Source: Burkholderiaceae bacterium (GTDB taxonomy: Bacteria > Pseudomonadota > Gammaproteobacteria > Burkholderiales > Burkholderiaceae_C). Taken from it: a stretch of DNA of 45,997 bases. A program made the translations under genes and the position numbers. Under the pieces are notes generated by a model, which was given only the letters and a program-made list of their open reading frames with translations, had not been told where the DNA came from and did not search any database. The DNA is taken from NCBI GenBank assembly GCA_014879745.1, contig JACSRM010000227.1:1-45997 (forward strand), in the 5' to 3' direction. This document shows positions 1 through 45,997 of the stretch, piece by piece. Within the stretch, counting starts at the first letter, position 1; the number at the start of each line of letters is the position of its first letter.

Positions 1-68
1 AGCTCAGCTGGGAGAGCGCTGCGTTCGCAATGCAGAGGTCGGGAGTTCGATCCTCCTCCTCTCCACCA
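1..68 (+). tRNA. tRNA-Ala, anticodon CGC, truncated at 5' end by window edge
   Basis: D-arm AGCTCAGCTGGGAGAGC; anticodon stem CTGCG/TGCAG with loop TTCGCAA (anticodon CGC); T-arm GGGAGTTCGATCCTCCT; 3' acceptor CCTCTCC-ACCA. Confidence 0.88.
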
Positions 69-127
69 CGATTCCTGGAGCCAGGCCCTCATGTCGATGA
101 CGGCCTGGCTTTTTCTTGCCCGGATCG
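66..127 (+). repeat. Direct repeat copy A (tRNA CCA end + terminator)
   Basis: CCACGATTCCTGGAGCCAGGCCCTCATGTCGATGACGGCCTGGCTTTTTCTTGCCCGGATCG; near-identical to 1276-1338. Confidence 0.85.
79..116 (+). terminator. Rho-independent terminator downstream of tRNA-Ala
   Basis: Perfect 9-bp stem AGCCAGGCC...GGCCTGGCT followed by TTTTC. Confidence 0.75.
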
Positions 128-603
128 CCAGTGCTGGCGCGGGTTCGCGGCTTGATGCGGTGCCTTGCCGCTGGCCAAAGGGGTGCCATTCCCCGCCCGC
201 CCAGCCTCTCCATTCGACCTGTGGCTGGCCGATGCACGGCGGGTCGACAAACCAGCGACTTGCGCGCGGTGGTTCGCGGTCAACGCCGGCGACCGGCGCA
301 GAGTCGAACCCGTCCATGCGACAGAACAACCGATCCTGATCGTCCCAGGGCCAGGGCAACTCGTTGTTCTGAACGCCCTATGGATCGCACCGATACGGTT
401 CGGTATCAGTGCGGCTATCGGACGACGAAGCGTGGGCTCGAGATCGACGCTGTGCGATATGAAAGCTTTCTTTGATGTGCCGATGCAAGTTCAAGCGGGC
501 TTGAACTGGAGCGAGCGACCCAGCCCCCCTCACCCAGTGCAGCCTGGCGGCTTGTATTGATATTATATACACTTTCTCCATACCATTCCTCCCGGAGCCG
601 GTC

Positions 604-897
604 ATGTCCAAAGAAGCCGTGTTCACCATGAAGCTGGAGCCCGAGCTGCGCGACGCCTTCATGGCCGAGGCCGAGGCCAGCCACCGCCCGGCGTCGCAGG
701 TCGTGCGGGAGCTGATGCGCGAGTTCGTCGAGCGTCAACGGCAGGCACGCGAGTACGACGCGTTCCTGCGCGCCAAGGTCGATGCGGCGCGCACGCAGAT
801 CGCCTCCGGCCAGGTTGCCAGCAGCGCGGACGTCGAAGCGCGCTTCGCCGCCCGTCGAGCCGCGCTACGGGCGAAGGCCGGCGGCGCTGACGCATGA
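604..897 (+). CDS. ParD/CopG-like type II antitoxin
   Basis: Short RHH-like N-terminus MSKEAVFTMKLEPELRDAFMAEAEASHRPASQVVRELMREFVE; overlaps downstream toxin by ATGA. Confidence 0.75.
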   Translation: MSKEAVFTMKLEPELRDAFMAEAEASHRPASQVVRELMREFVERQRQAREYDAFLRAKVDAARTQIASGQVASSADVEARFAARRAALRAKAGGADA

Positions 898-1178
898 GAG
901 TCCTGTGGACCCTGTCCGCCGAGCAGGACCGCGCCGACATTGTCGATTTCATCGCCCAGGACAACCCGCGCGCTGCCATCCGGATGGATGAGCTCTTCGG
1001 GGCAGCGGTCGGCCGACTGGCCGAGCACCCCTTGATGGGGCGGCCTGGACAGATCCCGGGTACCCGCGAGTTGATCCCGCACGAGAGCTACCGGCTGGTC
1101 TACGAGGTGCAGACCGACACCGTGTGGATCTTGGCCCTGGTGCACACCGCTCGCCTGTGGCCGCCGGCCCGGCCGTGA
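894..1178 (+). CDS. RelE/ParE family type II toxin
   Basis: WTLSAEQDRADIVDFIAQDNPRAAIRMDELF...HPLMGRPGQIPGTRELIPHESYRLVYEV, typical ParE pattern. Confidence 0.85.
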   Translation: MRVLWTLSAEQDRADIVDFIAQDNPRAAIRMDELFGAAVGRLAEHPLMGRPGQIPGTRELIPHESYRLVYEVQTDTVWILALVHTARLWPPARP

Positions 1179-1275
1179 TAGGGGGCAGTCGGCGGCCCTC
1201 GACCCGCAGGCCCGCAGATGCCCGCGGCATTACTCGTAAGCTCAACGAGCGGCCTTTGCGGCAGGCAACCGCCCG

Positions 1276-1338
1276 CCACGACTCCTGGAGCCAGTCCTTC
1301 ATGTCGATGACGGCCTGGCTTTTTTCTTGCCCGGGTCG
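1276..1338 (+). repeat. Direct repeat copy B (duplicated tRNA-downstream terminator)
   Basis: CCACGACTCCTGGAGCCAGTCCTTCATGTCGATGACGGCCTGGCTTTTTTCTTGCCCGGGTCG. Confidence 0.85.
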
Positions 1339-1628
1339 AGCGAACCGGCCGCCCTGTGCGGTGCCATGACCGCGACGAGCGCGGCAGGCAAGGCCGTGAC
1401 CGAACCTCGTCCGCCTACGCGAAGCTCGGCCGCAGGATGCCGAGCCTGCCATGGCGGGGGAAGTCGCGTGACGCCGGCACGGGCGATTGGCGACGGCATC
1501 GAACCAGAGCGACAACAGCGAGTACTGATTCATCCTGCTCGTCCGCCGCGCGGACGGCCCGCGCTCGGACGCGGTGCGGCGCGCGAGCGGTTCTCGGTTT
1601 CGCAAGCACCTGGTAACAATTTGGCTTG

Positions 1629-1649
1629 AAATGTGCGTTTTGCACATTT
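1629..1649. promoter_or_regulatory. Perfect 8-bp inverted repeat upstream of the DUF6502 gene (possible operator)
   Basis: AAATGTGC-GTTTT-GCACATTT immediately upstream of candidate starts at 1653/1662. Confidence 0.5.
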
Positions 1650-1652
1650 ACA

Positions 1653-2594
1653 ATGTGCCGCATGCGATCGTCATCACCACCTGCCGCGAAGGCGCCCCCC
1701 GTCGGTGCCGCCACCGCCGACGCCGAGGCCCTGACGCATGCGGTCAACGCGCTGCTCGCGCCGATCGCGCAGCTCGCCGTCGCCAAGGGCATGCCGTGCT
1801 CGACGGTCGAGGCACTGCTGCGCAAGGCGTTCGTTCGCGCCGCGCGCGACGCGCATCCGAACCTCGCGCCGCAGCGCATGGTGAGCCGCATCGCGACCGC
1901 GACCGGCCTGAATCGCCGCGAGGTGACGCGCCTGACGCAGCACGACGCCATGCCCGCGCCGCGGCGCCCGCTGTCGGCTGAGGTCTTCGCGCGCTGGTCG
2001 AGCGATCCGCACTATCGCGATGCGAAAGGCCGCCCGCGCAAGCTCGCACGCCAGGGCCCGGCGCCGAGCTTCGAGGCGCTGGCGCAGTCGGTGACGCGCG
2101 ACGTGCACCCGCGCAGCCTGCTAGACGAACTGCTGCGTCTGGGGCTGGCCGCCGCCGACGCGGCGGACGACAGCGTCGCCCTGGTTCACGACGCCTTCGT
2201 GCCGCGCGGCGATGCCGCGCGCATGCTCGGCTTTCTGGGCGACAACGTCGGCGACCATCTGAGCGGCGCCGTCGCCAACGTGCTCGGCGACGGCCGTCGG
2301 CACTTCGAGCAGGCGGTGTTCGCCGACGAACTCTCGGCGCAGTCGCTCGAGGCGACGCGCGCGACGATCAGCGCGCAGTGGCACGCGCTCGCCGCCGCGC
2401 TCGTGCCGCAGCTCGAGGCCGCGATCGCAGCCGATCGCGCCGCGGGCCGCGCGCAGGACCAGCGCCTGCGCATCGGCCTCTTCAGCTACAGCCAACGCAT
2501 GCCCGACGACTCGGGCACGACGCCGGATGACGCGGCCATCCGGACGAACGAAGCTCTGCCGCCCATCCCCACAAACGAGAGAGACCGCTCATGA
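1653..2594 (+). CDS. DUF6502 family protein (ORF opens at 1626; start 1653 or 1662 likely)
   Basis: ALTHAVNALLAPIAQLAVAKGMPCSTVEALLRKAFVRAARD...RMVSRIATATGLNRREVTRL, DUF6502-like; ATGA overlap with next gene. Confidence 0.75.
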   Translation: MCRMRSSSPPAAKAPPVGAATADAEALTHAVNALLAPIAQLAVAKGMPCSTVEALLRKAFVRAARDAHPNLAPQRMVSRIATATGLNRREVTRLTQHDAMPAPRRPLSAEVFARWSSDPHYRDAKGRPRKLARQGPAPSFEALAQSVTRDVHPRSLLDELLRLGLAAADAADDSVALVHDAFVPRGDAARMLGFLGDNVGDHLSGAVANVLGDGRRHFEQAVFADELSAQSLEATRATISAQWHALAAALVPQLEAAIAADRAAGRAQDQRLRIGLFSYSQRMPDDSGTTPDDAAIRTNEALPPIPTNERDRS

Positions 2595-3895
2595 GCACAC
2601 GCACTCCAGTCACCGGCATCGCGCCGCCGCCTGCCCCGCGCCGCCTGCTGCGCGCCGTATGCACCTTGTCGGCGGCAGCGCTGCTGCTCGCCTGCGGCGG
2701 CGGCGGGGGCGACGTCGCCGGTGTCGGCACCGGCGGCACCGGATCGTTCAGCATCGGCACCGTCACCGGCTTCGGCTCGGTCTTCGTCAACGGCGTGCGC
2801 TACGAAGACGACGGCGCGCGGCTGATCGACGACGACGGCACGGTGACGATCCTCGGCAGCAGCGCCAACCCGCTGCGCGTGGGCATGGTGGTCGAGGTCA
2901 CCGGCAGCGACGACGGCGGCGTCCGCAGCGCGACGCAGATCGCCTACGGCGCCGAGCTCGAAGGGCCGGTGACCGCGGTCGACGCCGCCGCCGGCACCTT
3001 CCGCGTCTTCGGCGTCACGGTGCGCACAACGTCGACGACGGTCTACGAAGATATCGCCGGTGTCGCGTCGCTCGCCGCCGGCAACGTGGTCGAGGTCCAC
3101 GGCCTGCCCGACAGCGCCGGCCGGATCGTCGCGACCCACGTCGAGCGCGAGGCGACGAGCGAGGCCGCCTACGCGGCGGACGGTGGCACCTACCGGCTGC
3201 GCGGGCCGGTCGACGGGCTCCTCAGTTCGTCGTCGGGCAGCACCTTCACGCTGCGCGGCGTCGCGATCCGCACCGACGGCGCAACGCAACTCGACGGCAC
3301 GCCGACCGAAGGCGCCTCGGTCAGCGTGCGCCTGAACCCGACGCTGCAGTCCGACGGCCGCTATCTCGCCCAGCGCGTCAAGGTGCGCAGCGCGTCGTTC
3401 GACGATCTGCCCTCTTCCGCTGAGGCCGAGATCGAAGGCTACGTCAGCGATCTCGATGCGAGCGCCGGCAACTTGAGCGTTGCCGGCTATCCGGTGCGGC
3501 TCGCGGCGAACGTCGCCTACGAGGACGGCACCGCCGCCGACCTGAAGAACGGCGTGCGCATCGAGGCCAAGGGCAGCGTCACCAACGGCGTGCTGGTCGC
3601 GGCGCGGATCGAGTTCGAATCGCTCGACGACGATGACGACGGCGATGACGACGAGGTGCCGGGCGGGCTGCCCGAGTTCGAGTTCAAGGGCACGGCCGCG
3701 TGCATCGAATGCGGCGCCAGCAGCGGCAGCTTCGGCATCAAGGGCGTCACCGTGACCTACGACGCGCGCACCGAGTTCGACGACGGCCTGAGCGGCACGA
3801 CACTCGAAGGCCGCATCGTCGAGGTCGAGGCCGTGGCCGAGACGAGCACGGGGGGCACCGTCTACCGCGCGACGAAGATCGAGCTCGACGACTGA
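2591..3895 (+). CDS. DUF5666 domain-containing lipoprotein with several tandem beta-rich repeats
   Basis: Lipobox LLLAC followed by GGGGG; repeated G-V/I-T-GFGSVFVNG...VEVTG / GPVTAV..GTF.V.G / GYVSDLDAS.GNLSVAG units. Confidence 0.8.
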   Translation: MSTRTPVTGIAPPPAPRRLLRAVCTLSAAALLLACGGGGGDVAGVGTGGTGSFSIGTVTGFGSVFVNGVRYEDDGARLIDDDGTVTILGSSANPLRVGMVVEVTGSDDGGVRSATQIAYGAELEGPVTAVDAAAGTFRVFGVTVRTTSTTVYEDIAGVASLAAGNVVEVHGLPDSAGRIVATHVEREATSEAAYAADGGTYRLRGPVDGLLSSSSGSTFTLRGVAIRTDGATQLDGTPTEGASVSVRLNPTLQSDGRYLAQRVKVRSASFDDLPSSAEAEIEGYVSDLDASAGNLSVAGYPVRLAANVAYEDGTAADLKNGVRIEAKGSVTNGVLVAARIEFESLDDDDDGDDDEVPGGLPEFEFKGTAACIECGASSGSFGIKGVTVTYDARTEFDDGLSGTTLEGRIVEVEAVAETSTGGTVYRATKIELDD

Positions 3896-4080
3896 TCGGC
3901 GATGCCGCCGCCCACGCGCCGCTGCACATGGGCGGCGCAGTGGTTCGATTCAGCGGCGAGTGCCATCCCGACGCGCGAGAGCCAACCGGGCGTGGTTGGT
4001 TCTTCTTCGACCCATGGCTCGGCACTGGCGCGCTTTCGGTCGGGGTCGCGACGGGCGAAGCCGCAGCGGCCTCAGCGGCC

Positions 4081-4587
4081 TCAGCGCGTCGCCCCGAACG
4101 CCGGGTGGTAGGTGACGATCCCGTGCGGGGCCGAATCGTCGAGCGGGACGGCCAGGAAGTAGCCGGGCGGCGCCCCGGGGAGGACCAGATCAGCGGTCGC
4201 GCGAAAGCCGAAGCGCCGGTAGTAGTCGGGGTCGCCGAGCAGTACGCATCCACTCGCAGCGCGCGGCCGCAGAGCCGCAAGCGCAGCGTGCATCAACGAG
4301 GCGCCGATTCCGCGCCGCTGATGCGCGGGGAGCACCGAGATCGGGCCCAGGCCGTACCAGCCGGCCGCACCATCGCTGATCGACACCGGCGAGACGGCAA
4401 CATGGCCGACGACCGCATCGTCGAGCGCTGCGACGAGCGAAATCGTCAGCGCGCCCGCACGCCGCAGCGCATTGACGATGTGCTGCTCGGTATGGCTGGT
4501 GTGCGGCGCCTGCGCGAAAGCTGCGCGCGTGACGGCATCGATCGCCGCCGCATCGGCCGGCAGTTCGTCCCTGATCGCGAGCGACAT
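4081..4587 (-). CDS. GNAT family N-acetyltransferase
   Basis: GLGPISVLPAHQRRGIGASLMHAAL...LLGDPDYYRRFGF motif. Confidence 0.9.
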   Translation of the reverse strand: MSLAIRDELPADAAAIDAVTRAAFAQAPHTSHTEQHIVNALRRAGALTISLVAALDDAVVGHVAVSPVSISDGAAGWYGLGPISVLPAHQRRGIGASLMHAALAALRPRAASGCVLLGDPDYYRRFGFRATADLVLPGAPPGYFLAVPLDDSAPHGIVTYHPAFGATR

Positions 4588-4656
4588 CGGGCTCGCCGGC
4601 GTCAGACGATGAAGCCGTCGGCAGGCTGAGCGACTTCGGCCCGCGATCGCGGCGCG

Positions 4657-5307
4657 CTACGCATCCGCCGGGACGGCAGCGGCGACGCCTTGCACTTCGA
4701 TGACCCGCGGGTCGTCGGCGAACTCGGTGAGCAGCCTGCGCACGCGCTCCTGCCAGATCGTGCCGAAGAGTTGCTCCTCTTCCTCGCTCGCGACGCCCGT
4801 CAGGCAGCGCGGCATCAGGACCGGGACACGGGCGTCGCCCGGCACGTGCTCGAGATGCGCGCTGACGACGACCGACGCGCCGGTGTCGAGCCGCGTGAAG
4901 CGGATCTGCCCCGGCAGGTCGACGCCGAAGGCGAGCAGCCGGCGCCGATCGAAGCGGCCGGCGAGGCCCTTGAAGCCGGTATCGACCGTCGCGCCGGTGA
5001 GCAGCGTCACGACGTTGGCGATCACCCCGGTCACACCCTCGAGCGCGTCGTTGCGCAGTTCGACGCTGATGCCGCCGCGCACCGGCAGCGAGTCGGGATA
5101 GAGCGCACCGAAGGCAGCGCGCGTCATCAGGTAGGCCGACGCGACCGTCGGGCACGAATGGCCGGCGAGCCGGACCACATCGGCGTAGCCGTATTCGAGG
5201 ATGCCTCCCGGCGCGGCGCCGAGGAACGCGGCGAGCGGATCGCGCACGCGGATGCGCGGCGCGGCGTCGTAGAAGTCGGGCAGTTGCATGGTGATGATCT
5301 CCGGCAT
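4657..5307 (-). CDS. FmdE-like domain protein
   Basis: MPEIITMQLPDFYDAAPRI...YGYADVVRLAGHSCPTVASAYLMTRAAF (GHxCP motif). Confidence 0.65.
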   Translation of the reverse strand: MPEIITMQLPDFYDAAPRIRVRDPLAAFLGAAPGGILEYGYADVVRLAGHSCPTVASAYLMTRAAFGALYPDSLPVRGGISVELRNDALEGVTGVIANVVTLLTGATVDTGFKGLAGRFDRRRLLAFGVDLPGQIRFTRLDTGASVVVSAHLEHVPGDARVPVLMPRCLTGVASEEEEQLFGTIWQERVRRLLTEFADDPRVIEVQGVAAAVPADA

Positions 5308-5348
5308 GGGTTCGAGGATTCGCTGAATCGGCAGTTCGCGCCGGCCGT

Positions 5349-6797
5349 TCAACGCGGAACGAAATAGGTCGACTTCTCGCGCGCGGTCGTCACGACGCCG
5401 TCGTCGTCGGTCGAGACCTCGAGCACGATCGGGCTGGCGCGACCGCGGTAGGCCTCGGCCGCCTCGGGCGCGAGCGCGAGGCGCAAGACGAGCGTGCCGA
5501 TGCCCGTCGGCGGCACGTCGACCGCGGCCGGCGAGGTGATGCGCAACCCCGGCAGGCCGGACGCCTCGACGCGGTAGCGCCGCGCCTGCTCGGTGCCGTT
5601 GGCGATGTGCAGCGTATAGACGTTCTCGATCTGCCCGCCTTCGACGACGCGCGCGAGCGACCCCCGATCCTTGATGATGTCGACCGTGAAGCCCTTGCGC
5701 AGCGACAGGCTCGCGACGAAGGCGATGCTCGCCGCGATCAGCACCGCGCCGTAGATCAGCACCCGCGGGCGCAGCACGCGGCGCAGCATCTCGTTGCGCG
5801 TCAGGTGGCTGGCAACGCCGCGCTCGGTCGCGTAGCGGATCAGCCCCGGCGGGTAGTTCATGCGGCCCATCACGTCGTCGCAGACGTCGACGCAGGCGGC
5901 GCAGCCTATGCATTCGTTCTGCAGGCCGTTGCGGATATCGATGCCGGTCGGGCAGACCTGCACGCAAAGGCCGCAGTCGACGCAGTCGCCGAGGCCCAAT
6001 GCCTTCGGATCGGCCTTGCGCGAGCGCGAACCGCGCGCCTCGCCGCGCTGTGTGTCGTAGGCGATGACGAGCGAATCCTTGTCGATCAGCGCGCTCTGGA
6101 AGCGCGCATACGGGCACATGTACTTGCACACCTGCTCGCGCATGTAGCCGGCGTTGCCGTAGGTCGCGAAGGCGTAGAAGAGGATCCAGAACACTTCCCA
6201 CGGCGACAGCGCGAACGACGCGAGGCTCGCGCCGAGGGTGCGGATCGGCGTGAAATAGCCGACGAAGGTAAAGCCGGTGACGAGCCCGATCGAGATCCAC
6301 GCAAGCTGCTTGGCGCCCTTGCGGGCGAGCTTCTCGGCGCCCCACGGCGCAGCGTCGAGCCGGATGCGGGCGACGCGGTCGCCCTCGGTGTGGCGCTCGA
6401 CCCAGAGGAAGATCTCGGTATAGACCGTCTGCGGACACGAATAGCCGCACCACAGGCGGCCGGCGACGGCGGTGAAGAAGAACAGCGCGAGTGCCGAGAT
6501 GATGAGCAGCGCCGCAAGATAGATCAGATCCTGCGGCTGCAGCACGAGGCCGAAGACGAAGAAGCGGCGCTGCGAGATATCGAACAGCATTGCCTGCCGT
6601 CCGTTCCATTGCAGCCACGGCAGGCCGTAGAAGATGCCCTGCGTGAGCCACACCATCGTCCAGCGCCAGCGCGCGAACCAGCCGTGGACGGCGCGCGGAT
6701 AGACCTTCGCCTGCTTCTCGTACATCGAGACCACGAAGTCCGCGTCCGCCGCGGCGGCGACCGGGCGAATCGGGATCACTGGGCGAGGCTCGGACAT
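5349..6797 (-). CDS. ccoG: Cytochrome c oxidase accessory protein CcoG (FixG/RdxA family)
   Basis: CGYSCPQTVYTEIFLWVE; two 4Fe-4S motifs CVDCGLCVQVCPTGIDIR and CIGCAACVDVC; C-terminal Ig-like domain. Confidence 0.95.
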   Translation of the reverse strand: MSEPRPVIPIRPVAAAADADFVVSMYEKQAKVYPRAVHGWFARWRWTMVWLTQGIFYGLPWLQWNGRQAMLFDISQRRFFVFGLVLQPQDLIYLAALLIISALALFFFTAVAGRLWCGYSCPQTVYTEIFLWVERHTEGDRVARIRLDAAPWGAEKLARKGAKQLAWISIGLVTGFTFVGYFTPIRTLGASLASFALSPWEVFWILFYAFATYGNAGYMREQVCKYMCPYARFQSALIDKDSLVIAYDTQRGEARGSRSRKADPKALGLGDCVDCGLCVQVCPTGIDIRNGLQNECIGCAACVDVCDDVMGRMNYPPGLIRYATERGVASHLTRNEMLRRVLRPRVLIYGAVLIAASIAFVASLSLRKGFTVDIIKDRGSLARVVEGGQIENVYTLHIANGTEQARRYRVEASGLPGLRITSPAAVDVPPTGIGTLVLRLALAPEAAEAYRGRASPIVLEVSTDDDGVVTTAREKSTYFVPR

Positions 6798-6863
6798 GCC
6801 GGCTGCGCGATCAACGGCGCTGCGGCGCCGTGCGGCTGGCGGCGGCGCGTGCGCGAAGGCGCA

Positions 6864-7121
6864 TCACTTGACGACGAAGTCGATCACGATCGCGCCCGGG
6901 TCGCGCTGGCGGTATTCGATGCTCACGCGCTCGCCGTAGTGCGTCATGATCTGGTCGAGCAGCGGCAGCGGATCGTGGTCGTTGACGAAGCGCATCGTCT
7001 CGCCCGGGTTGAGCGCATCGAGCGCGCCGAAGATCGCCGCATGGCGAAAGCGCTTCGCGATGCCGCGCGCGTCGAAGGGGTAGATCGCGGTCGGCGAGAG
7101 GTGCAGGTGGGCTTGCGACAT
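6864..7121 (-). CDS. DUF2249 domain-containing protein
   Basis: FDARGIAKRFRHAAIFGALDALNPGETMRFVNDHDPLPLLDQI. Confidence 0.85.
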   Translation of the reverse strand: MSQAHLHLSPTAIYPFDARGIAKRFRHAAIFGALDALNPGETMRFVNDHDPLPLLDQIMTHYGERVSIEYRQRDPGAIVIDFVVK

Positions 7122-7143
7122 GACGGCCTTTCAGCGGGTTGTA

Positions 7144-7166
7144 AAGATGGATGCGGAATGCACCTA
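7144..7166. promoter_or_regulatory. NsrR-like operator upstream of DUF2249/ccoG set
   Basis: AAGATGGA-N7-TGCACCTA versus NsrR-type AAGATGCA-N7-TGCATCTT. Confidence 0.5.
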
Positions 7167-7262
7167 TTCTACGGAGTGCGCCGGCCTAAAGCAATATCCA
7201 CCATACATCTTCACAACGGGGCGTACCGGCCGATGGCCTCGCCCCGGCGCCGGCGTCGGGCC

Positions 7263-7865
7263 CTACGCTTGGCCGGGCGGCGCGTCGAAACGCAGTTCTC
7301 CGGCCGTCGCCACGCCGTTGCGTCGGCCCGGATACTCGAGCCACGCCATCGCGACGTTGAGCTCGTCGACGATGCGCGCCGCGTCGATGCGCGCTCCTTC
7401 GCGCGTCTCGATGCTCTCGGTCGTGTGCGCATCCGACACCAGCGTCAGGTCGTAGCCGCGGTCGAGCGCGGCGTAGGCCGTCGCGCGGATGCACCAGTTC
7501 GTCGCCGCACCCGCGAGCACGATGTGCGACGCCGCGCGGCGCGCGAGTTCGTCTTCGAGCGTCGTCTGCTCGAACGCCGAGTTGAAGCGCTTGTGAACGA
7601 CGGCTTCGTCCGCGCGCGGCGCGAGTTCCGACACCCATTGCCAGGCCGGCGTGTCCGGTGCGAGTTGCTCGTCGCCGTGCTGCACCCAGATCACCGGCAC
7701 GCCTTGCGTGCGCGCGCGCTCGACAGCGCGCGCGACATTGGCGACGATGCGCGGCGCGTCCCACGCATCGCGCACGACGCCGACCTGGACATCGACCACA
7801 ACCAATGCGGCATTGCCGCCTTCGCGTACGGTAGCCATCGTCATCGTCTCCCGAGAGCGCGGCAC
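7263..7865 (-). CDS. Isochorismatase family cysteine hydrolase
   Basis: ALVVVDVQVGVV...VIWVQHGDEQL...HIVLAGAATNWCIRATAYAALDRGYDLTLVSDAHTT. Confidence 0.92.
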   Translation of the reverse strand: MPRSRETMTMATVREGGNAALVVVDVQVGVVRDAWDAPRIVANVARAVERARTQGVPVIWVQHGDEQLAPDTPAWQWVSELAPRADEAVVHKRFNSAFEQTTLEDELARRAASHIVLAGAATNWCIRATAYAALDRGYDLTLVSDAHTTESIETREGARIDAARIVDELNVAMAWLEYPGRRNGVATAGELRFDAPPGQA

Positions 7866-7948
7866 CGGCCCGCGCGCGACCGACTGTAGCGCGTCATCCG
7901 CGACGCCGCGCCGGACGAATCAGCAGGGCTTGCAGTGCGCACCGCCGG

Positions 7949-9373
7949 TCAGACCGGATACCGCGGTTCGATATCTTCGACCACGGGACACGCAAAAACG
8001 ATCTCGAAGCTCGTGATACCGCCCGCGCAGGTCGCGGCGATCGTCGCGCCGTGCGCCTGGACGATCGACTTCGTGATCGCGAGGCCGAGGCCGACGCCTT
8101 CGCTCGCCTTGCTGCGCGACGGGTCGACGCGATGGAAACGCTCGAAAACGCGCTCGAGATGCTCGGCCGGAATCGCCTCGCCCGGATTCTCGACGCGCAG
8201 TACCGTCTCGCCCGAAGGCCGGATCGCGACGCGCACCCGCACCGTGCCGCCGCGCGGCGTGTGGCGGATCGCGTTCGACAGCAGGTTGCCGAGCGCGCGG
8301 CGGATCATCAGGCGGTCGCCGTCGATGCCGCCCTCGCCTTCGAGCGCGAGGCCGACGCCGCGCTCGTCGGCATAGGCGTCGTAGAACGCGAACAGCGCCT
8401 GCGCCTCGGCGCCGAGGTCGACCCGCTCGCGATGCGGCACCATCAGGCCGTGGTCGCTCTGGGCGAGGAACAGCATGTCGGTGATCATGCGCGCGAGGCG
8501 CTCGTACTCTTCGAGATTGGAATAGAGGACCTCGCGGTATTCGTCGGCGCTGCGCGCCTTCGATACGGCGACCTCGGTCTGCGTGCGCAGGTTGCTGATC
8601 GGCGTGCGCAGCTCGTGCGCCAGGTCCGACGAGAAGTCCGACAGCCGCCGAAACGATTCCTCGAGCCGCGCCAGCATGTCGTTCAGCGCGCTCGCCAGGT
8701 CGACGAGTTCGGCCGGCACTGCGGCGAGCGGCAGCCGTTCCCCGAGGCGGCTCGCCGAGATGTCCTGCGTGACGCGCGCCATCGCCCGCATCGGCGCCAG
8801 GCCGCGGCGCGCGGCGGCCCAGCCGAGCAGCGCGGTGATCGCGATGCCGCCGCCGATCGCGAGCATCAGGCTGCGCCGAAACGCCGACAGGAAGACGAGG
8901 TGGTGCTCGATATCGAGCGCGACGGCGACCGTTGCCGGCCCCTGCCCCGCGATGCCGGTCGCGGCCTGCGCGACGATGCCGCGAAAGCTCTTGCCGCCCG
9001 CGTGCCAGACGAGCGGCGCAGGCGGCGCCGACGCATCAGCCTGCGCGAAAAGTGCCGCTGGAATGTCGGCGTGACCCGACGCGAACAACTCGCGGCCGTC
9101 GGCCGCGATGACGCGCAACGCGAGATCGTGGTGGCCGACGAGCGCATCGGCCAGGCTCGCCGCCGCGGCGTCCAGATCGCCGGGCGCCTGCACACGCGCG
9201 AGGCGGTGACGGACGAGTTCGAGCTTGCCTTCGAGTTCGGTCAGGTCCTGCTGCTCGAAGTGCGCCTCGACGAGATGGCCGACGAGCACGCCGACGCCGA
9301 TCAGCACCGCCGCCGACGCCGCGGCGAAGAGCAGCGTGAGCTGCAGCGTGATCGACGCCCGGGCGCGGATCAA
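7949..9373 (-). CDS. Heavy-metal sensor histidine kinase (CusS/CopS-like), TTG start overlapping the regulator stop
   Basis: HAMP region, [21 protein letters not shown]-box, [12 protein letters not shown]-box, [14 protein letters not shown]-box. Confidence 0.9.
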
Positions 9374-10050
9374 GCGCCGCCTTCCGCGTCGAGCACGTAG
9401 CCCATGCCGCGCACGGTGCGGATCAGCTTCGTCTGGAAGCCGTCGTCGATCTTCGCCCGCAGCCGGCGCACCGCGACCTCGATGACGTTGGTGTCGCTGT
9501 CGAAGTTCATGTCCCAGACCTGGGACGCGATCAGCGAGCGCGGCAGCACCTCGCCCTGGCGGCGCAGCAGCAGCTCGAGCAGCGCGAACTCCTTGGCGGT
9601 GAGGTCGATGCGGCGGCCGCCACGCGTGACGCGCCGGCGCAGCAGGTCGAGCTCCATGTCGGCGGCGCGCAAGTGCTCGGCCTCGATCCCCTTGCCGCGG
9701 CGCAGCAGCGTGCGAACGCGCGCCAGCAGCTCGGCGAACGCGAAGGGCTTCAGCAGGTAGTCGTCGGCGCCCGACTCGAGGCCCTTCACGCGGTCCTCGA
9801 CCTGGTCGCGCGCGGTGAGGAACAGCACCGGCATGCGCAGCCCCGCGGCGCGGATGTCGCGCAGCACCTGCCAGCCGTCGATGCCGGGCAGCATGACGTC
9901 GAGCACGACGAGATCGTAGTCCTGCGTCAGCGCCTGGTGGCGGCCGTCGAGCCCGTCGCGAACGAGGTCGGCGACAAAGCCGGCCTCGGCGAGCCCCTGC
10001 TTCAGGTAGTCGCCGGTCTTGGGTTCGTCTTCGACGATCAGGATCTTCAT
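9370..10050 (-). CDS. OmpR-family heavy-metal response regulator (CusR/CopR-like)
   Basis: [25 protein letters not shown]...[13 protein letters not shown]...winged-helix [11 protein letters not shown]. Confidence 0.93.
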
Positions 10051-10104
10051 CGTTGGATTCTTCGACGTGCGATTGTGCGCGGCGCGCTGCCGTGGCGGCC
10101 GAAG

Positions 10105-10120
10105 ATGACAACTTTGTAAT
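10105..10120. promoter_or_regulatory. CusR/CopR-type metal box
   Basis: ATGACAA-CT-TTGTAAT near-perfect palindrome between divergent regulator and DUF411/efflux genes. Confidence 0.6.
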
Positions 10121-10188
10121 CCGGCTGCAAACCGGCTGACAGCATCGCGGCGGCAGCATAGGCGCCATCCGTTGATCACACGACCGCG

Positions 10189-10665
10189 ATGAACCTTGCA
10201 TCTCATTTGATCGGCCGCCGCCGCTTCGGCACGGCGATCGCCGCCCTTGCGCTCGCACCCTTTGCTCCGGCCCGGGCCAACGAGCCGCCGCTGATCGAAG
10301 TCTGGAAGTCGCCGACTTGCGGCTGCTGCAAGGACTGGATCGCGCACGTCGAGGCAAACGGCTTTCGCACCCGCACCCACGACAACGGCAACACCGACGC
10401 CCGCCAGCGGCTCGGCGTCGACATCCGCTACGGCTCGTGCCACACCGCACTCGTCGGCGGCTATGCGATCGAAGGCCACGTGCCGGCGCGCGAGATCAAG
10501 CGATTGCTGAAGGAAAAACCCGCCGCGATCGGGCTTGCGGTGCCGGCGATGCCGCTCGGCTCGCCCGGCATGGACGGCCCCGAATACGGCGGGCGCAAGG
10601 ACGCCTACGACGTCCTGCTGCTGACCAAGGGCAAAGGCGCGAGCGTCTTCCAGGCCTACCGATGA
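10189..10665 (+). CDS. DUF411 domain-containing (putative metal-binding) protein
   Basis: [23 protein letters not shown]...[21 protein letters not shown]. Confidence 0.92.
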
Positions 10666-11855
10666 AGCCGGCGTGGGCGCTCGCGCTCGCGGCGCTGATC
10701 GCCTCGCCGCTGCACGCGCAGACGCTCGCCCAGGCGCTGGCCCAGGCCTGGGCGCACGCGCCGCAGGCCGGTGCATTCGCCGCGCGCGACGCCGAGGCAC
10801 AGGCCGGCAGCGAGCTTGCGTCGAACCTGCTCGCGGCGCCCGCTTCGGTATCCATCTCGACCTTGAACGACCGGCTCGGCAGCGGCGAAGGTCTGCAGGA
10901 GTGGGAGGTCGAACTGACGCTGCCGCTGTGGCTGCCGGGGCAGCGCGGCGCACGCGAGACGCAGGCGCAAAGCGCTGCCGACGAGGTCGCCGCGCGGCGC
11001 CGCGCGCTGCGCCTGCAGCTTGCCGGCGAACTGCGCGACGCGTGGTGGGCGCTTGCCGCGGCGCGCGCCGACGCGGTGCTTGCCGATCAGCGCCTCGCGA
11101 CCGCTGCCGCGCTCGAAGCCGATGTCCAGCGCCGCGTGAAGGCGGGCGATCTGGCGCGCGTCGATGCCAACCTCGCGGCGGGCGAACGGCTCGCCGCGCG
11201 GTCCGCGCAGCTCGACGCCGGCCGCGCGCTGCGCAGCGCCGAGCAGGCCTGGCGCCAACTTACCGGCAACCCGCCGCCGGCAACGCTCGCGCCCGAAGCG
11301 CCCGCCGCCGCATCCGCCCCGGACGACGACCACCCCGCACTTGCCGCCATGCTTGCCGCGTCGCGCACGGCGCAGGCGAGCCTTCAGGTTGCCGCAGCGA
11401 CGCGGCGCGACGCGCCCGAACTCGCGCTGCGCTACTTTCGCGACCGCCCGACGTACAACGACGAGCCGAGCCACGCGGTCGGCGTCAAGTTGACGCTGCC
11501 GTTCTCGTCGGGTCCGCGCCTGCGCCAGGAAAGCGCCGGCCTGCAGGCCGAGCTGGCACAGGCCGACGGCGAACTCGAGCAGGCGCGGCGCAAGCTTGCG
11601 CTGGACGCCGAGACGGCACGCCTCGACCTCGACGCCGCGCGGCGCCAGATCGAGCTGGCGCGCGAGCGGCGCACGCTCGACGCCGACACGCTGGCGCTTG
11701 CGCAGAAGTCGTTCGCGCTCGGCGAATCGGGGCTGCCCGCGCTGCTGCTCGCGCGCGCCGCCGCCTACGCGGCAGACGCGTTGCTCGTCCGCGAGGAGAT
11801 CGCCGCCGACGCGGCGCAATCGCGCCTGAACCAGGCGCTCGGAGTACTGCCATGA
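10662..11855 (+). CDS. TolC family outer membrane protein (CusC/CzcC-like)
   Basis: Signal peptide; coiled-coil repeats; ATGA overlaps with both neighbours; RND operon context. Confidence 0.85.
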
Positions 11856-12424
11856 GATCGGCTGCGATCGTTCTTGCGTTGCTGCTGGCCGGCAACGCCT
11901 TCGCCCACGGCGGCGAGGACCACGGCGACGGCGCTGCTGCCACGCCAGCCGCCGCGGTCGAAGCCGGCCCGCGCGCAACCGCCGCGAGCGAGGACTTCGA
12001 ACTCGTCGCGCTGCCGCAGGGCGACAAGCTGCTGATTTACCTCGACCGCTTCGCGACCAACGAGCCGGTTGCCGGCGCGACGATCGAGATCGAAAGCGGC
12101 GCGTTCAAGGCCGTCGCCGCTGCGGTCGGACCCGGGGTCTACGCGGTCACCGGCGACGCCTTCAAGACACCCGGCCGCCACGCGCTGACGATCACGATCG
12201 AGACCGACGCAAAGTCCGGCGGCATCTCCGATCTGCTGAGCGCGACGCTCGACGTTGCGGCGCCGAAGGCTGCCGGCGGCGATTCCGATATCCGCTCGCC
12301 GCTGGCCATCGCCGGCCTCGGTCCGACGACGCTGTCGCTCGTCGTCGCTGTCGTGCTGCTCGCGATCGGCGCGATCGCATGGCGCCGCCGCGCTCGCGCA
12401 GGCACCGAAGGACCGACGCCATGA
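11852..12424 (+). CDS. Secreted His-rich protein with C-terminal TM (efflux-operon accessory)
   Basis: [27 protein letters not shown]...; C-terminal TM; ATGA overlap with the adaptor gene. Confidence 0.7.
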   Translation: MRSAAIVLALLLAGNAFAHGGEDHGDGAAATPAAAVEAGPRATAASEDFELVALPQGDKLLIYLDRFATNEPVAGATIEIESGAFKAVAAAVGPGVYAVTGDAFKTPGRHALTITIETDAKSGGISDLLSATLDVAAPKAAGGDSDIRSPLAIAGLGPTTLSLVVAVVLLAIGAIAWRRRARAGTEGPTP

Positions 12425-13545
12425 GCAACAGCCTCGTACGGGCGACGCTGCTCGCCGCCGCACTGCTCGCCCCGCTGCTCGCCATCGCGCACGGCGACGA
12501 GGACCACGGGCCAAGCGAGGCCCCCGCCGCCGCAACGCTGCCGAGCGGCAGCGCGCCGCAGCGCCTGCCCGACGGCAGCGTCTTCGTGCCGAAGGCGGTG
12601 CAGCACCAGCTCGGCGTGCGAACCGAGCTTGCGACGCTCGGGCCGCTCGCGGCGTCGGTCGAACTCAACGGCCGCGTCGTCGCCGACCCTGCCGCGAGCG
12701 GCCTCGTGCAGGCAAGCCAGCCGGGCCGCATCGAGCCGCCGGCAGCCGGCCTGCCGACGCTCGGCCAGAGGGTCGCGCAGGGGCAGGTGCTGGCCTGGCT
12801 GCGGCCGGCGGCGAGCAGCATCGACATCGCGAACCAGCGCGCGCAACTCGCCGCGCTCGACGCCGAGGCCGCGCTTGCCGCCAAGCGTGTCGAACGCGTC
12901 GAGCAGCTCGAAGGCGCGCTGCCGCAAAAGGAGATCGACGCCGCGCGCGTCGAGCGCGCCGCGATCGACAAGCGCCGCGCCGCGGTGCGCGCGAGCGTCG
13001 ATCGCGCCGAAGCGCTGCGCGCGCCGGTGGCGGGCGTGATCAGCGCCGCGGCGGTGAGCGCCGGCCAGGTCGTCGATGCACGCGAGACGGTGTTCGAGGT
13101 CGTCGATCCGGCGCGCCTCGCGGTCGAGGCGCTCGCCTACGACCCGGCGCTCGCGCAGGGCATCACCAAGGCATCGGCCGCGCTGCCGGGCGGCGGCACG
13201 GCCAAGCTCGGCTTCGTCGGCGCCGGCCGCCAGTTGCGCGAGCAGGCGCTGCCGCTGCTGTTTCGCGTCGCCGCCGCCGACGCGCCGCTCGCCGTCGGCC
13301 AGCCGCTCGCGGTGACGGTGCAGACCGGCCGCAGCGTCGAAGGCGTCGCGCTGCCGCGCGCGGCGCTCGCTCGCAATGCGGCCGGCGACTGGATCGTCTG
13401 GCTGCACACCGGCGCCGAACAGTTCGCGCCGCGCAAGGTCGCGTTCCAGGCGCTCGACGCCGGCCGCGTCGCGGTCACCGCCGGTGTGCACGGCGGCGAC
13501 CGCGTCGTGACGCAGGGCGCGAGCCTGCTCGGCCAGGTCCGGTAG
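12421..13545 (+). CDS. HME-RND periplasmic adaptor (membrane fusion protein)
   Basis: HGDEDHG leader, LRPAASSIDIANQRAQL coiled coil, APVAGVISAAAVSAGQVVDARETVFEVVDPARL; stop codon lies in the MITE-like element TIR. Confidence 0.9.
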   Translation: MSNSLVRATLLAAALLAPLLAIAHGDEDHGPSEAPAAATLPSGSAPQRLPDGSVFVPKAVQHQLGVRTELATLGPLAASVELNGRVVADPAASGLVQASQPGRIEPPAAGLPTLGQRVAQGQVLAWLRPAASSIDIANQRAQLAALDAEAALAAKRVERVEQLEGALPQKEIDAARVERAAIDKRRAAVRASVDRAEALRAPVAGVISAAAVSAGQVVDARETVFEVVDPARLAVEALAYDPALAQGITKASAALPGGGTAKLGFVGAGRQLREQALPLLFRVAAADAPLAVGQPLAVTVQTGRSVEGVALPRAALARNAAGDWIVWLHTGAEQFAPRKVAFQALDAGRVAVTAGVHGGDRVVTQGASLLGQVR

Positions 13546-13810
13546 GGCCTGTTCACACTACGGGAAGAGACCGCGTTGTGACCAGGAATGCCGCAGGCAA
13601 GGCGCAAACCGCAGCCGGGTTGGACACCCGGCGAGGATTTGCAACGCCGCATGCGGCATTCCTGGCCGCAACCCGAAGGGAAGGCCCGCCGGCACGGGCC
13701 ACTTATCGTTGCATCGTTTGCCCGCACGTCAGTCCCGTCGGCGCGCTGCGCCTGGATTGGCCCGTGCCGGCGGGCCTTCGCGGCCCTTCCCGTAGTGTGA
13801 ACAGGCCCTA
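13543..13810. mobile_element. MITE-like non-autonomous element with perfect 25-bp terminal inverted repeats
   Basis: TAGGGCCTGTTCACACTACGGGAAG (13543-13567) / CTTCCCGTAGTGTGAACAGGCCCTA (13786-13810); internal perfect inverted repeats 13582-13595/13652-13665 and 13681-13701/13758-13778. Confidence 0.85.
13596..13651. repeat. Palindromic core repeat, copy 1
   Basis: GGCAAGGCGCAAACCGCAG-[CCGGGT..ACCCGG]-CGAGGATTTGCAACGCCGC. Confidence 0.75.
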
Positions 13811-13811
13811 A

Positions 13812-16800
13812 ATGTTCGAGGCGCTGATCCGCTTCAGCCTGCGCCAGCGCCAGCTGGTGCTGTGCGTTTCGCTGTTGCTCGTCGTCGCCGGTGGGTTGAC
13901 GGTGCGCCAGATGCCGGTCGATGTGTTCCCCGACCTCGACCGGCCGACGGTGACGCTGATGACCGAGGCCGGCGGCATGGCGCCGGAGGAAGTCGAGCAG
14001 CTCGTCAGCCTGCCGATCGAATCGGCGATGAACGGCATGCCGGGCGTGACGCGCGTGCGATCGGTATCGGGCGTCGGGCTGTCGATCGTCTACGTCGAGT
14101 TCGCCTGGGGCACGGACATCTACCGCAACCGCCAGCAGGTCAGCGAGCGGCTCAACCTCGTGCGCGAGCAGATACCGCCCGGCGTGCTGCCGCAGCTCGG
14201 GCCGATCTCGTCGATCATGGGCGAGATCCTGCTCATCGCGCTGCCGGCCGACCCGGCCAAGGCGAGCCCGATGCAGGTGCGCGAGTTCGCCGACTGGGTG
14301 CTGCGCCCGCGGCTCCTGACGATCCCCGGCATCGCTCAGGTGATCCCGATCGGCGGCGAAGTGCGGGAGTACCGCGTCGCGCTGCGTCCGGCGCAGCTGC
14401 AGGCGCTGGCCGTCGAGCGCGCCAAGCTCGACGCCGCGCTCGCCGATTTCGGCGCCAACACGAGCGGCGGCTTTCTCGAGGCGCAGGGCCGCGAGGTGCT
14501 GATCCGCCAGATCGGCCGCACGCACCGCATCGAGGATCTGCGCAACCTCGTCGTCGATGTGAAGAACGGCCAGCCGATATTGCTGTCGCAGCTCGCCGAC
14601 GTGACGATCGTCGCCGCCACCAAGCGCGGCGACGCGAGCTACAACGCCAAGCCCGCCGTCGTGCTGTCGGTGCAGAAGCAGCCCGGCGCCGACAGCGTGC
14701 GGCTCACGCGCGAGGTCGAGGCGGCAATCGCGTCGCTTGCGGCGAGCCTGCCGGCGGGGATGGAAAAGCCGCAGTTCCTCTTTCGCCAGGCCGACTTCAT
14801 CGAGCATTCGGTCGGCAACGTCGTCGAGGCGCTGCGCGACGGCGCGATCCTCGTCGCGATCGTGCTGTTCGCGTTCCTGCTCAACGTCCGCACGACGCTG
14901 ATCTCGCTGGCCGCGATTCCGGTCTCGCTGCTCGCGACGGCACTCGTCTTCCACGCCTTCGGCCTGTCGATCAACACGATGACGCTCGGCGGCCTCGCGA
15001 TCGCGATCGGCGAACTGGTCGACGACGCCGTCGTCGGCGTCGAGAACGTGCTGCGCCGCCTGAAGCTCAATCGCGCGCTGCCCGCGCCGAAGCCGGCGAT
15101 CGAGGTCATCGCGAAGGCGACGCTCGAGGTGCGCTCGGCGATCGTCTACGCGACGGTCATCATCGTCCTCGTCTTCGTGCCGCTCTTCGTGCTGCCGGGA
15201 ATCGAGGGGCGGCTCTTCACGCCGCTGGGCATCGCCTACATCGTCTCGATCCTCGCCAGCATGATCGTCTCGGTGACGCTGACGCCGGTGCTCGCCTACT
15301 ACCTGCTGCCGGGGATGAAGCGGCTCGATCATGGCGACGGCGCGCTCGTCGCCTGGCTCAAGCGGCTCGATGCGCGGCTGCTCCGCTGGTCGTTCGCGCA
15401 CTCGGGCAAGCTGCTCGCCGCCGCGCTCGCCGCCGTCGCCGTCGCGGCGGCCAGCATCGCCTTCTTCCCGCGCTCGTTCCTGCCGCCGTTCAACGAGGGC
15501 ACGCTGACGATCAACGTGCTGCTGAACCCGGGGAGCTCGCTTGCCGAATCGAACCGCGTCGGCACGCTCGCCGAGCAGCTCGCCGCCGCCGTGCCCGAGG
15601 TCACGCAGGTCGGCCGGCGCACCGGCCGCGCCGAACTCGACGAGCACGCCGAGGGCGTGCACTACACCGAGATGGACGTCGATCTGAAGCCGTCCGCGCG
15701 CAGCCGCGACGAGATCGTCGCCGACATCCGCAAGCGGCTGGCCGTGCTGCCGGCGGCGATCAGCATCGGCCAGCCGATCTCGCACCGGCTCGACCATTTG
15801 CTGTCGGGCGTGCGGGCGCAGATCGCGCTGAAACTCTACGGCGACGACCTCGACACGCTGCGCGGCCTGGCAGATGAACTGCGCGAGCGGCTGGCGGCAA
15901 TCCCCGGCATCACCGACCTGCAGATCGAGAAGCAGGTGCTGATCCCGCAGGTCAAGATCCGCGTCGACTACGACGCCGCGGCGCGCCACGGCGTCGCGCC
16001 CGGCGCGCTGCTGCGATCGCTCGAGCAGATGATCGACGGCGAGCGCATCACGCAGGTGATCGAGGGCAACCGCCGCTTCGACCTCGTCGTGCGTCTGCCC
16101 GACGCGGCGCGCGACGTCGACGCGCTCGCGAAGCTGCCGATAGCGACGCCGCTTGGCAGCGTGCCGCTCGCGCAGCTCGCGACGATCGACGACGGCGACG
16201 GGCCGAACCAGATCAGCCGCGAGAACGGCCGAAGGCGGATCGTCATCTCGGCCAACACCGACGGCAGCGACATGGCGAAGACGATCGCCGCGGTGCGCGC
16301 CGAGCTGGACGCCCGGCCGCTGCCGGAAGGCTACTTCACCGCGCTCGAAGGCCAGTTCCAGGCGCAGGAGGAAGCGTCGCGCCTGATCGCGCTGCTCGCA
16401 CTCGTCTCGCTCGCGCTGATCTTCCTCGTCCTCTACAGCCGCTACCGCTCTTCGACGCTCGCGCTCATCATCATGGGCAATATCCCGCTCGCGCTCGTCG
16501 GCAGCGTCGCCGCGCTGTGGATCTCGGGCCAGCCGCTGTCGGTCGCCGCGCTCGTCGGCTTCGTCACGCTCGCCGGCATCGCGACGCGCAACGGCATCCT
16601 GAAGATCAGCCACTACATCAACCTGTGCGCGTTCGAAGGCGAACGATTCGGCCAGCCGATGATCGTGCGCGGCTCGCTCGAGCGGCTGACTCCGGTGCTG
16701 ATGACGGCGCTCGTCGCCGCGTTCGCGCTCGTGCCGCTGCTGCTCGCGGCCGACGCGCCGGGCAAGGAAGTGCTGCACCCGGTCGCCGTCGTCATCTTCG

Positions 16801-16916
16801 GCGGGCTCGTCAGCTCGACACTGCTCGACAGCCTGCTCACGCCATTGATGTTCTGGCGCTGGGGCGAAAAGCCGCTCGCCCGCTTGCTTGCCGCGCACGA
16901 AGCGCAGAGTTTTTGA
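13812..16916 (+). CDS. Heavy-metal efflux RND permease (CusA/CzcA family)
   Basis: DVFPDLDRPTVTLMTEAGGMAPEEVEQLVSLPIESAMNG; 1034 aa; GELVDDAVVGVENV. Confidence 0.95.
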   Translation: MFEALIRFSLRQRQLVLCVSLLLVVAGGLTVRQMPVDVFPDLDRPTVTLMTEAGGMAPEEVEQLVSLPIESAMNGMPGVTRVRSVSGVGLSIVYVEFAWGTDIYRNRQQVSERLNLVREQIPPGVLPQLGPISSIMGEILLIALPADPAKASPMQVREFADWVLRPRLLTIPGIAQVIPIGGEVREYRVALRPAQLQALAVERAKLDAALADFGANTSGGFLEAQGREVLIRQIGRTHRIEDLRNLVVDVKNGQPILLSQLADVTIVAATKRGDASYNAKPAVVLSVQKQPGADSVRLTREVEAAIASLAASLPAGMEKPQFLFRQADFIEHSVGNVVEALRDGAILVAIVLFAFLLNVRTTLISLAAIPVSLLATALVFHAFGLSINTMTLGGLAIAIGELVDDAVVGVENVLRRLKLNRALPAPKPAIEVIAKATLEVRSAIVYATVIIVLVFVPLFVLPGIEGRLFTPLGIAYIVSILASMIVSVTLTPVLAYYLLPGMKRLDHGDGALVAWLKRLDARLLRWSFAHSGKLLAAALAAVAVAAASIAFFPRSFLPPFNEGTLTINVLLNPGSSLAESNRVGTLAEQLAAAVPEVTQVGRRTGRAELDEHAEGVHYTEMDVDLKPSARSRDEIVADIRKRLAVLPAAISIGQPISHRLDHLLSGVRAQIALKLYGDDLDTLRGLADELRERLAAIPGITDLQIEKQVLIPQVKIRVDYDAAARHGVAPGALLRSLEQMIDGERITQVIEGNRRFDLVVRLPDAARDVDALAKLPIATPLGSVPLAQLATIDDGDGPNQISRENGRRRIVISANTDGSDMAKTIAAVRAELDARPLPEGYFTALEGQFQAQEEASRLIALLALVSLALIFLVLYSRYRSSTLALIIMGNIPLALVGSVAALWISGQPLSVAALVGFVTLAGIATRNGILKISHYINLCAFEGERFGQPMIVRGSLERLTPVLMTALVAAFALVPLLLAADAPGKEVLHPVAVVIFGGLVSSTLLDSLLTPLMFWRWGEKPLARLLAAHEAQSF

Positions 16917-16941
16917 TCGACCACCCCGCAAGGAGAAGACC

Positions 16942-17418
16942 ATGAAGAGAAGAACCACCCTCGCCCTCGCCGCCGCGCTCGCGCTGCTGGCCACCGGCGC
17001 CGCGCGCGCACACGACGACGCGACCCTCGACAAGACCGCCGCGCCGCACGGCGGGCAGTTGCGGATGGCGGGCATCTACCACTTCGAGCTCGTCCTCGTG
17101 CAAGACAGCAAGACAGCGAAGGACAACCCGGTCGTCGTCTACCTGACCGACCATGCGGGCAAGCCGGTCTCGAGCGCCGGCGCGACTGGGAGCGCAACGC
17201 TGCTGGGAGCATCGGGCAAGGCGACGGCGACGCTGCAACCCGACGGCGACAACCGCCTGAAGGGCGCCGCGAAGTACGCGTCGACACCCGACACCAAGGT
17301 CGTGCTCGCGATCACGATGCCCGGCAAGCAGCCCGAGCAGGCGCGCTTCACGCCGTTCGCGAAGACGCAGGACCAGGCGCACGGCGGCATGCACGGCGAC
17401 GCGACGGCGAAGAAGTAG
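16942..17418 (+). CDS. Secreted hypothetical protein linked to metal efflux
   Basis: Signal peptide MKRRTTLALAAALALLATGAARA; HDDATLDKTAAPHGG and HGGMHGD; AAGGAG RBS. Confidence 0.7.
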   Translation: MKRRTTLALAAALALLATGAARAHDDATLDKTAAPHGGQLRMAGIYHFELVLVQDSKTAKDNPVVVYLTDHAGKPVSSAGATGSATLLGASGKATATLQPDGDNRLKGAAKYASTPDTKVVLAITMPGKQPEQARFTPFAKTQDQAHGGMHGDATAKK

Positions 17419-17642
17419 CCGGCATCGATTCCGCTGCGCTGCATTCGCCGGCACACCGTGCGCGGTGAAGCGATGCCGCTCGAACGAAGCTGACGGCGCG
17501 GCGACTTCGATGTAACGTGGCCGTCATCCGGCGGTCAGCGTCGCAGGTCCACGATGCGAACCGATCCGGCTTCAGCGGTCCCACCGGCAGGGCGCTCCCG
17601 GCCAGCGCGGAGGAAACCGGGCGCGTTTGCGGAACACGGAGG

Positions 17643-17879
17643 ATGCAGATGTTCTTCAACGGCGGATTCGGCATGGGCGGCATGCACGTCACGGGATGGT
17701 TCCTCTGGATCATCCTGATCGGCGTCATTCTCTTCATCGTCTTCGGCCGCCCCGGACGGCGGCGCGAAACGCCGCACGAGGTCTTGCGCAGGCGCCTCGC
17801 GAGCGGCGAGATCACGACCGACGAGTACGAGAAGCGCAAGGCGCTGCTCGACCGGGACGCACCCGGCGGCAAGGGCTGA
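17643..17879 (+). CDS. Small membrane SHOCT domain protein
   Basis: One TM then [22 protein letters not shown]. Confidence 0.85.
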
Positions 17880-17889
17880 AGGGGTCGCG

Positions 17890-20082
17890 ATGGCGGGCGA
17901 GCACGCAGCGCACGCTCATGTGAAGCGCGGCGCGGCATCGGCGACGCCGGCAGAGCACGCAACCGCTCCCGGCACGATCTACACCTGCCCGATGCACCCG
18001 GAGATCCGCCAGGATCATCCGGGCAACTGCCCGAAGTGCGGCATGACGCTCGAGCCGCTGCTGCCAGCGCTCGATGACGGCGACGACAACCCGGAGTTGC
18101 GCGACTTCCAGCGCCGCTTCTGGTGGACGCTGCCGTTCACGCTCGCCGTCGCGACGCTCGCGATGGCCGGCCACGGCCTGGCGTGGTTTCACGGCGCGAC
18201 GCAGAACTGGATCGAATTCGGCCTCACGCTGCCGGTCGCGCTGTGGGCCGGCTGGCCGTTCTACGTGCGCGGCGTGCAGTCGGTGCGCCATCGCAGCCCG
18301 AACATGTGGACGTTGATCGGCCTCGGTACGAGCGTCGCCTTCGTCTACAGCGTCGTCGCGACGCTCGCGCCGCAGCTCTTTCCGGCGAGCTTCATGGTCG
18401 ATGGCCGCGTCGCGGTGTATTTCGAGGCGGCGGCGGTGATCATTTCGCTGACGCTGCTCGGCCAGATCCTCGAACTGCGGGCGCGCTCGCAGACGTCGGC
18501 TGCGATCAAGGCACTCCTCGGCCTCGCGCCGAAAACGGCGCGCCGCATCGAGGCTGACGGCATCGAGGCCGACGTGCCGCTCGCGCATGTGCATGTCGGC
18601 GACCGGCTGCGCGTGCGCCCGGGCGAGAAGGTGCCGGTCGACGGCGTCGTCGTCGAGGGCAGCAGCGCGGTCGACGAAGCGATGCTCACCGGCGAGCCGC
18701 TGCCGGTCACGAAGCGCCCCGGCGACAAGCTGATCGGCGCGACGCTGAATACGAGCGGCGCGCTCGTGATGCGCTCCGAGCACGTCGGCGCGGCGACCGT
18801 GCTCGCGCAGATCGTGCAGATGGTCGCGCAGGCGCAGCGTTCGCGCGCGCCGATGCAGCGCCTGGCCGACGTCGTCGCCGGCTGGTTCGTCGTCGCGGTG
18901 GTCGCGATCGCGGTCGCGACGTTCTTCGCCTGGGGCATCTTCGGCCCCGAGCAGGGTTGGGTCTTCGGCCTCATCAACGCGGTGGCGGTGCTGATCATCG
19001 CCTGCCCCTGCGCGCTCGGCCTCGCGACGCCGATGTCGATCATGGTCGCCGGCGGCAAGGGTGCGACGAACGGGGTGCTGTTTCGCGACGCCGCGGCGAT
19101 CGAGAACCTGCGCAAGGTCGACACGCTGATCGTCGACAAGACCGGCACGCTGACCGAGGGCCGGCCGGCGTTCGACAAGGCGATCGGCTTGAACGGCTTC
19201 GACGACGCCGAGGTGCTGCGCCTCGCGGCGAGCCTGGACCAGGGCAGCGAGCATCCGCTCGCCGCGGCGATCGTCGCCGCCGCGCGCGAGCGCGGGCTCG
19301 CGCTGGCCAAGCCGCAAGACTTCGACTCCGAATCCGGCATCGGCGTGCGCGGCCGCGTCGATGGTCGCGCGCTTGCGCTCGGAAACACGTCGCTGATGGA
19401 GCAGCAAGGCATCGACGTTGCAGCACTGCGCGACGCCGCCGAGGCGCTGCGTGCCGAGGGCGCGAGCGTGATGCACCTTGCCGTCGACGGCCGGTTGGCG
19501 GGTCTGCTCGCAGTGTCCGATCCGATCAAAGCGACGACGCCCGCGGCGCTCGCCGCGCTGCGCGGCGCCGGCCTGCGCGTCGTGATGGCGACCGGCGACG
19601 GCTTGACGACGGCGCGCGCGGTCGGTGCGCGGCTCGCGATCGACGAGGTGCACGGCGAAGTCAAGCCGGCCGACAAGCTCGCCCTCGTCGAGCGGCTGCA
19701 GGCCGAGGGGCGAATCGTCGCGATGGCCGGCGACGGCATCAACGACGCGCCGGCGCTGGCGCGCGCCGACGTCGGCATCGCGATGGGCACCGGCACCGAC
19801 GTCGCGATGACGAGCGCGCAGCTCACGCTCGTCAAGGGTGATCTGCGCGGCATCGCGACGGCGCGCGCGCTGTCGGTGGCGACGATCGCGAACATGCGCG
19901 AGAACCTCGCGTTCGCCTTCGTCTACAACGCGCTCGGCGTGCCGCTCGCGGCCGGCGTGCTCTACCCTTTCACAGGCTGGCTGCTGTCGCCGCTGATCGC
20001 GGCGCTCGCGATGAGCCTGAGTTCGGCCTCGGTGATCGGCAACGCGCTGCGGCTGCGCAACGCGGATCTGCGATCGGATTGA
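17890..20082 (+). CDS. copA: Copper-type heavy-metal P1B ATPase with N-terminal HMBD zinc-ribbon-like domain
   Basis: [30 protein letters not shown] ([12 protein letters not shown]); [21 protein letters not shown]. Confidence 0.92.
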
Positions 20083-20272
20083 CCGGCGTCGCGCGCACTG
20101 CCAGTGTACGAGCGCGCGATCGTCCGCCATGCGCACTTGCCGGGTAATCCCGGGGCGCGCGGTGCGTCGTCGGGCCGCGAAGGCGTGATAACCTGACCGC
20201 GGTCCGCCGCGCTCCCGGCCAGGCGCCGCAACGGCGCGGCATATCCCTCCCGCGATCAAGTCTGGAATCACC

Positions 20273-21514
20273 ATGAGCAAACTGACCCGCCGCGAATTCA
20301 ACCAGATGGCGGCCGCATCGGCCGTGGCCGGCACACTCGCTGCACCGGCGCTCGTGCGGGCGCAGCCCAAGACGCTGAAGGTCGGCGTGCTGCTGCCGCG
20401 TTCGGGCACCCAGGCCTTCATCGGGCAGTCGTGCCAGCTCGGCGCCGACATCTCGCCCGGGCTGATTCGCGAGATGTACGGCGTCGATCTCGAACTGATG
20501 AACGCCGACACCGAGACCAACGTCGAGGTCGCGCGTTCGCGCGCCGAGAAGCTGATCAACGACGGCGCGCAGGTGCTGGTCGGGCCGTTCGACTCCGGCG
20601 CCGCCGCCGCCATCGCCCAGGTGGCCGAGCAGCGCAAGATTCCGTTCATCGTCAATATCGCCGCCGCGCCGCAGATCACCGAGCAGGGCTACAAGTACAC
20701 GGTGCGCAACTTCCCGACCGCGGTCGACCTGATCCACAACGGGCTGGCGCTGATGCGCGACCTGTTCCAGGCCACCAATACGGCGCCGCGCAAGGCCGTA
20801 TTCATGCACGTCAACGATACCTTCGGCACGTCGATGGTGAAGGGCATCGGGGCCATCCTGCCCAAGCTCGACTACCTGCCGTTCAAGGTCGTCGAGACGA
20901 TCTCGTACGACCCCGCGGCGCGCGACCTCTCGGTCGAGGTGGCGAAGGCGAAGGCGACGAACGCCGACTTCATCATGCTCGTCAGCCGGCTGAACGATGC
21001 CATCCTGCTGGTGCGAGAACTCGTCAAGCAGCGCTGGTCGCCGCAGGGCATCATCAGCCCGGGCTCGCCCGGCATGTACGAGGCGCAGTTCTACAAGGCG
21101 CTGGGCAACAAGTACTCCGACTACGCGATCTCCAACGTGCCCTGGTACAACCCGAACGCGGCGCTGACCAAGCGCGTCGAGGCGGCGTTCGCCAAGCAGT
21201 TCCCGAAGGAGAAGATGATGTTCCACGCGCTGAACGTCGGCTTCACCTTCGAGGCGATGATGATCGCCGCCGACGCCTTCAAGCGCGCCGGCAGCGCCGA
21301 CGGCGCGGCGCTCAACGATGCGATCCACAAGACCGATATCACCGAGCGGATGATGGTCGGCGGGCCGATCAAGTTCGACGCCAAGGGCCAGAACACGCAG
21401 ATCGCCTCGGCCTGCATCCAGAACCGCAACGGCCAGCCGGTGGTGGTGCTGCCCAAGGACGCGGCGCAGATGGCGCCCGTCTACCCGGTGCCGAACTGGC
21501 AGGCGCGCGGCTGA
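20273..21514 (+). CDS. Branched-chain amino acid-type ABC transporter substrate-binding protein (Tat-like signal)
   Basis: TRREFNQMAAASAV...; LKVGVLLPRSGTQAFIGQ; periplasmic binding fold motifs. Confidence 0.92.
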   Translation: MSKLTRREFNQMAAASAVAGTLAAPALVRAQPKTLKVGVLLPRSGTQAFIGQSCQLGADISPGLIREMYGVDLELMNADTETNVEVARSRAEKLINDGAQVLVGPFDSGAAAAIAQVAEQRKIPFIVNIAAAPQITEQGYKYTVRNFPTAVDLIHNGLALMRDLFQATNTAPRKAVFMHVNDTFGTSMVKGIGAILPKLDYLPFKVVETISYDPAARDLSVEVAKAKATNADFIMLVSRLNDAILLVRELVKQRWSPQGIISPGSPGMYEAQFYKALGNKYSDYAISNVPWYNPNAALTKRVEAAFAKQFPKEKMMFHALNVGFTFEAMMIAADAFKRAGSADGAALNDAIHKTDITERMMVGGPIKFDAKGQNTQIASACIQNRNGQPVVVLPKDAAQMAPVYPVPNWQARG

Positions 21515-21566
21515 GCCGGGCGGTCTCGACGCAACGCCGGGTCAGAGCCCGACGGGAGGTGTCTGC

Positions 21567-22433
21567 GTGCCGATCGACGCGATCGTCAATATCGTCGTCA
21601 GCGGCCTGCTGACCGGCCTGGTCTACGGGCTGATGGCGCTCGGCCTGTCGGTCATCTACGGCGTGGTGCGGATCGTCAATTTCGCGCACGGCGAGCTGAT
21701 GACGCTGGCGATGTACGGTGCGGTATTCGGCTTCGCGCTCGCCGGCATCGATCCGCTGTGGCTGCTGGTGCCGATGGCGCTCGCTTTCTTCGCCGTCGGC
21801 TACGCGCTGCAGCGGGTGATCGTCAACCCGTTCATCGACCGGCCCGAGCACTCGCAGTTCATCCTGCTGCTGGCGGTGGCGCTGGTGCTGGTCAACGCCC
21901 TGCTGATCGCCTTCGGCCCGGACGCGCGCAGCGTGCAGGTCGACTATGCGCTCGATTCGTACCAGATCGGCCCGCTGCTGGTCGACAAGGTGCGCGTCAT
22001 CTGCGCCGCGGTCGCGCTCGTCGCCTGTGCGCTGCTGTTCGCGATCTTCCGCTTCACCGCATTCGGCAAGGCGATCCGCGCCTGTGCCGACAACCTGCTC
22101 GGCGCGCAGGTGGTCGGGCTCGACGTCAAGCACCTGTACGCGCTGACCTTCGGCCTCGGGACCGCCTGCGTCGGCGTCGCCGGCTGCCTGCTGACGCTGC
22201 TGGTCGACGTGACGCCGGTCTCCGGGCCGGCGTATACGCTGCTCGCCTTCGTGATCGTGATCATCGGCGGGCTCGGCTCGATGGTCGGCGCGCTCGCCGG
22301 CGGCGTGCTGATCGGCGTCTCCGAGTCGGTCGCCGGGCTGCTGATCACGCCGTCGGCCAAGAGCATGCTGTCGTTCGCGCTGCTGATCCTGGTGCTGGCG
22401 TTCAGGCCGCAGGGCCTGTTCAAGGGCAAGTAG
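21567..22433 (+). CDS. livH: LivH-type ABC permease
   Basis: GLVYGLMALGLSVIYGVVRIVNFAHGELMTLAMYGAV. Confidence 0.93.
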   Translation: MPIDAIVNIVVSGLLTGLVYGLMALGLSVIYGVVRIVNFAHGELMTLAMYGAVFGFALAGIDPLWLLVPMALAFFAVGYALQRVIVNPFIDRPEHSQFILLLAVALVLVNALLIAFGPDARSVQVDYALDSYQIGPLLVDKVRVICAAVALVACALLFAIFRFTAFGKAIRACADNLLGAQVVGLDVKHLYALTFGLGTACVGVAGCLLTLLVDVTPVSGPAYTLLAFVIVIIGGLGSMVGALAGGVLIGVSESVAGLLITPSAKSMLSFALLILVLAFRPQGLFKGK

Positions 22434-23429
22434 ATGGACCGCTCGCGCATCGGCCTGCTGGTGCTGCTGGCGCTGCTGCTGGTGGTACCGCCGGTGCTCG
22501 ACCGCTACCTGCTGTCGGTGCTGATCCTGATCCTGTACTTCGCGTTCGTTGGCCAGGCGTGGAATATCGTGATGGGCTTCTGCGGCCAGCTGTCGCTCGG
22601 CCACGCCCTGTTCGTCGGCCTCGGCGCGTACACCGCGGCGGCGCTGTTCCAGCACTTCGGTGTGATTCCGTGGATCGGCATGCTGGCCGCGGTGGCGGTC
22701 TGCGTCGCGGCGGCGTCGGTGATCGGCTGGCTCGCATTTCGCTTCGGCATCGGCGGCACCTACTTCGCGCTGCTGACGATCGCCTTCGCCGAGTTCACCC
22801 GCATCGGCTTCGACCACCTCACCTGGGTCGGCGCCTCGGGCGGCTTCTTCCTGAAGGTGGTGCAGCAGGACCAGGTCGACCTGCTGCACCTGCGCGGCCA
22901 CCCGCTGATGTTCTACTACCTCGCGCTGGCGCTGGCGGTCGGCGGCTTCGCGCTGTCGGCGTGGCTGCTGCGCGGCAGGCTGGGTTTTTATTTCCGCGCG
23001 ATCCGCGACAACGAGGAGGCGGCGCGCGCCGCCGGCGTCGACACCTTCCGCTACAAGATGTTCGCGCTGCAGATCTCGGCCGGCATGACGGCGCTGGCCG
23101 GCGTGTTCTTCGCCTTCTACTACAACAACCTCTTCCCGGAGCAGATCTTCAGCATGGGCCGCTCGATCGAGATCATCCTCGCGCCGATCATCGGCGGCGT
23201 CGGCACGCTGTTCGGTCCGATCCTGGGGGCGGCGGTGCTCACCGTGCTCTCCGAGGGCATCAACGAACTGCTGTCGATCTCGGGCTACGAGATTCCGGGC
23301 GTCAAGCAGATCCTGTACGGCATCGCGCTCGGCCTGGCGATCATGTTCATGCCGAACGGCATCTGGCCCGCGATCGCGAACCGCCTGGGATTCAAGCGCC
23401 GGATTGCGCGCGACGATGACGAATCGTGA
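22434..23429 (+). CDS. livM: LivM-type ABC permease
   Basis: VGQAWNIVMGFCGQLSLGHALFVGLGAYTAAAL. Confidence 0.93.
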   Translation: MDRSRIGLLVLLALLLVVPPVLDRYLLSVLILILYFAFVGQAWNIVMGFCGQLSLGHALFVGLGAYTAAALFQHFGVIPWIGMLAAVAVCVAAASVIGWLAFRFGIGGTYFALLTIAFAEFTRIGFDHLTWVGASGGFFLKVVQQDQVDLLHLRGHPLMFYYLALALAVGGFALSAWLLRGRLGFYFRAIRDNEEAARAAGVDTFRYKMFALQISAGMTALAGVFFAFYYNNLFPEQIFSMGRSIEIILAPIIGGVGTLFGPILGAAVLTVLSEGINELLSISGYEIPGVKQILYGIALGLAIMFMPNGIWPAIANRLGFKRRIARDDDES

Positions 23430-24174
23430 CGTGCGCACCGATACGACGTCCCCGCTGCTCGAGGTGGCGGGGGTGTCGAAGAGCTTTCGCGGCCTGCGCG
23501 CGGTCTCGCGCGCCTCGCTCGAGGTCGCGCGCGGCGAGATCGTCGCGCTCATCGGCCCGAATGGCGCCGGCAAGACGACGCTGTTCAACCTGGTGGCCGG
23601 CTCGCTCGCGCCCGACGAAGGCACGATCCGCTTCCACGGTGCGAGTATCGAGGGCATGCGCCCGGATCGCGTCTGCGAGGCGGGCATCGGCCGCACCTTC
23701 CAGATCGTCAAGCCGTTCGCCGACATGACGGTGCTCGAGAACGCGATGGTCGGCGGCTTTCGCGGCACCGCCGATGCCCGGCTCGCGCGCTCGCGCGCCG
23801 ATCGCGCGCTCAAGGGGCTGGAGATGTGGCCGCTGCGCGACCGCCCGGCCTCGGCGCTGACGCTGCCCGACCGCAAGCGCCTCGAGGTCGCGCGGGCGCT
23901 GGCGACCGAACCGACGCTGCTGCTGCTCGACGAGGTGATGGCGGGCCTGCGGCCGACCGAAACCGACCAGATGGTCGCGGCGTTCAAGCGGCTGGCCGCC
24001 GAGCAGGGCGTGACGATTCTGCTGATCGAACACGTGATGCGCGCCGTGATGGCGCTCGCGCAGCGCGTCTATGTGCTGCATCACGGCGAGATCATCGCCT
24101 CGGGGACGCCGCAGCAGGTGACGTCCGATGCGCGGGTGCTCGAGAGCTATCTCGGCAGCGGGACGCCGCACTGA
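23416..24174 (+). CDS. livG: LivG-type ABC ATPase
   Basis: Walker A GPNGAGKTTLFN; LLLDEVMAGL; GRTFQIVKPF. Confidence 0.93.
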   Translation: MTNRDVRTDTTSPLLEVAGVSKSFRGLRAVSRASLEVARGEIVALIGPNGAGKTTLFNLVAGSLAPDEGTIRFHGASIEGMRPDRVCEAGIGRTFQIVKPFADMTVLENAMVGGFRGTADARLARSRADRALKGLEMWPLRDRPASALTLPDRKRLEVARALATEPTLLLLDEVMAGLRPTETDQMVAAFKRLAAEQGVTILLIEHVMRAVMALAQRVYVLHHGEIIASGTPQQVTSDARVLESYLGSGTPH

Positions 24175-24878
24175 TGCTCGAGATCCGCGACCTGTCGGTG
24201 TTCTACGGCGATGCGCAGGCGATCGACGGCGTGAGCCTGTCGGTCGACGACGGGCAGGTGGTGGCACTGGTGGGCGCGAACGGCGCCGGCAAGACCTCGC
24301 TGATCCGCACCGTGGCCGGCATCCTGAAGCCACGCGCGGGATCGATCCGCTTCGACGGCCGCGAGATCGGCGGCCAGGACAGCCACCGCGTGTGCAACCT
24401 CGGCGTCGGCCAGGTCGCCGAGGGCCGGCAGGTCTTCCCGTCGCTGAGCGTGCTCGAGAACCTGCAGGTCGGTGCGATGCTGCCGCGCGCCCGGGCGCAC
24501 GCCGCGGCGGCGCTCGACCGGGTCTTCGCGATGTTCCCCCGACTCGAGGAGCGCGCGTCGCAGTCGGCCGGCACGCTGTCGGGCGGCGAGCAGCAGATGC
24601 TCGCGATCGGCCGCTGCCTGATGGGGGCGCCACGCATGATCATGTTCGACGAGCCCTCGCTCGGCCTGTCGCCGACGATGGTGGCCGAGGTCTTTCGCGT
24701 CGTCCGCGAACTTCACGCGCAGGGCATGACGATCCTGCTCGTCGAGCAAAACGTCGCCGCATCGCTGCAGATCGCCGACCGCGCCTGCGTGCTGGAAAAC
24801 GGCCGCATCGTGCTGGAGGGCACGGGCGCTTCGCTGCTCGACGACCCGCGGGTGAAGGAAGCCTACCTCGGCCTGTAG
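24174..24878 (+). CDS. livF: LivF-type ABC ATPase
   Basis: VGANGAGKTSLIRT; LSGGEQQMLAIGR; MFDEPSLGLSP. Confidence 0.94.
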   Translation: MLEIRDLSVFYGDAQAIDGVSLSVDDGQVVALVGANGAGKTSLIRTVAGILKPRAGSIRFDGREIGGQDSHRVCNLGVGQVAEGRQVFPSLSVLENLQVGAMLPRARAHAAAALDRVFAMFPRLEERASQSAGTLSGGEQQMLAIGRCLMGAPRMIMFDEPSLGLSPTMVAEVFRVVRELHAQGMTILLVEQNVAASLQIADRACVLENGRIVLEGTGASLLDDPRVKEAYLGL

Positions 24879-24883
24879 AGGCG

Positions 24884-25435
24884 TCAGCCGGGCGGCGCGA
24901 TGCCGCGCCGCTCGCGCATCGCGCGGCCGATCCGCTCGAGCGCATCGTCGCTCAACAGGCGCGCGGCCATCGGCAGCAGTTCCTTCTCCTCGCGCTCGAT
25001 GTGGCGTTCGTAGAGCGTGATCATGGGCTCGATATCCTGCGCGTCGAGCGACGCCGCGCCGCCGGCGGCGATCGCTTCGAGCTTGATGCGCACCTCCCGC
25101 CAGTGCGTCTCGAGGGCGCGATGATCGGCGGTCAGCGCGCCGACGATATCGTGCAAACAGACCGCGTCCGATCCGGCCATCGCCTCGATGAGCGCCGGAA
25201 AGAGGTCGGCCTCCTCGTCGGCATGGTGATCCCGGGCCGCGGTATCGAAATAGCGCAGCACGGCGGCCGCGGCGCTGCGCGCGGCGTCGTCGGCGCCGTG
25301 CCGGGCCAGATGCGGCACGAGGCGGCGCAAGGTGGCGCATTGGTTCTGGACGCGCTCGTGACAGGCGGCGAGCATCTCGAGCGGCACCTCGAAACTTGCG
25401 CCGGGGGCGGAACGGCCTGGCGGGCTGATCTTCAT
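24884..25435 (-). CDS. Hemerythrin domain-containing protein
   Basis: CHERVQNQC...DHHADEEADLFP...DHRALETHW...YERHIEREEKELLP. Confidence 0.88.
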   Translation of the reverse strand: MKISPPGRSAPGASFEVPLEMLAACHERVQNQCATLRRLVPHLARHGADDAARSAAAAVLRYFDTAARDHHADEEADLFPALIEAMAGSDAVCLHDIVGALTADHRALETHWREVRIKLEAIAAGGAASLDAQDIEPMITLYERHIEREEKELLPMAARLLSDDALERIGRAMRERRGIAPPG

Positions 25436-25481
25436 CGCTGCCTCCTCTGGCGTCGCGCCGGTCCGATTTGCGCTGCCGCGT

Positions 25482-25979
25482 TCAGGCCTGGACCTTGGCG
25501 GCATCCGCGCGACGCAATGCCGGCGCCGGCTTCGCACCCCGCACGGGGACGAGTCGCGATACCGGCGGCAGGGCCGATATCGGCTCGGCGATCTCGGCGA
25601 GCGTGACGCCGTCGAGCACCTTGAAATAGGCCTGCATCGCGGCGTCGAAGACCCGCTTCAGGCGGCAGGTCGCCGACAGCAGGCAGGCATTCGTGCCTTC
25701 GTCGAAGCACTCGACGATCCGGAAGTCGGTCTCGGTGCGGCGCACGATCTCGCCGACCACGATCTGCGTCGGATCCTTCAGCAGCCGCATGCCGCCGCCG
25801 CGCCCGCGCGTCGTCGCGATCACGCCCTGGCGCGCAAGGTCGTTGACGATTTTCATCAGGTGGTTCTTCGACAGATGATGATGCTCGGCGAGTTCGGCGA
25901 TCGTCACCAGCCGATCGGGATTCGCGGCGCAGAACATCAGTACCCGCAGTGTGTAGTCGGTGTAGTCGGTGAGTCGCAT
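25482..25979 (-). CDS. nsrR: Rrf2 family regulator, NsrR-type NO sensor
   Basis: MRLTDYTDYTLRVLMFCAANPDRLVTIAELAEHHHLSKNHLMKIVNDLARQGVI; cysteine cluster ECFDEGTNACLLSATCRLKRVF. Confidence 0.9.
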   Translation of the reverse strand: MRLTDYTDYTLRVLMFCAANPDRLVTIAELAEHHHLSKNHLMKIVNDLARQGVIATTRGRGGGMRLLKDPTQIVVGEIVRRTETDFRIVECFDEGTNACLLSATCRLKRVFDAAMQAYFKVLDGVTLAEIAEPISALPPVSRLVPVRGAKPAPALRRADAAKVQA

Positions 25980-26031
25980 CTGTGCCTCAAAAGCTGTACC
26001 CGGAGTGTTGCTTTAATGACGGCATCGCCTT

Positions 26032-26054
26032 AACATGCGTGCATTCTACATCTT
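26032..26054. promoter_or_regulatory. NsrR-like operator in nsrR/nnrS divergent region
   Basis: AACATGCG-N7-TACATCTT. Confidence 0.6.
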
Positions 26055-26107
26055 ATAATTTCCGGCGTGTGAAAGTCTCCGTGGCGCGCCACGCAAGCTT
26101 CGATCCC

Positions 26108-27331
26108 ATGAGCCAAGAACGACCCGCCGTGCCGATTGCCCCGCCCTCGCCTGCGCCCGCCGCAGCGCAGGCCGGACAGCCGCGCGGCCTGCCCTTGCTG
26201 CGCCTCGGCTTTCGACCGTTCTATCTCGGCGCGGCGGCCTTCGCCTGCCTCTCGGTGCCGCTGTGGCTGGCCGTCTTCTTCGGGCACCTGACGCTGGATG
26301 CGCAGATCGCACCCCTCCTGTGGCACGCCCACGAGATGCTGTTCGGCTTCGCCGCCGCCGTCATCATCGGCTTCCTGCTGACGGCCGGCAAGGCGTGGAC
26401 GGGGCTGGCGACGCCGCGCGGCGCCTTTCTCGGCGCGCTCGCCGGCCTCTGGCTCGCGGCGCGCATCGCGGCGCTGGCCGCCCCGTATGCCGTCTATGCG
26501 GTGCTCGACGTGCTGCTGCTGCCGGTGGTGGCCGCCGTGCTGCTGGACGTGCTGCTGCGCTCGGGCAACAAGCGCAACCTGCCGCTGGCCGGGATCCTCG
26601 CCCTGCTCGCGCTCGCCAATCTGTGCTTTCATCTTGCCGTGCTCGGCATCATCGGCGTGCAGCCGATGCACGCGCTGTTTGCCGCGCTCGGCCTGATCGT
26701 GATGATCGAATGCGTGATGGCCGGCCGCGTGCTGCCGTTCTTCACGATGAGCGCGACGCCCGGCCTGAAGCTCGACGAGAAGCCCTGGGTCGTGAAGGCG
26801 ACGCTCGCAACGAGCGCGCTCGCGCTCGCGCTGTGGGTGTTCGCGCCGGCCGGATGGATCGTCGCGCTCGCCTTCGTGCTCGCCGCCGCCTGCCACCTGC
26901 TGCGCCAGTGGAGCTGGCAGCCGTGGGTCACGCGCGGCAGGCCGATCCTGTGGATCCTGCATGCCGCCTATCTGTGGCTGCCGATCGGCTTCGTGCTGCT
27001 CGCCGCGGCGCAGCCCGGCTGGGTCGCCGAATCGATCGGCGTGCACGCGCTCGCGGTCGGCGCAACCGGCGGGCTGATCATCGGCATGATCACGCGCACC
27101 GCGCGTGGCCACACCGGCCGGCCGCTGAAGGTCAACCGCGTCGAGGTCAGCGCCTACGGCCTGGTGCTCGCTGCCGCGGTGGCGCGCGTGCTGCTGCCGA
27201 TCGTCGCGCCGCAGTGGCTCGTCCAGTCGCTGTGGCTCGCGGCGGTCGCGTGGAGCCTCGCTTTCCTGCTCTACCTCGTCGTCTATGGGCCGTGGCTGAT
27301 GCGCACCCGGCTCGACGGCAAGGACGGCTGA
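26108..27331 (+). CDS. nnrS: NnrS family protein
   Basis: LPLLRLGFRPFYLGAAAFA...WHAHEMLFGFAAAVIIGFLLTAGKAWTG...GGLIIGMITRTARGHTGRPL. Confidence 0.95.
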   Translation: MSQERPAVPIAPPSPAPAAAQAGQPRGLPLLRLGFRPFYLGAAAFACLSVPLWLAVFFGHLTLDAQIAPLLWHAHEMLFGFAAAVIIGFLLTAGKAWTGLATPRGAFLGALAGLWLAARIAALAAPYAVYAVLDVLLLPVVAAVLLDVLLRSGNKRNLPLAGILALLALANLCFHLAVLGIIGVQPMHALFAALGLIVMIECVMAGRVLPFFTMSATPGLKLDEKPWVVKATLATSALALALWVFAPAGWIVALAFVLAAACHLLRQWSWQPWVTRGRPILWILHAAYLWLPIGFVLLAAAQPGWVAESIGVHALAVGATGGLIIGMITRTARGHTGRPLKVNRVEVSAYGLVLAAAVARVLLPIVAPQWLVQSLWLAAVAWSLAFLLYLVVYGPWLMRTRLDGKDG

Positions 27332-27436
27332 CAGCGCAGCCTTCGCGACCTGCCCACCGATCCGCCGGCATCCGGACCGATCCGCGCCCCTTCGAACGTC
27401 CCCTTTTCCTCAACCTGCCTGCAGAAAGGCCGCACC

Positions 27437-27733
27437 ATGTCCAGCCCCATCGCCACCACCATCCACGTCCAGCAGATCCCGCCGCGCGAGCGCCACGCGC
27501 ACATCTTCGCGTCCTTCGACGCGCTCGCCGTCGGCCAGGCGCTGCAGATCGTCAACGACCACGATCCGCGTCCGCTGCGCTTCCAGTTCGACGACCGCAC
27601 GCCGGGCCAGTTCGACTGGAGCTATATTGAGTCCGGCCCCGAGACCTGGCGCGTCAACATCAAGCGCACCGCGACGAAGGAAGCCGCCGGCAACAGCAGT
27701 TCGTGCTGCTCGGGCGGCGCCTGCGGCGGCTGA
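27437..27733 (+). CDS. DUF2249 domain-containing protein with Cys-rich C-terminal tail
   Basis: IPPRERHAHIFASFDALAVGQALQIVNDHDPRPLRFQF; C-terminal SSSCCSGGACGG. Confidence 0.85.
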   Translation: MSSPIATTIHVQQIPPRERHAHIFASFDALAVGQALQIVNDHDPRPLRFQFDDRTPGQFDWSYIESGPETWRVNIKRTATKEAAGNSSSCCSGGACGG

Positions 27734-27778
27734 GGGATCGATCCAGGGCACCGCCTCCCGGCGGTGCGCATTCGGCGT

Positions 27779-28324
27779 TCACAGGCCGAGCGTCAGGCGC
27801 GCGGCCTCCGACATGTGGTAGCGCGTCCACGGCGGGTCGAACACCATCTCGACATTGCACTCGGCGACGCGCGGCAGCGCCAGCACTTTCTCGTAGACCT
27901 CGTTGGCGATCGCCTCGCCCATGCCGCAGCCGGGCGCGGTGAGCGTCATCTTGATCGACACCATGACCCGCTCGTCGTCGATCGGAATCACGTCGCAGAC
28001 GTAGATCAGCCCGAGCTCGACGATATTGACCGGGATCTCCGGGTCGTAGCAGGTCTTGAGCGTTTCCCAGACGAGGCCTTTCACCTCGTCGAGCTTGACG
28101 TCGGCGTGCGCCTCGACGGCGACCGGCAGCGGCTTGCCGATCGCGTCGGCGTCGCGGCCGGCGAGCCGCACCAGCTGACCCTCGACGTGCAGCGTGAAAT
28201 TGCTGCCGAGCGCCTGCGTGATCTCGGCATGTGTGCCGGCCGGCAGATCGAGCGGCGTACCGTCGGGCACGCGCTCGACCTGCACCGGCCGGTTGGTGAC
28301 GACGGGTTCGCGCCAGGATTTCAT
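27779..28324 (-). CDS. sufT: Fe-S cluster assembly protein SufT (MIP18/DUF59 type)
   Basis: VKGLVWETLKTCYDPEIPVNIVELGLIYVCDV...MTLTAPGCGMGEAIANEV. Confidence 0.92.
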   Translation of the reverse strand: MKSWREPVVTNRPVQVERVPDGTPLDLPAGTHAEITQALGSNFTLHVEGQLVRLAGRDADAIGKPLPVAVEAHADVKLDEVKGLVWETLKTCYDPEIPVNIVELGLIYVCDVIPIDDERVMVSIKMTLTAPGCGMGEAIANEVYEKVLALPRVAECNVEMVFDPPWTRYHMSEAARLTLGL

Positions 28325-28809
28325 GCTGCCTCGGTCTCGGTGCTGACCGCGCCGCTGTCGGGCGGATCGTTCAATGCATGCATCAATGCGTGCCAGCCGA
28401 GCATCGCGCACTTGATGCGGCTCGGGTAGCGGCGCACGCCGGCCAGGCTCACGAGCTTGCCCAGATGCGCCTCCTCGGGGTCGAGCTGGCCGGTCAGGAC
28501 GGCACGAAAGCGCTGCTGCAACTCCTGCGCGGCGGCGACATCGGCGCCACGCACCGCCTCCGTCATCATCGACGCCGAGGCGATGCAGATCGCACAGCCG
28601 TGGCCGCTGAAGCGGATATCGCCGACCTTGCCCTCCTTCAGATCGAGCTCGACCTTCAGCGTGTCGCCGCACGCCGGGTTGTGGCCGCGCGCTTCGTGGG
28701 TCGGCGCCGCAAGGCTGCCGAAATTACGCGGCGCGCGCTTGTGCTCGACGACGATCTCCTGGTAGAGATCGTTCTCGGCGGCCATCGCCGGGAGCTGGGC
28801 TGGATTCAT
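28321..28809 (-). CDS. sufU: Fe-S scaffold/sulfurtransferase SufU
   Basis: YQEIVVEHKRAPRNFG...NPACGDTLKV...FSGHGCAICIASASMMTEAV. Confidence 0.93.
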   Translation of the reverse strand: MNPAQLPAMAAENDLYQEIVVEHKRAPRNFGSLAAPTHEARGHNPACGDTLKVELDLKEGKVGDIRFSGHGCAICIASASMMTEAVRGADVAAAQELQQRFRAVLTGQLDPEEAHLGKLVSLAGVRRYPSRIKCAMLGWHALMHALNDPPDSGAVSTETEAA

Positions 28810-30047
28810 CGCAGCACCTCGAGCGCACGCGCGACGCCGGCGGCGAGCCGTTCGACGTCGTCATGCGTGTTGTAGACCGCGAACGACGCCCGCGTCGTCG
28901 GGCCGAGGCCGAGGTGATCGATCAACGGCTGCGCGCAGTGATGCCCGGTGCGCACCGCGATGCCCCGTTCGTCGAGCAAGGTGCCGAGGTCGTGCGGATG
29001 GACGTCGCCGGTGACGAAGGCGGCGATCGCCGACGTCTCCGCGTGCGGCGCGATCACCGTGACGCCGCCGAGCGCGGCGAGGCTTTTCACCGCGTGCGCG
29101 CGCAGCGCCGTCACGTGCGCGTCGACCGCAGCGCGGCCGAGGCCGTCGATGAAGTCCGCCGCAGCCGCCATGCCGACCGCGCCGCCGACGTTGGGCGTGC
29201 CGCCTTCGAGCCGCGCCGGCAGGCCGGCGAACTCGGCGCGCTCGAGCGTCACCCACTCGACCATGTCGCCGCCCAGGCGCAGCGGCACCAGCTTGTCGAG
29301 CGCGCTGCGCCGCCCGGCGAGCGCGCCGATCCCCATCGGGCCGTACATCTTGTGGCCGGAAAAGGCGACGAAATCGCATTCGAGCGCCGAGATATCGAGC
29401 GCCTCGTGGCTCACGGCCTGCGCCGCATCGAGCACGGTCAGTGCACCGGCCTGCTTCGCCAGTGCGAGCATCGCCTCGAACGGCGGCCGCTCGCCGGTCG
29501 CGTTGGCGCAGGCGGTGACGGCGAAGACGCGCGTGCGCGAACCGAGCAGCCGCTCGAGGGCGTCGATGTGCAGACGGCCCTCGGCGTCGGGCATCAGGAC
29601 GCGCAGCGTCGCGCCGCAGCGCCTGGCGGCAAGCTGCCACGGCACGAGATTGGCGTGGTGTTCGAGGCCGCTGACGATGATCTCGTCGCCCGTCTTCAGC
29701 ACCGCCGGCCCGTGACCCGCGAGCGACAGGCCCTGGGCGATGGTATTCAACGCCTCGGTTGTCCCGGAGGTGAAGACGAGTTCGTGCTGCGCACCGGCGC
29801 CGATATAGGCCTTGAGGCGTTCGCGCGCGGCCTCGAAATCGTCCGTCGCGCGCTGGCTCAGCGTATGCACGCCGCGGTGGATATTGGCGCGGTCGCGCGA
29901 CTCGAACTCGCGCATCGCCGCCATCACCGCGAGCGGCATCTGCGTCGTCGCCGCATTGTCGAGATAGACGAGCGGCGCGCCGTTGATGCTCTGCGCGAGC
30001 ACCGGAAAGCTGTCGGTGAGAGCGGCAAGCGGCAGACGTTCACCCAT
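28806..30047 (-). CDS. sufS: Cysteine desulfurase SufS
   Basis: YLDNAATTQMP...FTSGTTEALN...SGHKMYGPMGIGAL...RTGHHCAQPL. Confidence 0.95.
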   Translation of the reverse strand: MGERLPLAALTDSFPVLAQSINGAPLVYLDNAATTQMPLAVMAAMREFESRDRANIHRGVHTLSQRATDDFEAARERLKAYIGAGAQHELVFTSGTTEALNTIAQGLSLAGHGPAVLKTGDEIIVSGLEHHANLVPWQLAARRCGATLRVLMPDAEGRLHIDALERLLGSRTRVFAVTACANATGERPPFEAMLALAKQAGALTVLDAAQAVSHEALDISALECDFVAFSGHKMYGPMGIGALAGRRSALDKLVPLRLGGDMVEWVTLERAEFAGLPARLEGGTPNVGGAVGMAAAADFIDGLGRAAVDAHVTALRAHAVKSLAALGGVTVIAPHAETSAIAAFVTGDVHPHDLGTLLDERGIAVRTGHHCAQPLIDHLGLGPTTRASFAVYNTHDDVERLAAGVARALEVLR

Positions 30048-31350
30048 GGGGAGCCTCCTGCACCCGCTGCGGCGCCGCCTGGCGCGCCGATGCCGCCAGA
30101 TGGTCGGCCACCGCGCGCTCGAGCAGCGCCTCGACGCCGAGCGACTCCAGCAGCTCGGGGTCGTCCAGGCCGCGTGCGAGAACGGCATGCGCCATGCCAT
30201 TCACGATCATCGCCCGCGCGTCGCGCTCGTCGATGCCGCGCTGGCGGGCGTAGAAGATCGCATCCTCGGGCATCGCGCCCCAGGTCGCGCCGTGCGCGGC
30301 CTGCACCTTGTCGTGATGAATCTCGAGGTGCGGACGCAGCACGAGCTTGGGTTGCCCGCCGGTCGGGATGCCGACCAATTTCTGGCGCAGCGCCGCCTCG
30401 TCGGCGCCGGGGGCGATCCGGCTGTGGGCATTGACGACGATGCGCGCGCCGGCATCGGCCAGCGCGAGCGCTTCGACGCTGCTTTGCGATGCCTCGCCGA
30501 CGTGTGCGACGCGCACCTGCTGTTCGAGCGCGGCGTGGGCGGCGAACAGCACCGCGGCGCTGCGCGCCTCGGCCTTCGCGCCATGCAGCTCGACGACCGT
30601 GCGCTGCAGGTGATAGCTGCTGCCCGAGGCGATCATCGCCTGCTCGTAGCGCGCCGCGGCGGCAAGCCGGGCGTCGATATGGTGCACGATGCGATCGCCG
30701 GCGGCCGGTGCGACGACGCGCAGATGCTGCAGCGCCGCGCCCTCCTCGAGCCGCACGTGGACCTGCATGTTCTGCACCAGGTCGCGCTCGCAGGCACTGC
30801 CCTGGTCGTCGCTTGCCGCGATGCGCTCGTGCGATTCGACGAGCACGCACTGCACGCCGGCCGCGACCTCGATCACGAGCAGCGGCGCCTCGACCGCGCT
30901 GCGCGGCTGGCGGCGCAACTGGAGCCAGACCGTCTCGCGATGCCGCGCCGCGCCCACATCGCCGCCGATGCGCACGCGCAGCCCCTGGCGGCACAGCGCG
31001 CGATGCGCCCAGGCGAGCGGTGCCGCGTCGTCGGCATCGACGCCGTCGCCGGGTTCGGCCAGACCGGCGAACAGCTCGGCGCGCTGCTCCGGATCGGCGG
31101 CATCGAGCCAGCGCGCCTCGACGCGCCCCGGCGGCTTGTGGCCGAGCGGATGCAGCGTCCAGCCGGCGCCGGCCAGCGGCGAGGCGTCGCACGCCTGCTC
31201 GCAGTTGGAATCGGCTTCGCCGAGCCAGACCTCGGCCGCGGGCGGCGGCAGGTGGCGGAAATCCTCCGCGTTGCGCGCGATCCAGCCCAGCCTCGCGATC
31301 CGCTCGCGGGCAAAAAGTGCATCGGCGCGTGCGCTGTCCATCGTCGTCAT
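30040..31350 (-). CDS. sufD: Fe-S cluster assembly protein SufD
   Basis: LVLRPHLEIHHDKVQAAHGATWGAMPEDAIFYARQRGI. Confidence 0.93.
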   Translation of the reverse strand: MTTMDSARADALFARERIARLGWIARNAEDFRHLPPPAAEVWLGEADSNCEQACDASPLAGAGWTLHPLGHKPPGRVEARWLDAADPEQRAELFAGLAEPGDGVDADDAAPLAWAHRALCRQGLRVRIGGDVGAARHRETVWLQLRRQPRSAVEAPLLVIEVAAGVQCVLVESHERIAASDDQGSACERDLVQNMQVHVRLEEGAALQHLRVVAPAAGDRIVHHIDARLAAAARYEQAMIASGSSYHLQRTVVELHGAKAEARSAAVLFAAHAALEQQVRVAHVGEASQSSVEALALADAGARIVVNAHSRIAPGADEAALRQKLVGIPTGGQPKLVLRPHLEIHHDKVQAAHGATWGAMPEDAIFYARQRGIDERDARAMIVNGMAHAVLARGLDDPELLESLGVEALLERAVADHLAASARQAAPQRVQEAPHG

Positions 31351-31379
31351 ACCTTCACAGTCGTTGCCGCGGCGCCCAT

Positions 31380-32150
31380 TCAGGCCACCGCCGGTTCGCC
31401 CGCACGCGCGAAGCCGGTGCGCGCGATATCGTGCGCCAGCGAGAGGCCGCCGGTCTCGGCGATGCATCCCTCGTGCAGGCGCAGCACGGCATCGGGCGCG
31501 AGCGACTCGATCATCTGCAGATAGTGCGAGACGACGACGAATGCCGTGCCCTTCGCGCGCAGTTCCTGGACCAGCGCGACGACGGCGCGCACGCCGTCGA
31601 TATCCATGCCGGAGTCGATCTCGTCGAGCACCGCCAGCTTGGGCGCGAGCAGCGCCATCTGCATCAGCTCGTTGCGCTTGCGCTCGCCGCCGGAGAAGCC
31701 ATCGTTCACCGGCCGGTTGAGCATCGCCTCCGGCAGCCCGAGGCGCTTGGCGGCATCGCGCGCGCCGCCGAGGAAGTCGAATGCATCGAGCGCCGTCTCG
31801 CCGCGCGACTCGCGCACCGCGTTGACGGCACTGCGGATGAAGAGGTTGTTCTTCACCCCCGGGATATCGGGCGGCGACTGGAACGACAGGAAGAAGCCGG
31901 CGCGGGCGCGTTCCTGTGCGTTCATCGCGAGCAGGTCCTTGCCGTCGAAACGCACCTCGCCGCCCATCACGCGGTAGCGCGGATGGCCGGCGAGCGTCAG
32001 GCCGAGCGTGCTCTTGCCGCTGCCGTTGGCGCCCATCAGCACGAACAGCGCGCCGGCCGGCACGTCCAGCGTGACCGACTTCAGCACGGTGCGCTCGCCG
32101 ACATCGACGCGCAGGTCGCGCACGTGCAGCAAGGGATCGGTGGTCTTCAT
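31380..32150 (-). CDS. sufC: Fe-S cluster assembly ATPase SufC
   Basis: MGANGSGKSTLGLTLAGHPRY; FSGGERKRNELMQMALL; DEIDSGMDIDG. Confidence 0.96.
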   Translation of the reverse strand: MKTTDPLLHVRDLRVDVGERTVLKSVTLDVPAGALFVLMGANGSGKSTLGLTLAGHPRYRVMGGEVRFDGKDLLAMNAQERARAGFFLSFQSPPDIPGVKNNLFIRSAVNAVRESRGETALDAFDFLGGARDAAKRLGLPEAMLNRPVNDGFSGGERKRNELMQMALLAPKLAVLDEIDSGMDIDGVRAVVALVQELRAKGTAFVVVSHYLQMIESLAPDAVLRLHEGCIAETGGLSLAHDIARTGFARAGEPAVA

Positions 32151-32182
32151 CGTTGGTCCTTGTTTCTCGAGTTGCGCGGCGT

Positions 32183-33637
<1,455 letters not shown>

Positions 33638-33743
33638 GCCCGGGCTCCGGTTCGATTGTTCGGCTCGCTACGCACCGCCGTGCCTCCTGCTGATGTGGGA
33701 AATCGGGGAGCGGGAGAGAGGATGCTCATGCCATTCCGATTTA

Positions 33744-33766
33744 TAGATGCAGATGGTATGCATCTT
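33744..33766. promoter_or_regulatory. NsrR/IscR-type operator upstream of sufB
   Basis: TAGATGCA-GATGGTA-TGCATCTT, one arm mismatch from the AAGATGCA-N7-TGCATCTT palindrome. Confidence 0.6.
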
Positions 33767-33814
33767 TGGCCGCATCACCAAACCGGCCGGCAAAGACCGC
33801 AACTTCCGCGGGGC

Positions 33815-34060
33815 AATTATCCTGGAAACGGCAGTTGACCTCTGCGGATTCTCACGATCGCCACGTAAACACAGACGTTGCAGGCTCCGACCGCATTCAC
33901 CCTTCAGGTGAGCGCGCTACGCACTCGCCGTCGCCGCGCTCGACGCGCCAGGCGGCGTTGCTCCTCCTCGCGGGCACGAGCCCGCAGCGTCGTCGCGCCT
34001 TGCCTGACACCCCGATCACGGCACCGGTGAGCGCGTTCAACTGCCGTCTCCAGGATTATC
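33815..34060. repeat. Region bounded by imperfect 26-bp inverted repeats (possible MITE-like element)
   Basis: AATTATCCTGGAAACGGCAGTTGACC (33815-33840) versus reverse complement of 34035-34060 GATAATCCTGGAGACGGCAGTTGAAC, 22/26 match. Confidence 0.55.
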
Positions 34061-34093
34061 GGCCAGACGCCGGGCCGTTGCAGAGGGCTGCGG

Positions 34094-36028
34094 TCAGGCG
34101 CTGGTCGATGCCGCGGACGGCCGGGTGACGGCCGACGGCACGAAGGCGTCGGTGAAGCAAAAGCCCTCGCCCAGCCCCTGCTCGATGAAGGCCGGCACCG
34201 CCGCCTCGACCATCTTGACCGAGCCGCAGACGTAGACCTCGTGCTGGCGCAAGTCGGGGAAGTCGGCCAGCATCGCCTCGTGGACGAGCCCGGTGCGCCC
34301 GCTCCAATGGCCCTGCGGATCCGGCTCCGAGAGGACCGGAACGAAGCGGAAGCACGGGTTCTCGCGCTGCCACTGCTCGGCAAGCGCGATCGCATACAGA
34401 TCGTCCTGCTTGCGAACACCCCAGTAGAGCCACATCGGCCGCGTGAGGCCGCGCGCGAAGGCATCCTCGACGATGCTCTTGATCGGCGCGAAGCCGGTCG
34501 CACCGGCAACGAACAGGATCGGGTGCGCGCTGTCGCTGAGCGTGAAGTGGCCGAGCGGCCCCTCGATGCGCAGCGTGTCGCCGACCTTCATCGACGTGAA
34601 GACGGCGCCGGTGAAGCGCCCGCCCGGGATGCGCCGCACGTGCAGTTCGATCTGGCCTTGCTGCTGCGGCGGGTTGGCGAACGAGAACGCGCGCCGTTGC
34701 CCGTCTTCGAGGATGATGTTGATGTACTGGCCGGCCTTGAACGGCAGCGTCGCGCCCTGCGGGAGCGAGAGCATGAGCCGGATCACCTCGGGCGCGAGGC
34801 GCTCCATGCTCTCGACGCGGACATCGAACTCGTGGATCGCGGCGAGTGCGGCGCGCGCGTCGGCCTCGACCTCGATGACGACGTCGGAGAGCGCCGTCGC
34901 GCAGCACATCAAGGCCTGGCCGCGGGCACGCGCGGCCTCGGGCAACGCACTCGGCTGGTAGGGCCCGAGATCGACGTTGCCGTGCAGCACGGTGCACAGG
35001 CACACGCCGCAGCCGCCGTTGCGGCACTCGTACGGCAGTTCGAGGCCATTGCGCAACCCGGCGTCGAGCAGCGTCTCGCCGCTGCGCACCGGCAGCGGAT
35101 CGCTCGTGCCGCTCGCGTGGTGCACCTCGAGATGAAAGTCCTGCGCGCGCTTGCGGCCGAACTTCGGCGGCAGCCACGGCAGCAGCACGAGCACGCCGGT
35201 GGCGCCGACGAGCAGCGCCCAGACCTGGCCGATTGGCCAGACCGAGACGAGCGGCAGCACGGCGAGGTAGAACCAGTCGAACTGCAGCGTCGTCACCGCC
35301 TCGCCGAGGTTGGCCGCGCCGCCCTGGCTCAGCACCGGACGCAGCGCCGACAGCAGCAGCAGCGTGATGATCACGCTTGTCATGATCGGCCGCGGCGGGT
35401 TGGTGCGCGCCTTCGGCACGCGCTGGACGTGGACCCATTGCACGAGCAGCAGCACGAGCGAGATGCCGATGTGCATGAACGCGAGCAGCGAGAAGAAGCG
35501 GTCGTTGACGCTGTCGGGGTAGATGAAGTTGCGCATCAGCGTGCCGCCGAAGCCGGGCAACCAGTCGAACCACTCGAAGGCAGCGACGATCGTGTACTGC
35601 GCGAGGTGGTCCCACGGCAGCATGAAGCCGGTGATGCCCGCCGAGTAGACGAGCCAGATCAGCACCACGCCGGTCACCCACGAAAACCAGCGGAAACCGC
35701 GGAAGTGGTTGAACGCGAAGTGGCGCACCATGTGGATCAGCATCGTGATGACGAAGCCGTCCGAGGCGTAGCGGTGGATGCTGCGCAGCACGCCGCCGGC
35801 GAACCACTGCCCGTGCGTCAGGCTCTCGACCGAGGTATAGGCGTCGGGGACGCCGGTCTCGAAGAACGCATACAGGTAGAGCCCGGTTGCGGCGACGACC
35901 CAGAACAGGAAGAAGCTGATCGCGCCGAGGTGGTAGAGCGGATTGAGCCGGTCGCCGAAGGCGGCGTTGAAGACCGCCTCGACCCGCATGAACAGCCATT
36001 GCAGGCCGCGTTGCAGAGCTTTGAGCAT
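34094..36028 (-). CDS. Fusion: cytochrome b N-terminal domain + [2Fe-2S] ferredoxin + FAD/NAD(P)-binding reductase
   Basis: MRVEAVFNAAFGDRLNPLYHLGAISFFLFW...cytochrome b helices; LPYECRNGGCGVCLCTV; RAFSFANPP; ILFVAGATGFAPIKSIVEDA. Confidence 0.88.
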   Translation of the reverse strand: MLKALQRGLQWLFMRVEAVFNAAFGDRLNPLYHLGAISFFLFWVVAATGLYLYAFFETGVPDAYTSVESLTHGQWFAGGVLRSIHRYASDGFVITMLIHMVRHFAFNHFRGFRWFSWVTGVVLIWLVYSAGITGFMLPWDHLAQYTIVAAFEWFDWLPGFGGTLMRNFIYPDSVNDRFFSLLAFMHIGISLVLLLVQWVHVQRVPKARTNPPRPIMTSVIITLLLLSALRPVLSQGGAANLGEAVTTLQFDWFYLAVLPLVSVWPIGQVWALLVGATGVLVLLPWLPPKFGRKRAQDFHLEVHHASGTSDPLPVRSGETLLDAGLRNGLELPYECRNGGCGVCLCTVLHGNVDLGPYQPSALPEAARARGQALMCCATALSDVVIEVEADARAALAAIHEFDVRVESMERLAPEVIRLMLSLPQGATLPFKAGQYINIILEDGQRRAFSFANPPQQQGQIELHVRRIPGGRFTGAVFTSMKVGDTLRIEGPLGHFTLSDSAHPILFVAGATGFAPIKSIVEDAFARGLTRPMWLYWGVRKQDDLYAIALAEQWQRENPCFRFVPVLSEPDPQGHWSGRTGLVHEAMLADFPDLRQHEVYVCGSVKMVEAAVPAFIEQGLGEGFCFTDAFVPSAVTRPSAASTSA

Positions 36029-36234
36029 CAGTAACCCCGGATCCGGCAGTTGGACGCGCCCGAGCGGGCCGCCCTCGGGTGCGATAGCAAGGCGCAAACC
36101 GCAGCGATAGCACCCGCTATCGCGAGGATGTGCAACGCCGCGAGCGGACTCGAGGGCGGCTCGATCGGGTGCGCAGCGCTGTCACCCGGGCGATGGGCGT
36201 GGTCGTGGGAACGAATGACGACAGGCATGGACAT
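36028..36234 (-). CDS. Putative 68-aa single-TM small membrane protein
   Basis: MSMPVVIRSHDHAHRPGDSAAHPIEPPSSPLAALHILAIAGAIAAVCALLSHPRAARSGASNCRIRGY; TGATG overlap with downstream cytochrome b fusion. Confidence 0.45.
   Translation of the reverse strand: MSMPVVIRSHDHAHRPGDSAAHPIEPPSSPLAALHILAIAGAIAAVCALLSHPRAARSGASNCRIRGY
36087..36142. repeat. Palindromic core repeat, copy 2
   Basis: GCAAGGCGCAAACCGCAG-[CGATAGC ACCC GCTATCG]-CGAGGATGTGCAACGCCGC. Confidence 0.75.
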
Positions 36235-36254
36235 TTCCGGCGAGAGCGCAGCGG

Positions 36255-37685
36255 TCAGCTGCCGGACCCGGGGTCGGTCCTGCGCCGCAGCGCGCCGATG
36301 ACGACGACGACGAACAGCAGGCCGCCGACGATGGCGATCAGGCCGCCCAGCCCCATCAGCCCCATGCCGGCGATCTCGGCGCTGCTGCGCAGCACCTGCT
36401 CGGTACCGGCGACCTTGCGCTGCACGCCGTAGCCGCCCGACCAGACGAGGCCGACGATGTGCAGCAGCTGCCCGAAGCCGTAGAGCGCGGGCTGCCAGGT
36501 CGCGAGCCGGCCCTGCGGCGTGCCGTAACCCATGCGCGGCAGCAGGTGGTAGACGAGCCCCATCAGCGCGAGCGTGACGCCGACGATGCAGCCGTGGTAG
36601 TGCGCCGGGATGCGCACGTTGCTGCCGCTGATGAAGATGCCGATCACGCCGCCGGCGCCGAACAGCAGGACCGAGGCCACCAGCGCCGAGCGCAGCGGCC
36701 GCGCCTGCAGCGTCGCCGCCGGTGCGCCGGCAAGCGCGGCGACGACGGCGAGCGCGATCGGCACGATCGCGACCCCGCCGCCCAGGCGCATCGCCCAGGT
36801 CAGCGCGTCGCGGTGCTCGACCGACGCGATATCGTGCGCGAGGTAGGCATACGGCGTGACGAAGACGCTGACGAGCGCGAGCATGAACATCAGCAACGTG
36901 ACGCGCGGGCTGAGCGCGACGCGCGCGCCCGACGCCCCGGCGAGCCAGAGCCAGGCGACGAGCATCAGCAGCGTCCACGTGAACTGCAGCGCATGGCCGC
37001 CGCCCCAGAACAGGATCTCGTAGTACGCGCGGCCCTCGAGCGTGAGCGGCAGCACGGCGAACGACCAGCCGAAGGCGAGCAGCGCGACGGCGGTCGCGAC
37101 GACGCTCGCGTTCAGCCCGAAGCGCAGCGCGCCGCCGCCGTCGAAGCTCGCGCCCAGGCGCGGCGCGAGCCACAGCGAGCGCAGCACGAGCAGCGCGGTG
37201 CCGACCGCGAACAGCAGCAGCCCGCCGAGGAAGGCCGCGCCGTCGAGCACCGGGATGTAGTTGGCCATCACCGCCTCGCCGCTGCCGACGAAGGGCGCCA
37301 GCGACATCGCGAGCGCGCCGGCCGCGGCCAGGCCGAGCGCGGTCCACGCCAGACCGAGCGCGCGCGGCGCGCCGATCAGGCTCCACAGCAGGCCGGCGAT
37401 GGCAATGAACCAGACGAGGACCGAAAGATCGACGTGGACGACGAGCGCGACGCGAAAGAAGTCGGCGCTCGGCAGCAGCTTGTTGACCCCCGGCGTTCGC
37501 GCCAGCACGAGCAGGACCGAGAACACGCCGGACAGGACGAGCGCACCGAGACCGAGTGCGAGCCAGCCGCGCGCCAGGTCGCGGCGGGCGTCGGCCGGCA
37601 CCGCGAGCGTGTATTCGGTGTCGTGGCGCGCCTGCGGCAGCGCGGCTGCGCGCCCGGCGGGCACGGGGGCGAGGTGCGCGCTCAT
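36255..37685 (-). CDS. Divergent heme-copper oxidase subunit I homologue with atypical CuB site
   Basis: VVHVDLSVLVWF, FWGGGHALQFTW, IPAHYHGCIVGVTLALMGLVYHLLPRMGYG; no HH pair at the CuB position. Confidence 0.85.
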   Translation of the reverse strand: MSAHLAPVPAGRAAALPQARHDTEYTLAVPADARRDLARGWLALGLGALVLSGVFSVLLVLARTPGVNKLLPSADFFRVALVVHVDLSVLVWFIAIAGLLWSLIGAPRALGLAWTALGLAAAGALAMSLAPFVGSGEAVMANYIPVLDGAAFLGGLLLFAVGTALLVLRSLWLAPRLGASFDGGGALRFGLNASVVATAVALLAFGWSFAVLPLTLEGRAYYEILFWGGGHALQFTWTLLMLVAWLWLAGASGARVALSPRVTLLMFMLALVSVFVTPYAYLAHDIASVEHRDALTWAMRLGGGVAIVPIALAVVAALAGAPAATLQARPLRSALVASVLLFGAGGVIGIFISGSNVRIPAHYHGCIVGVTLALMGLVYHLLPRMGYGTPQGRLATWQPALYGFGQLLHIVGLVWSGGYGVQRKVAGTEQVLRSSAEIAGMGLMGLGGLIAIVGGLLFVVVVIGALRRRTDPGSGS

Positions 37686-38200
37686 CGGAAGGTGATCCCG
37701 CCGCGCTGCGGATCGAAGTCGATCACCAGGATCTGCGCCGGCGCGAGCGTGACCGTCTTCTCGCTCTGGTAGTCGAAGCCGTCCTTGCGCGCATTGTCGT
37801 TGAGCCGCACCGCGAGCTGATGCGTGCCGGCCGGCACCGTCAGGCGCTGGTAGACCGACGAGGCGCCGTCGCGCGACAGGCCCGAGGGCGGCGCGACGTG
37901 GCGGATCGCCGGCTTGCCGTCGATATCGACCTCGACGACGACCGGCGAGCGCTCGCGCCCGCACTTCATCGGCGTGCGCATGTTGGGCGGCAGCTTGGCA
38001 AGCTCCTCCGGCGTGAGCTTGCGGCACTCGTCGACGCGCTGCGCCGCATGCGTGAAGCTGAGCTTGATCAAGGCCTCGTCGTCGGCCAGATGGCGGTACG
38101 TCGGCCAATGCGAGAAGACGCCGATGATGAGCGCGAAGACCCCATACAGCAGGGCCTGGCCGACCCAGGAGAAGCGCTTGCGCGCTGGAGTTTCATCCAT
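37682..38200 (-). CDS. One-TM hypothetical protein of respiratory operon
   Basis: MDETPARKRFSWVGQALLYGVFALIIGVFSHWPTYRHL...; ATGA/ATGGATGA overlaps with both neighbours. Confidence 0.75.
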   Translation of the reverse strand: MDETPARKRFSWVGQALLYGVFALIIGVFSHWPTYRHLADDEALIKLSFTHAAQRVDECRKLTPEELAKLPPNMRTPMKCGRERSPVVVEVDIDGKPAIRHVAPPSGLSRDGASSVYQRLTVPAGTHQLAVRLNDNARKDGFDYQSEKTVTLAPAQILVIDFDPQRGGITFR

Positions 38201-39740
38201 ACCGAAGTTTCTCATGTGAAGGCCCCGCGGCGGCCGATACCCGCAGTCCGAGTACGGCAAGCGCCGCCTCGACGGCGGCCTCGTCGCCGGCGTCGGCCCA
38301 GACCGTTGCCACCCGTTCGGCCGGCACCGAACGGCGCAGATGCGGCTCGCGCAGACCGAGCAGGCGTTCGCGCGTCCAGCGCTGACCGAGGCGGAAGGTG
38401 CAGCCGCCTTCGCTGCACCCGGTGACGAGCACGCCATCGGCGCCGCCGCGCAACGCATATTCGACGAACGAAGGCGGCAGCATGCCGGTGCAGATCAGGC
38501 TGAACGCGGCGACGCCGGCGCCGGCGAGCGATTCGACGCGCGCGCCGTGATCGCAGCCGATGACGACAAGCCTCGGTCGATCGTCCGGCATGCGTGCAAG
38601 CGCCGCTTCCACGCGCTCGCGCAGGTCGTTGATCGGCGACTGCGGCATGTCGATGCCGGTGACGAGCGCGGCGCCCTTGCGAAACGGCGTCGACGACGGG
38701 CAGGCGCCGACGCAGATGCCGCAGCTCGCGCACAGGTCGGCGTCGACCTGCGCCATCTGGCGCCCGATGCGTCCGTTCGGGTGCGTGACCATCGTGATCG
38801 CCGTATACGGGCAGTCCTCGAAGCAGCGCCGGCAGCCGTTGCAGTTGGCGGGGTCGACGACCGCCACCGGCGCCGCCGCAGGCTGTGGCAGGAAGGGCAG
38901 CGCGAAGAGCGCGATCAGCGTGCCGGCGAGGAGCAGCCACACCGCGCCCGCCGAAGTCGCGTAGACGAGCGGATGGATGAAGAGCAGCCACCAGTCGAGC
39001 GCGAGCGTCGCCGGCACGACCGAGAGGTCGGCCGGGCCCTGGCTGTGCACCGGCAGCACGAGCGCCACCGCGATGAGCGACGCCGTGACCCCGATCGCGA
39101 GCCGCAGCGGCGGAAAGGCCTCGGCACGCGCCAGACGCTGGATGTGAAACCACATCGCGAAGACGATGAAGAGCGCCACCCCGAGATGGACGAAGATGAA
39201 GAGCGAGAACAGCCGGTCGCCGACGCTTTCGACGCCGATGAAGTTGCGCGTCAGCGGCGAGCCGAAGATCGGCAGCCAGTCGAGGAATTCGGCGGTCGCG
39301 ATCGCCGAGAACTGGCCGAGCTTGTCCCAGTTCAGCCAGAAGCCGCCGATCGCGGAGGCGAATGCAAGCGGCAGCAGCGGCACGCCGGTCAGCCACGAGA
39401 AGCGGCGAACACCGCTGTAGCGGCCGAACAGCCATTCGCGCAGCAGATGCGCGAGCATCGTGACGACGAACGCATCGGCCGCATAGCGATGCAGGCTGCG
39501 CAGCCAGCCGCCGAGAAACCATTGCTCGCGTGAAAGTCCGTCGATCGAGACGTAGGCCCCGGTGGCCGAGGTATCGAGCACGGCATAGAGGTAGATGCCG
39601 GTCACCGCGAGCAGCCAGAAGCACAGGAAGGCGAGCGCGCCGAGGTGTCGCAGCGGGTTGAGCGCACCGCCGCCGACGACGCGGTCGAGTGCCGTCTCGG
39701 CGCGCTGCCAGAGCGCGCCGCAACGCTCGCGCGGATTCAT
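38193..39740 (-). CDS. Fusion: cytochrome b N-terminal domain + two 4Fe-4S motifs + MvhD-like iron-sulfur domain
   Basis: NPLRHLGALAFLCFWLLAVTGIYLY; CNGCRRCFEDCPYTAI and CASCGICVGACPSSTP; SLICTGMLPPSFVEYALRGGADGVLVTGCSEGGCTFRLGQRW. Confidence 0.88.
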   Translation of the reverse strand: MNPRERCGALWQRAETALDRVVGGGALNPLRHLGALAFLCFWLLAVTGIYLYAVLDTSATGAYVSIDGLSREQWFLGGWLRSLHRYAADAFVVTMLAHLLREWLFGRYSGVRRFSWLTGVPLLPLAFASAIGGFWLNWDKLGQFSAIATAEFLDWLPIFGSPLTRNFIGVESVGDRLFSLFIFVHLGVALFIVFAMWFHIQRLARAEAFPPLRLAIGVTASLIAVALVLPVHSQGPADLSVVPATLALDWWLLFIHPLVYATSAGAVWLLLAGTLIALFALPFLPQPAAAPVAVVDPANCNGCRRCFEDCPYTAITMVTHPNGRIGRQMAQVDADLCASCGICVGACPSSTPFRKGAALVTGIDMPQSPINDLRERVEAALARMPDDRPRLVVIGCDHGARVESLAGAGVAAFSLICTGMLPPSFVEYALRGGADGVLVTGCSEGGCTFRLGQRWTRERLLGLREPHLRRSVPAERVATVWADAGDEAAVEAALAVLGLRVSAAAGPSHEKLRYG

Positions 39741-40642
39741 CCCTCGGCGCTCGCGCGCGGTGGAAACTGACCGTTGGCCTTCGGCTTCTGCGCCGCGCCT
39801 TGCGTGCGCCGCAGGCGGCGGCTGGCGCGCAATTCGCCGACGAAGAACCAGAGCATCGCGATGACGAAGGTCACGCCGCCGGCGATCTCGAACGCGAGCG
39901 CGTAGCTGACGCGATATTCGCCGGTCGCCGGATCGTAGATCGAGCACAGGATGCGCACGCGGTCGACGAGGTCGGCCAGGTCGAGCCGCTGCGGCAGCGG
40001 CTCGTTGCGCAGCAGCTGGCGGATCGGCTCGGCGAGTTCATCGGCGCTGAAGTCTTCACCGTACACCTGGCGGTAGATGCGGCCCTGGCCATCGACCACC
40101 GTGACCTGCAGCAGGTGGTCGAAGCCCGCCTGGGTTGGCGTGTAGGCGAATCCGAAGTCGCGCGTCAGCGCCTCGACGGCCGACGGATGCGGGCTCAGGA
40201 ACTCCCAATTCGCCGCGGTGATGCGTTGCTGCGCGGCAAACGCCTTCATCGACGCCGGCGAATCGGCCGGTAGATTGAAGCCGATGCTGACGATGTTGTA
40301 CTGCCGCGGGTCCATGCTGCGGCCCATGCCCTCGATCGCCGCGGCGATCGCGCGCGTGCTCGTCGGGCAGACCTGGAAGCAGCCGGTGTACATGAAATTC
40401 ACGAGCAGCGGCTTGCCGCGGTAGTCGGCGAGGCGCACCGGCTTGCCGGCGCGATCGAGCAGCGTGTAGTCGCCGATCTTGCTGCCGATCGCGCCCTGGC
40501 TGATGCGCAGCGCCTCGGCCGGGTCGAGCGTGGCGCGCGAGACGGGTGCCTCGTCGGCGACCGCGCTGGCGACGAGCCCGGCCAGACAGATTCCGAGCAG
40601 GGTGACCAAACCCCGGCAACTGCGGGCGGCAGGCTTGTGCAT
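39737..40642 (-). CDS. SCO1/SenC family copper chaperone with C-terminal TM extension
   Basis: LLVNFMYTGCFQVCPTSTRAIAAAIEGM; FAYTPTQAGFDHLLQVTVVDGQGRIYRQVYG. Confidence 0.88.
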   Translation of the reverse strand: MHKPAARSCRGLVTLLGICLAGLVASAVADEAPVSRATLDPAEALRISQGAIGSKIGDYTLLDRAGKPVRLADYRGKPLLVNFMYTGCFQVCPTSTRAIAAAIEGMGRSMDPRQYNIVSIGFNLPADSPASMKAFAAQQRITAANWEFLSPHPSAVEALTRDFGFAYTPTQAGFDHLLQVTVVDGQGRIYRQVYGEDFSADELAEPIRQLLRNEPLPQRLDLADLVDRVRILCSIYDPATGEYRVSYALAFEIAGGVTFVIAMLWFFVGELRASRRLRRTQGAAQKPKANGQFPPRASAEG

Positions 40643-40652
40643 GCCGCAAATC

Positions 40653-41552
40653 CTAGCGCAACACGCCGTCGAGGCTCGCTCCGGCCAGCACCAGACTGAG
40701 TTGAAGCAGCGATGCGAAGAAGGAAGCCATCGCGGTCTTGCGGCTTGGCCGGCGCGCCAGCAGCCAGGACTTGTGCAGGAACACCGCGCCGCCGATGGCC
40801 GCTCCCGCGAAGTACCAGACTCCGGCGCCGAAGAGCACCGGCAGCAGCGACGCCGACACCAGTGCGACCGTGCTCCAGAAGACGGCCTGGGCCGCGCGCT
40901 GCGTGCCGACGACGACCGGCAGCATCGGCACGCCGGCTGCGGCATAGTCATCCTGGTTCGCGATCGCGAGACTCCAGAAGTGCGGCGGCGTCCACAGGAA
41001 GAGCACGAGCGCGAGCAGCAGTGGGAGCGCTCCGATCGCGGGGTCGACCGCAGCGGCGCCGGCGAGCACCGCGAAGCTGCCGGCAAGGCCGCCGACGACG
41101 ATATTGAGCCAGCTGCGCCGCTTGAGCCACACGGTATAGACGACCGCGTAGAAAAAGGCGCCGAGGAAGACATAGAGCGCGGCCCAGACGTTGAGCGCCC
41201 ACCACGCCGCGGCAACCGACAACGCGAGCAATGCACCGATCACGACCAGCCAGAGCGGAGTATGCGGCAGCGCGCCGGTGACGAAGGCGCGCTTGCGGGT
41301 GCGCGCCATGAGCCGATCGGACTCGGCTTCGACATACTGGTTGAATGCGCCTGCGCTCGCCGACGCCACCATCACCGAGACCGCGAGCACGAGCACCTGC
41401 GCCAGGCTCAGCGCCGGGCCCGGCGTGAAGGCAAAGCCGACCAGCGCGGTCAGCATGATCATCACGCCGATCCGCAGCTTGAACAGCCCGAGCACGTCGC
41501 GCACCAGCCGGGCCGGCGTGCGGGGCGCGAGTGCAAGGGCCGGCTTCATCAC
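40653..41552 (-). CDS. ctaB: Heme o synthase (protoheme IX farnesyltransferase)
   Basis: ASAGAFNQYVEAESDRLMARTRKRAFVTG; multiple TM; WTPPHFWSLAI. Confidence 0.95.
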   Translation of the reverse strand: MMKPALALAPRTPARLVRDVLGLFKLRIGVMIMLTALVGFAFTPGPALSLAQVLVLAVSVMVASASAGAFNQYVEAESDRLMARTRKRAFVTGALPHTPLWLVVIGALLALSVAAAWWALNVWAALYVFLGAFFYAVVYTVWLKRRSWLNIVVGGLAGSFAVLAGAAAVDPAIGALPLLLALVLFLWTPPHFWSLAIANQDDYAAAGVPMLPVVVGTQRAAQAVFWSTVALVSASLLPVLFGAGVWYFAGAAIGGAVFLHKSWLLARRPSRKTAMASFFASLLQLSLVLAGASLDGVLR

Positions 41553-41562
41553 CGCGTTCCGG

Positions 41563-43263
41563 TCAGGACAGGCCCCAGACCTGCGACAGGTACTTCCAGT
41601 TGATGAAGTAGTACAGCACGAAGGCGACGAAGAACACCATCGTCAGCACGAAGGTGCCGGGAGCGACGAAGCCGGCCGAGCCGTGGCTCTGTACCGCGAC
41701 GGTCGGCGCCGCGCGCGCCAGACGCACCGGCTTGGCACTCGTCGCGCCGCCTTCGAGTTTCTTGCCCCACAGCAGCGAACCGACCGTGATGTAGATGTAG
41801 ATCGCGCCGCCGACTATCGCGGCGACGCCGCCGACGCCGACCATTCCCATCATCAGGTAGGCCGCACCCGGCCATTCGTAGGCCATCGGCGCGCCGGCGA
41901 AGGCCATGTCCCAGTGCCGGCGGGCGACGCCGAGCGTGCCGGCGCCCATCATCACGAGGCAGAAGAAATACATCGAGAAGCCGAAGATGTACGGCTGCAG
42001 CCTGGCCAGCCCCGGGTTGATCATCTCGCGGCGGAACAGCACCGGGATCAGGTAGTAGGTCAACGCCATGAACGTCAGCGTCGTTCCGACGACGACCGTG
42101 GCGTGGAAGTGCCCCGGCACGTAGATCGTGTTGTGGATCAGCATGTTGAGCTGTTCGGTGCCCATCATCACGCCGGTGATGCCGCCCAGGAAGCCGAAGC
42201 CGACGAGCGCGATGAATACGCCCGAGAACACCGGGTTGCCCCACGGCGCCTTGCGCAGCCACTCGAAGAGGCCCTTGTTGTAGCCCTTGGCGCGCTGCGC
42301 GACTTCCATCGCGCCCGGCACGCTGAGCGCGTGGATCATCGACGCGAGCACCGCGAAGTACATGAAGTAGCTCGTATTGACGACCTTCCACGAGGTGCTG
42401 ACGCCCGGATCGGCGAGGATGTGGTGGGCGCTGGCGAGCTGCAGGAAGACGATGTAGAGCAGGAAGGCACCACGGCTCACGCGCTCGGACATCGGCTTCG
42501 CGCCGAACGCGATCGCCGCGACCAGATACCAGATCGAGATGTGCGCCGCGACGTTGATCTGCTGCGACGAGTGCCCGAACGCCCACCAGATGACGCGATA
42601 GGCGAGCGGATCGACGTTCTCGATCAGGCCGATCGACATCAGCCAGGTCGGAATCAGGATCATCGCGCCCGAGACGATCGTGAAGACGGCGATGATCGCC
42701 GCCGTCGTCGCGCCGAACGTGACGAGCGGCACCGAGCCGTCGTAGGTGTTGTCGCGCTTGGCGACGACGAGCGTGCCGAAAAAGACGAAGCACGCGATCA
42801 GCGCGCCGACGGCGAACAGGATCAGGCCGAGATAGAAGCTCTGCGCCGCCATCATCGGCACGTAGCTCGTCATCATCACGCTCGACTCGCCGGCATAGAC
42901 GGCGTAGTTGTTGACGACGGCGCCGATCACCATCAGTGCGAAAGCGAACCAGGCGATCTTCGGCGTCGCGATCCGGCAGCGCAGCAGCACCGACGACGCG
43001 AAGTACAGCACCGCGATCTCGAAGAAGATGATCCAGAAGATCAGCATGTTGATGCCGTGCGCGGTGAGCACTTGATAGAAGGTGTCGGCCTCGAGCCAGT
43101 GGATCGCGGGCCACCGCGTCAACACGACGCCGATCGCGAGAATGCCGCCGATCAGCAGGCAGACGACGGCGACGAACGCGTTGGCGAAGATCAGCTTCTC
43201 GGCGTTGGCCTCGAATTGCAGGCCCGACCTGGGGCAGGTCCGGTACGTGATGGCGCTGGACAT
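41563..43263 (-). CDS. ba3-like heme-copper enzyme subunit I with GHSSQQ in place of GHPxVY (candidate NO-reductase type)
   Basis: VLTAHGINMLIFW, WWAFGHSSQQINVAAHISIWY, ASAHHILADPG, NTIYVPGHFHATVVVG. Confidence 0.9.
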   Translation of the reverse strand: MSSAITYRTCPRSGLQFEANAEKLIFANAFVAVVCLLIGGILAIGVVLTRWPAIHWLEADTFYQVLTAHGINMLIFWIIFFEIAVLYFASSVLLRCRIATPKIAWFAFALMVIGAVVNNYAVYAGESSVMMTSYVPMMAAQSFYLGLILFAVGALIACFVFFGTLVVAKRDNTYDGSVPLVTFGATTAAIIAVFTIVSGAMILIPTWLMSIGLIENVDPLAYRVIWWAFGHSSQQINVAAHISIWYLVAAIAFGAKPMSERVSRGAFLLYIVFLQLASAHHILADPGVSTSWKVVNTSYFMYFAVLASMIHALSVPGAMEVAQRAKGYNKGLFEWLRKAPWGNPVFSGVFIALVGFGFLGGITGVMMGTEQLNMLIHNTIYVPGHFHATVVVGTTLTFMALTYYLIPVLFRREMINPGLARLQPYIFGFSMYFFCLVMMGAGTLGVARRHWDMAFAGAPMAYEWPGAAYLMMGMVGVGGVAAIVGGAIYIYITVGSLLWGKKLEGGATSAKPVRLARAAPTVAVQSHGSAGFVAPGTFVLTMVFFVAFVLYYFINWKYLSQVWGLS

Positions 43264-43276
43264 TTGTGCTCCTCTG

Positions 43277-43816
43277 TTATTTCACGTACATGTGGCTCAC
43301 CATCGAGTGATGGTTGATGCCGCAGAACTCGTTGCACACGATCGAGAACCGGCCGGACTGGTTCGGCGTGACGTTGACGACATGCTCGAAGCCGGGAACG
43401 ACCTGGATGTTGATATTGGTCGGCTGCAGCGAGAAGCCGTGGTTGTAGTCGAGCGAGGAAAGGTGCAGCCGGTAGGTCTTGCCCTTCTCGAGCTCGATGA
43501 TCGGCCACCAGCTCCACAGCCGCGCGACGAGGTAGACGTCGCCCCCCGGCGGCGGCGCGACGACCGGGATCTTGTCCTCGCCTTCGGTGCGCACCGTGTA
43601 CTTGTCGACCACCGCCTGCGCCTTCGCGACGAAGGCATCGGGCGTGATGCGGTAGGTCTCGGTCGACAGGTTCTGCTTGCCGTAGATGTGCCAGCCGACC
43701 ATCATGAAGAACATCACCATGCACCAGGCGAAGGCGATCGCGATCCAGGTGCCTTCGACCCGGTCCAGCGGATGCTTCCACCACAGTCTCTCTGCCGGTG
43801 GCAGGATTGCGCTCAT
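43277..43816 (-). CDS. Subunit II with intact CuA site
   Basis: SSLDYNHGFSLQPTNINIQVVPG...IVCNEFCGINHHSM. Confidence 0.93.
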   Translation of the reverse strand: MSAILPPAERLWWKHPLDRVEGTWIAIAFAWCMVMFFMMVGWHIYGKQNLSTETYRITPDAFVAKAQAVVDKYTVRTEGEDKIPVVAPPPGGDVYLVARLWSWWPIIELEKGKTYRLHLSSLDYNHGFSLQPTNINIQVVPGFEHVVNVTPNQSGRFSIVCNEFCGINHHSMVSHMYVK

Positions 43817-43862
43817 GTCGGATTCCTTTTGATTGAAAGGGAGAGGTCGGCGTTGCGCACGT

Positions 43863-44018
43863 TCACTTCGCCATCGGGATGGTGAAGATGTCGATCAGGC
43901 CCCACGCGATGTACAGGACCATCGGCACCATGACACCGATGAACAACAGCAGGAATGGGTTGTCGAGCAGTTGTTGCAACCAGGGCACGGGTTCGTTGTC
44001 GTCGTGGTTCGAGCTCAT
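43863..44018 (-). CDS. 51-aa single-TM small subunit (IIa-like)
   Basis: MSSNHDDNEPVPWLQQLLDNPFLLLFIGVMVPMVLYIAWGLIDIFTIPMAK. Confidence 0.75.
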   Translation of the reverse strand: MSSNHDDNEPVPWLQQLLDNPFLLLFIGVMVPMVLYIAWGLIDIFTIPMAK

Positions 44019-44328
44019 GAATGTCCTCCTTCGGTCGGGGTGCGGCGCATGAAGCAATCCGGCGGCATTCTGCTGGCGGTGCCGTCAACTTGATTTGACC
44101 CAGCACAAGAACGCGGAGATTGCCGGCCGGCATCCGGGCGCCCCCTAGGGATGACCACTACGCCCTGCGTTGCGCCGGAATCACACCCGACAATCGGTCG
44201 ACACCTCCGATCCGAAACCGCAATGAAGCGAACTCACGCGCACCCCGTTGGCCGGCCCCCGAACGCGACGCGACGGCCGCGGCGCCGCTGGAAGCCTCGA
44301 AGATTTCCGGCCGCCGGGAGGGTTTGAC

Positions 44329-45282
44329 GTGGCCTCGCCCGACCGCAGCCGCACGCTGTTGCGCCGCATGGCGCTGCTGCTCACCGTGCTCGTGCTCGTG
44401 ATCACGAGCCTGAGCGCCTACATCCGGCTGTCGCGCGCCGGGCTGTCGTGTGCCGACTGGCCGCAGTGCTACGGCGAGCGCCTGCGCCAGGCGCAGCAGG
44501 GCGTCTCGGCGACGGCCGGCGACAGCGACGCGGTCGCCGCGGCGCGCTTCGCGCATCGCATCGTCGCCAGCGCGGCCCTGCTGATCATCGTCGCGATCGT
44601 CGCCGTGTGCTTTTCCGCGCGCCCGGTGTGGCGGGCGGAGGGCGGCGTCGCGCTGGCGCTGCTCGCGCTCGCGCTCGGCCTCGCCGTGCTCGGACGATGG
44701 TCCAGCGACGCGCGCGTGCCGGCGGTCGCACTCGGCAATCTGCTGGGCGGCTTCGCGATGTTCGCGCTGTGCTGGCGCCTGCTGCTGGCTCCTGGCGCCG
44801 CACTGGCGCGCGGTGCGCGCGTGTGGGCGATGCTTTGCGTGCTGCTGCTCGCGACACAGATCGCGCTCGGCGGACTGGTCAGCGCCACCTACGCGGCGAC
44901 GAGTTGCGGCGGCTTCGCCGATTGCCTGTCGGCGGCGCGCAGCCTGCCCTGGAGTGCGCTCGATCCGTGGCGCGAACCGGTGCTCGACGGCGCCGTGCCG
45001 ACGAATGCGTCGGGCGCGCTGGCCCAGACCCTGCACCGCGGCGCGGCGCTGCTCGTGCTGGTCGCGACCGCGCCGCTCGCGCTCGTGGCCTGGCGCAGCC
45101 GCCGCCGTCTGGCCAGCGCGCTGCTGCTGGTGCTGCTGGCCGGCACGGCCGGCCTCGGCATCGCGATGGCGCGCCACGGCCCGACGCTCGCGATGGCGCT
45201 GGCGCACAACCTCGCCGCCGCCCTGCTGCTGGCGACGCTGTTCGCGTTGGCGCGCGGGCCCGCGACAGCCGACGAGCGTTGA
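44329..45282 (+). CDS. ctaA: COX15/CtaA family heme A synthase (GTG start)
   Basis: SLSAYIRLSRAGLSCADWPQCYGER; 8-TM pattern; HR and GLVSATY motifs. Confidence 0.85.
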   Translation: MASPDRSRTLLRRMALLLTVLVLVITSLSAYIRLSRAGLSCADWPQCYGERLRQAQQGVSATAGDSDAVAAARFAHRIVASAALLIIVAIVAVCFSARPVWRAEGGVALALLALALGLAVLGRWSSDARVPAVALGNLLGGFAMFALCWRLLLAPGAALARGARVWAMLCVLLLATQIALGGLVSATYAATSCGGFADCLSAARSLPWSALDPWREPVLDGAVPTNASGALAQTLHRGAALLVLVATAPLALVAWRSRRRLASALLLVLLAGTAGLGIAMARHGPTLAMALAHNLAAALLLATLFALARGPATADER

Positions 45283-45334
45283 CGCAGATCATGGCCACTA
45301 CAATTTCCGGATTCGATCGTCATGGAGAGGAACG

Positions 45335-45997
45335 ATGGCGCCGCGCCCGTTCGATGTGCCTGGGTTCTTGTCGGTGCTGCCACTCTTCAATGACCTCAGC
45401 CCCGAGGAGTTGAAGCAGATCGCCCAGGGGTGCGCGCTGCGCCGTGTGGCGCGCGGCGAGATCCTGTACCGGGTCGGCGATCCGTGTGAAGAGTTTCACG
45501 TCATCGTCACCGGCCAGATCAAGCTGTTCCTGCTCTCGCCGTCGGGTCAGGAGAAGGTCGTCGAGCTGATCGGCGCCGGCCAGAGCTTCGCCGAGGCGGT
45601 CATGTTCAGCGATCGGCCCTACATCCTGAACGCGCAGGCGCTCACCGACTCGCTGGTGCTGACGGTCTGCAAGCAGGCGGTGCTCGCCGAGATCGAGCGC
45701 GATCACCGTTTCGCGCTGCGCATGATTGCCGGCCTCGCGCGGCGCCTGCACGGGCTCGTCAACGATGTCGAGGCCTATTCGCTGCACTCCGGGCTGCAGC
45801 GCGTGATCGGCTTCCTGTTGCGCGACCAGGCGCTCGAGGACGGCGAAGCAGGCGCGGTGCGAACCGTCTCGTTGCCGGTCAGCAAGGCGACGATCGCGTC
45901 GCGCCTGTCGCTGACACCCGAGTATTTTTCGCGCGTGCTGCACGAACTCGAGGCGCGCGGCCTGATCGAGATCGACCGCCGCGACATCCGCATTCTC
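45335..45997 (+). CDS. Crp/Fnr family regulator, possibly Dnr-like (runs off window)
   Basis: FLSVLPLFNDLSPEELKQIAQGCALRRVARGEILYRVGDPCEEFHVIVTGQIKLF...VSKATIASRLSLTPEYFSRVLHELEARGLI. Confidence 0.88.
   Translation, partial: MAPRPFDVPGFLSVLPLFNDLSPEELKQIAQGCALRRVARGEILYRVGDPCEEFHVIVTGQIKLFLLSPSGQEKVVELIGAGQSFAEAVMFSDRPYILNAQALTDSLVLTVCKQAVLAEIERDHRFALRMIAGLARRLHGLVNDVEAYSLHSGLQRVIGFLLRDQALEDGEAGAVRTVSLPVSKATIASRLSLTPEYFSRVLHELEARGLIEIDRRDIRIL

Follow-up and report, generated by a model that had tools for sequence, protein, structure and literature searches.

What is the 268-bp palindrome that lies between the adaptor and pump genes of a metal-export operon, and how did it come to stand exactly there? 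The window, by which we mean the whole stretch of 45,997 nucleotides analysed here (contig JACSRM010000227.1 of a Burkholderiaceae bacterium), opens at positions 1-65 with a tRNA gene truncated by the contig start and carries a copper/silver-type export locus of the Cus/Czc-like RND kind. One strand of this locus encodes a CusS-type kinase and a response regulator, the opposite strand a DUF411 protein, a TolC-like channel, an HlyD/CusB-type adaptor, a CusA/CzcA-family pump and a copper P-type ATPase. A previous sequence-only reading had described the palindrome as a MITE-like insertion and had remarked that other genes of the operon overlap by ATGA; such an overlap is indeed found at 12421-12424, and the adaptor therefore probably starts at 12421. 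The features of the junction are as follows.

12421 to 13545, + strand: adaptor gene, HlyD/CusB-type; probable start at the ATGA overlap, stop codon formed by the element
13543 to 13810, + strand: whole element, a palindromic MITE folding into a three-way junction (cloverleaf); from a 29-copy alignment, consensus fold, full-length relatives and nine empty junctions
13543 to 13567, + strand: left terminal inverted repeat; its first bases are the target TA, and the adaptor takes its TAG stop from it
13680 to 13779, + strand: second arm with a perfect 22-bp outer stem; from inverted-repeat search and consensus fold
13786 to 13810, - strand: right terminal inverted repeat; its last bases are the target TA
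13812 to 16916, + strand: pump gene, an intact CusA/CzcA-family RND permease (TIGR00914 above cut-off; ACR_tran)

A cloverleaf element inserted into a stop codon

The element is bounded by perfect 25-bp terminal repeats at 13543-13567 and 13786-13810, as had been proposed, with ends reading TAGGGCCTGTTCACACTA; the window contains two such end motifs, where 0.11 would be expected. Of the inner inverted repeats, the second pair (13680-13701/13758-13779) is perfect as claimed, but spans 22 bp instead of the 21 bp originally given, while the first arm (13572-13598/13649-13675) shows 85% complementarity across 27 nt. The suggested multi-arm structure is borne out both by folding and by comparison: as single-stranded DNA the element forms a three-way junction of -115.5 kcal/mol, compared with -60.5 +/- 3.6 kcal/mol for shuffles (z -15), and 60 of the 99 predicted pairs carry two-sided changes among 29 copies. 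The adaptor ends in CGG-TAG, with TAG being bases 1-3 of the element, and the ATG of the pump at 13812 follows one base past its end, both as first noted. At the element the stem is followed by AATGTTCG, without a T run, and the element is therefore not an intrinsic terminator.

The sense orientation relative to the operon and the position exactly between two genes could speak for a regulatory RNA native to the copper operon rather than for an insertion. We rejected this candidate on the strength of empty sites in relatives, a comparison that the earlier reading had called for. The same adaptor-pump gene pair was found by ortholog searches in many genomes, and all nine orthologous junctions examined are free of the element, with 4 to 15 bp from adaptor stop to pump start; one of them adjoins an 89%-identical pump of the same genus (genome G003). 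As, in addition, other copies of the element lie in unrelated places, a native origin is extremely improbable. Joining the flanks through a single TA yields CGG-TAA-ATG, which would approximate the pre-insertion sequence of this strain, so the element appears to sit in the native stop codon, re-created as TAG.

Full-length relatives of 67-84% identity are present in genomes G003, G034, G011, G017, G013 and G009, while the draft genome of the host itself holds the window element as its single full-length copy, next to many more matches of the first arm only. The search for an IS with the same ends was likewise successful. An IS of about 830 bp in G034 (locus L047), a genus other than that of the host, contains DUF4096 and DDE_Tnp_1 reading frames and begins with TAGGGCCTGTTAACACTA; compared by eye, its right end and a MITE end from G034 share 22 of 23 bases. 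The proposed TA target holds as well: TA stands on both sides, and TA-flanked copies prefer C before and G after it (YTAR-like), the C-TA-G preference expected together with an IS5-type transposase behind the same ends. The element has inverted terminal repeats and, at 268 bp, no room for a transposase gene; the empty junctions, the relatives and the matching IS end identify it as a non-autonomous MITE that targets TA. In itself it is thus an IS5-type MITE, a known kind, and the enzyme of L047 presumably mobilises it.

Genome G001 contains solo palindromes of about 50 bp (L082, about 985-1032; L086, near 956 on the minus strand), TAGGGCCTGTTCACACTACGGAGACCCGATGCGTAGTGCGAACAGGCCCTA, each made up of a pair of window-family ends that enclose next to nothing; these are possibly minimal transposable units. 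One-ended relics of the window MITE type immediately follow one and the same gene in two species (L083, about 1450, G000:C275; L085, near 805, G004:C247), each with a GC hairpin; they may represent an old shared insertion, reused as a gene end.

A hairpin core shared between elements with different ends

The first arm of the element forms a hairpin whose core, AAACCGCAGC-stem-GCGAGGATTT, is conserved, and the part common to the elements reads AAGGCGC-AAACCGCAGC-stem-GCGAGGATTT-GCAACGCC. Core-related features of the window are listed below.

13580 to 13666, + strand: first core hairpin; covariance model R1, E 7.5e-24, 88.6 bits
13606 to 13640, + strand: heart of the core, AAACCGCAGC-CGGGTTGGACACCCG-GCGAGGATTT; exact pattern match, with conserved internal loop and bulges
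13705 to 13755, - strand: divergent second core, inverted, CCAGGCGCAGCG...GATGCAACGAT; a degenerate copy that passes only a slightly looser pattern
36034 to 36274, + strand: second core-bearing palindromic element, ends CGG(A/G)TCCGGCAG; R1 match at 36070-36157, 74.3 bits

Across 66 divergent copies, 21 of the 27 core pairs show two-sided changes. The apical and lower stems vary with compensation, and the C-G pair below the upper loop has become G-C on both sides in some copies, while the bulges and internal loops remain constant and are the most conserved positions. In delta MAGs the heart is exact and the lower stem quite different. The covariance model R1, built from 66 cores without any Neisseria sequence, finds matches at 21 places in the genome of the host, in 34 of 185 genomes of its class, in 44 of 299 of a phylum sample, where a family that looks like Zetaproteobacteria dominates, and in 25 of 150 of another family. 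Copy numbers can be high, with at least 71 exact-motif cores in the 2.7 Mb of genome G029 (taken as Tibeticola sediminis).

In the genome searches, the first-arm-only matches sit in palindromic elements with other ends, and already within the window the ends of the element at 36034-36274 differ from those of the element at 13543-13810. Altogether the same core is found between at least 15 different terminal repeats in several proteobacterial classes, based on greedy clustering of TA-bounded ends into 23 clusters, about six of which reflect internal TA positions and were set aside on visual inspection (single-linkage clustering over-merged the ends and was replaced). A hairpin common to differently ended mobile elements suggests a shared RNA function. 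Rfam 15 contains no family that matches at the gathering score, and at permissive thresholds only miRNA and sRNA models below threshold came up. Spacer-pattern hits in Butyrivibrio, Poribacteria, Allorhizobium and most viral contigs were dismissed as chance, as the apical stem is absent. Two contigs catalogued as viral in IMG/VR (L239 and L243) do carry genuine core-bearing MITEs, and phages or prophages may thus serve as vehicles for the elements.

The second arm holds a divergent core of its own. A CAAGGCG...CAACGCC motif in opposite orientation is present there in 24 of 29 aligned copies of about 270 bp, allowing at most one mismatch per end, a threshold that about 2% of shuffles pass; in L029 the second arm is plainly a core, CTAGGCGCGAACCGCAGC, and inverted second cores also occur in elements with other ends. 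Read from these alignments, the class of about 270 bp is one that carries two oppositely oriented cores. In one copy (L069, genome G017) the second arm is inverted relative to the other 28, with ends and first core unchanged, and appears as if flipped within the element.

Is the core selected as RNA?

If the core were under DNA symmetry alone, G.T and A.C mismatches should be equally frequent in its stems. On the core strand we count 163 G.T against 63 A.C, with 28 against 6 groups among 43 divergent groups, which may share ancestry within an end type. A second count on the same strand gives 156 G.A against 45 C.T, whereas GG+TT and CC+AA do not differ (77 versus 58), and for 53 of 68 lower stems the core-strand RNA is the more stable form. 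From this excess the core strand appears, on statistical grounds, to be maintained as RNA; in the window element it is the sense strand of the operon. The second core considered by itself shows no significant strand bias (14 versus 6).

What would such an RNA be for? One scenario, to which we give somewhat less than an even chance, is that of a mobile RNA module: an ancient hairpin with conserved bulges, spread over much of the Proteobacteria by MITEs of many transposase specificities, whose RNA would bind a conserved host factor. Insertions would then be tolerable or even useful because of this interaction, the double-core elements could work either way round, and Correia elements, perhaps also BRE, would be local branches. 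A purely selfish history is an unlikely explanation, in which one ancestral palindrome changed its ends for new transposases and had its hairpin kept by templated repair, with no core function beyond transposition. In its favour, all ends look IS5-like with TA/YTAR targets, and stems are known to be rendered perfect by quasi-palindrome correction, a well-established route of mutation. Yet templated repair should also erase bulges, and these are the most conserved positions; the 20-nt heart is kept while the flanks fall below 55% identity, and the one-strand excess of G.U and G.A is left without a reason.

Alternatively, the core could work at the DNA level, where a transposition or replication factor would bind it as a single-strand or cruciform hairpin, in the way that tyrosine transposases bind their REP hairpins. 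A conserved hairpin with extrahelical bases would fit such a role, G.T is the best mismatch in single-stranded DNA as well, and we see no bias of core orientation relative to neighbouring genes. A DDE transposon with symmetric ends, however, needs no strand-specific DNA signal, and we regard a DNA role as rather improbable. On balance, our preferred reading, which we consider reasonably probable, joins three parts: an IS5-type MITE, a widespread core kept as RNA, and a coupling within the operon that the cloverleaf would preserve. If the core is indeed shared phylum-wide and selected as RNA on one strand, the elements carry a functional RNA part, the partner of which can be sought in harmless hosts with many copies, such as Tibeticola sediminis, and this would help to explain how dense palindromic insertions are tolerated inside operons.

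A possible effect on adaptor-pump coupling

That the insertion alters the coupling of adaptor and pump, as was suspected from the outset, is plausible from modelling. Upstream of the pump ATG there is a single Shine-Dalgarno-like run, and it forms part of the terminal stem.

13802 to 13805, + strand: CAGG, the Shine-Dalgarno-like run of the pump, base-paired within the terminal stem

In RNA folding over 400 nt, which ignores co-transcriptional folding, opening the ribosome site of the pump costs 15.3 kcal/mol with the element and 3.5 kcal/mol in the empty site; the cost falls to 4.9 kcal/mol once the 5' strand of the stem is occupied by a ribosome terminating at the TAG. In the scenario we envisage, an IS5-type (DUF4096/DDE_Tnp_1) transposase would have mobilised the MITE into the TA of the adaptor's TAA stop. 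The long duplex of the operon transcript would be a likely substrate of RNase III, as published for NEMIS transcripts (PMC2649163, PMC10969869). Folding into the cloverleaf would bring the pump start beside the adaptor stop, with the terminal stem locking the pump ribosome-binding site until a ribosome terminating at the TAG melts the outer stem and re-exposes it. As the palindrome would re-adjoin the two genes, translational coupling could thus survive the 268-nt insert.

Relation to known elements

With ends that match an IS5-type IS (L047), a TA/YTAR target and no transposase gene, the element resembles other IS5-family MITEs. These usually share their interior within one end type, though, whereas the present core spans many. 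Like REPINs (PMC3116915), it combines two oppositely oriented hairpins in a single mobile element; it differs in its long, TA-bounded terminal repeats, those of a DDE element, and in the sequence of the hairpin.

BRE is a repeat of about 75-91 bp in Bordetella, Polaromonas, Delftia and Acidovorax, one copy of which yields an 80-nt RNA on Northern blots, and for which, in contrast to the present core, no shared end types have been described (PMC3110155). An 85-nt variant of our core lies at 1501-1585 in L334, L335, L337, L338 and L340, flanked by TAGCGAGCG...GCGCAGTA; it has a conserved upper loop and forms single intergenic copies in a genus many of whose genomes measure 5-6 Mb. This variant may be the Bordetella BRE repeat (PMC3110155).

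The closest likeness is to the Correia (CREE/NEMIS) elements, also short palindromic MITEs with TA ends, in which the core blocks CAAGGCG, CCGCAG, GCGAGG and CAACGCC follow in the same order. To our knowledge, these have been regarded as a Neisseria peculiarity for decades, with a core that lacked an explanation. CREE are described as Neisseria-only (PMC2649163, PMC5039591), their transcripts are cut by RNase III and, like the window element, one CREE adjoins an RND pump operon, mtrCDE (PMC2649163, PMC10969869). The core of the window element matches that of Correia elements, but the element lacks the 26-bp Correia terminal repeat (TATAGTGGATTAA...), and its ends being unlike that repeat, we do not file it as a CREE. 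It differs further in its length (268 bp against about 106 or 155 bp), its two inverted cores, its other middle stem and its host outside Neisseria.

Neither the core nor the end sequences turned up in a search of the literature, and in the CC-licensed PMC set, with few subscription journals, we found no MITE core shared outside Neisseria, BRE being the nearest lead; a core shared across end types and apparently selected as RNA, and the placement of Correia elements that it permits, go beyond the literature found there. A CREE-specific pattern search led to Neisseria-like genomes with up to 166 matches to the Correia-type core, the number reached in the 2.8 Mb of genome G604. R1 recovers the 106-bp CREE of such genomes with scores of 30-31 bits (E about 1e-7 in 24 kb). 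Despite this modest score and a dissimilar middle stem, Correia/NEMIS elements are probably the best-known branch of a core superfamily, related to the element in the copper operon by common descent of the core.

Follow-up and report, generated by a model that had tools for sequence, protein, structure and literature searches.

The window, that is the whole stretch of 45,997 nucleotides analysed here (contig JACSRM010000227.1 from a Burkholderiaceae bacterium), carries three copies of a structured core, GCAAGGCG…GCAACGCCGC, which is present about 31 times in the genome. Each copy is part of a larger element bounded by inverted repeats. The elements and their cores are the following:

13545..13808, plus strand: copy 1, whole MITE, defined from the sequence and the alignment of its terminal inverted repeats (GGGCCTGTTCACACTACGGGAAG), with TA on each flank
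13595..13650, plus strand: core 1 of copy 1 (R2 model, 72.1 bits)
13703..13758, minus strand: second core of copy 1, diverged and inverted (R2, 17.7 bits, E 3e-4 in a local search)
33820..34055, minus strand: copy 3, MITE absent from the earlier reading of this DNA; terminal inverted repeat TCCTGGAAACGGCAGTTG, with TTA on each flank
33952..34005, minus strand: core of copy 3 (R2, 46.3 bits, E 2.4e-6 genome-wide)
36035..36273, plus strand: copy 2, MITE of the 'mid' type with degenerate ends CCCCGGATCCGGCAGTTG / CAGCTGCCGGACCCGGGG, read from the sequence
36085..36141, plus strand: core of copy 2 (R2 model, 74.0 bits)

Copy 1 fills exactly the junction from the stop of a HlyD-type gene (hlyD) to the start of the adjoining AcrB-type gene (acrB). 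The same junction carries no insert in any of 13 orthologues (a congener with 78% protein identity and 12 more distant ones), in which 5-87 nt separate the two genes. Copy 1 is, by this comparison, an insertion between hlyD and acrB. Its region 13544-13811 has a folding energy of -190.7 kcal/mol (z -14.6), and its two cores are mutually inverted. A second, diverged and inverted core is a feature of the long-type elements to which copy 1 belongs, and it scores more strongly in others of them (L031, L056, L176 and L181). The relatives of copy 2 have GCCTAAATCCGGCAGTTG ends adjoining TNA, with a right arm of about 135 nt in L038, L063, L102 and L125; in copy 2 itself the ends are degenerate and no clear target duplication was found in the sequence. 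A relative of copy 3 in the same genome (L156) has TCA on both flanks. The window also contains a direct repeat of 52 nt with 92% identity (63-114 and 1273-1324). Its first copy immediately follows a partial tRNA gene at the start of the window, and the repeat may be an attachment site or a duplicate of the tRNA 3' region.

The sequence-only reading of this DNA had described copies 1 and 2 as a palindromic element with a conserved frame and alternative central stems. It did not include the third copy (core at 33952-34005, minus strand) or the larger inverted-repeat element around each core. The two copies that it described are present, their model-defined cores (13595-13650 and 36085-36141) lying 1-2 bases away from where it had placed them. 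The central stems GCCGGGT/ACCCGGC and GCGATAGC/GCTATCGC fold as claimed, as do the outer stems, which differ between the copies and are paired in both. In folding energy the two cores surpass every one of 200 shuffles (z -7.7 and -5.2). A half of the frame (20 bases, up to 3 mismatches) has 3 occurrences versus 0.03 expected by chance. Further copies, which the idea of a family calls for, are found in the genome (10 by exact pattern, 28 and 32 by covariance models with E up to 0.1), and the stems covary strongly in 75 diverse copies.

In the helices of the core the sequence can be replaced completely while pairing is retained, and the unpaired bases are near-invariant. The latter form a left AA bulge (bases kept in 61/70 and 69/70 copies), a right CAA bulge (66/70, 69/70 and 68/70) and a GCA/RA internal loop; the constant feet of the core are GCAAGGCG / CAACGCCGC. 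In the 62 cores that a pattern search gave, changes in the central stem are compensated; the invariance of the frame is uninformative in this set because the frame was fixed by the search pattern. Among 75 diverse copies found with the model the frame helix also changes (CAAACC/GGATTTG, CAAAGC/GCATTTG, CGTCCC/GGGGCG, CAATGT/ACATTG and GAAAACGC/GCATTTTC), and the alignment, which was fitted to the structure and is hence biased towards it, has 217 double-change cells versus 55 in shuffles and 29-41 for slid pairings. For this reason more weight falls on two alignments built from sequence alone. Compensation is seen at 38 of 66 pairs in the first (26 elements, IS630-type ends) and at 33 of 54 in the second (25 elements, mostly IS5-type ends). 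Selection on the structure of the core, which had been proposed from the two copies, is well supported by the covariation in these sets.

Pairs of the G·T and A·C kinds should be equally frequent if both strands could fold. On the CAAGGCG strand G·T prevails over A·C in the IS630 set (73 versus 13; per-base-pair sign test, p 0.002) and in the IS5 set (40 versus 10; p 0.008). The consensus pairs used in this count came from an RNA folding program that slightly favours G.U, and pairs whose commonest form is not Watson-Crick were excluded. This excess points most naturally to one single strand, either RNA or ssDNA, as the form whose folding is selected. The structured RNA suggested by the sequence-only reading is still a candidate since one strand is favoured. 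The cores are evenly distributed with respect to replication (74 leading and 76 lagging in 5 genomes, with origins placed coarsely from sampled GC skew), which weakens a role as ssDNA.

The elements around the cores are non-coding, with 160-270 bp between the inverted repeats, no transposase gene, and a right arm of about 56, 135 or 162 nt. Clear terminal repeats are found in 136 elements and in none of the shuffled control. By sequence their ends form about 26 groups, and the target flanks differ by set, being TA or CTAG, TNA, or CTAR (CTAG/CTAA). On these sequence traits the elements can be firmly placed among the MITEs. Two distinct members of the family lie head to tail between two genes at L005:1440-1768, with one common CTAG.

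The ends lead to two transposase families, IS630 and IS5, whose assignments are confirmed by NCBIfam and which were absent from the earlier proposals. Genome G356 has an IS630 element (L188; NCBIfam E 1.8e-86) with 18-nt ends, CTAGTGTGGTGTTTCAGA, identical to MITE ends found there. Genome G225 has IS5-family elements with ends GAGCCTGTTTACGATCTT and GGGCGTGTCATCAAAT, which are near MITE ends of other genomes and not those seen in G225; the ends of the IS5 elements L200 and L209 resemble the GAACCTGTTTACGATCTT and GGGCGTGTCATC MITE types. No confident core was found inside the insertion sequences examined, and in this analysis most of the about 26 end groups had no match among complete insertion sequences. 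In L059 an apparent insertion sequence with a type-A end and no core starts at the contig end beside a MITE. The same contig has four CRISPR-DR9 repeats (Rfam) at L059:3218-3467, directly beside the start of an IS630-type end and about 400 bp from a MITE. Movement in trans by DDE transposases is well supported for the groups matched to IS630 and IS5, and by extension may apply to the rest. With one core between varied ends, several of which match core-less IS630 or IS5 elements, the family is a MITE lineage that keeps its core while its ends follow different transposases.

The core is widespread. In the family to which the window belongs it was found in 150 of 250 sampled genomes (60%) and 103 of 141 genera, and the number of cores ranges from 15 to 94 in five single-contig genomes, the maximum being reached in a genome of 3.28 Mb. 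Scoring covered the best first-look candidates only, which makes all these counts minimum values. A sample of the phylum gave a match in 28 of 398 genomes, including one from another order of the same class and several from families beyond the class. A pattern scan of named genomes gave at least 118 stretches with the core, almost all from Burkholderiales among the matches listed (Comamonas, Acidovorax, Variovorax, Polaromonas, Roseateles, Verminephrobacter, Castellaniella and others). One exact core lies on a contig labelled Desulfovibrionaceae (L023, from a MAG), through mis-binning or transfer between phyla. The draft genome G551 has at least 20 cores of identical score, a sign of a probable recent burst of movement in it. 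A phage feature is ruled out, as the exact core is found in just 2 of 2.9 million virus contigs. The intergenic bias is strong: 84% of the cores lie outside predicted genes versus 14% of random positions (16% versus 86% inside, with a home-made gene caller). One element is directly adjoined by a fluoride riboswitch (L162:1355-1453). The elements have no match at gathering level in Rfam 15, with sub-threshold miRNA hits only, and literature searches found no published description of this core or MITE family. It is apparently a very common and undescribed family.

Several other readings of the hairpin have to be weighed. The earlier suggestion of a REP-like family or a Y1/RAYT recognition hairpin is now very unlikely; in such a system a RAYT (Y1 HUH) transposase would bind the folded single strand, and the inverted double cores would be REPINs. 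The strand-specific bulged hairpin and the inverted pairs do recall REPs and REPINs, and a Y1_Tnp gene is present in all 15 element-bearing genomes tested. Such a gene is found, however, also in 15 of 20 genomes of the same order without a core match, and ten Y1 genes had no confident core within about 1.5 kb. The cores also lack the lagging-strand bias that would favour RAYT, and they sit inside MITEs whose terminal inverted repeats and TA/TNA/CTAR targets are typical of DDE elements, not as free REPs of 20-40 bp. Long near-palindromes are known to undergo template-switch correction. Switching between the arms of a quasi-palindrome could make stems covary by mutation alone, without function, and the arms of the elements pair along their whole length. 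This process should nevertheless erase bulges, whereas those of the core (AA, CAA, GCA/RA and A) have been retained. Neither does it predict that G.T should outnumber A.C on one strand, and the same core between unrelated ends speaks against template switching alone; we consider this reading disfavoured and quite improbable. Note that an attC-like reading, made on sequence only, was rejected: the two constant feet have their AA on one and the same strand, and they make no R''/R' box pair.

Two further readings concern what the favoured strand is. It could be ssDNA, a transposition or replication intermediate that is folded and recognised on one strand. The strand specificity of the fold and its weak link to gene orientation are consistent with this; the cores show no replication-strand bias, however, and neither IS630 nor IS5 is known to pass through a single-stranded intermediate, and we regard this form as unlikely. 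It could alternatively be an ordinary mRNA hairpin, namely a 3' UTR stabiliser, a terminator or an RNase III site, as has been proposed for ERIC and NEMIS. The strongly intergenic position of the cores would suit such a role. Their orientation relative to the upstream gene is nevertheless near random (54 with and 38 against, not significant, n=92), which counts against a simple cis role in mRNA, and 19 of the 92 sites lie between divergent genes. Copies 1 and 2 have no U-tract after the core hairpin, and pairing alone would leave the invariant bulges unexplained. There is perhaps one chance in five that the core is a hairpin of this ordinary kind.

The family can be compared to known systems. 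RUP of Streptococcus pneumoniae is a non-coding MITE of IS630-Spn1, of about 107 bp, with a TA target and ends that match the IS630 element (PMC2229807). The present elements share with it the non-coding MITE organisation, the TA target and ends matching an IS630 element. RUP differs in that it involves one species and one transposase, and a core common to several insertion-sequence families is not reported there (PMC2229807). ERIC and NEMIS/Correia are imperfect palindromes of 100-200 bp that give long hairpin transcripts, ERIC and NEMIS ending in TA (PMC2229807); the likeness lies in their being imperfect palindromes of such a size. Kinship to ERIC was rejected, the best R2 score at E. coli ERIC being 3.6 bits, which is not significant. 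REPs are defined by a size of 20-40 bp and a GTAG or CGTC tag (PMC3733652), to which the feet GCAAGGCG / CAACGCCGC do not conform. REPs and REPINs with their RAYT resemble the family in having strand-specific bulged hairpins, often as inverted pairs, but the cores of this family, unlike REPs, are surrounded by the terminal repeats of DDE elements. The Bor-1 and Bor-2 repeats of Bordetella, also in the Burkholderiales, are intergenic structured stem-loops of 93-167 bp (PMC2267715) and may be relatives of this family.

The explanation that we favour, and that we hold to be probable, is one old and widespread MITE lineage that is moved by IS630 and IS5 transposases and whose core is folded single-stranded and bound by a putative factor. 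DDE transposases of the IS630 and IS5 families would recognise the terminal inverted repeats and move the elements in trans. The CAAGGCG...CAACGCCG strand would fold while single-stranded and would most likely be a transcribed RNA hairpin; RNA is likelier than ssDNA in view of the wobble pattern and the absent replication bias. A putative host or element factor would bind the conserved bulges and internal loops and help the element to persist or spread. The need for the core would be independent of whichever transposase moves the element, which would account for its retention while the ends change. The alignments show a structured and strand-specific core that is retained across changes of ends; that it acts as a factor-bound RNA is what we infer.

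The usual view of MITEs is that of deletion derivatives with drifting interiors. In this family conservation is highest in the interior and it is the ends that change; the strand-specific covariation extends over 160 nt. We propose tentatively, at somewhat less than even odds, that the core is a transposase-independent structured module, RNA or ssDNA with a putative factor, which MITEs have long kept while switching between IS630-like and IS5-like ends and which aids their spread or tolerance across Burkholderiales and beyond. The family offers a testable case of a non-coding transposon with a structured function apart from its transposase and, if this is true, many unannotated intergenic hairpins would be accounted for.

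Follow-up and report, generated by a model that had tools for sequence, protein, structure and literature searches.

A cytochrome b–[2Fe-2S]–NAD(P)H reductase fusion encoded and co-inherited with a predicted eNOR-type NO reductase

The last gene of an eight-gene cluster from a Burkholderiaceae bacterium encodes a protein in which a dihaem cytochrome b is joined to a [2Fe-2S] domain and a FAD/NAD(P)H reductase. As judged from sequence and genomic setting, this fusion is rather likely to be an electron-transfer subunit of eNOR-type NO respiration, in which NAD(P)H oxidation would support the reduction of NO to N2O. We assign it a role in NO respiration because it is encoded with an eNOR and is almost always co-inherited with it. 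eNOR is reportedly a NO reductase of the B family of heme-copper oxidases (HCOs), described by Hemp and Gennis in 2008 and by Murali et al. in 2024. The sequence analysed here, referred to as the window, comprises 45,997 nucleotides (GenBank assembly GCA_014879745.1, contig JACSRM010000227.1). The first-pass annotation had described the fusion as a self-contained carrier of electrons from NAD(P)H to heme b, which is plausible for the protein itself; the cluster as a whole, however, encodes more than a lone cytochrome b reductase and, by the signature of its subunit I, represents a NO reductase system of eNOR type.

Results

Gene cluster

The cluster runs along the minus strand from 43816 to 34094 in the order subunit II, subunit I, CyoE, SCO, cytb-FlpD, orfX, HCOL and the fusion (Table 1), and its genes overlap or sit within about 14 bp of one another, except for the gap of 226 bp between HCOL and the fusion. 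Most of 80 loci, drawn from Burkholderiales, Rhodocyclaceae, Accumulibacter, Steroidobacteraceae and other groups, share this gene order. Of the 51 loci that carry both HCOL and the fusion on one strand, 33 have the two genes overlapping by 4 bp. The spacer of the window is a dispersed repeat, found at 34 places in this genome and also in its nearest relative (L009), and since most relatives have the 4-bp overlap, the wide gap is a lineage-specific insertion. The repeat is roughly 200 bp long, contains a perfect 8+8 hairpin (GCGATAGC-N4-GCTATCGC) and includes an open frame of about 68 codons ending in TGATG on the start of the fusion, a coincidence that is probably due to chance; RNA folding of the spacer gave no signal beyond its GC content (z -1.0). 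Downstream of the fusion, on the same strand, lies a SufB/SufD-type Fe-S assembly gene (32183-33637).

Table 1. Coordinates of the gene cluster in the window and the evidence for each feature
Feature	Position	Strand	Evidence
eNOR-type subunit II; CuA motif CNEFCGINHHSM intact, plus His126	43277..43816	-	Domain searches, alignment
eNOR-type subunit I, B-family HCO; GHSSQQ, Gln235 for Tyr, six metal-ligand His	41563..43263	-	Pfam, alignment, PMC8756737 table
Heme o synthase CyoE/CtaB	40653..41549	-	TIGR01473 above its cut-off
SCO1/SenC-type copper chaperone	39737..40642	-	Pfam
cytb-[4Fe-4S]2-FlpD/MvhD fusion (cytb-FlpD), 515 aa	38193..39740	-	Pfam, sequence comparison, alignment
orfX, 177 aa; one predicted N-terminal helix, invariant C64 and C85	37682..38215	-	Domain search, alignment
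HCOL, heme-copper-oxidase-like, 476 aa	36255..37685	-	Pfam COX1, alignment, AF2 model, fold search
Spacer, 226 bp, dispersed repeat	36029..36254	.	Genome matches, gene spacing in relatives
cytb-Fer2-FNR fusion, 644 aa	34094..36028	-	Pfam, alignment, PDB sequence and fold matches, topology charges

Two neighbours that had been proposed for the fusion are indeed encoded here. The second cytochrome b fusion of the cluster is cytb-FlpD, whose cytochrome b part is 45% identical to that of the FNR fusion, and the HCO-like gene beside the fusion is HCOL; the cluster begins with another HCO, which is complete (subunits II and I, 43816 to 41563). HCOL, a protein of HCO fold that is conserved with eNOR, keeps H84, H231 and the HxH heme pair H362 and H364, together with an additional invariant H409, and in the alignment it lacks the HH pair of CuB. 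Its AF2 model matched ba3 and bovine oxidase in a fold search with a TM score of about 0.7, and a sequence search of the PDB returned no relative. No known family was recognised in orfX by domain search; orfX is present at nearly every cluster locus, also outside the order.

Architecture of the fusion

The fusion reads from an ATG at 36028 to a stop ending at 34094; a plus-strand frame over the same positions was rejected as a gene. Its annotated architecture was confirmed by a Pfam search at the exact coordinates and on the minus strand, with matches to Cytochrome_B (1.2e-16, residues 27-201), Fer2 (3.4e-15, 312-379), FAD_binding_6 (1.1e-16, 403-495) and NAD_binding_1 (2.8e-21, 506-610). The protein thus divides into a b6/subunit IV-like dihaem membrane part (1-290), a [2Fe-2S] domain (~300-390) and a FAD/NAD(P)H reductase (~398-631). 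In an NCBIfam search no equivalog cut-off was reached, the best match being BenC (NF040810) with 204 bits against a cut-off of 430. We kept 80 relatives from other genomes, nearly all of full length and 57-92% identical, so the reading frame is no product of chance; carriers include Simplicispira, Ramlibacter and an environmental Acidovorax strain. Conservation is reported from an alignment of 80 sequences, the window included. PADLOC gave no anti-phage defence match, and a role in such defence was rejected on that ground.

The predicted motif CRNGGCGVCLC is present, and its cysteines belong to the arrangement C335-x4-C340-x2-C343-x31-C375; these four, as well as C345 and C376, are conserved in all 80 sequences. 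Both nucleotide-binding motifs that had been expected were found (R446-A-F-S449 for FAD and GATGFAP, 509-515, for NAD), and R446, S449 and most of G509-P515 are conserved. The closest solved relatives of this half are GcoB, BenC and NqrF, all NAD(P)H-oxidising reductases, on which the reductase half of the AF2 model superposes with Z scores of about 28-32. Reductases of the BenC/GcoB class share the Fer2-FAD-NAD order at 28-37% identity, but they are soluble, reduce oxygenases or P450 and, unlike the fusion, have no cytochrome b. NqrF, subunit F of Na+-NQR, resembles the fusion in having a membrane anchor followed by [2Fe-2S] and FAD/NADH domains and matches its structure over the reductase half; the anchor of NqrF is one helix without heme, whereas that of the fusion is a six-helix dihaem cytochrome b.

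In the membrane half, H85, H99, H186 and H200, the four predicted heme ligands, are conserved in all 80 sequences; they form one pair in helix B and one in helix D, each spaced by 14 residues as in dihaem cytochromes b. The helix B pair (H85 and H99) aligns with the ligands of b6, while the helix D pair lies about one turn away in an HMMER alignment without gaps, its spacing being retained. The six helices match cytochrome b6 and, weakly, subunit IV in a PDB search. No Pfam family was recognised in residues 201-300, whose only PDB matches, three in number, are to b6f subunit IV or the C-terminal half of cytochrome b; with E values of 0.2-3, this match is weak by itself, as is the alignment within it of the invariant D251-W252-F253 on the EWY of PEWY. 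By the positive-inside rule, the loop charges predict a cytoplasmic N terminus, with the Fer2-FNR part and the loops that follow helices B and D on the same side of the membrane; the DWF motif would face outward. In the AF2 model the helices follow the cytochrome b pattern (A-D, cd1, cd2, E, F); the domain placement of this model was left unused because its pTM is low (0.46). The reductase half fills both the Foldseek and the VIA lists, so the missing cytochrome b folds in them are uninformative.

The fusion resembles the cytochrome b of b6f (cytochrome b6 plus subunit IV) and bc1 in its four-helix dihaem core, cd helices and subunit IV-like helices E-F, with DWF weakly aligned at the PEWY position, but it is joined to a reductase, lacks helix G and is encoded in a cluster without a Rieske protein or a cytochrome c/f partner. 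A canonical bc1 or b6f complex was rejected, as the cluster encodes neither a Rieske protein nor a cytochrome c, and none of its eight proteins contains a CxxCH motif.

The cluster HCO carries the eNOR signature

Subunit I is a B-family HCO whose nearest solved structures are 7deg and Thermus ba3, and it has GHSSQQ where O2 reductases have GHPxVY. According to Table A4 of PMC8756737, the active-site residue at this position is Y in O2 reductases, N in sNOR and CuANOR, Q in eNOR, D in gNOR and E in cNOR/qNOR. The Gln that takes the place of Tyr (Q235) is invariant in 59 subunit I sequences, including copies on Thermus and Thermomicrobium plasmids. All six His metal ligands are present in the subunit I of the window, of which H69, H231, H280, H281 and H385 are invariant over the set, and the CuA ligands of subunit II are likewise invariant in the alignment. 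On account of the active-site Gln, the six His ligands and the CuA-bearing subunit II, subunit I is by signature an eNOR; sNOR was rejected because the residue is Gln and not Asn. On Thermus thermophilus plasmid pTF24b, the eNOR-like subunit I (L090:7983-9668) has GHFK for GHFH, with Lys in place of one expected low-spin heme ligand; on the Thermus plasmid the eNOR pair lies about 3 kb from nirS.

The HCO inventory of the window's genome consists of cbb3, aa3, eNOR, HCOL and two further B-family enzymes lacking the Tyr, one with GHMYIN, that is, a sNOR-like Asn for Tyr (L097, G000:C360), and one with AHNLME, Glu for Tyr (L098, G000:C10). These Tyr-less enzymes could also reduce NO. No canonical cNOR or qNOR was seen among the HCO matches of this fragmented assembly.

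Co-inheritance within the order

Co-occurrence was scored in the same 250 genomes of the window's order. The fusion and eNOR subunit I were each found in 19, and in 18 of these together (Fisher p=3e-25, a value that ignores shared ancestry); the fusion genomes span 16 genera. HCOL occurs in 20 genomes, and its predicted conservation with the fusion was borne out in 18 of the 19 fusion genomes. nirS-family genes were found in 66 of the 250 genomes, namely in 18 of the 19 with the fusion as compared with 48 of the 231 others (p=9e-11, again ignoring shared ancestry), and NirK in none of the 19. A nirS-family gene lies about 0.3 kb from the fusion in one genome (G126) and about 1.7 kb from eNOR subunit I in another (G022), and four nirS-family matches were found in the window's genome. 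Only one eNOR genome of the order (G011) lacks the fusion, and it has cytb-FlpD, while three genomes (G022, G100 and G153) have only the FNR form; every sampled eNOR genome of the order therefore has at least one cytochrome b fusion.

Distribution outside the order

Across the phylum, 369 genomes were sampled, and eNOR subunit I was found in 28 genomes outside the window's family, none with the fusion. A phylum-wide distribution of the fusion was rejected, as it occurs in only two of the 369 genomes, both of the window's own family. Nor was it present at the Thermus and Thermomicrobium eNOR loci or in any eNOR genome sampled beyond the order. Since the eNOR of other proteobacteria, Thermus and Thermomicrobium occurs without the fusion, NO reduction as such does not require it. 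Among 18 eNOR regions read outside the order, ten carry cytb-FlpD and orfX near eNOR; of the remaining eight, three are cut off by the edge of the contig and five have no cytochrome b fusion in the vicinity. A Defluviimonas plasmid (L089) carries eNOR with cytb-FlpD and orfX, and its cytb-FlpD adjoins a hemerythrin gene. In some Accumulibacter loci, the fusion is found with cytb-FlpD and orfX, and eNOR is not within 10 kb.

In a quick, unrooted tree of the cytochrome b parts, all FNR-type rows lie on one side of a single branch (SH-aLRT 96). By this tree the FNR form branched off once, and a single duplication in which the soluble module was exchanged is the simple reading. Cytb-FlpD is the more widespread companion of proteobacterial eNOR, and the FNR fusion is its sister. 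As the soluble module (FNR or FlpD) is exchangeable and the cytochrome b constant, this pattern points to the cytochrome b core as the component important for eNOR.

Discussion

The probable task of the fusion in NO respiration is electron transfer between NAD(P)H and the membrane. Reductases of the BenC/GcoB/NqrF class take up a hydride from NAD(P)H and pass single electrons to a [2Fe-2S] centre, and NqrF does so at the membrane. In the route that we propose, cytoplasmic NAD(P)H would reduce the FAD of the fusion, the FAD would reduce the [2Fe-2S] domain, and electrons would then pass to the two b hemes of the b6/subunit IV-like membrane part and on to quinone or to the neighbouring eNOR, HCOL and orfX proteins, such that NAD(P)H oxidation would support the reduction of NO to N2O. 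For this account we infer the function, the formation of a complex, the direction, the electron partner and the use of NADH versus NADPH. Quinone or eNOR may be the partner in view of the quinol-site-like DWF in place of PEWY. Among its eight proteins, the cluster encodes no c-type cytochrome and no Rieske protein that could link heme b to CuA; it follows that electrons would reach CuA either from a soluble cytochrome c downstream of bc1 or by direct contact of the cytochrome b, HCOL or orfX proteins with eNOR. No biochemistry of the fusion protein was found in the literature searched.

Electrons might instead flow in the opposite direction, with the fusion acting as a quinol:NAD(P)+ oxidoreductase that is driven by the proton motive force and re-makes NAD(P)H under anoxia, a reading that we regard as unlikely. 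It is favoured by Candidatus Accumulibacter, which carries full-length orthologs of the fusion (57-59% identity) adjoining the same cytb-FlpD and orfX genes. In 2006, Garcia Martin et al. reportedly described a novel cytochrome of Accumulibacter as a cytochrome b/b6 fused to NAD(P)- and flavin-binding domains, and are said to have proposed it as a quinol:NAD(P) reductase that lets the TCA cycle run anaerobically. We take its gene to be an ortholog of the fusion in the window, and the orthologs found here fit. PMC2289847 mentions the novel cytochrome of its reference 4, reported in 2006, and states that joint action with the glyoxylate cycle had been proposed for it during the anaerobic phase. 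The DWF motif, which resembles the quinol-oxidation motif PEWY, would also suit this direction. However, with the fusion so tightly associated with eNOR and nirS, NO respiration is a more fitting role than polyphosphate/PHA storage, most carriers of the fusion are not Accumulibacter, and the solved relatives of the reductase half run outward from NAD(P)H.

A second possibility, which we consider very improbable, is quinone-based bifurcation, wherein one electron of the quinol would be delivered to eNOR, where NO is an acceptor of very high potential, and the second would travel via the b hemes and the Fe-S/FAD centres to NAD(P)+ or, alternatively, via [4Fe-4S]2-FlpD to a low-potential acceptor. 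Such a mechanism would be in keeping with the b6/subunit IV-like core, in which DWF aligns at the position of PEWY, with the presence of two paralogous cytochrome b cores in one cluster, which could pair, and with the FlpD/MvhD domain, a module known from bifurcating systems. The cluster, however, lacks a Rieske protein or other one-electron acceptor for the high-potential branch, and the match to subunit IV is a weak one (E about 0.2), even though its hits are the top ones of the whole PDB. It is equally improbable that the cluster HCO is an ordinary high-affinity ba3-type O2 reductase, with the fusion serving as a general NADH:quinone reductase of micro-aerobic respiration. Its closeness to ba3, and the ba3 oxidase (cbaAB) annotated in all Accumulibacter genomes (PMC6446978), possibly this very gene, speak for that assignment; against it stand the invariant Gln found where O2 reductases have their cross-linked active-site Tyr (PMC8756737, Table A4) and the strong association of the fusion with nirS. 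We give scarcely any credence to a single quinol-splitting supercomplex of both cytochrome b fusions, HCOL, orfX and eNOR, with bifurcation powered by NO reduction, in which one branch would reduce NO and the low-potential branch would lead to NAD(P)+ through the FNR arm or to a ferredoxin/thiol acceptor through the FlpD arm.

With Accumulibacter carrying full-length orthologs, the protein family of the fusion is not new. Its eNOR context seems to be new relative to the literature compared, which excludes Murali 2024 and Garcia Martin 2006; the literature on eNOR/sNOR with Accumulibacter yielded nothing on the fusion, and no link of the Accumulibacter novel cytochrome to eNOR and nirS was found in the literature searched. 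The cluster shares the active-site Gln and the CuA subunit with eNOR systems and differs from them in having the fusion as an additional gene. A ba3 oxidase is annotated in all Accumulibacter genomes, many of which have no NOR gene (PMC6446978), and the NOR of genomes so described may reside in the genes annotated as ba3 oxidase; the eNOR reading would explain both the ba3 annotation and the missing NOR if those genes are the loci found here.

If our reading of the fusion as an electron-transfer subunit of eNOR-type NO respiration is correct, a sizeable set of nirS denitrifiers, including wastewater Accumulibacter and relatives, would possess a machinery for NO respiration that includes a NAD(P)H/quinone arm of its own, and the novel cytochrome of Accumulibacter would gain a testable role in NO reduction, bearing on N2O emission.

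Follow-up and report, generated by a model that had tools for sequence, protein, structure and literature searches.

Within the window, that is, the whole stretch of 45,997 nucleotides analysed here, the gene at 36255-37685 on the minus strand encodes a heme-copper oxidase (HCO) subunit I homologue without CuB, termed HCO2. Judged from sequence, it most likely represents a maintained, widespread and conserved CuB-free HCO family, and our leading, still tentative, reading of the member encoded here is a heme-only redox partner of a CuA/eNOR-type NO reductase (NOR). Heme-copper oxidoreductases are taken to be defined by their binuclear heme-CuB (or heme-FeB) site, and HCO2-type genes are likely called cytochrome oxidases by annotation pipelines. 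A literature search, with the primary eNOR paper (Murali et al. 2024, PNAS) outside its coverage, returned no description of a CuB-less HCO paralogue accompanying eNOR.

HCO2 occupies one open frame running from 37685 to 36255 (476 aa), with an ATG start that overlaps the stop of the preceding gene by 4 bp. The Pfam COX1 profile (PF00115) matched residues 39-438 at 47 bits (cut-off 34.8), and AlphaFold2, supplied with a 51-row alignment, returned a confident model (mean pLDDT 93.4, pTM 0.92), for which Foldseek listed Thermus thermophilus ba3 chains as top PDB matches (E about 1e-9, TMq 0.67-0.76). Both the sequence profile and the fold of an HCO superfamily subunit I were thus found, and the modelling check proposed in the original prediction yielded a ba3-type fold. 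Complementarily, an HCO2 profile searched against PDB sequences recovered no subunits but those of the B family (best E about 2e-14), while the single sequence gave no match there; a B-family subunit I fold is accordingly indicated for HCO2. NnrS, a heme-copper protein of NO metabolism, resembles HCO2 as a membrane-bound heme protein of 12-TM type with a link to NO, and its gene is present in the window, but HCO2 matches PF00115, the sole hit of the Pfam search, and not the NnrS profile PF05940.

Inspection of the ligand positions (all codons on the minus strand) revealed a complete set of candidate heme ligands next to a largely missing copper site. H84 in helix II (VVHVDLS; 37434-37436) stands at a low-spin heme ligand position, and H362-Y363-H364 of the AHYH motif (36594-36602) provides the proximal His of the high-spin heme and the second low-spin heme ligand, respectively; the propionate-binding pair is kept as R423-K424. 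Among the three CuB ligands, one from helix VI and two from helix VII, only the helix VI His is left, namely H231 (GGGHALQF; 36993-36995). In the adjoining pair Q234-F235 (36981-36986), Phe235 (H+4) takes the place of the cross-linked Tyr, where HCO1, the intact HCO of the same operon, has Gln. Finally, A280-Y281 (TPYAYLAHD; 36843-36848) falls on the CuB HisHis of HCO1 and the B-family oxidases. From this pattern we infer that HCO2 would hold two hemes and no copper: a bis-His low-spin heme on H84 and H364 and a second heme on H362, with H231, Q234 and Tyr281 occupying the distal side instead of CuB.

The placement of helix VII was examined in several alignments. A profile alignment of HCO2 with HCO1 ran ungapped through helices VI and VII, pairing H231 with H231, F235 with Q235, A280 with H280, Y281 with H281 and D285 with D285, and the same columns resulted when HCO2 was aligned separately with B-family enzymes of haloarchaea, Deinococcus and Burkholderia. 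In the profile-to-PDB match, helix VII was shifted by one residue, which still left the HH pair without His. We placed A280-Y281 on the HH pair, disfavouring the shifted alignment, because the spacing from HisVI to HH is equal in both proteins (49/50, landing on Ala-Tyr in HCO2), D285 is conserved and the two other alignments agree. The original prediction, which had noted retained helix II, helix VI and AHYH histidines, a replaced HH pair and a Phe at H+4, and had considered an O2 reductase unlikely, was borne out on all these points. Its own counter-scenario, a CuB triad recoverable from the LAHD/VEHR region, found no backing, as H284 is His in just 52 of 91 orthologues, with Phe or Tyr prevailing at this residue in distant members, and H291 is not conserved family-wide.

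HCO2 fits none of the catalytic classes with which it was compared. The T. thermophilus ba3 enzyme, its best structural match, shares the heme ligands, the Trp at H-4 and the propionate Arg pair (R-K in HCO2), but HCO2 lacks the CuB HisHis and the cross-linked Tyr at H+4 that characterize B-family (ba3) oxygen reductases; a ba3-type oxygen reductase was therefore rejected for HCO2. The Glu at H+4 and the FeB His ligands of cNOR and qNOR are absent as well (Phe235, no HH). eNOR is nearest by both tree (98/98) and profile (99.9%), shares the operon and agrees in heme ligands, HisVI and the Gln at H+3, whereas HCO2 lacks the intact helix-VII HisHis and the H+4 Gln, both present in HCO1, and has a shorter segment before AHYH, the stretch from G349 to H362 counting 8 residues fewer than in HCO1.

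Conservation indicated that this unusual pattern is maintained. Across about 90 unique orthologues, H84, H231, H362 and H364 were invariant, as the close-homologue alignment suggested in the original prediction was meant to reveal, and F235, P278, R423 and K424 were likewise common to the set; residue 281 was Tyr in 90 of 91. In a distant set of 45 rows from other classes of the phylum, some of them the same gene fetched twice, H84, W227, H231, Q234, H362, H364 and R423 were kept in every row. Q234 occurred in all members and F235 in nearly all. The first helix-VII His was missing throughout the distant set; the second was present in about 27 of the 45 rows and otherwise replaced by Tyr, Phe, Val or Glu. 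None of the orthologue frames examined contained internal stops, and pairwise dN/dS was 0.22-0.35 by the Nei-Gojobori method, which is rough at this G+C. Conservation and dN/dS together rule out a pseudogene. The expression 'degraded CuB centre' in the original prediction thus holds for the lost ligands, but should not be taken to mean decay, given the broad conserved family. In a tree of 44 sequences, HCO2 formed a single clade (100/100), sister to eNOR with the ba3-type enzymes outside; we regard the sister relation as probable only, because a long stem leads to HCO2 and the outgroup was thinly sampled.

HCO1 (41563-43263, minus strand; PF00115, 208 bits) is an intact, eNOR-like B-family-type subunit I with HisVI, HisHis and AHFH-type heme ligands. 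It carries GHSSQQ, with Gln where the cross-linked Tyr would stand, and the HSSQQ motif was found in 77 of 86 HCO1 family members screened. Gln at this position marks eNOR, whereas oxygen reductases have Tyr, sNOR has Asn and gNOR has Asp (Table A4, PMC8756737). Next to HCO1 lies cox2 (43277-43816, minus strand; PF00116), which encodes a CuA subunit II with the complete CuA motif CNEFCGINHHSM, its ligands invariant in the alignment. A Thermus plasmid homologue of HCO1 (46% identity) was found close to nitrite reductase and cytochrome P460 genes. Because of the Gln signature, the CuA subunit and the nir linkage, we read HCO1/cox2 as probably an eNOR-type NO reductase. The original prediction had overlooked that intact HCO1 shows the eNOR signature rather than that of a ba3 enzyme; with its Gln, HCO1 is unlikely to be a ba3-type oxygen reductase.

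Scoring gene order in beta- and gammaproteobacterial loci on sufficiently long contigs revealed a recurrent arrangement: cox2, HCO1, ctaB, sco, a cytochrome b-4Fe4S-FlpD fusion, a small one-TM protein, HCO2 and a cytochrome b-2Fe2S-FNR fusion. Some loci lacked one cytochrome b fusion or ctaB, and some had a different order. In the window, the other operon genes all lie on the minus strand: ctaB/cyoE for heme O synthase (40653-41552; TIGR01473, 264 bits, cut-off 210), a SCO1/SenC-type gene (39737-40642, start inferred; PF02630), and two fusions of a cytochrome b N-terminal half with cytosolic FeS/flavin modules, which were near-constant operon mates of HCO2. One joins the cytochrome b half to two 4Fe-4S modules and an FlpD/MvhD-type domain (38193-39740, start inferred; PF00033, Fer4, PF02662), with conserved cytochrome b His pairs and Cys motifs; the other joins it to a 2Fe-2S ferredoxin and an FAD/NAD(P)H reductase (34094-36028, start inferred; PF00033, PF00111, PF00970, PF00175), with conserved His pairs H108/H122 and H209/H223. 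Such fusions of a cytochrome b half with a cytosolic redox module are unusual. A divergent COX15/CtaA-family (heme A synthase-like) gene follows at 44248-45282 on the plus strand (start uncertain; PF02628, 102.9 bits), and where the upstream sequence sufficed, ctaA lay within 1.5 kb of cox2 in this orientation in 42 of 55 loci. The small protein directly upstream of HCO2 (37682-38215, minus strand), a near-constant member of eNOR operons, combines a single TM helix with a beta domain on the periplasmic side (AF2 pLDDT 95.4); two of its Cys (C64, C85) are nearly invariant, and many of its charged residues fully so. It gave no Pfam or NCBIfam match and no convincing PDB match. Its interpretation as a degenerate subunit II was unsupported (hhalign against CuA subunits 1.9%, no PDB match), and the label 'FixH-like' was without support.

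We then assessed co-occurrence, with Fisher tests that ignore relatedness, so that all p-values are too small although the pattern is strong. Within the window's family, 19 of 151 genomes carried HCO2. All 19 encoded nirS or nirK (nirS in 18, nirK in the other one), compared with 32 of 132 genomes without HCO2 (8e-11), and nosZ was found in 10 of 19 versus 21 of 132 (9e-4). Among 399 genomes of the phylum, HCO2 was present in 29 of 30 eNOR genomes (8e-27), the exception being 69% complete, and in 29 further genomes without an eNOR match. The same operon occurs without HCO2 on a Defluviimonas plasmid, indicating that HCO2 is not strictly required, and HCO2 itself was not found among PLSDB plasmids. 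A family that keeps its hemes and accompanies eNOR this closely, and a CuA subunit and ctaA elsewhere, would show the HCO scaffold reused without copper.

Together, these data favour, with a confidence that stays short of even, the heme-only redox partner of the eNOR-type NOR. We prefer this reading because of the ligand pattern and its conservation on a ba3-type AF2 fold, the operon conserved across beta- and gammaproteobacteria, in which HCO1 has the eNOR Gln and a CuA subunit, the co-occurrence of HCO2 with eNOR and nirS/nirK, the near-constant cytochrome b fusions, and the NnrS, Rrf2 regulator and hemerythrin genes in the window. The HCO2 operon probably makes an NO-reducing enzyme. HCO2 may form a physical complex with eNOR and the cytochrome b proteins, and electrons would pass via HCO2 between the cytochrome b/ferredoxin/NAD(P)H modules and the NO reductase; NO might also bind its second heme. 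HCO2 thereby bears on how electrons reach NO reduction in eNOR-type denitrifiers. Counting against the redox-partner reading, H231 and Q234 of the distal pocket are invariant, which suggests a role beyond the passive transfer of electrons. The electron-transfer, NO-binding and different-metal roles put forward in the original prediction likewise have the standing of putative roles.

HCO2 genes outside eNOR genomes widen the picture. In 24 such genomes, PF02239 (NirS/NirF/NirN-type, cytochrome d1-family) matched in 4 and nnrS was found in 19, while NirK exceeded its cut-off in none of the 24. The few nir matches, despite the 19 with nnrS, weaken an NO-only role for the whole family and indicate that it is broader than denitrification. 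Moreover, the eNOR-free genes often lie beside ctaA and CuA subunit II genes, so a purely eNOR-specific role cannot cover the whole family. ctaA was located within 300 bp of HCO2 in 15 of 23 eNOR-free HCO2 genomes (24 were taken; the 23 are those where it was found). Two loci (L161, L197) show the direct order CuA-II, HCO2, ctaA; in another (L164), HCO2 overlaps CuA subunit II, and the locus of family f39 combines an A-type COX1, ctaB, sco, a separate B-type CuA subunit II, a cytochrome b561, HCO2 and ctaA. The CuA motif was intact in all 12 subunits II beside HCO2 in these relatives. Three further loci (L165, L166, L172) place long HCO2 relatives beside an 11-heme MtrC-like cytochrome, ResB-/CcsA-type genes and an NHL-repeat lipoprotein.

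This CuA-II pairing keeps in play an independent copper-free terminal reductase, in which CuA electrons would be used at the CuB-free second heme on NO, O2 or another small molecule. The direct neighbourhood of CuA subunit II and HCO2 in L161, L197 and L164 and the invariance of H231, Q234 and W227 on the distal side speak for it. We nevertheless consider it unlikely, though the strongest of the competing explanations: most of the family f47 members listed seem to carry HCO2 on its own, the window operon has one CuA subunit only, which HCO1 needs, and we know of no chemistry for a CuB-free site of this kind. Rather unlikely, too, is an undescribed HCO class in which a CuA subunit would pass electrons to a two-heme core lacking copper, and in which the reaction would take place at just one heme, under a His/Gln/Tyr (or His) distal pocket. 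If true, such a class would be the first catalytic HCO branch wholly without CuB/FeB, and in denitrifiers it would join an NAD(P)H-linked NO-reducing supercomplex.

The ctaA linkage, in turn, points to a partner in heme A maturation, which would hold new heme A or supply or accept electrons for CtaA. Both the close ctaA in eNOR-free genomes and the divergent ctaA next to cox2 in betaproteobacterial-type loci fit this idea, as does the failure to find SURF1 in 17 of 18 genomes that carry HCO2 but fall outside the window's family, a count made without a control group and accompanied by SURF1 in 5 of 5 genomes inside it. We hold this role to be doubtful. Both genome G212 and the genome of the window itself have SURF1 next to HCO2, a CuA partner would be unexpected for a holdase, and most aa3-containing bacteria produce heme A without HCO2. 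Furthermore, ctaA normally lies close to the genes of any heme-A enzyme, and HCO2 may therefore be no more than a user of heme A.

Much less probable is that HCO2 still builds a metal site from H231, residue 281 (Tyr, or His in relatives), Q234 or another donor. The invariance of H231 and the His at 281 in 27 of 45 distant rows would allow for it, but the window's HCO2, whose clade has Tyr there, keeps one of three His, the first helix-VII His is missing in every member, and some members have Phe, Glu or Val at 281. An inert or sensory remnant, suggested by the lost catalytic copper ligands, is least credible of all in view of purifying selection, the invariance of both heme ligands and distal residues, the persistence of HCO2 in several classes and its fixed operon position.

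The wider window contains a hemerythrin gene, an Rrf2 regulator gene (25482-25979, minus strand; nearest to the RirA and NsrR models, below their cut-offs) and the divergent nnrS (25982-27331, plus strand). This group (24884-27331) lies about 9 kb from HCO2, with a SUF cluster (27779-33637) standing between them, and is likely an NO-response cluster. Further upstream, a gene for the cbb3 assembly protein CcoG (5349-6797, minus strand) and, elsewhere in the window, those for a CusS-like sensor kinase, an RND pump and a copper-type P-ATPase suggest a copper-handling region. Finally, the same genome encodes two additional HCOs: one on C360 (L005, 1396-3180, minus strand) is of B-family type, with Asn at H+4 (GHMYIN), the sNOR/CuA-NOR signature, and one on C10 (L006, 198-2339, plus strand) carries AHNLME, with Glu at H+4, and LHHF, making it a putative further NOR-like or undescribed HCO.

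Follow-up and report, generated by a model that had tools for sequence, protein, structure and literature searches.

The window, the whole stretch of 45,997 nucleotides of Burkholderiaceae DNA analyzed here, contains a minus-strand operon encoding, in order, a 51-amino-acid protein, a CuA subunit, a heme-copper subunit I, CtaB, Sco1, a protein joining a cytochrome b to two [4Fe-4S] motifs and an MvhD domain (the fusion), DUFx, COX1b, and a second cytochrome b joined to Fer2 and FNR-type modules (Table 1). Several operon genes overlap by a few bases; the ORF of the fusion starts with ATG and overlaps the upstream Sco1 gene by 4 nt. An earlier note on this DNA had placed the fusion gene at positions 38193 to 39740, and an ORF lies exactly there, on the minus strand.

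Behind CtaA, a gene for a Crp/FNR-like regulator (45335-45997, plus strand) diverges from the operon. Homologs of this regulator were found near the operon in at least 18 of 80 loci, a lower bound obtained with a poorly framed query. Allowing up to 2 mismatches, a scan for FNR boxes gave 42 hits where 16.6 were expected, but these were scattered over the window with none at the operon start, and the scan was not used further.

Table 1. Genes and domains of the operon and its divergent neighbor
Feature	Positions	Strand	Remarks
COX15/CtaA-family gene	44248-45282	plus	divergent
Small protein, probable single-helix small subunit	43863-44018	minus	51 aa
CuA subunit II of predicted eNOR	43277-43816	minus	
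Subunit I of predicted eNOR (GHSSQQ)	41563-43263	minus	Gln at cross-linked Tyr position
CtaB heme O synthase	40653-41549	minus	
Sco1-family copper chaperone	39737-40594	minus	start codon approximate
Fusion gene (cytochrome b-2[4Fe-4S]-MvhD)	38193-39740	minus	515 aa; Pfam, alignment, AlphaFold2 model
Six-helix bc-type cytochrome b domain (predicted), residues 30-283	38892-39653	minus	Pfam, fold alignment, invariant His
Ferredoxin domain, residues 292-350	38691-38867	minus	two CxxCxxCxxxCP motifs
MvhD/FlpD domain, residues 396-492	38265-38555	minus	Pfam, comparison with solved MvhD, invariant Cys
DUFx, one-helix membrane protein with outer beta-sandwich	37682-38215	minus	overlaps fusion gene
COX1b, heme-copper-fold protein	36255-37685	minus	heme His kept; CuB His pair and Tyr absent
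Paralogous cytochrome b with 2Fe-2S ferredoxin and FNR-type NAD(P)H/FAD module	34094-36028	minus	

Domains, fold, and conservation of the fusion protein

All three parts of the fusion were recovered by profile searches. Pfam Cytochrome_B matched residues 30 to 202 with 65 bits, above its curated cut-off, the 4Fe-4S motifs at residues 292 to 350 exceeded theirs, and FlpD (PF02662) matched residues 410 to 492 with 47.5 bits (cut-off, 22.3), so the two 4Fe-4S motifs and the C-terminal MvhD/FlpD domain read from the sequence in the earlier note are both borne out. The ferredoxin cysteines are C300, C303, C306, and C310 in motif one and C337, C340, C343, and C347 in motif two. MvhD/FlpD domains have four conserved cysteines (PMC5736913), and those of the fusion are C396, C417, C442, and C447. 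All 12 Fe-S cysteines, together with H84, H98, H185, and H199, were invariant among 41 aligned sequences reaching down to 40% identity, one plasmid-derived row having been omitted from the alignment.

When public genomes were scanned with a profile, 80 full-length homologs at 51 to 95% identity were recovered, mainly from Betaproteobacteria with some from Gammaproteobacteria and Alphaproteobacteria, and including isolates and complete genomes; Comamonas granuli and Paucibacter oligotrophus are among the carriers. Because these homologs come from independent assemblies, the fusion is real, and an assembly error or chimera is ruled out. The architecture had been called unusual, which stands insofar as solved MvhD subunits match the protein by sequence and none of those found in our searches has the cytochrome b-2[4Fe-4S]-MvhD arrangement; the family that has it is nevertheless conserved and occurs in about 9% of the genomes sampled across class and phylum. 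Although contig ends cut many of the 80 loci, neighbors recurred as DUFx in 79, Sco1 in 77, subunit I in 71, COX1b in 71, the cytochrome b-FNR paralog in 70, and the CuA subunit in 66. Two small genomes of one family, G546 and G609, carry a tandem pair of cytochrome b-Fd-MvhD genes (L179 2371-5885 and L181 7581-10994), whose products perhaps form a heterodimer.

The N-terminal part, described earlier as a PetB-like four-helix cytochrome b, is indeed a cytochrome b, but fold alignment predicts a membrane domain of six helices (A to F) of the bc type, including the ef segment. In the AlphaFold2 model (pLDDT 90, pTM 0.87), residues 11 to 288 aligned to bc1 cytochrome b over about 258 residues with Z scores of 19 to 23 and rmsd values of 2.9 to 4.4. 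Two histidine pairs, H84/H98 and H185/H199, correspond to the heme ligands of helices B and D in bc1/b6f. D249-W250 occupies the ef-segment place of the quinol-site motif (P)[E/D/V]W[Y]; among 60 relatives, D249 was kept in 59 and W250 in all 60, with the Pro replaced. Six helices and positively charged cytoplasmic loops put both termini, and therefore the Fe-S end, on the cytoplasmic side.

The C-terminal half of the fusion resembles the Fd-MvhD tail of HdrA2. Over 200 residues, NCBIfam NF040770 (profile positions 571 to 759) was the best NCBIfam match to this half, with a whole-protein E value of 2.5e-22. Similarity to both MvhD and the HdrA2 tail is what would speak for a subunit of an Hdr- or hydrogenase-like bifurcating complex, comparable to methanogen MvhD. 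In the host genome (96.8% complete), however, the HdrA2 profile matched only the tail of the fusion itself, HdrA was not detected, and there was no second FlpD/MvhD domain. Likewise, 25 of 52 fusion-positive genomes had no HdrA match beyond that tail. HdrA is thus unlikely as a partner of the MvhD domain, the hydrogenase/heterodisulfide reductase reading of the earlier note does not carry over to this host, and we rejected such a partner role as barely credible.

A predicted nitric oxide reductase and its genomic pairing with the fusion

The identity of the neighboring heme-copper enzyme sets the context of the fusion. In subunit I, the motif GHSSQQ aligns to GHPVVY, placing a Gln at the cross-linked Tyr site of oxygen reductases, and among about 100 homologs of subunit I with coverage of this site, every one had Gln. 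The heme and CuB histidines of the B family (H69, H231, H280, H281, H385, and H387) are conserved, as are the CuA ligands of subunit II (C161, E163, C165, H169, M172, and H126), and the closest solved structures are of the ba3 type. Gln at the active-site position defines eNOR, and Asn defines sNOR (PMC8756737 Table A4). By sequence, the enzyme is a predicted eNOR, a Gln-type CuA nitric oxide reductase; sNOR (norSY-senC) has a similar gene order but was rejected, the active-site residue being Gln and not Asn. The fusion does adjoin heme-copper genes, as had been noticed, and because of the active-site Gln its context would be denitrification, not oxygen respiration or hydrogenase/Hdr chemistry. 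Both nirS and nosZ are present in the host genome.

An Accumulibacter sp. operon (L093) also encodes a Gln-type subunit I. Transcripts of a "ba3 oxidase" have been reported in Ca. Accumulibacter (PMC6446978), and this enzyme may really be an eNOR.

All genomes surveyed for pairing were Pseudomonadota. Across the class, 369 genomes contained 34 with the fusion, 34 with eNOR, and 33 with both, so that both occurred in 33 of the 35 holding either. Across the phylum, the corresponding values for 398 genomes were 34, 30, and 29 (29 of 35), after a 31st eNOR match, in G725, was left out as a Tyr-type ba3 oxidase. In the genomes holding only eNOR (G323 and G484), contigs end just past the eNOR genes, and most genomes holding only the fusion are less than 85% complete. 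Co-occurrence persisted in several genomes where the fusion and DUFx are encoded away from eNOR, adjoining nirS and heme d1 genes. Because the genomes share ancestry, Fisher p-values for this co-occurrence overstate the number of independent events. The fusion is a widespread and almost obligate companion of eNOR in denitrifying bacteria.

The same detached copies, and the presence of NirS in 48 of 51 fusion-positive versus 4 of 29 fusion-negative genomes, would also be expected if the fusion were an accessory protein of NirS or heme d1 synthesis. This is very improbable, and as a sole role it was rejected, since three fusion-positive genomes (3/51) lacked a NirS match; four NirS-positive genomes lacked the fusion, and the link to NirS is looser than that to eNOR.

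Of the remaining operon proteins, DUFx had no match in Pfam or NCBIfam. Its model (pLDDT 94.6) consists of one helix and a beta-sandwich, with H53, C61, and C82 nearly invariant, and no convincing relative emerged from a fold search, in which the best Foldseek E value was 4e-3 and the best Z score, 8.9 over 93 residues, belonged to an unrelated enzyme. DUFx always accompanies a cytochrome b module. COX1b retains the heme histidines H113, H391, and H393 and one CuB-type His, with Phe replacing Tyr (GHALQF); because it is conserved in most loci, it is probably functional, though not as a standard catalytic subunit.

The cytochrome b-Fer2-FNR paralog has a cytochrome b 45% identical to that of the fusion, and in a tree the two domains are close relatives well apart from bc1. 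The two proteins have the cytochrome b type, the operon, and the DUFx partner in common and differ in their input modules, NAD(P)H/FAD plus [2Fe-2S] in the paralog versus Fd-MvhD in the fusion. Genome G057 has an eNOR operon with the FNR-type paralog and DUFx, and an MvhD-type protein is absent from that genome; in Alphaproteobacteria, the MvhD type alone was observed. A search of plasmids yielded a single relative, a minimal operon with only the MvhD type on Defluviimonas plasmid NZ_CP156080.1 (L124 6790-14493). There, a hemerythrin-family gene follows the operon, and subunit I is annotated as a cbb3-type oxidase. One reading of this distribution is that a common cytochrome b and DUFx unit accepts different, exchangeable cytoplasmic input modules.

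Possible roles of the fusion in electron transfer

Tentatively, we favor a role for the fusion as a dedicated membrane partner of eNOR, a transmembrane conduit between a cytoplasmic donor and the quinone/eNOR side. The cofactors, the donor and acceptor, the direction of electron flow, and any physical contact with eNOR would be as follows. A low-potential cytoplasmic donor, either ferredoxin or a docking flavoprotein, would reduce the MvhD [2Fe-2S] and two [4Fe-4S] clusters. Two b hemes could then carry electrons across the membrane. On the outside, the acceptor would be quinone bound at the Qo-like site, eNOR, or both, and the beta-sandwich protein DUFx would be the putative partner on that side. 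The cytochrome b-Fer2-FNR paralog would do the same job with electrons from NAD(P)H.

Ligand invariance, topology, co-occurrence with eNOR even when the genes are apart, and operon order with its overlaps all argue for the conduit, as do the exchangeable-looking input modules of G057 and Alphaproteobacteria and the close relationship of the two cytochrome b types. Against it stand a Qo-like motif without its Pro and an operon in which no ORF encodes a Rieske protein or cytochrome c1/f. Other B-family CuA enzymes receive electrons from cytochrome c or quinol and run without such a partner, so eNOR may not need the fusion.

The bc1-like fold, ef motif included, and the relationship of the Fe-S/MvhD tail to that of bifurcating HdrA2 could also be taken to indicate quinol bifurcation at the Qo-like site, one electron passing to eNOR and the other moving via the b hemes into the ferredoxin/MvhD part. 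Such a scheme appears improbable, given the missing Rieske protein and motif Pro, electrons that would have to run against the membrane potential, and no published precedent found. Equally improbable are its details, in which the eNOR branch would replace Rieske and cytochrome c1 and the FNR paralog would reduce NAD(P)+. If true, the cost of making low-potential reductant would be borne by NO reduction.

The D-W motif is kept in both MvhD-type and FNR-type proteins, the paralog carries an NAD(P)H/FAD module, and the fusion lies away from eNOR next to nirS in some genomes, as might be found for a stand-alone oxidoreductase that passes electrons from a cytoplasmic donor to the quinone pool in denitrification and is co-regulated with eNOR without contacting it. 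We consider this possible but unlikely, because co-occurrence is tighter with eNOR than with NirS, a tightness that a quinone reductase of general use would not require.

Neighborhood alone cannot separate electron supply from maturation, because the operon also carries Sco1 and CtaB. A role in the redox maturation or repair of eNOR, in which the fusion would reduce thiols of Sco1/CuA or provide electrons for metal-site assembly, would suit an operon rich in such cofactor genes, a position directly between Sco1 and DUFx, and the two nearly invariant DUFx cysteines. Other CuA enzymes, as is generally known, mature with Sco and without a cytochrome b-Fe-S device, and at least 10 redox centers plus a quinone-site motif fit electron traffic better, making a maturation role distinctly unlikely.

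As a conduit, the fusion may show the electron source of eNOR, a lately recognized maker of the greenhouse gas N2O that has a predicted proton channel and may conserve energy. Pairing almost one-to-one with eNOR in the sampled Pseudomonadota, it can serve as a genomic marker of eNOR operons, which frequently carry oxygen reductase annotations.

Comparison with known systems

Published eNORs have the active-site Gln and a CuA subunit II encoded directly upstream, as in the operon of the fusion; in these papers eNOR is treated as two subunits, its electron donor is unnamed, and a cytochrome b-MvhD partner is unmentioned (PMC8756737; PMC4653789). Relative to both papers, the fusion as an eNOR partner would be new, an earlier description elsewhere being possible.

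With bc1/b6f cytochrome b, the fusion has in common the fold of residues 11 to 288, the four heme histidines, and the D/V-W motif of the ef loop. It differs in lacking helices G and H, in the loss of the PEWY Pro, and in having gained cytoplasmic Fe-S domains. Membrane complexes of the Qmo/HdrDE type also connect Fe-S chemistry of the MvhD or Hdr kind with quinone and a b-type cytochrome in the membrane. Likened to the fusion by description rather than sequence, these use separate subunits, a NarI/HdrE-like cytochrome, and the flavoprotein HdrA/QmoA.

The fusion represents an MvhD domain used outside the Hdr system. In HdrA2, an HdrA-MvhD fusion, the tail has the same order of 2[4Fe-4S] ferredoxin followed by MvhD, with a bifurcating FAD module where the fusion has its six-helix cytochrome b. 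The [2Fe-2S] connector cysteines of the MvhD, VhuD, and FdhAB-associated MvhD proteins of methanogens have counterparts in the fusion. Methanogen MvhD, whose role is described in PMC12350162, differs from the membrane-bound fusion. It is soluble, forms a subunit of its own that docks onto HdrA, and has no membrane domain. Similar in domain listing, and likened on that basis and not by sequence, is RME88945.1, a single ORF listed without comment in PMC8756737 Table A3, which combines cytochrome b6, ferredoxin-like, and FlpD domains like those of the fusion with an additional c-type cytochrome (C1) domain.
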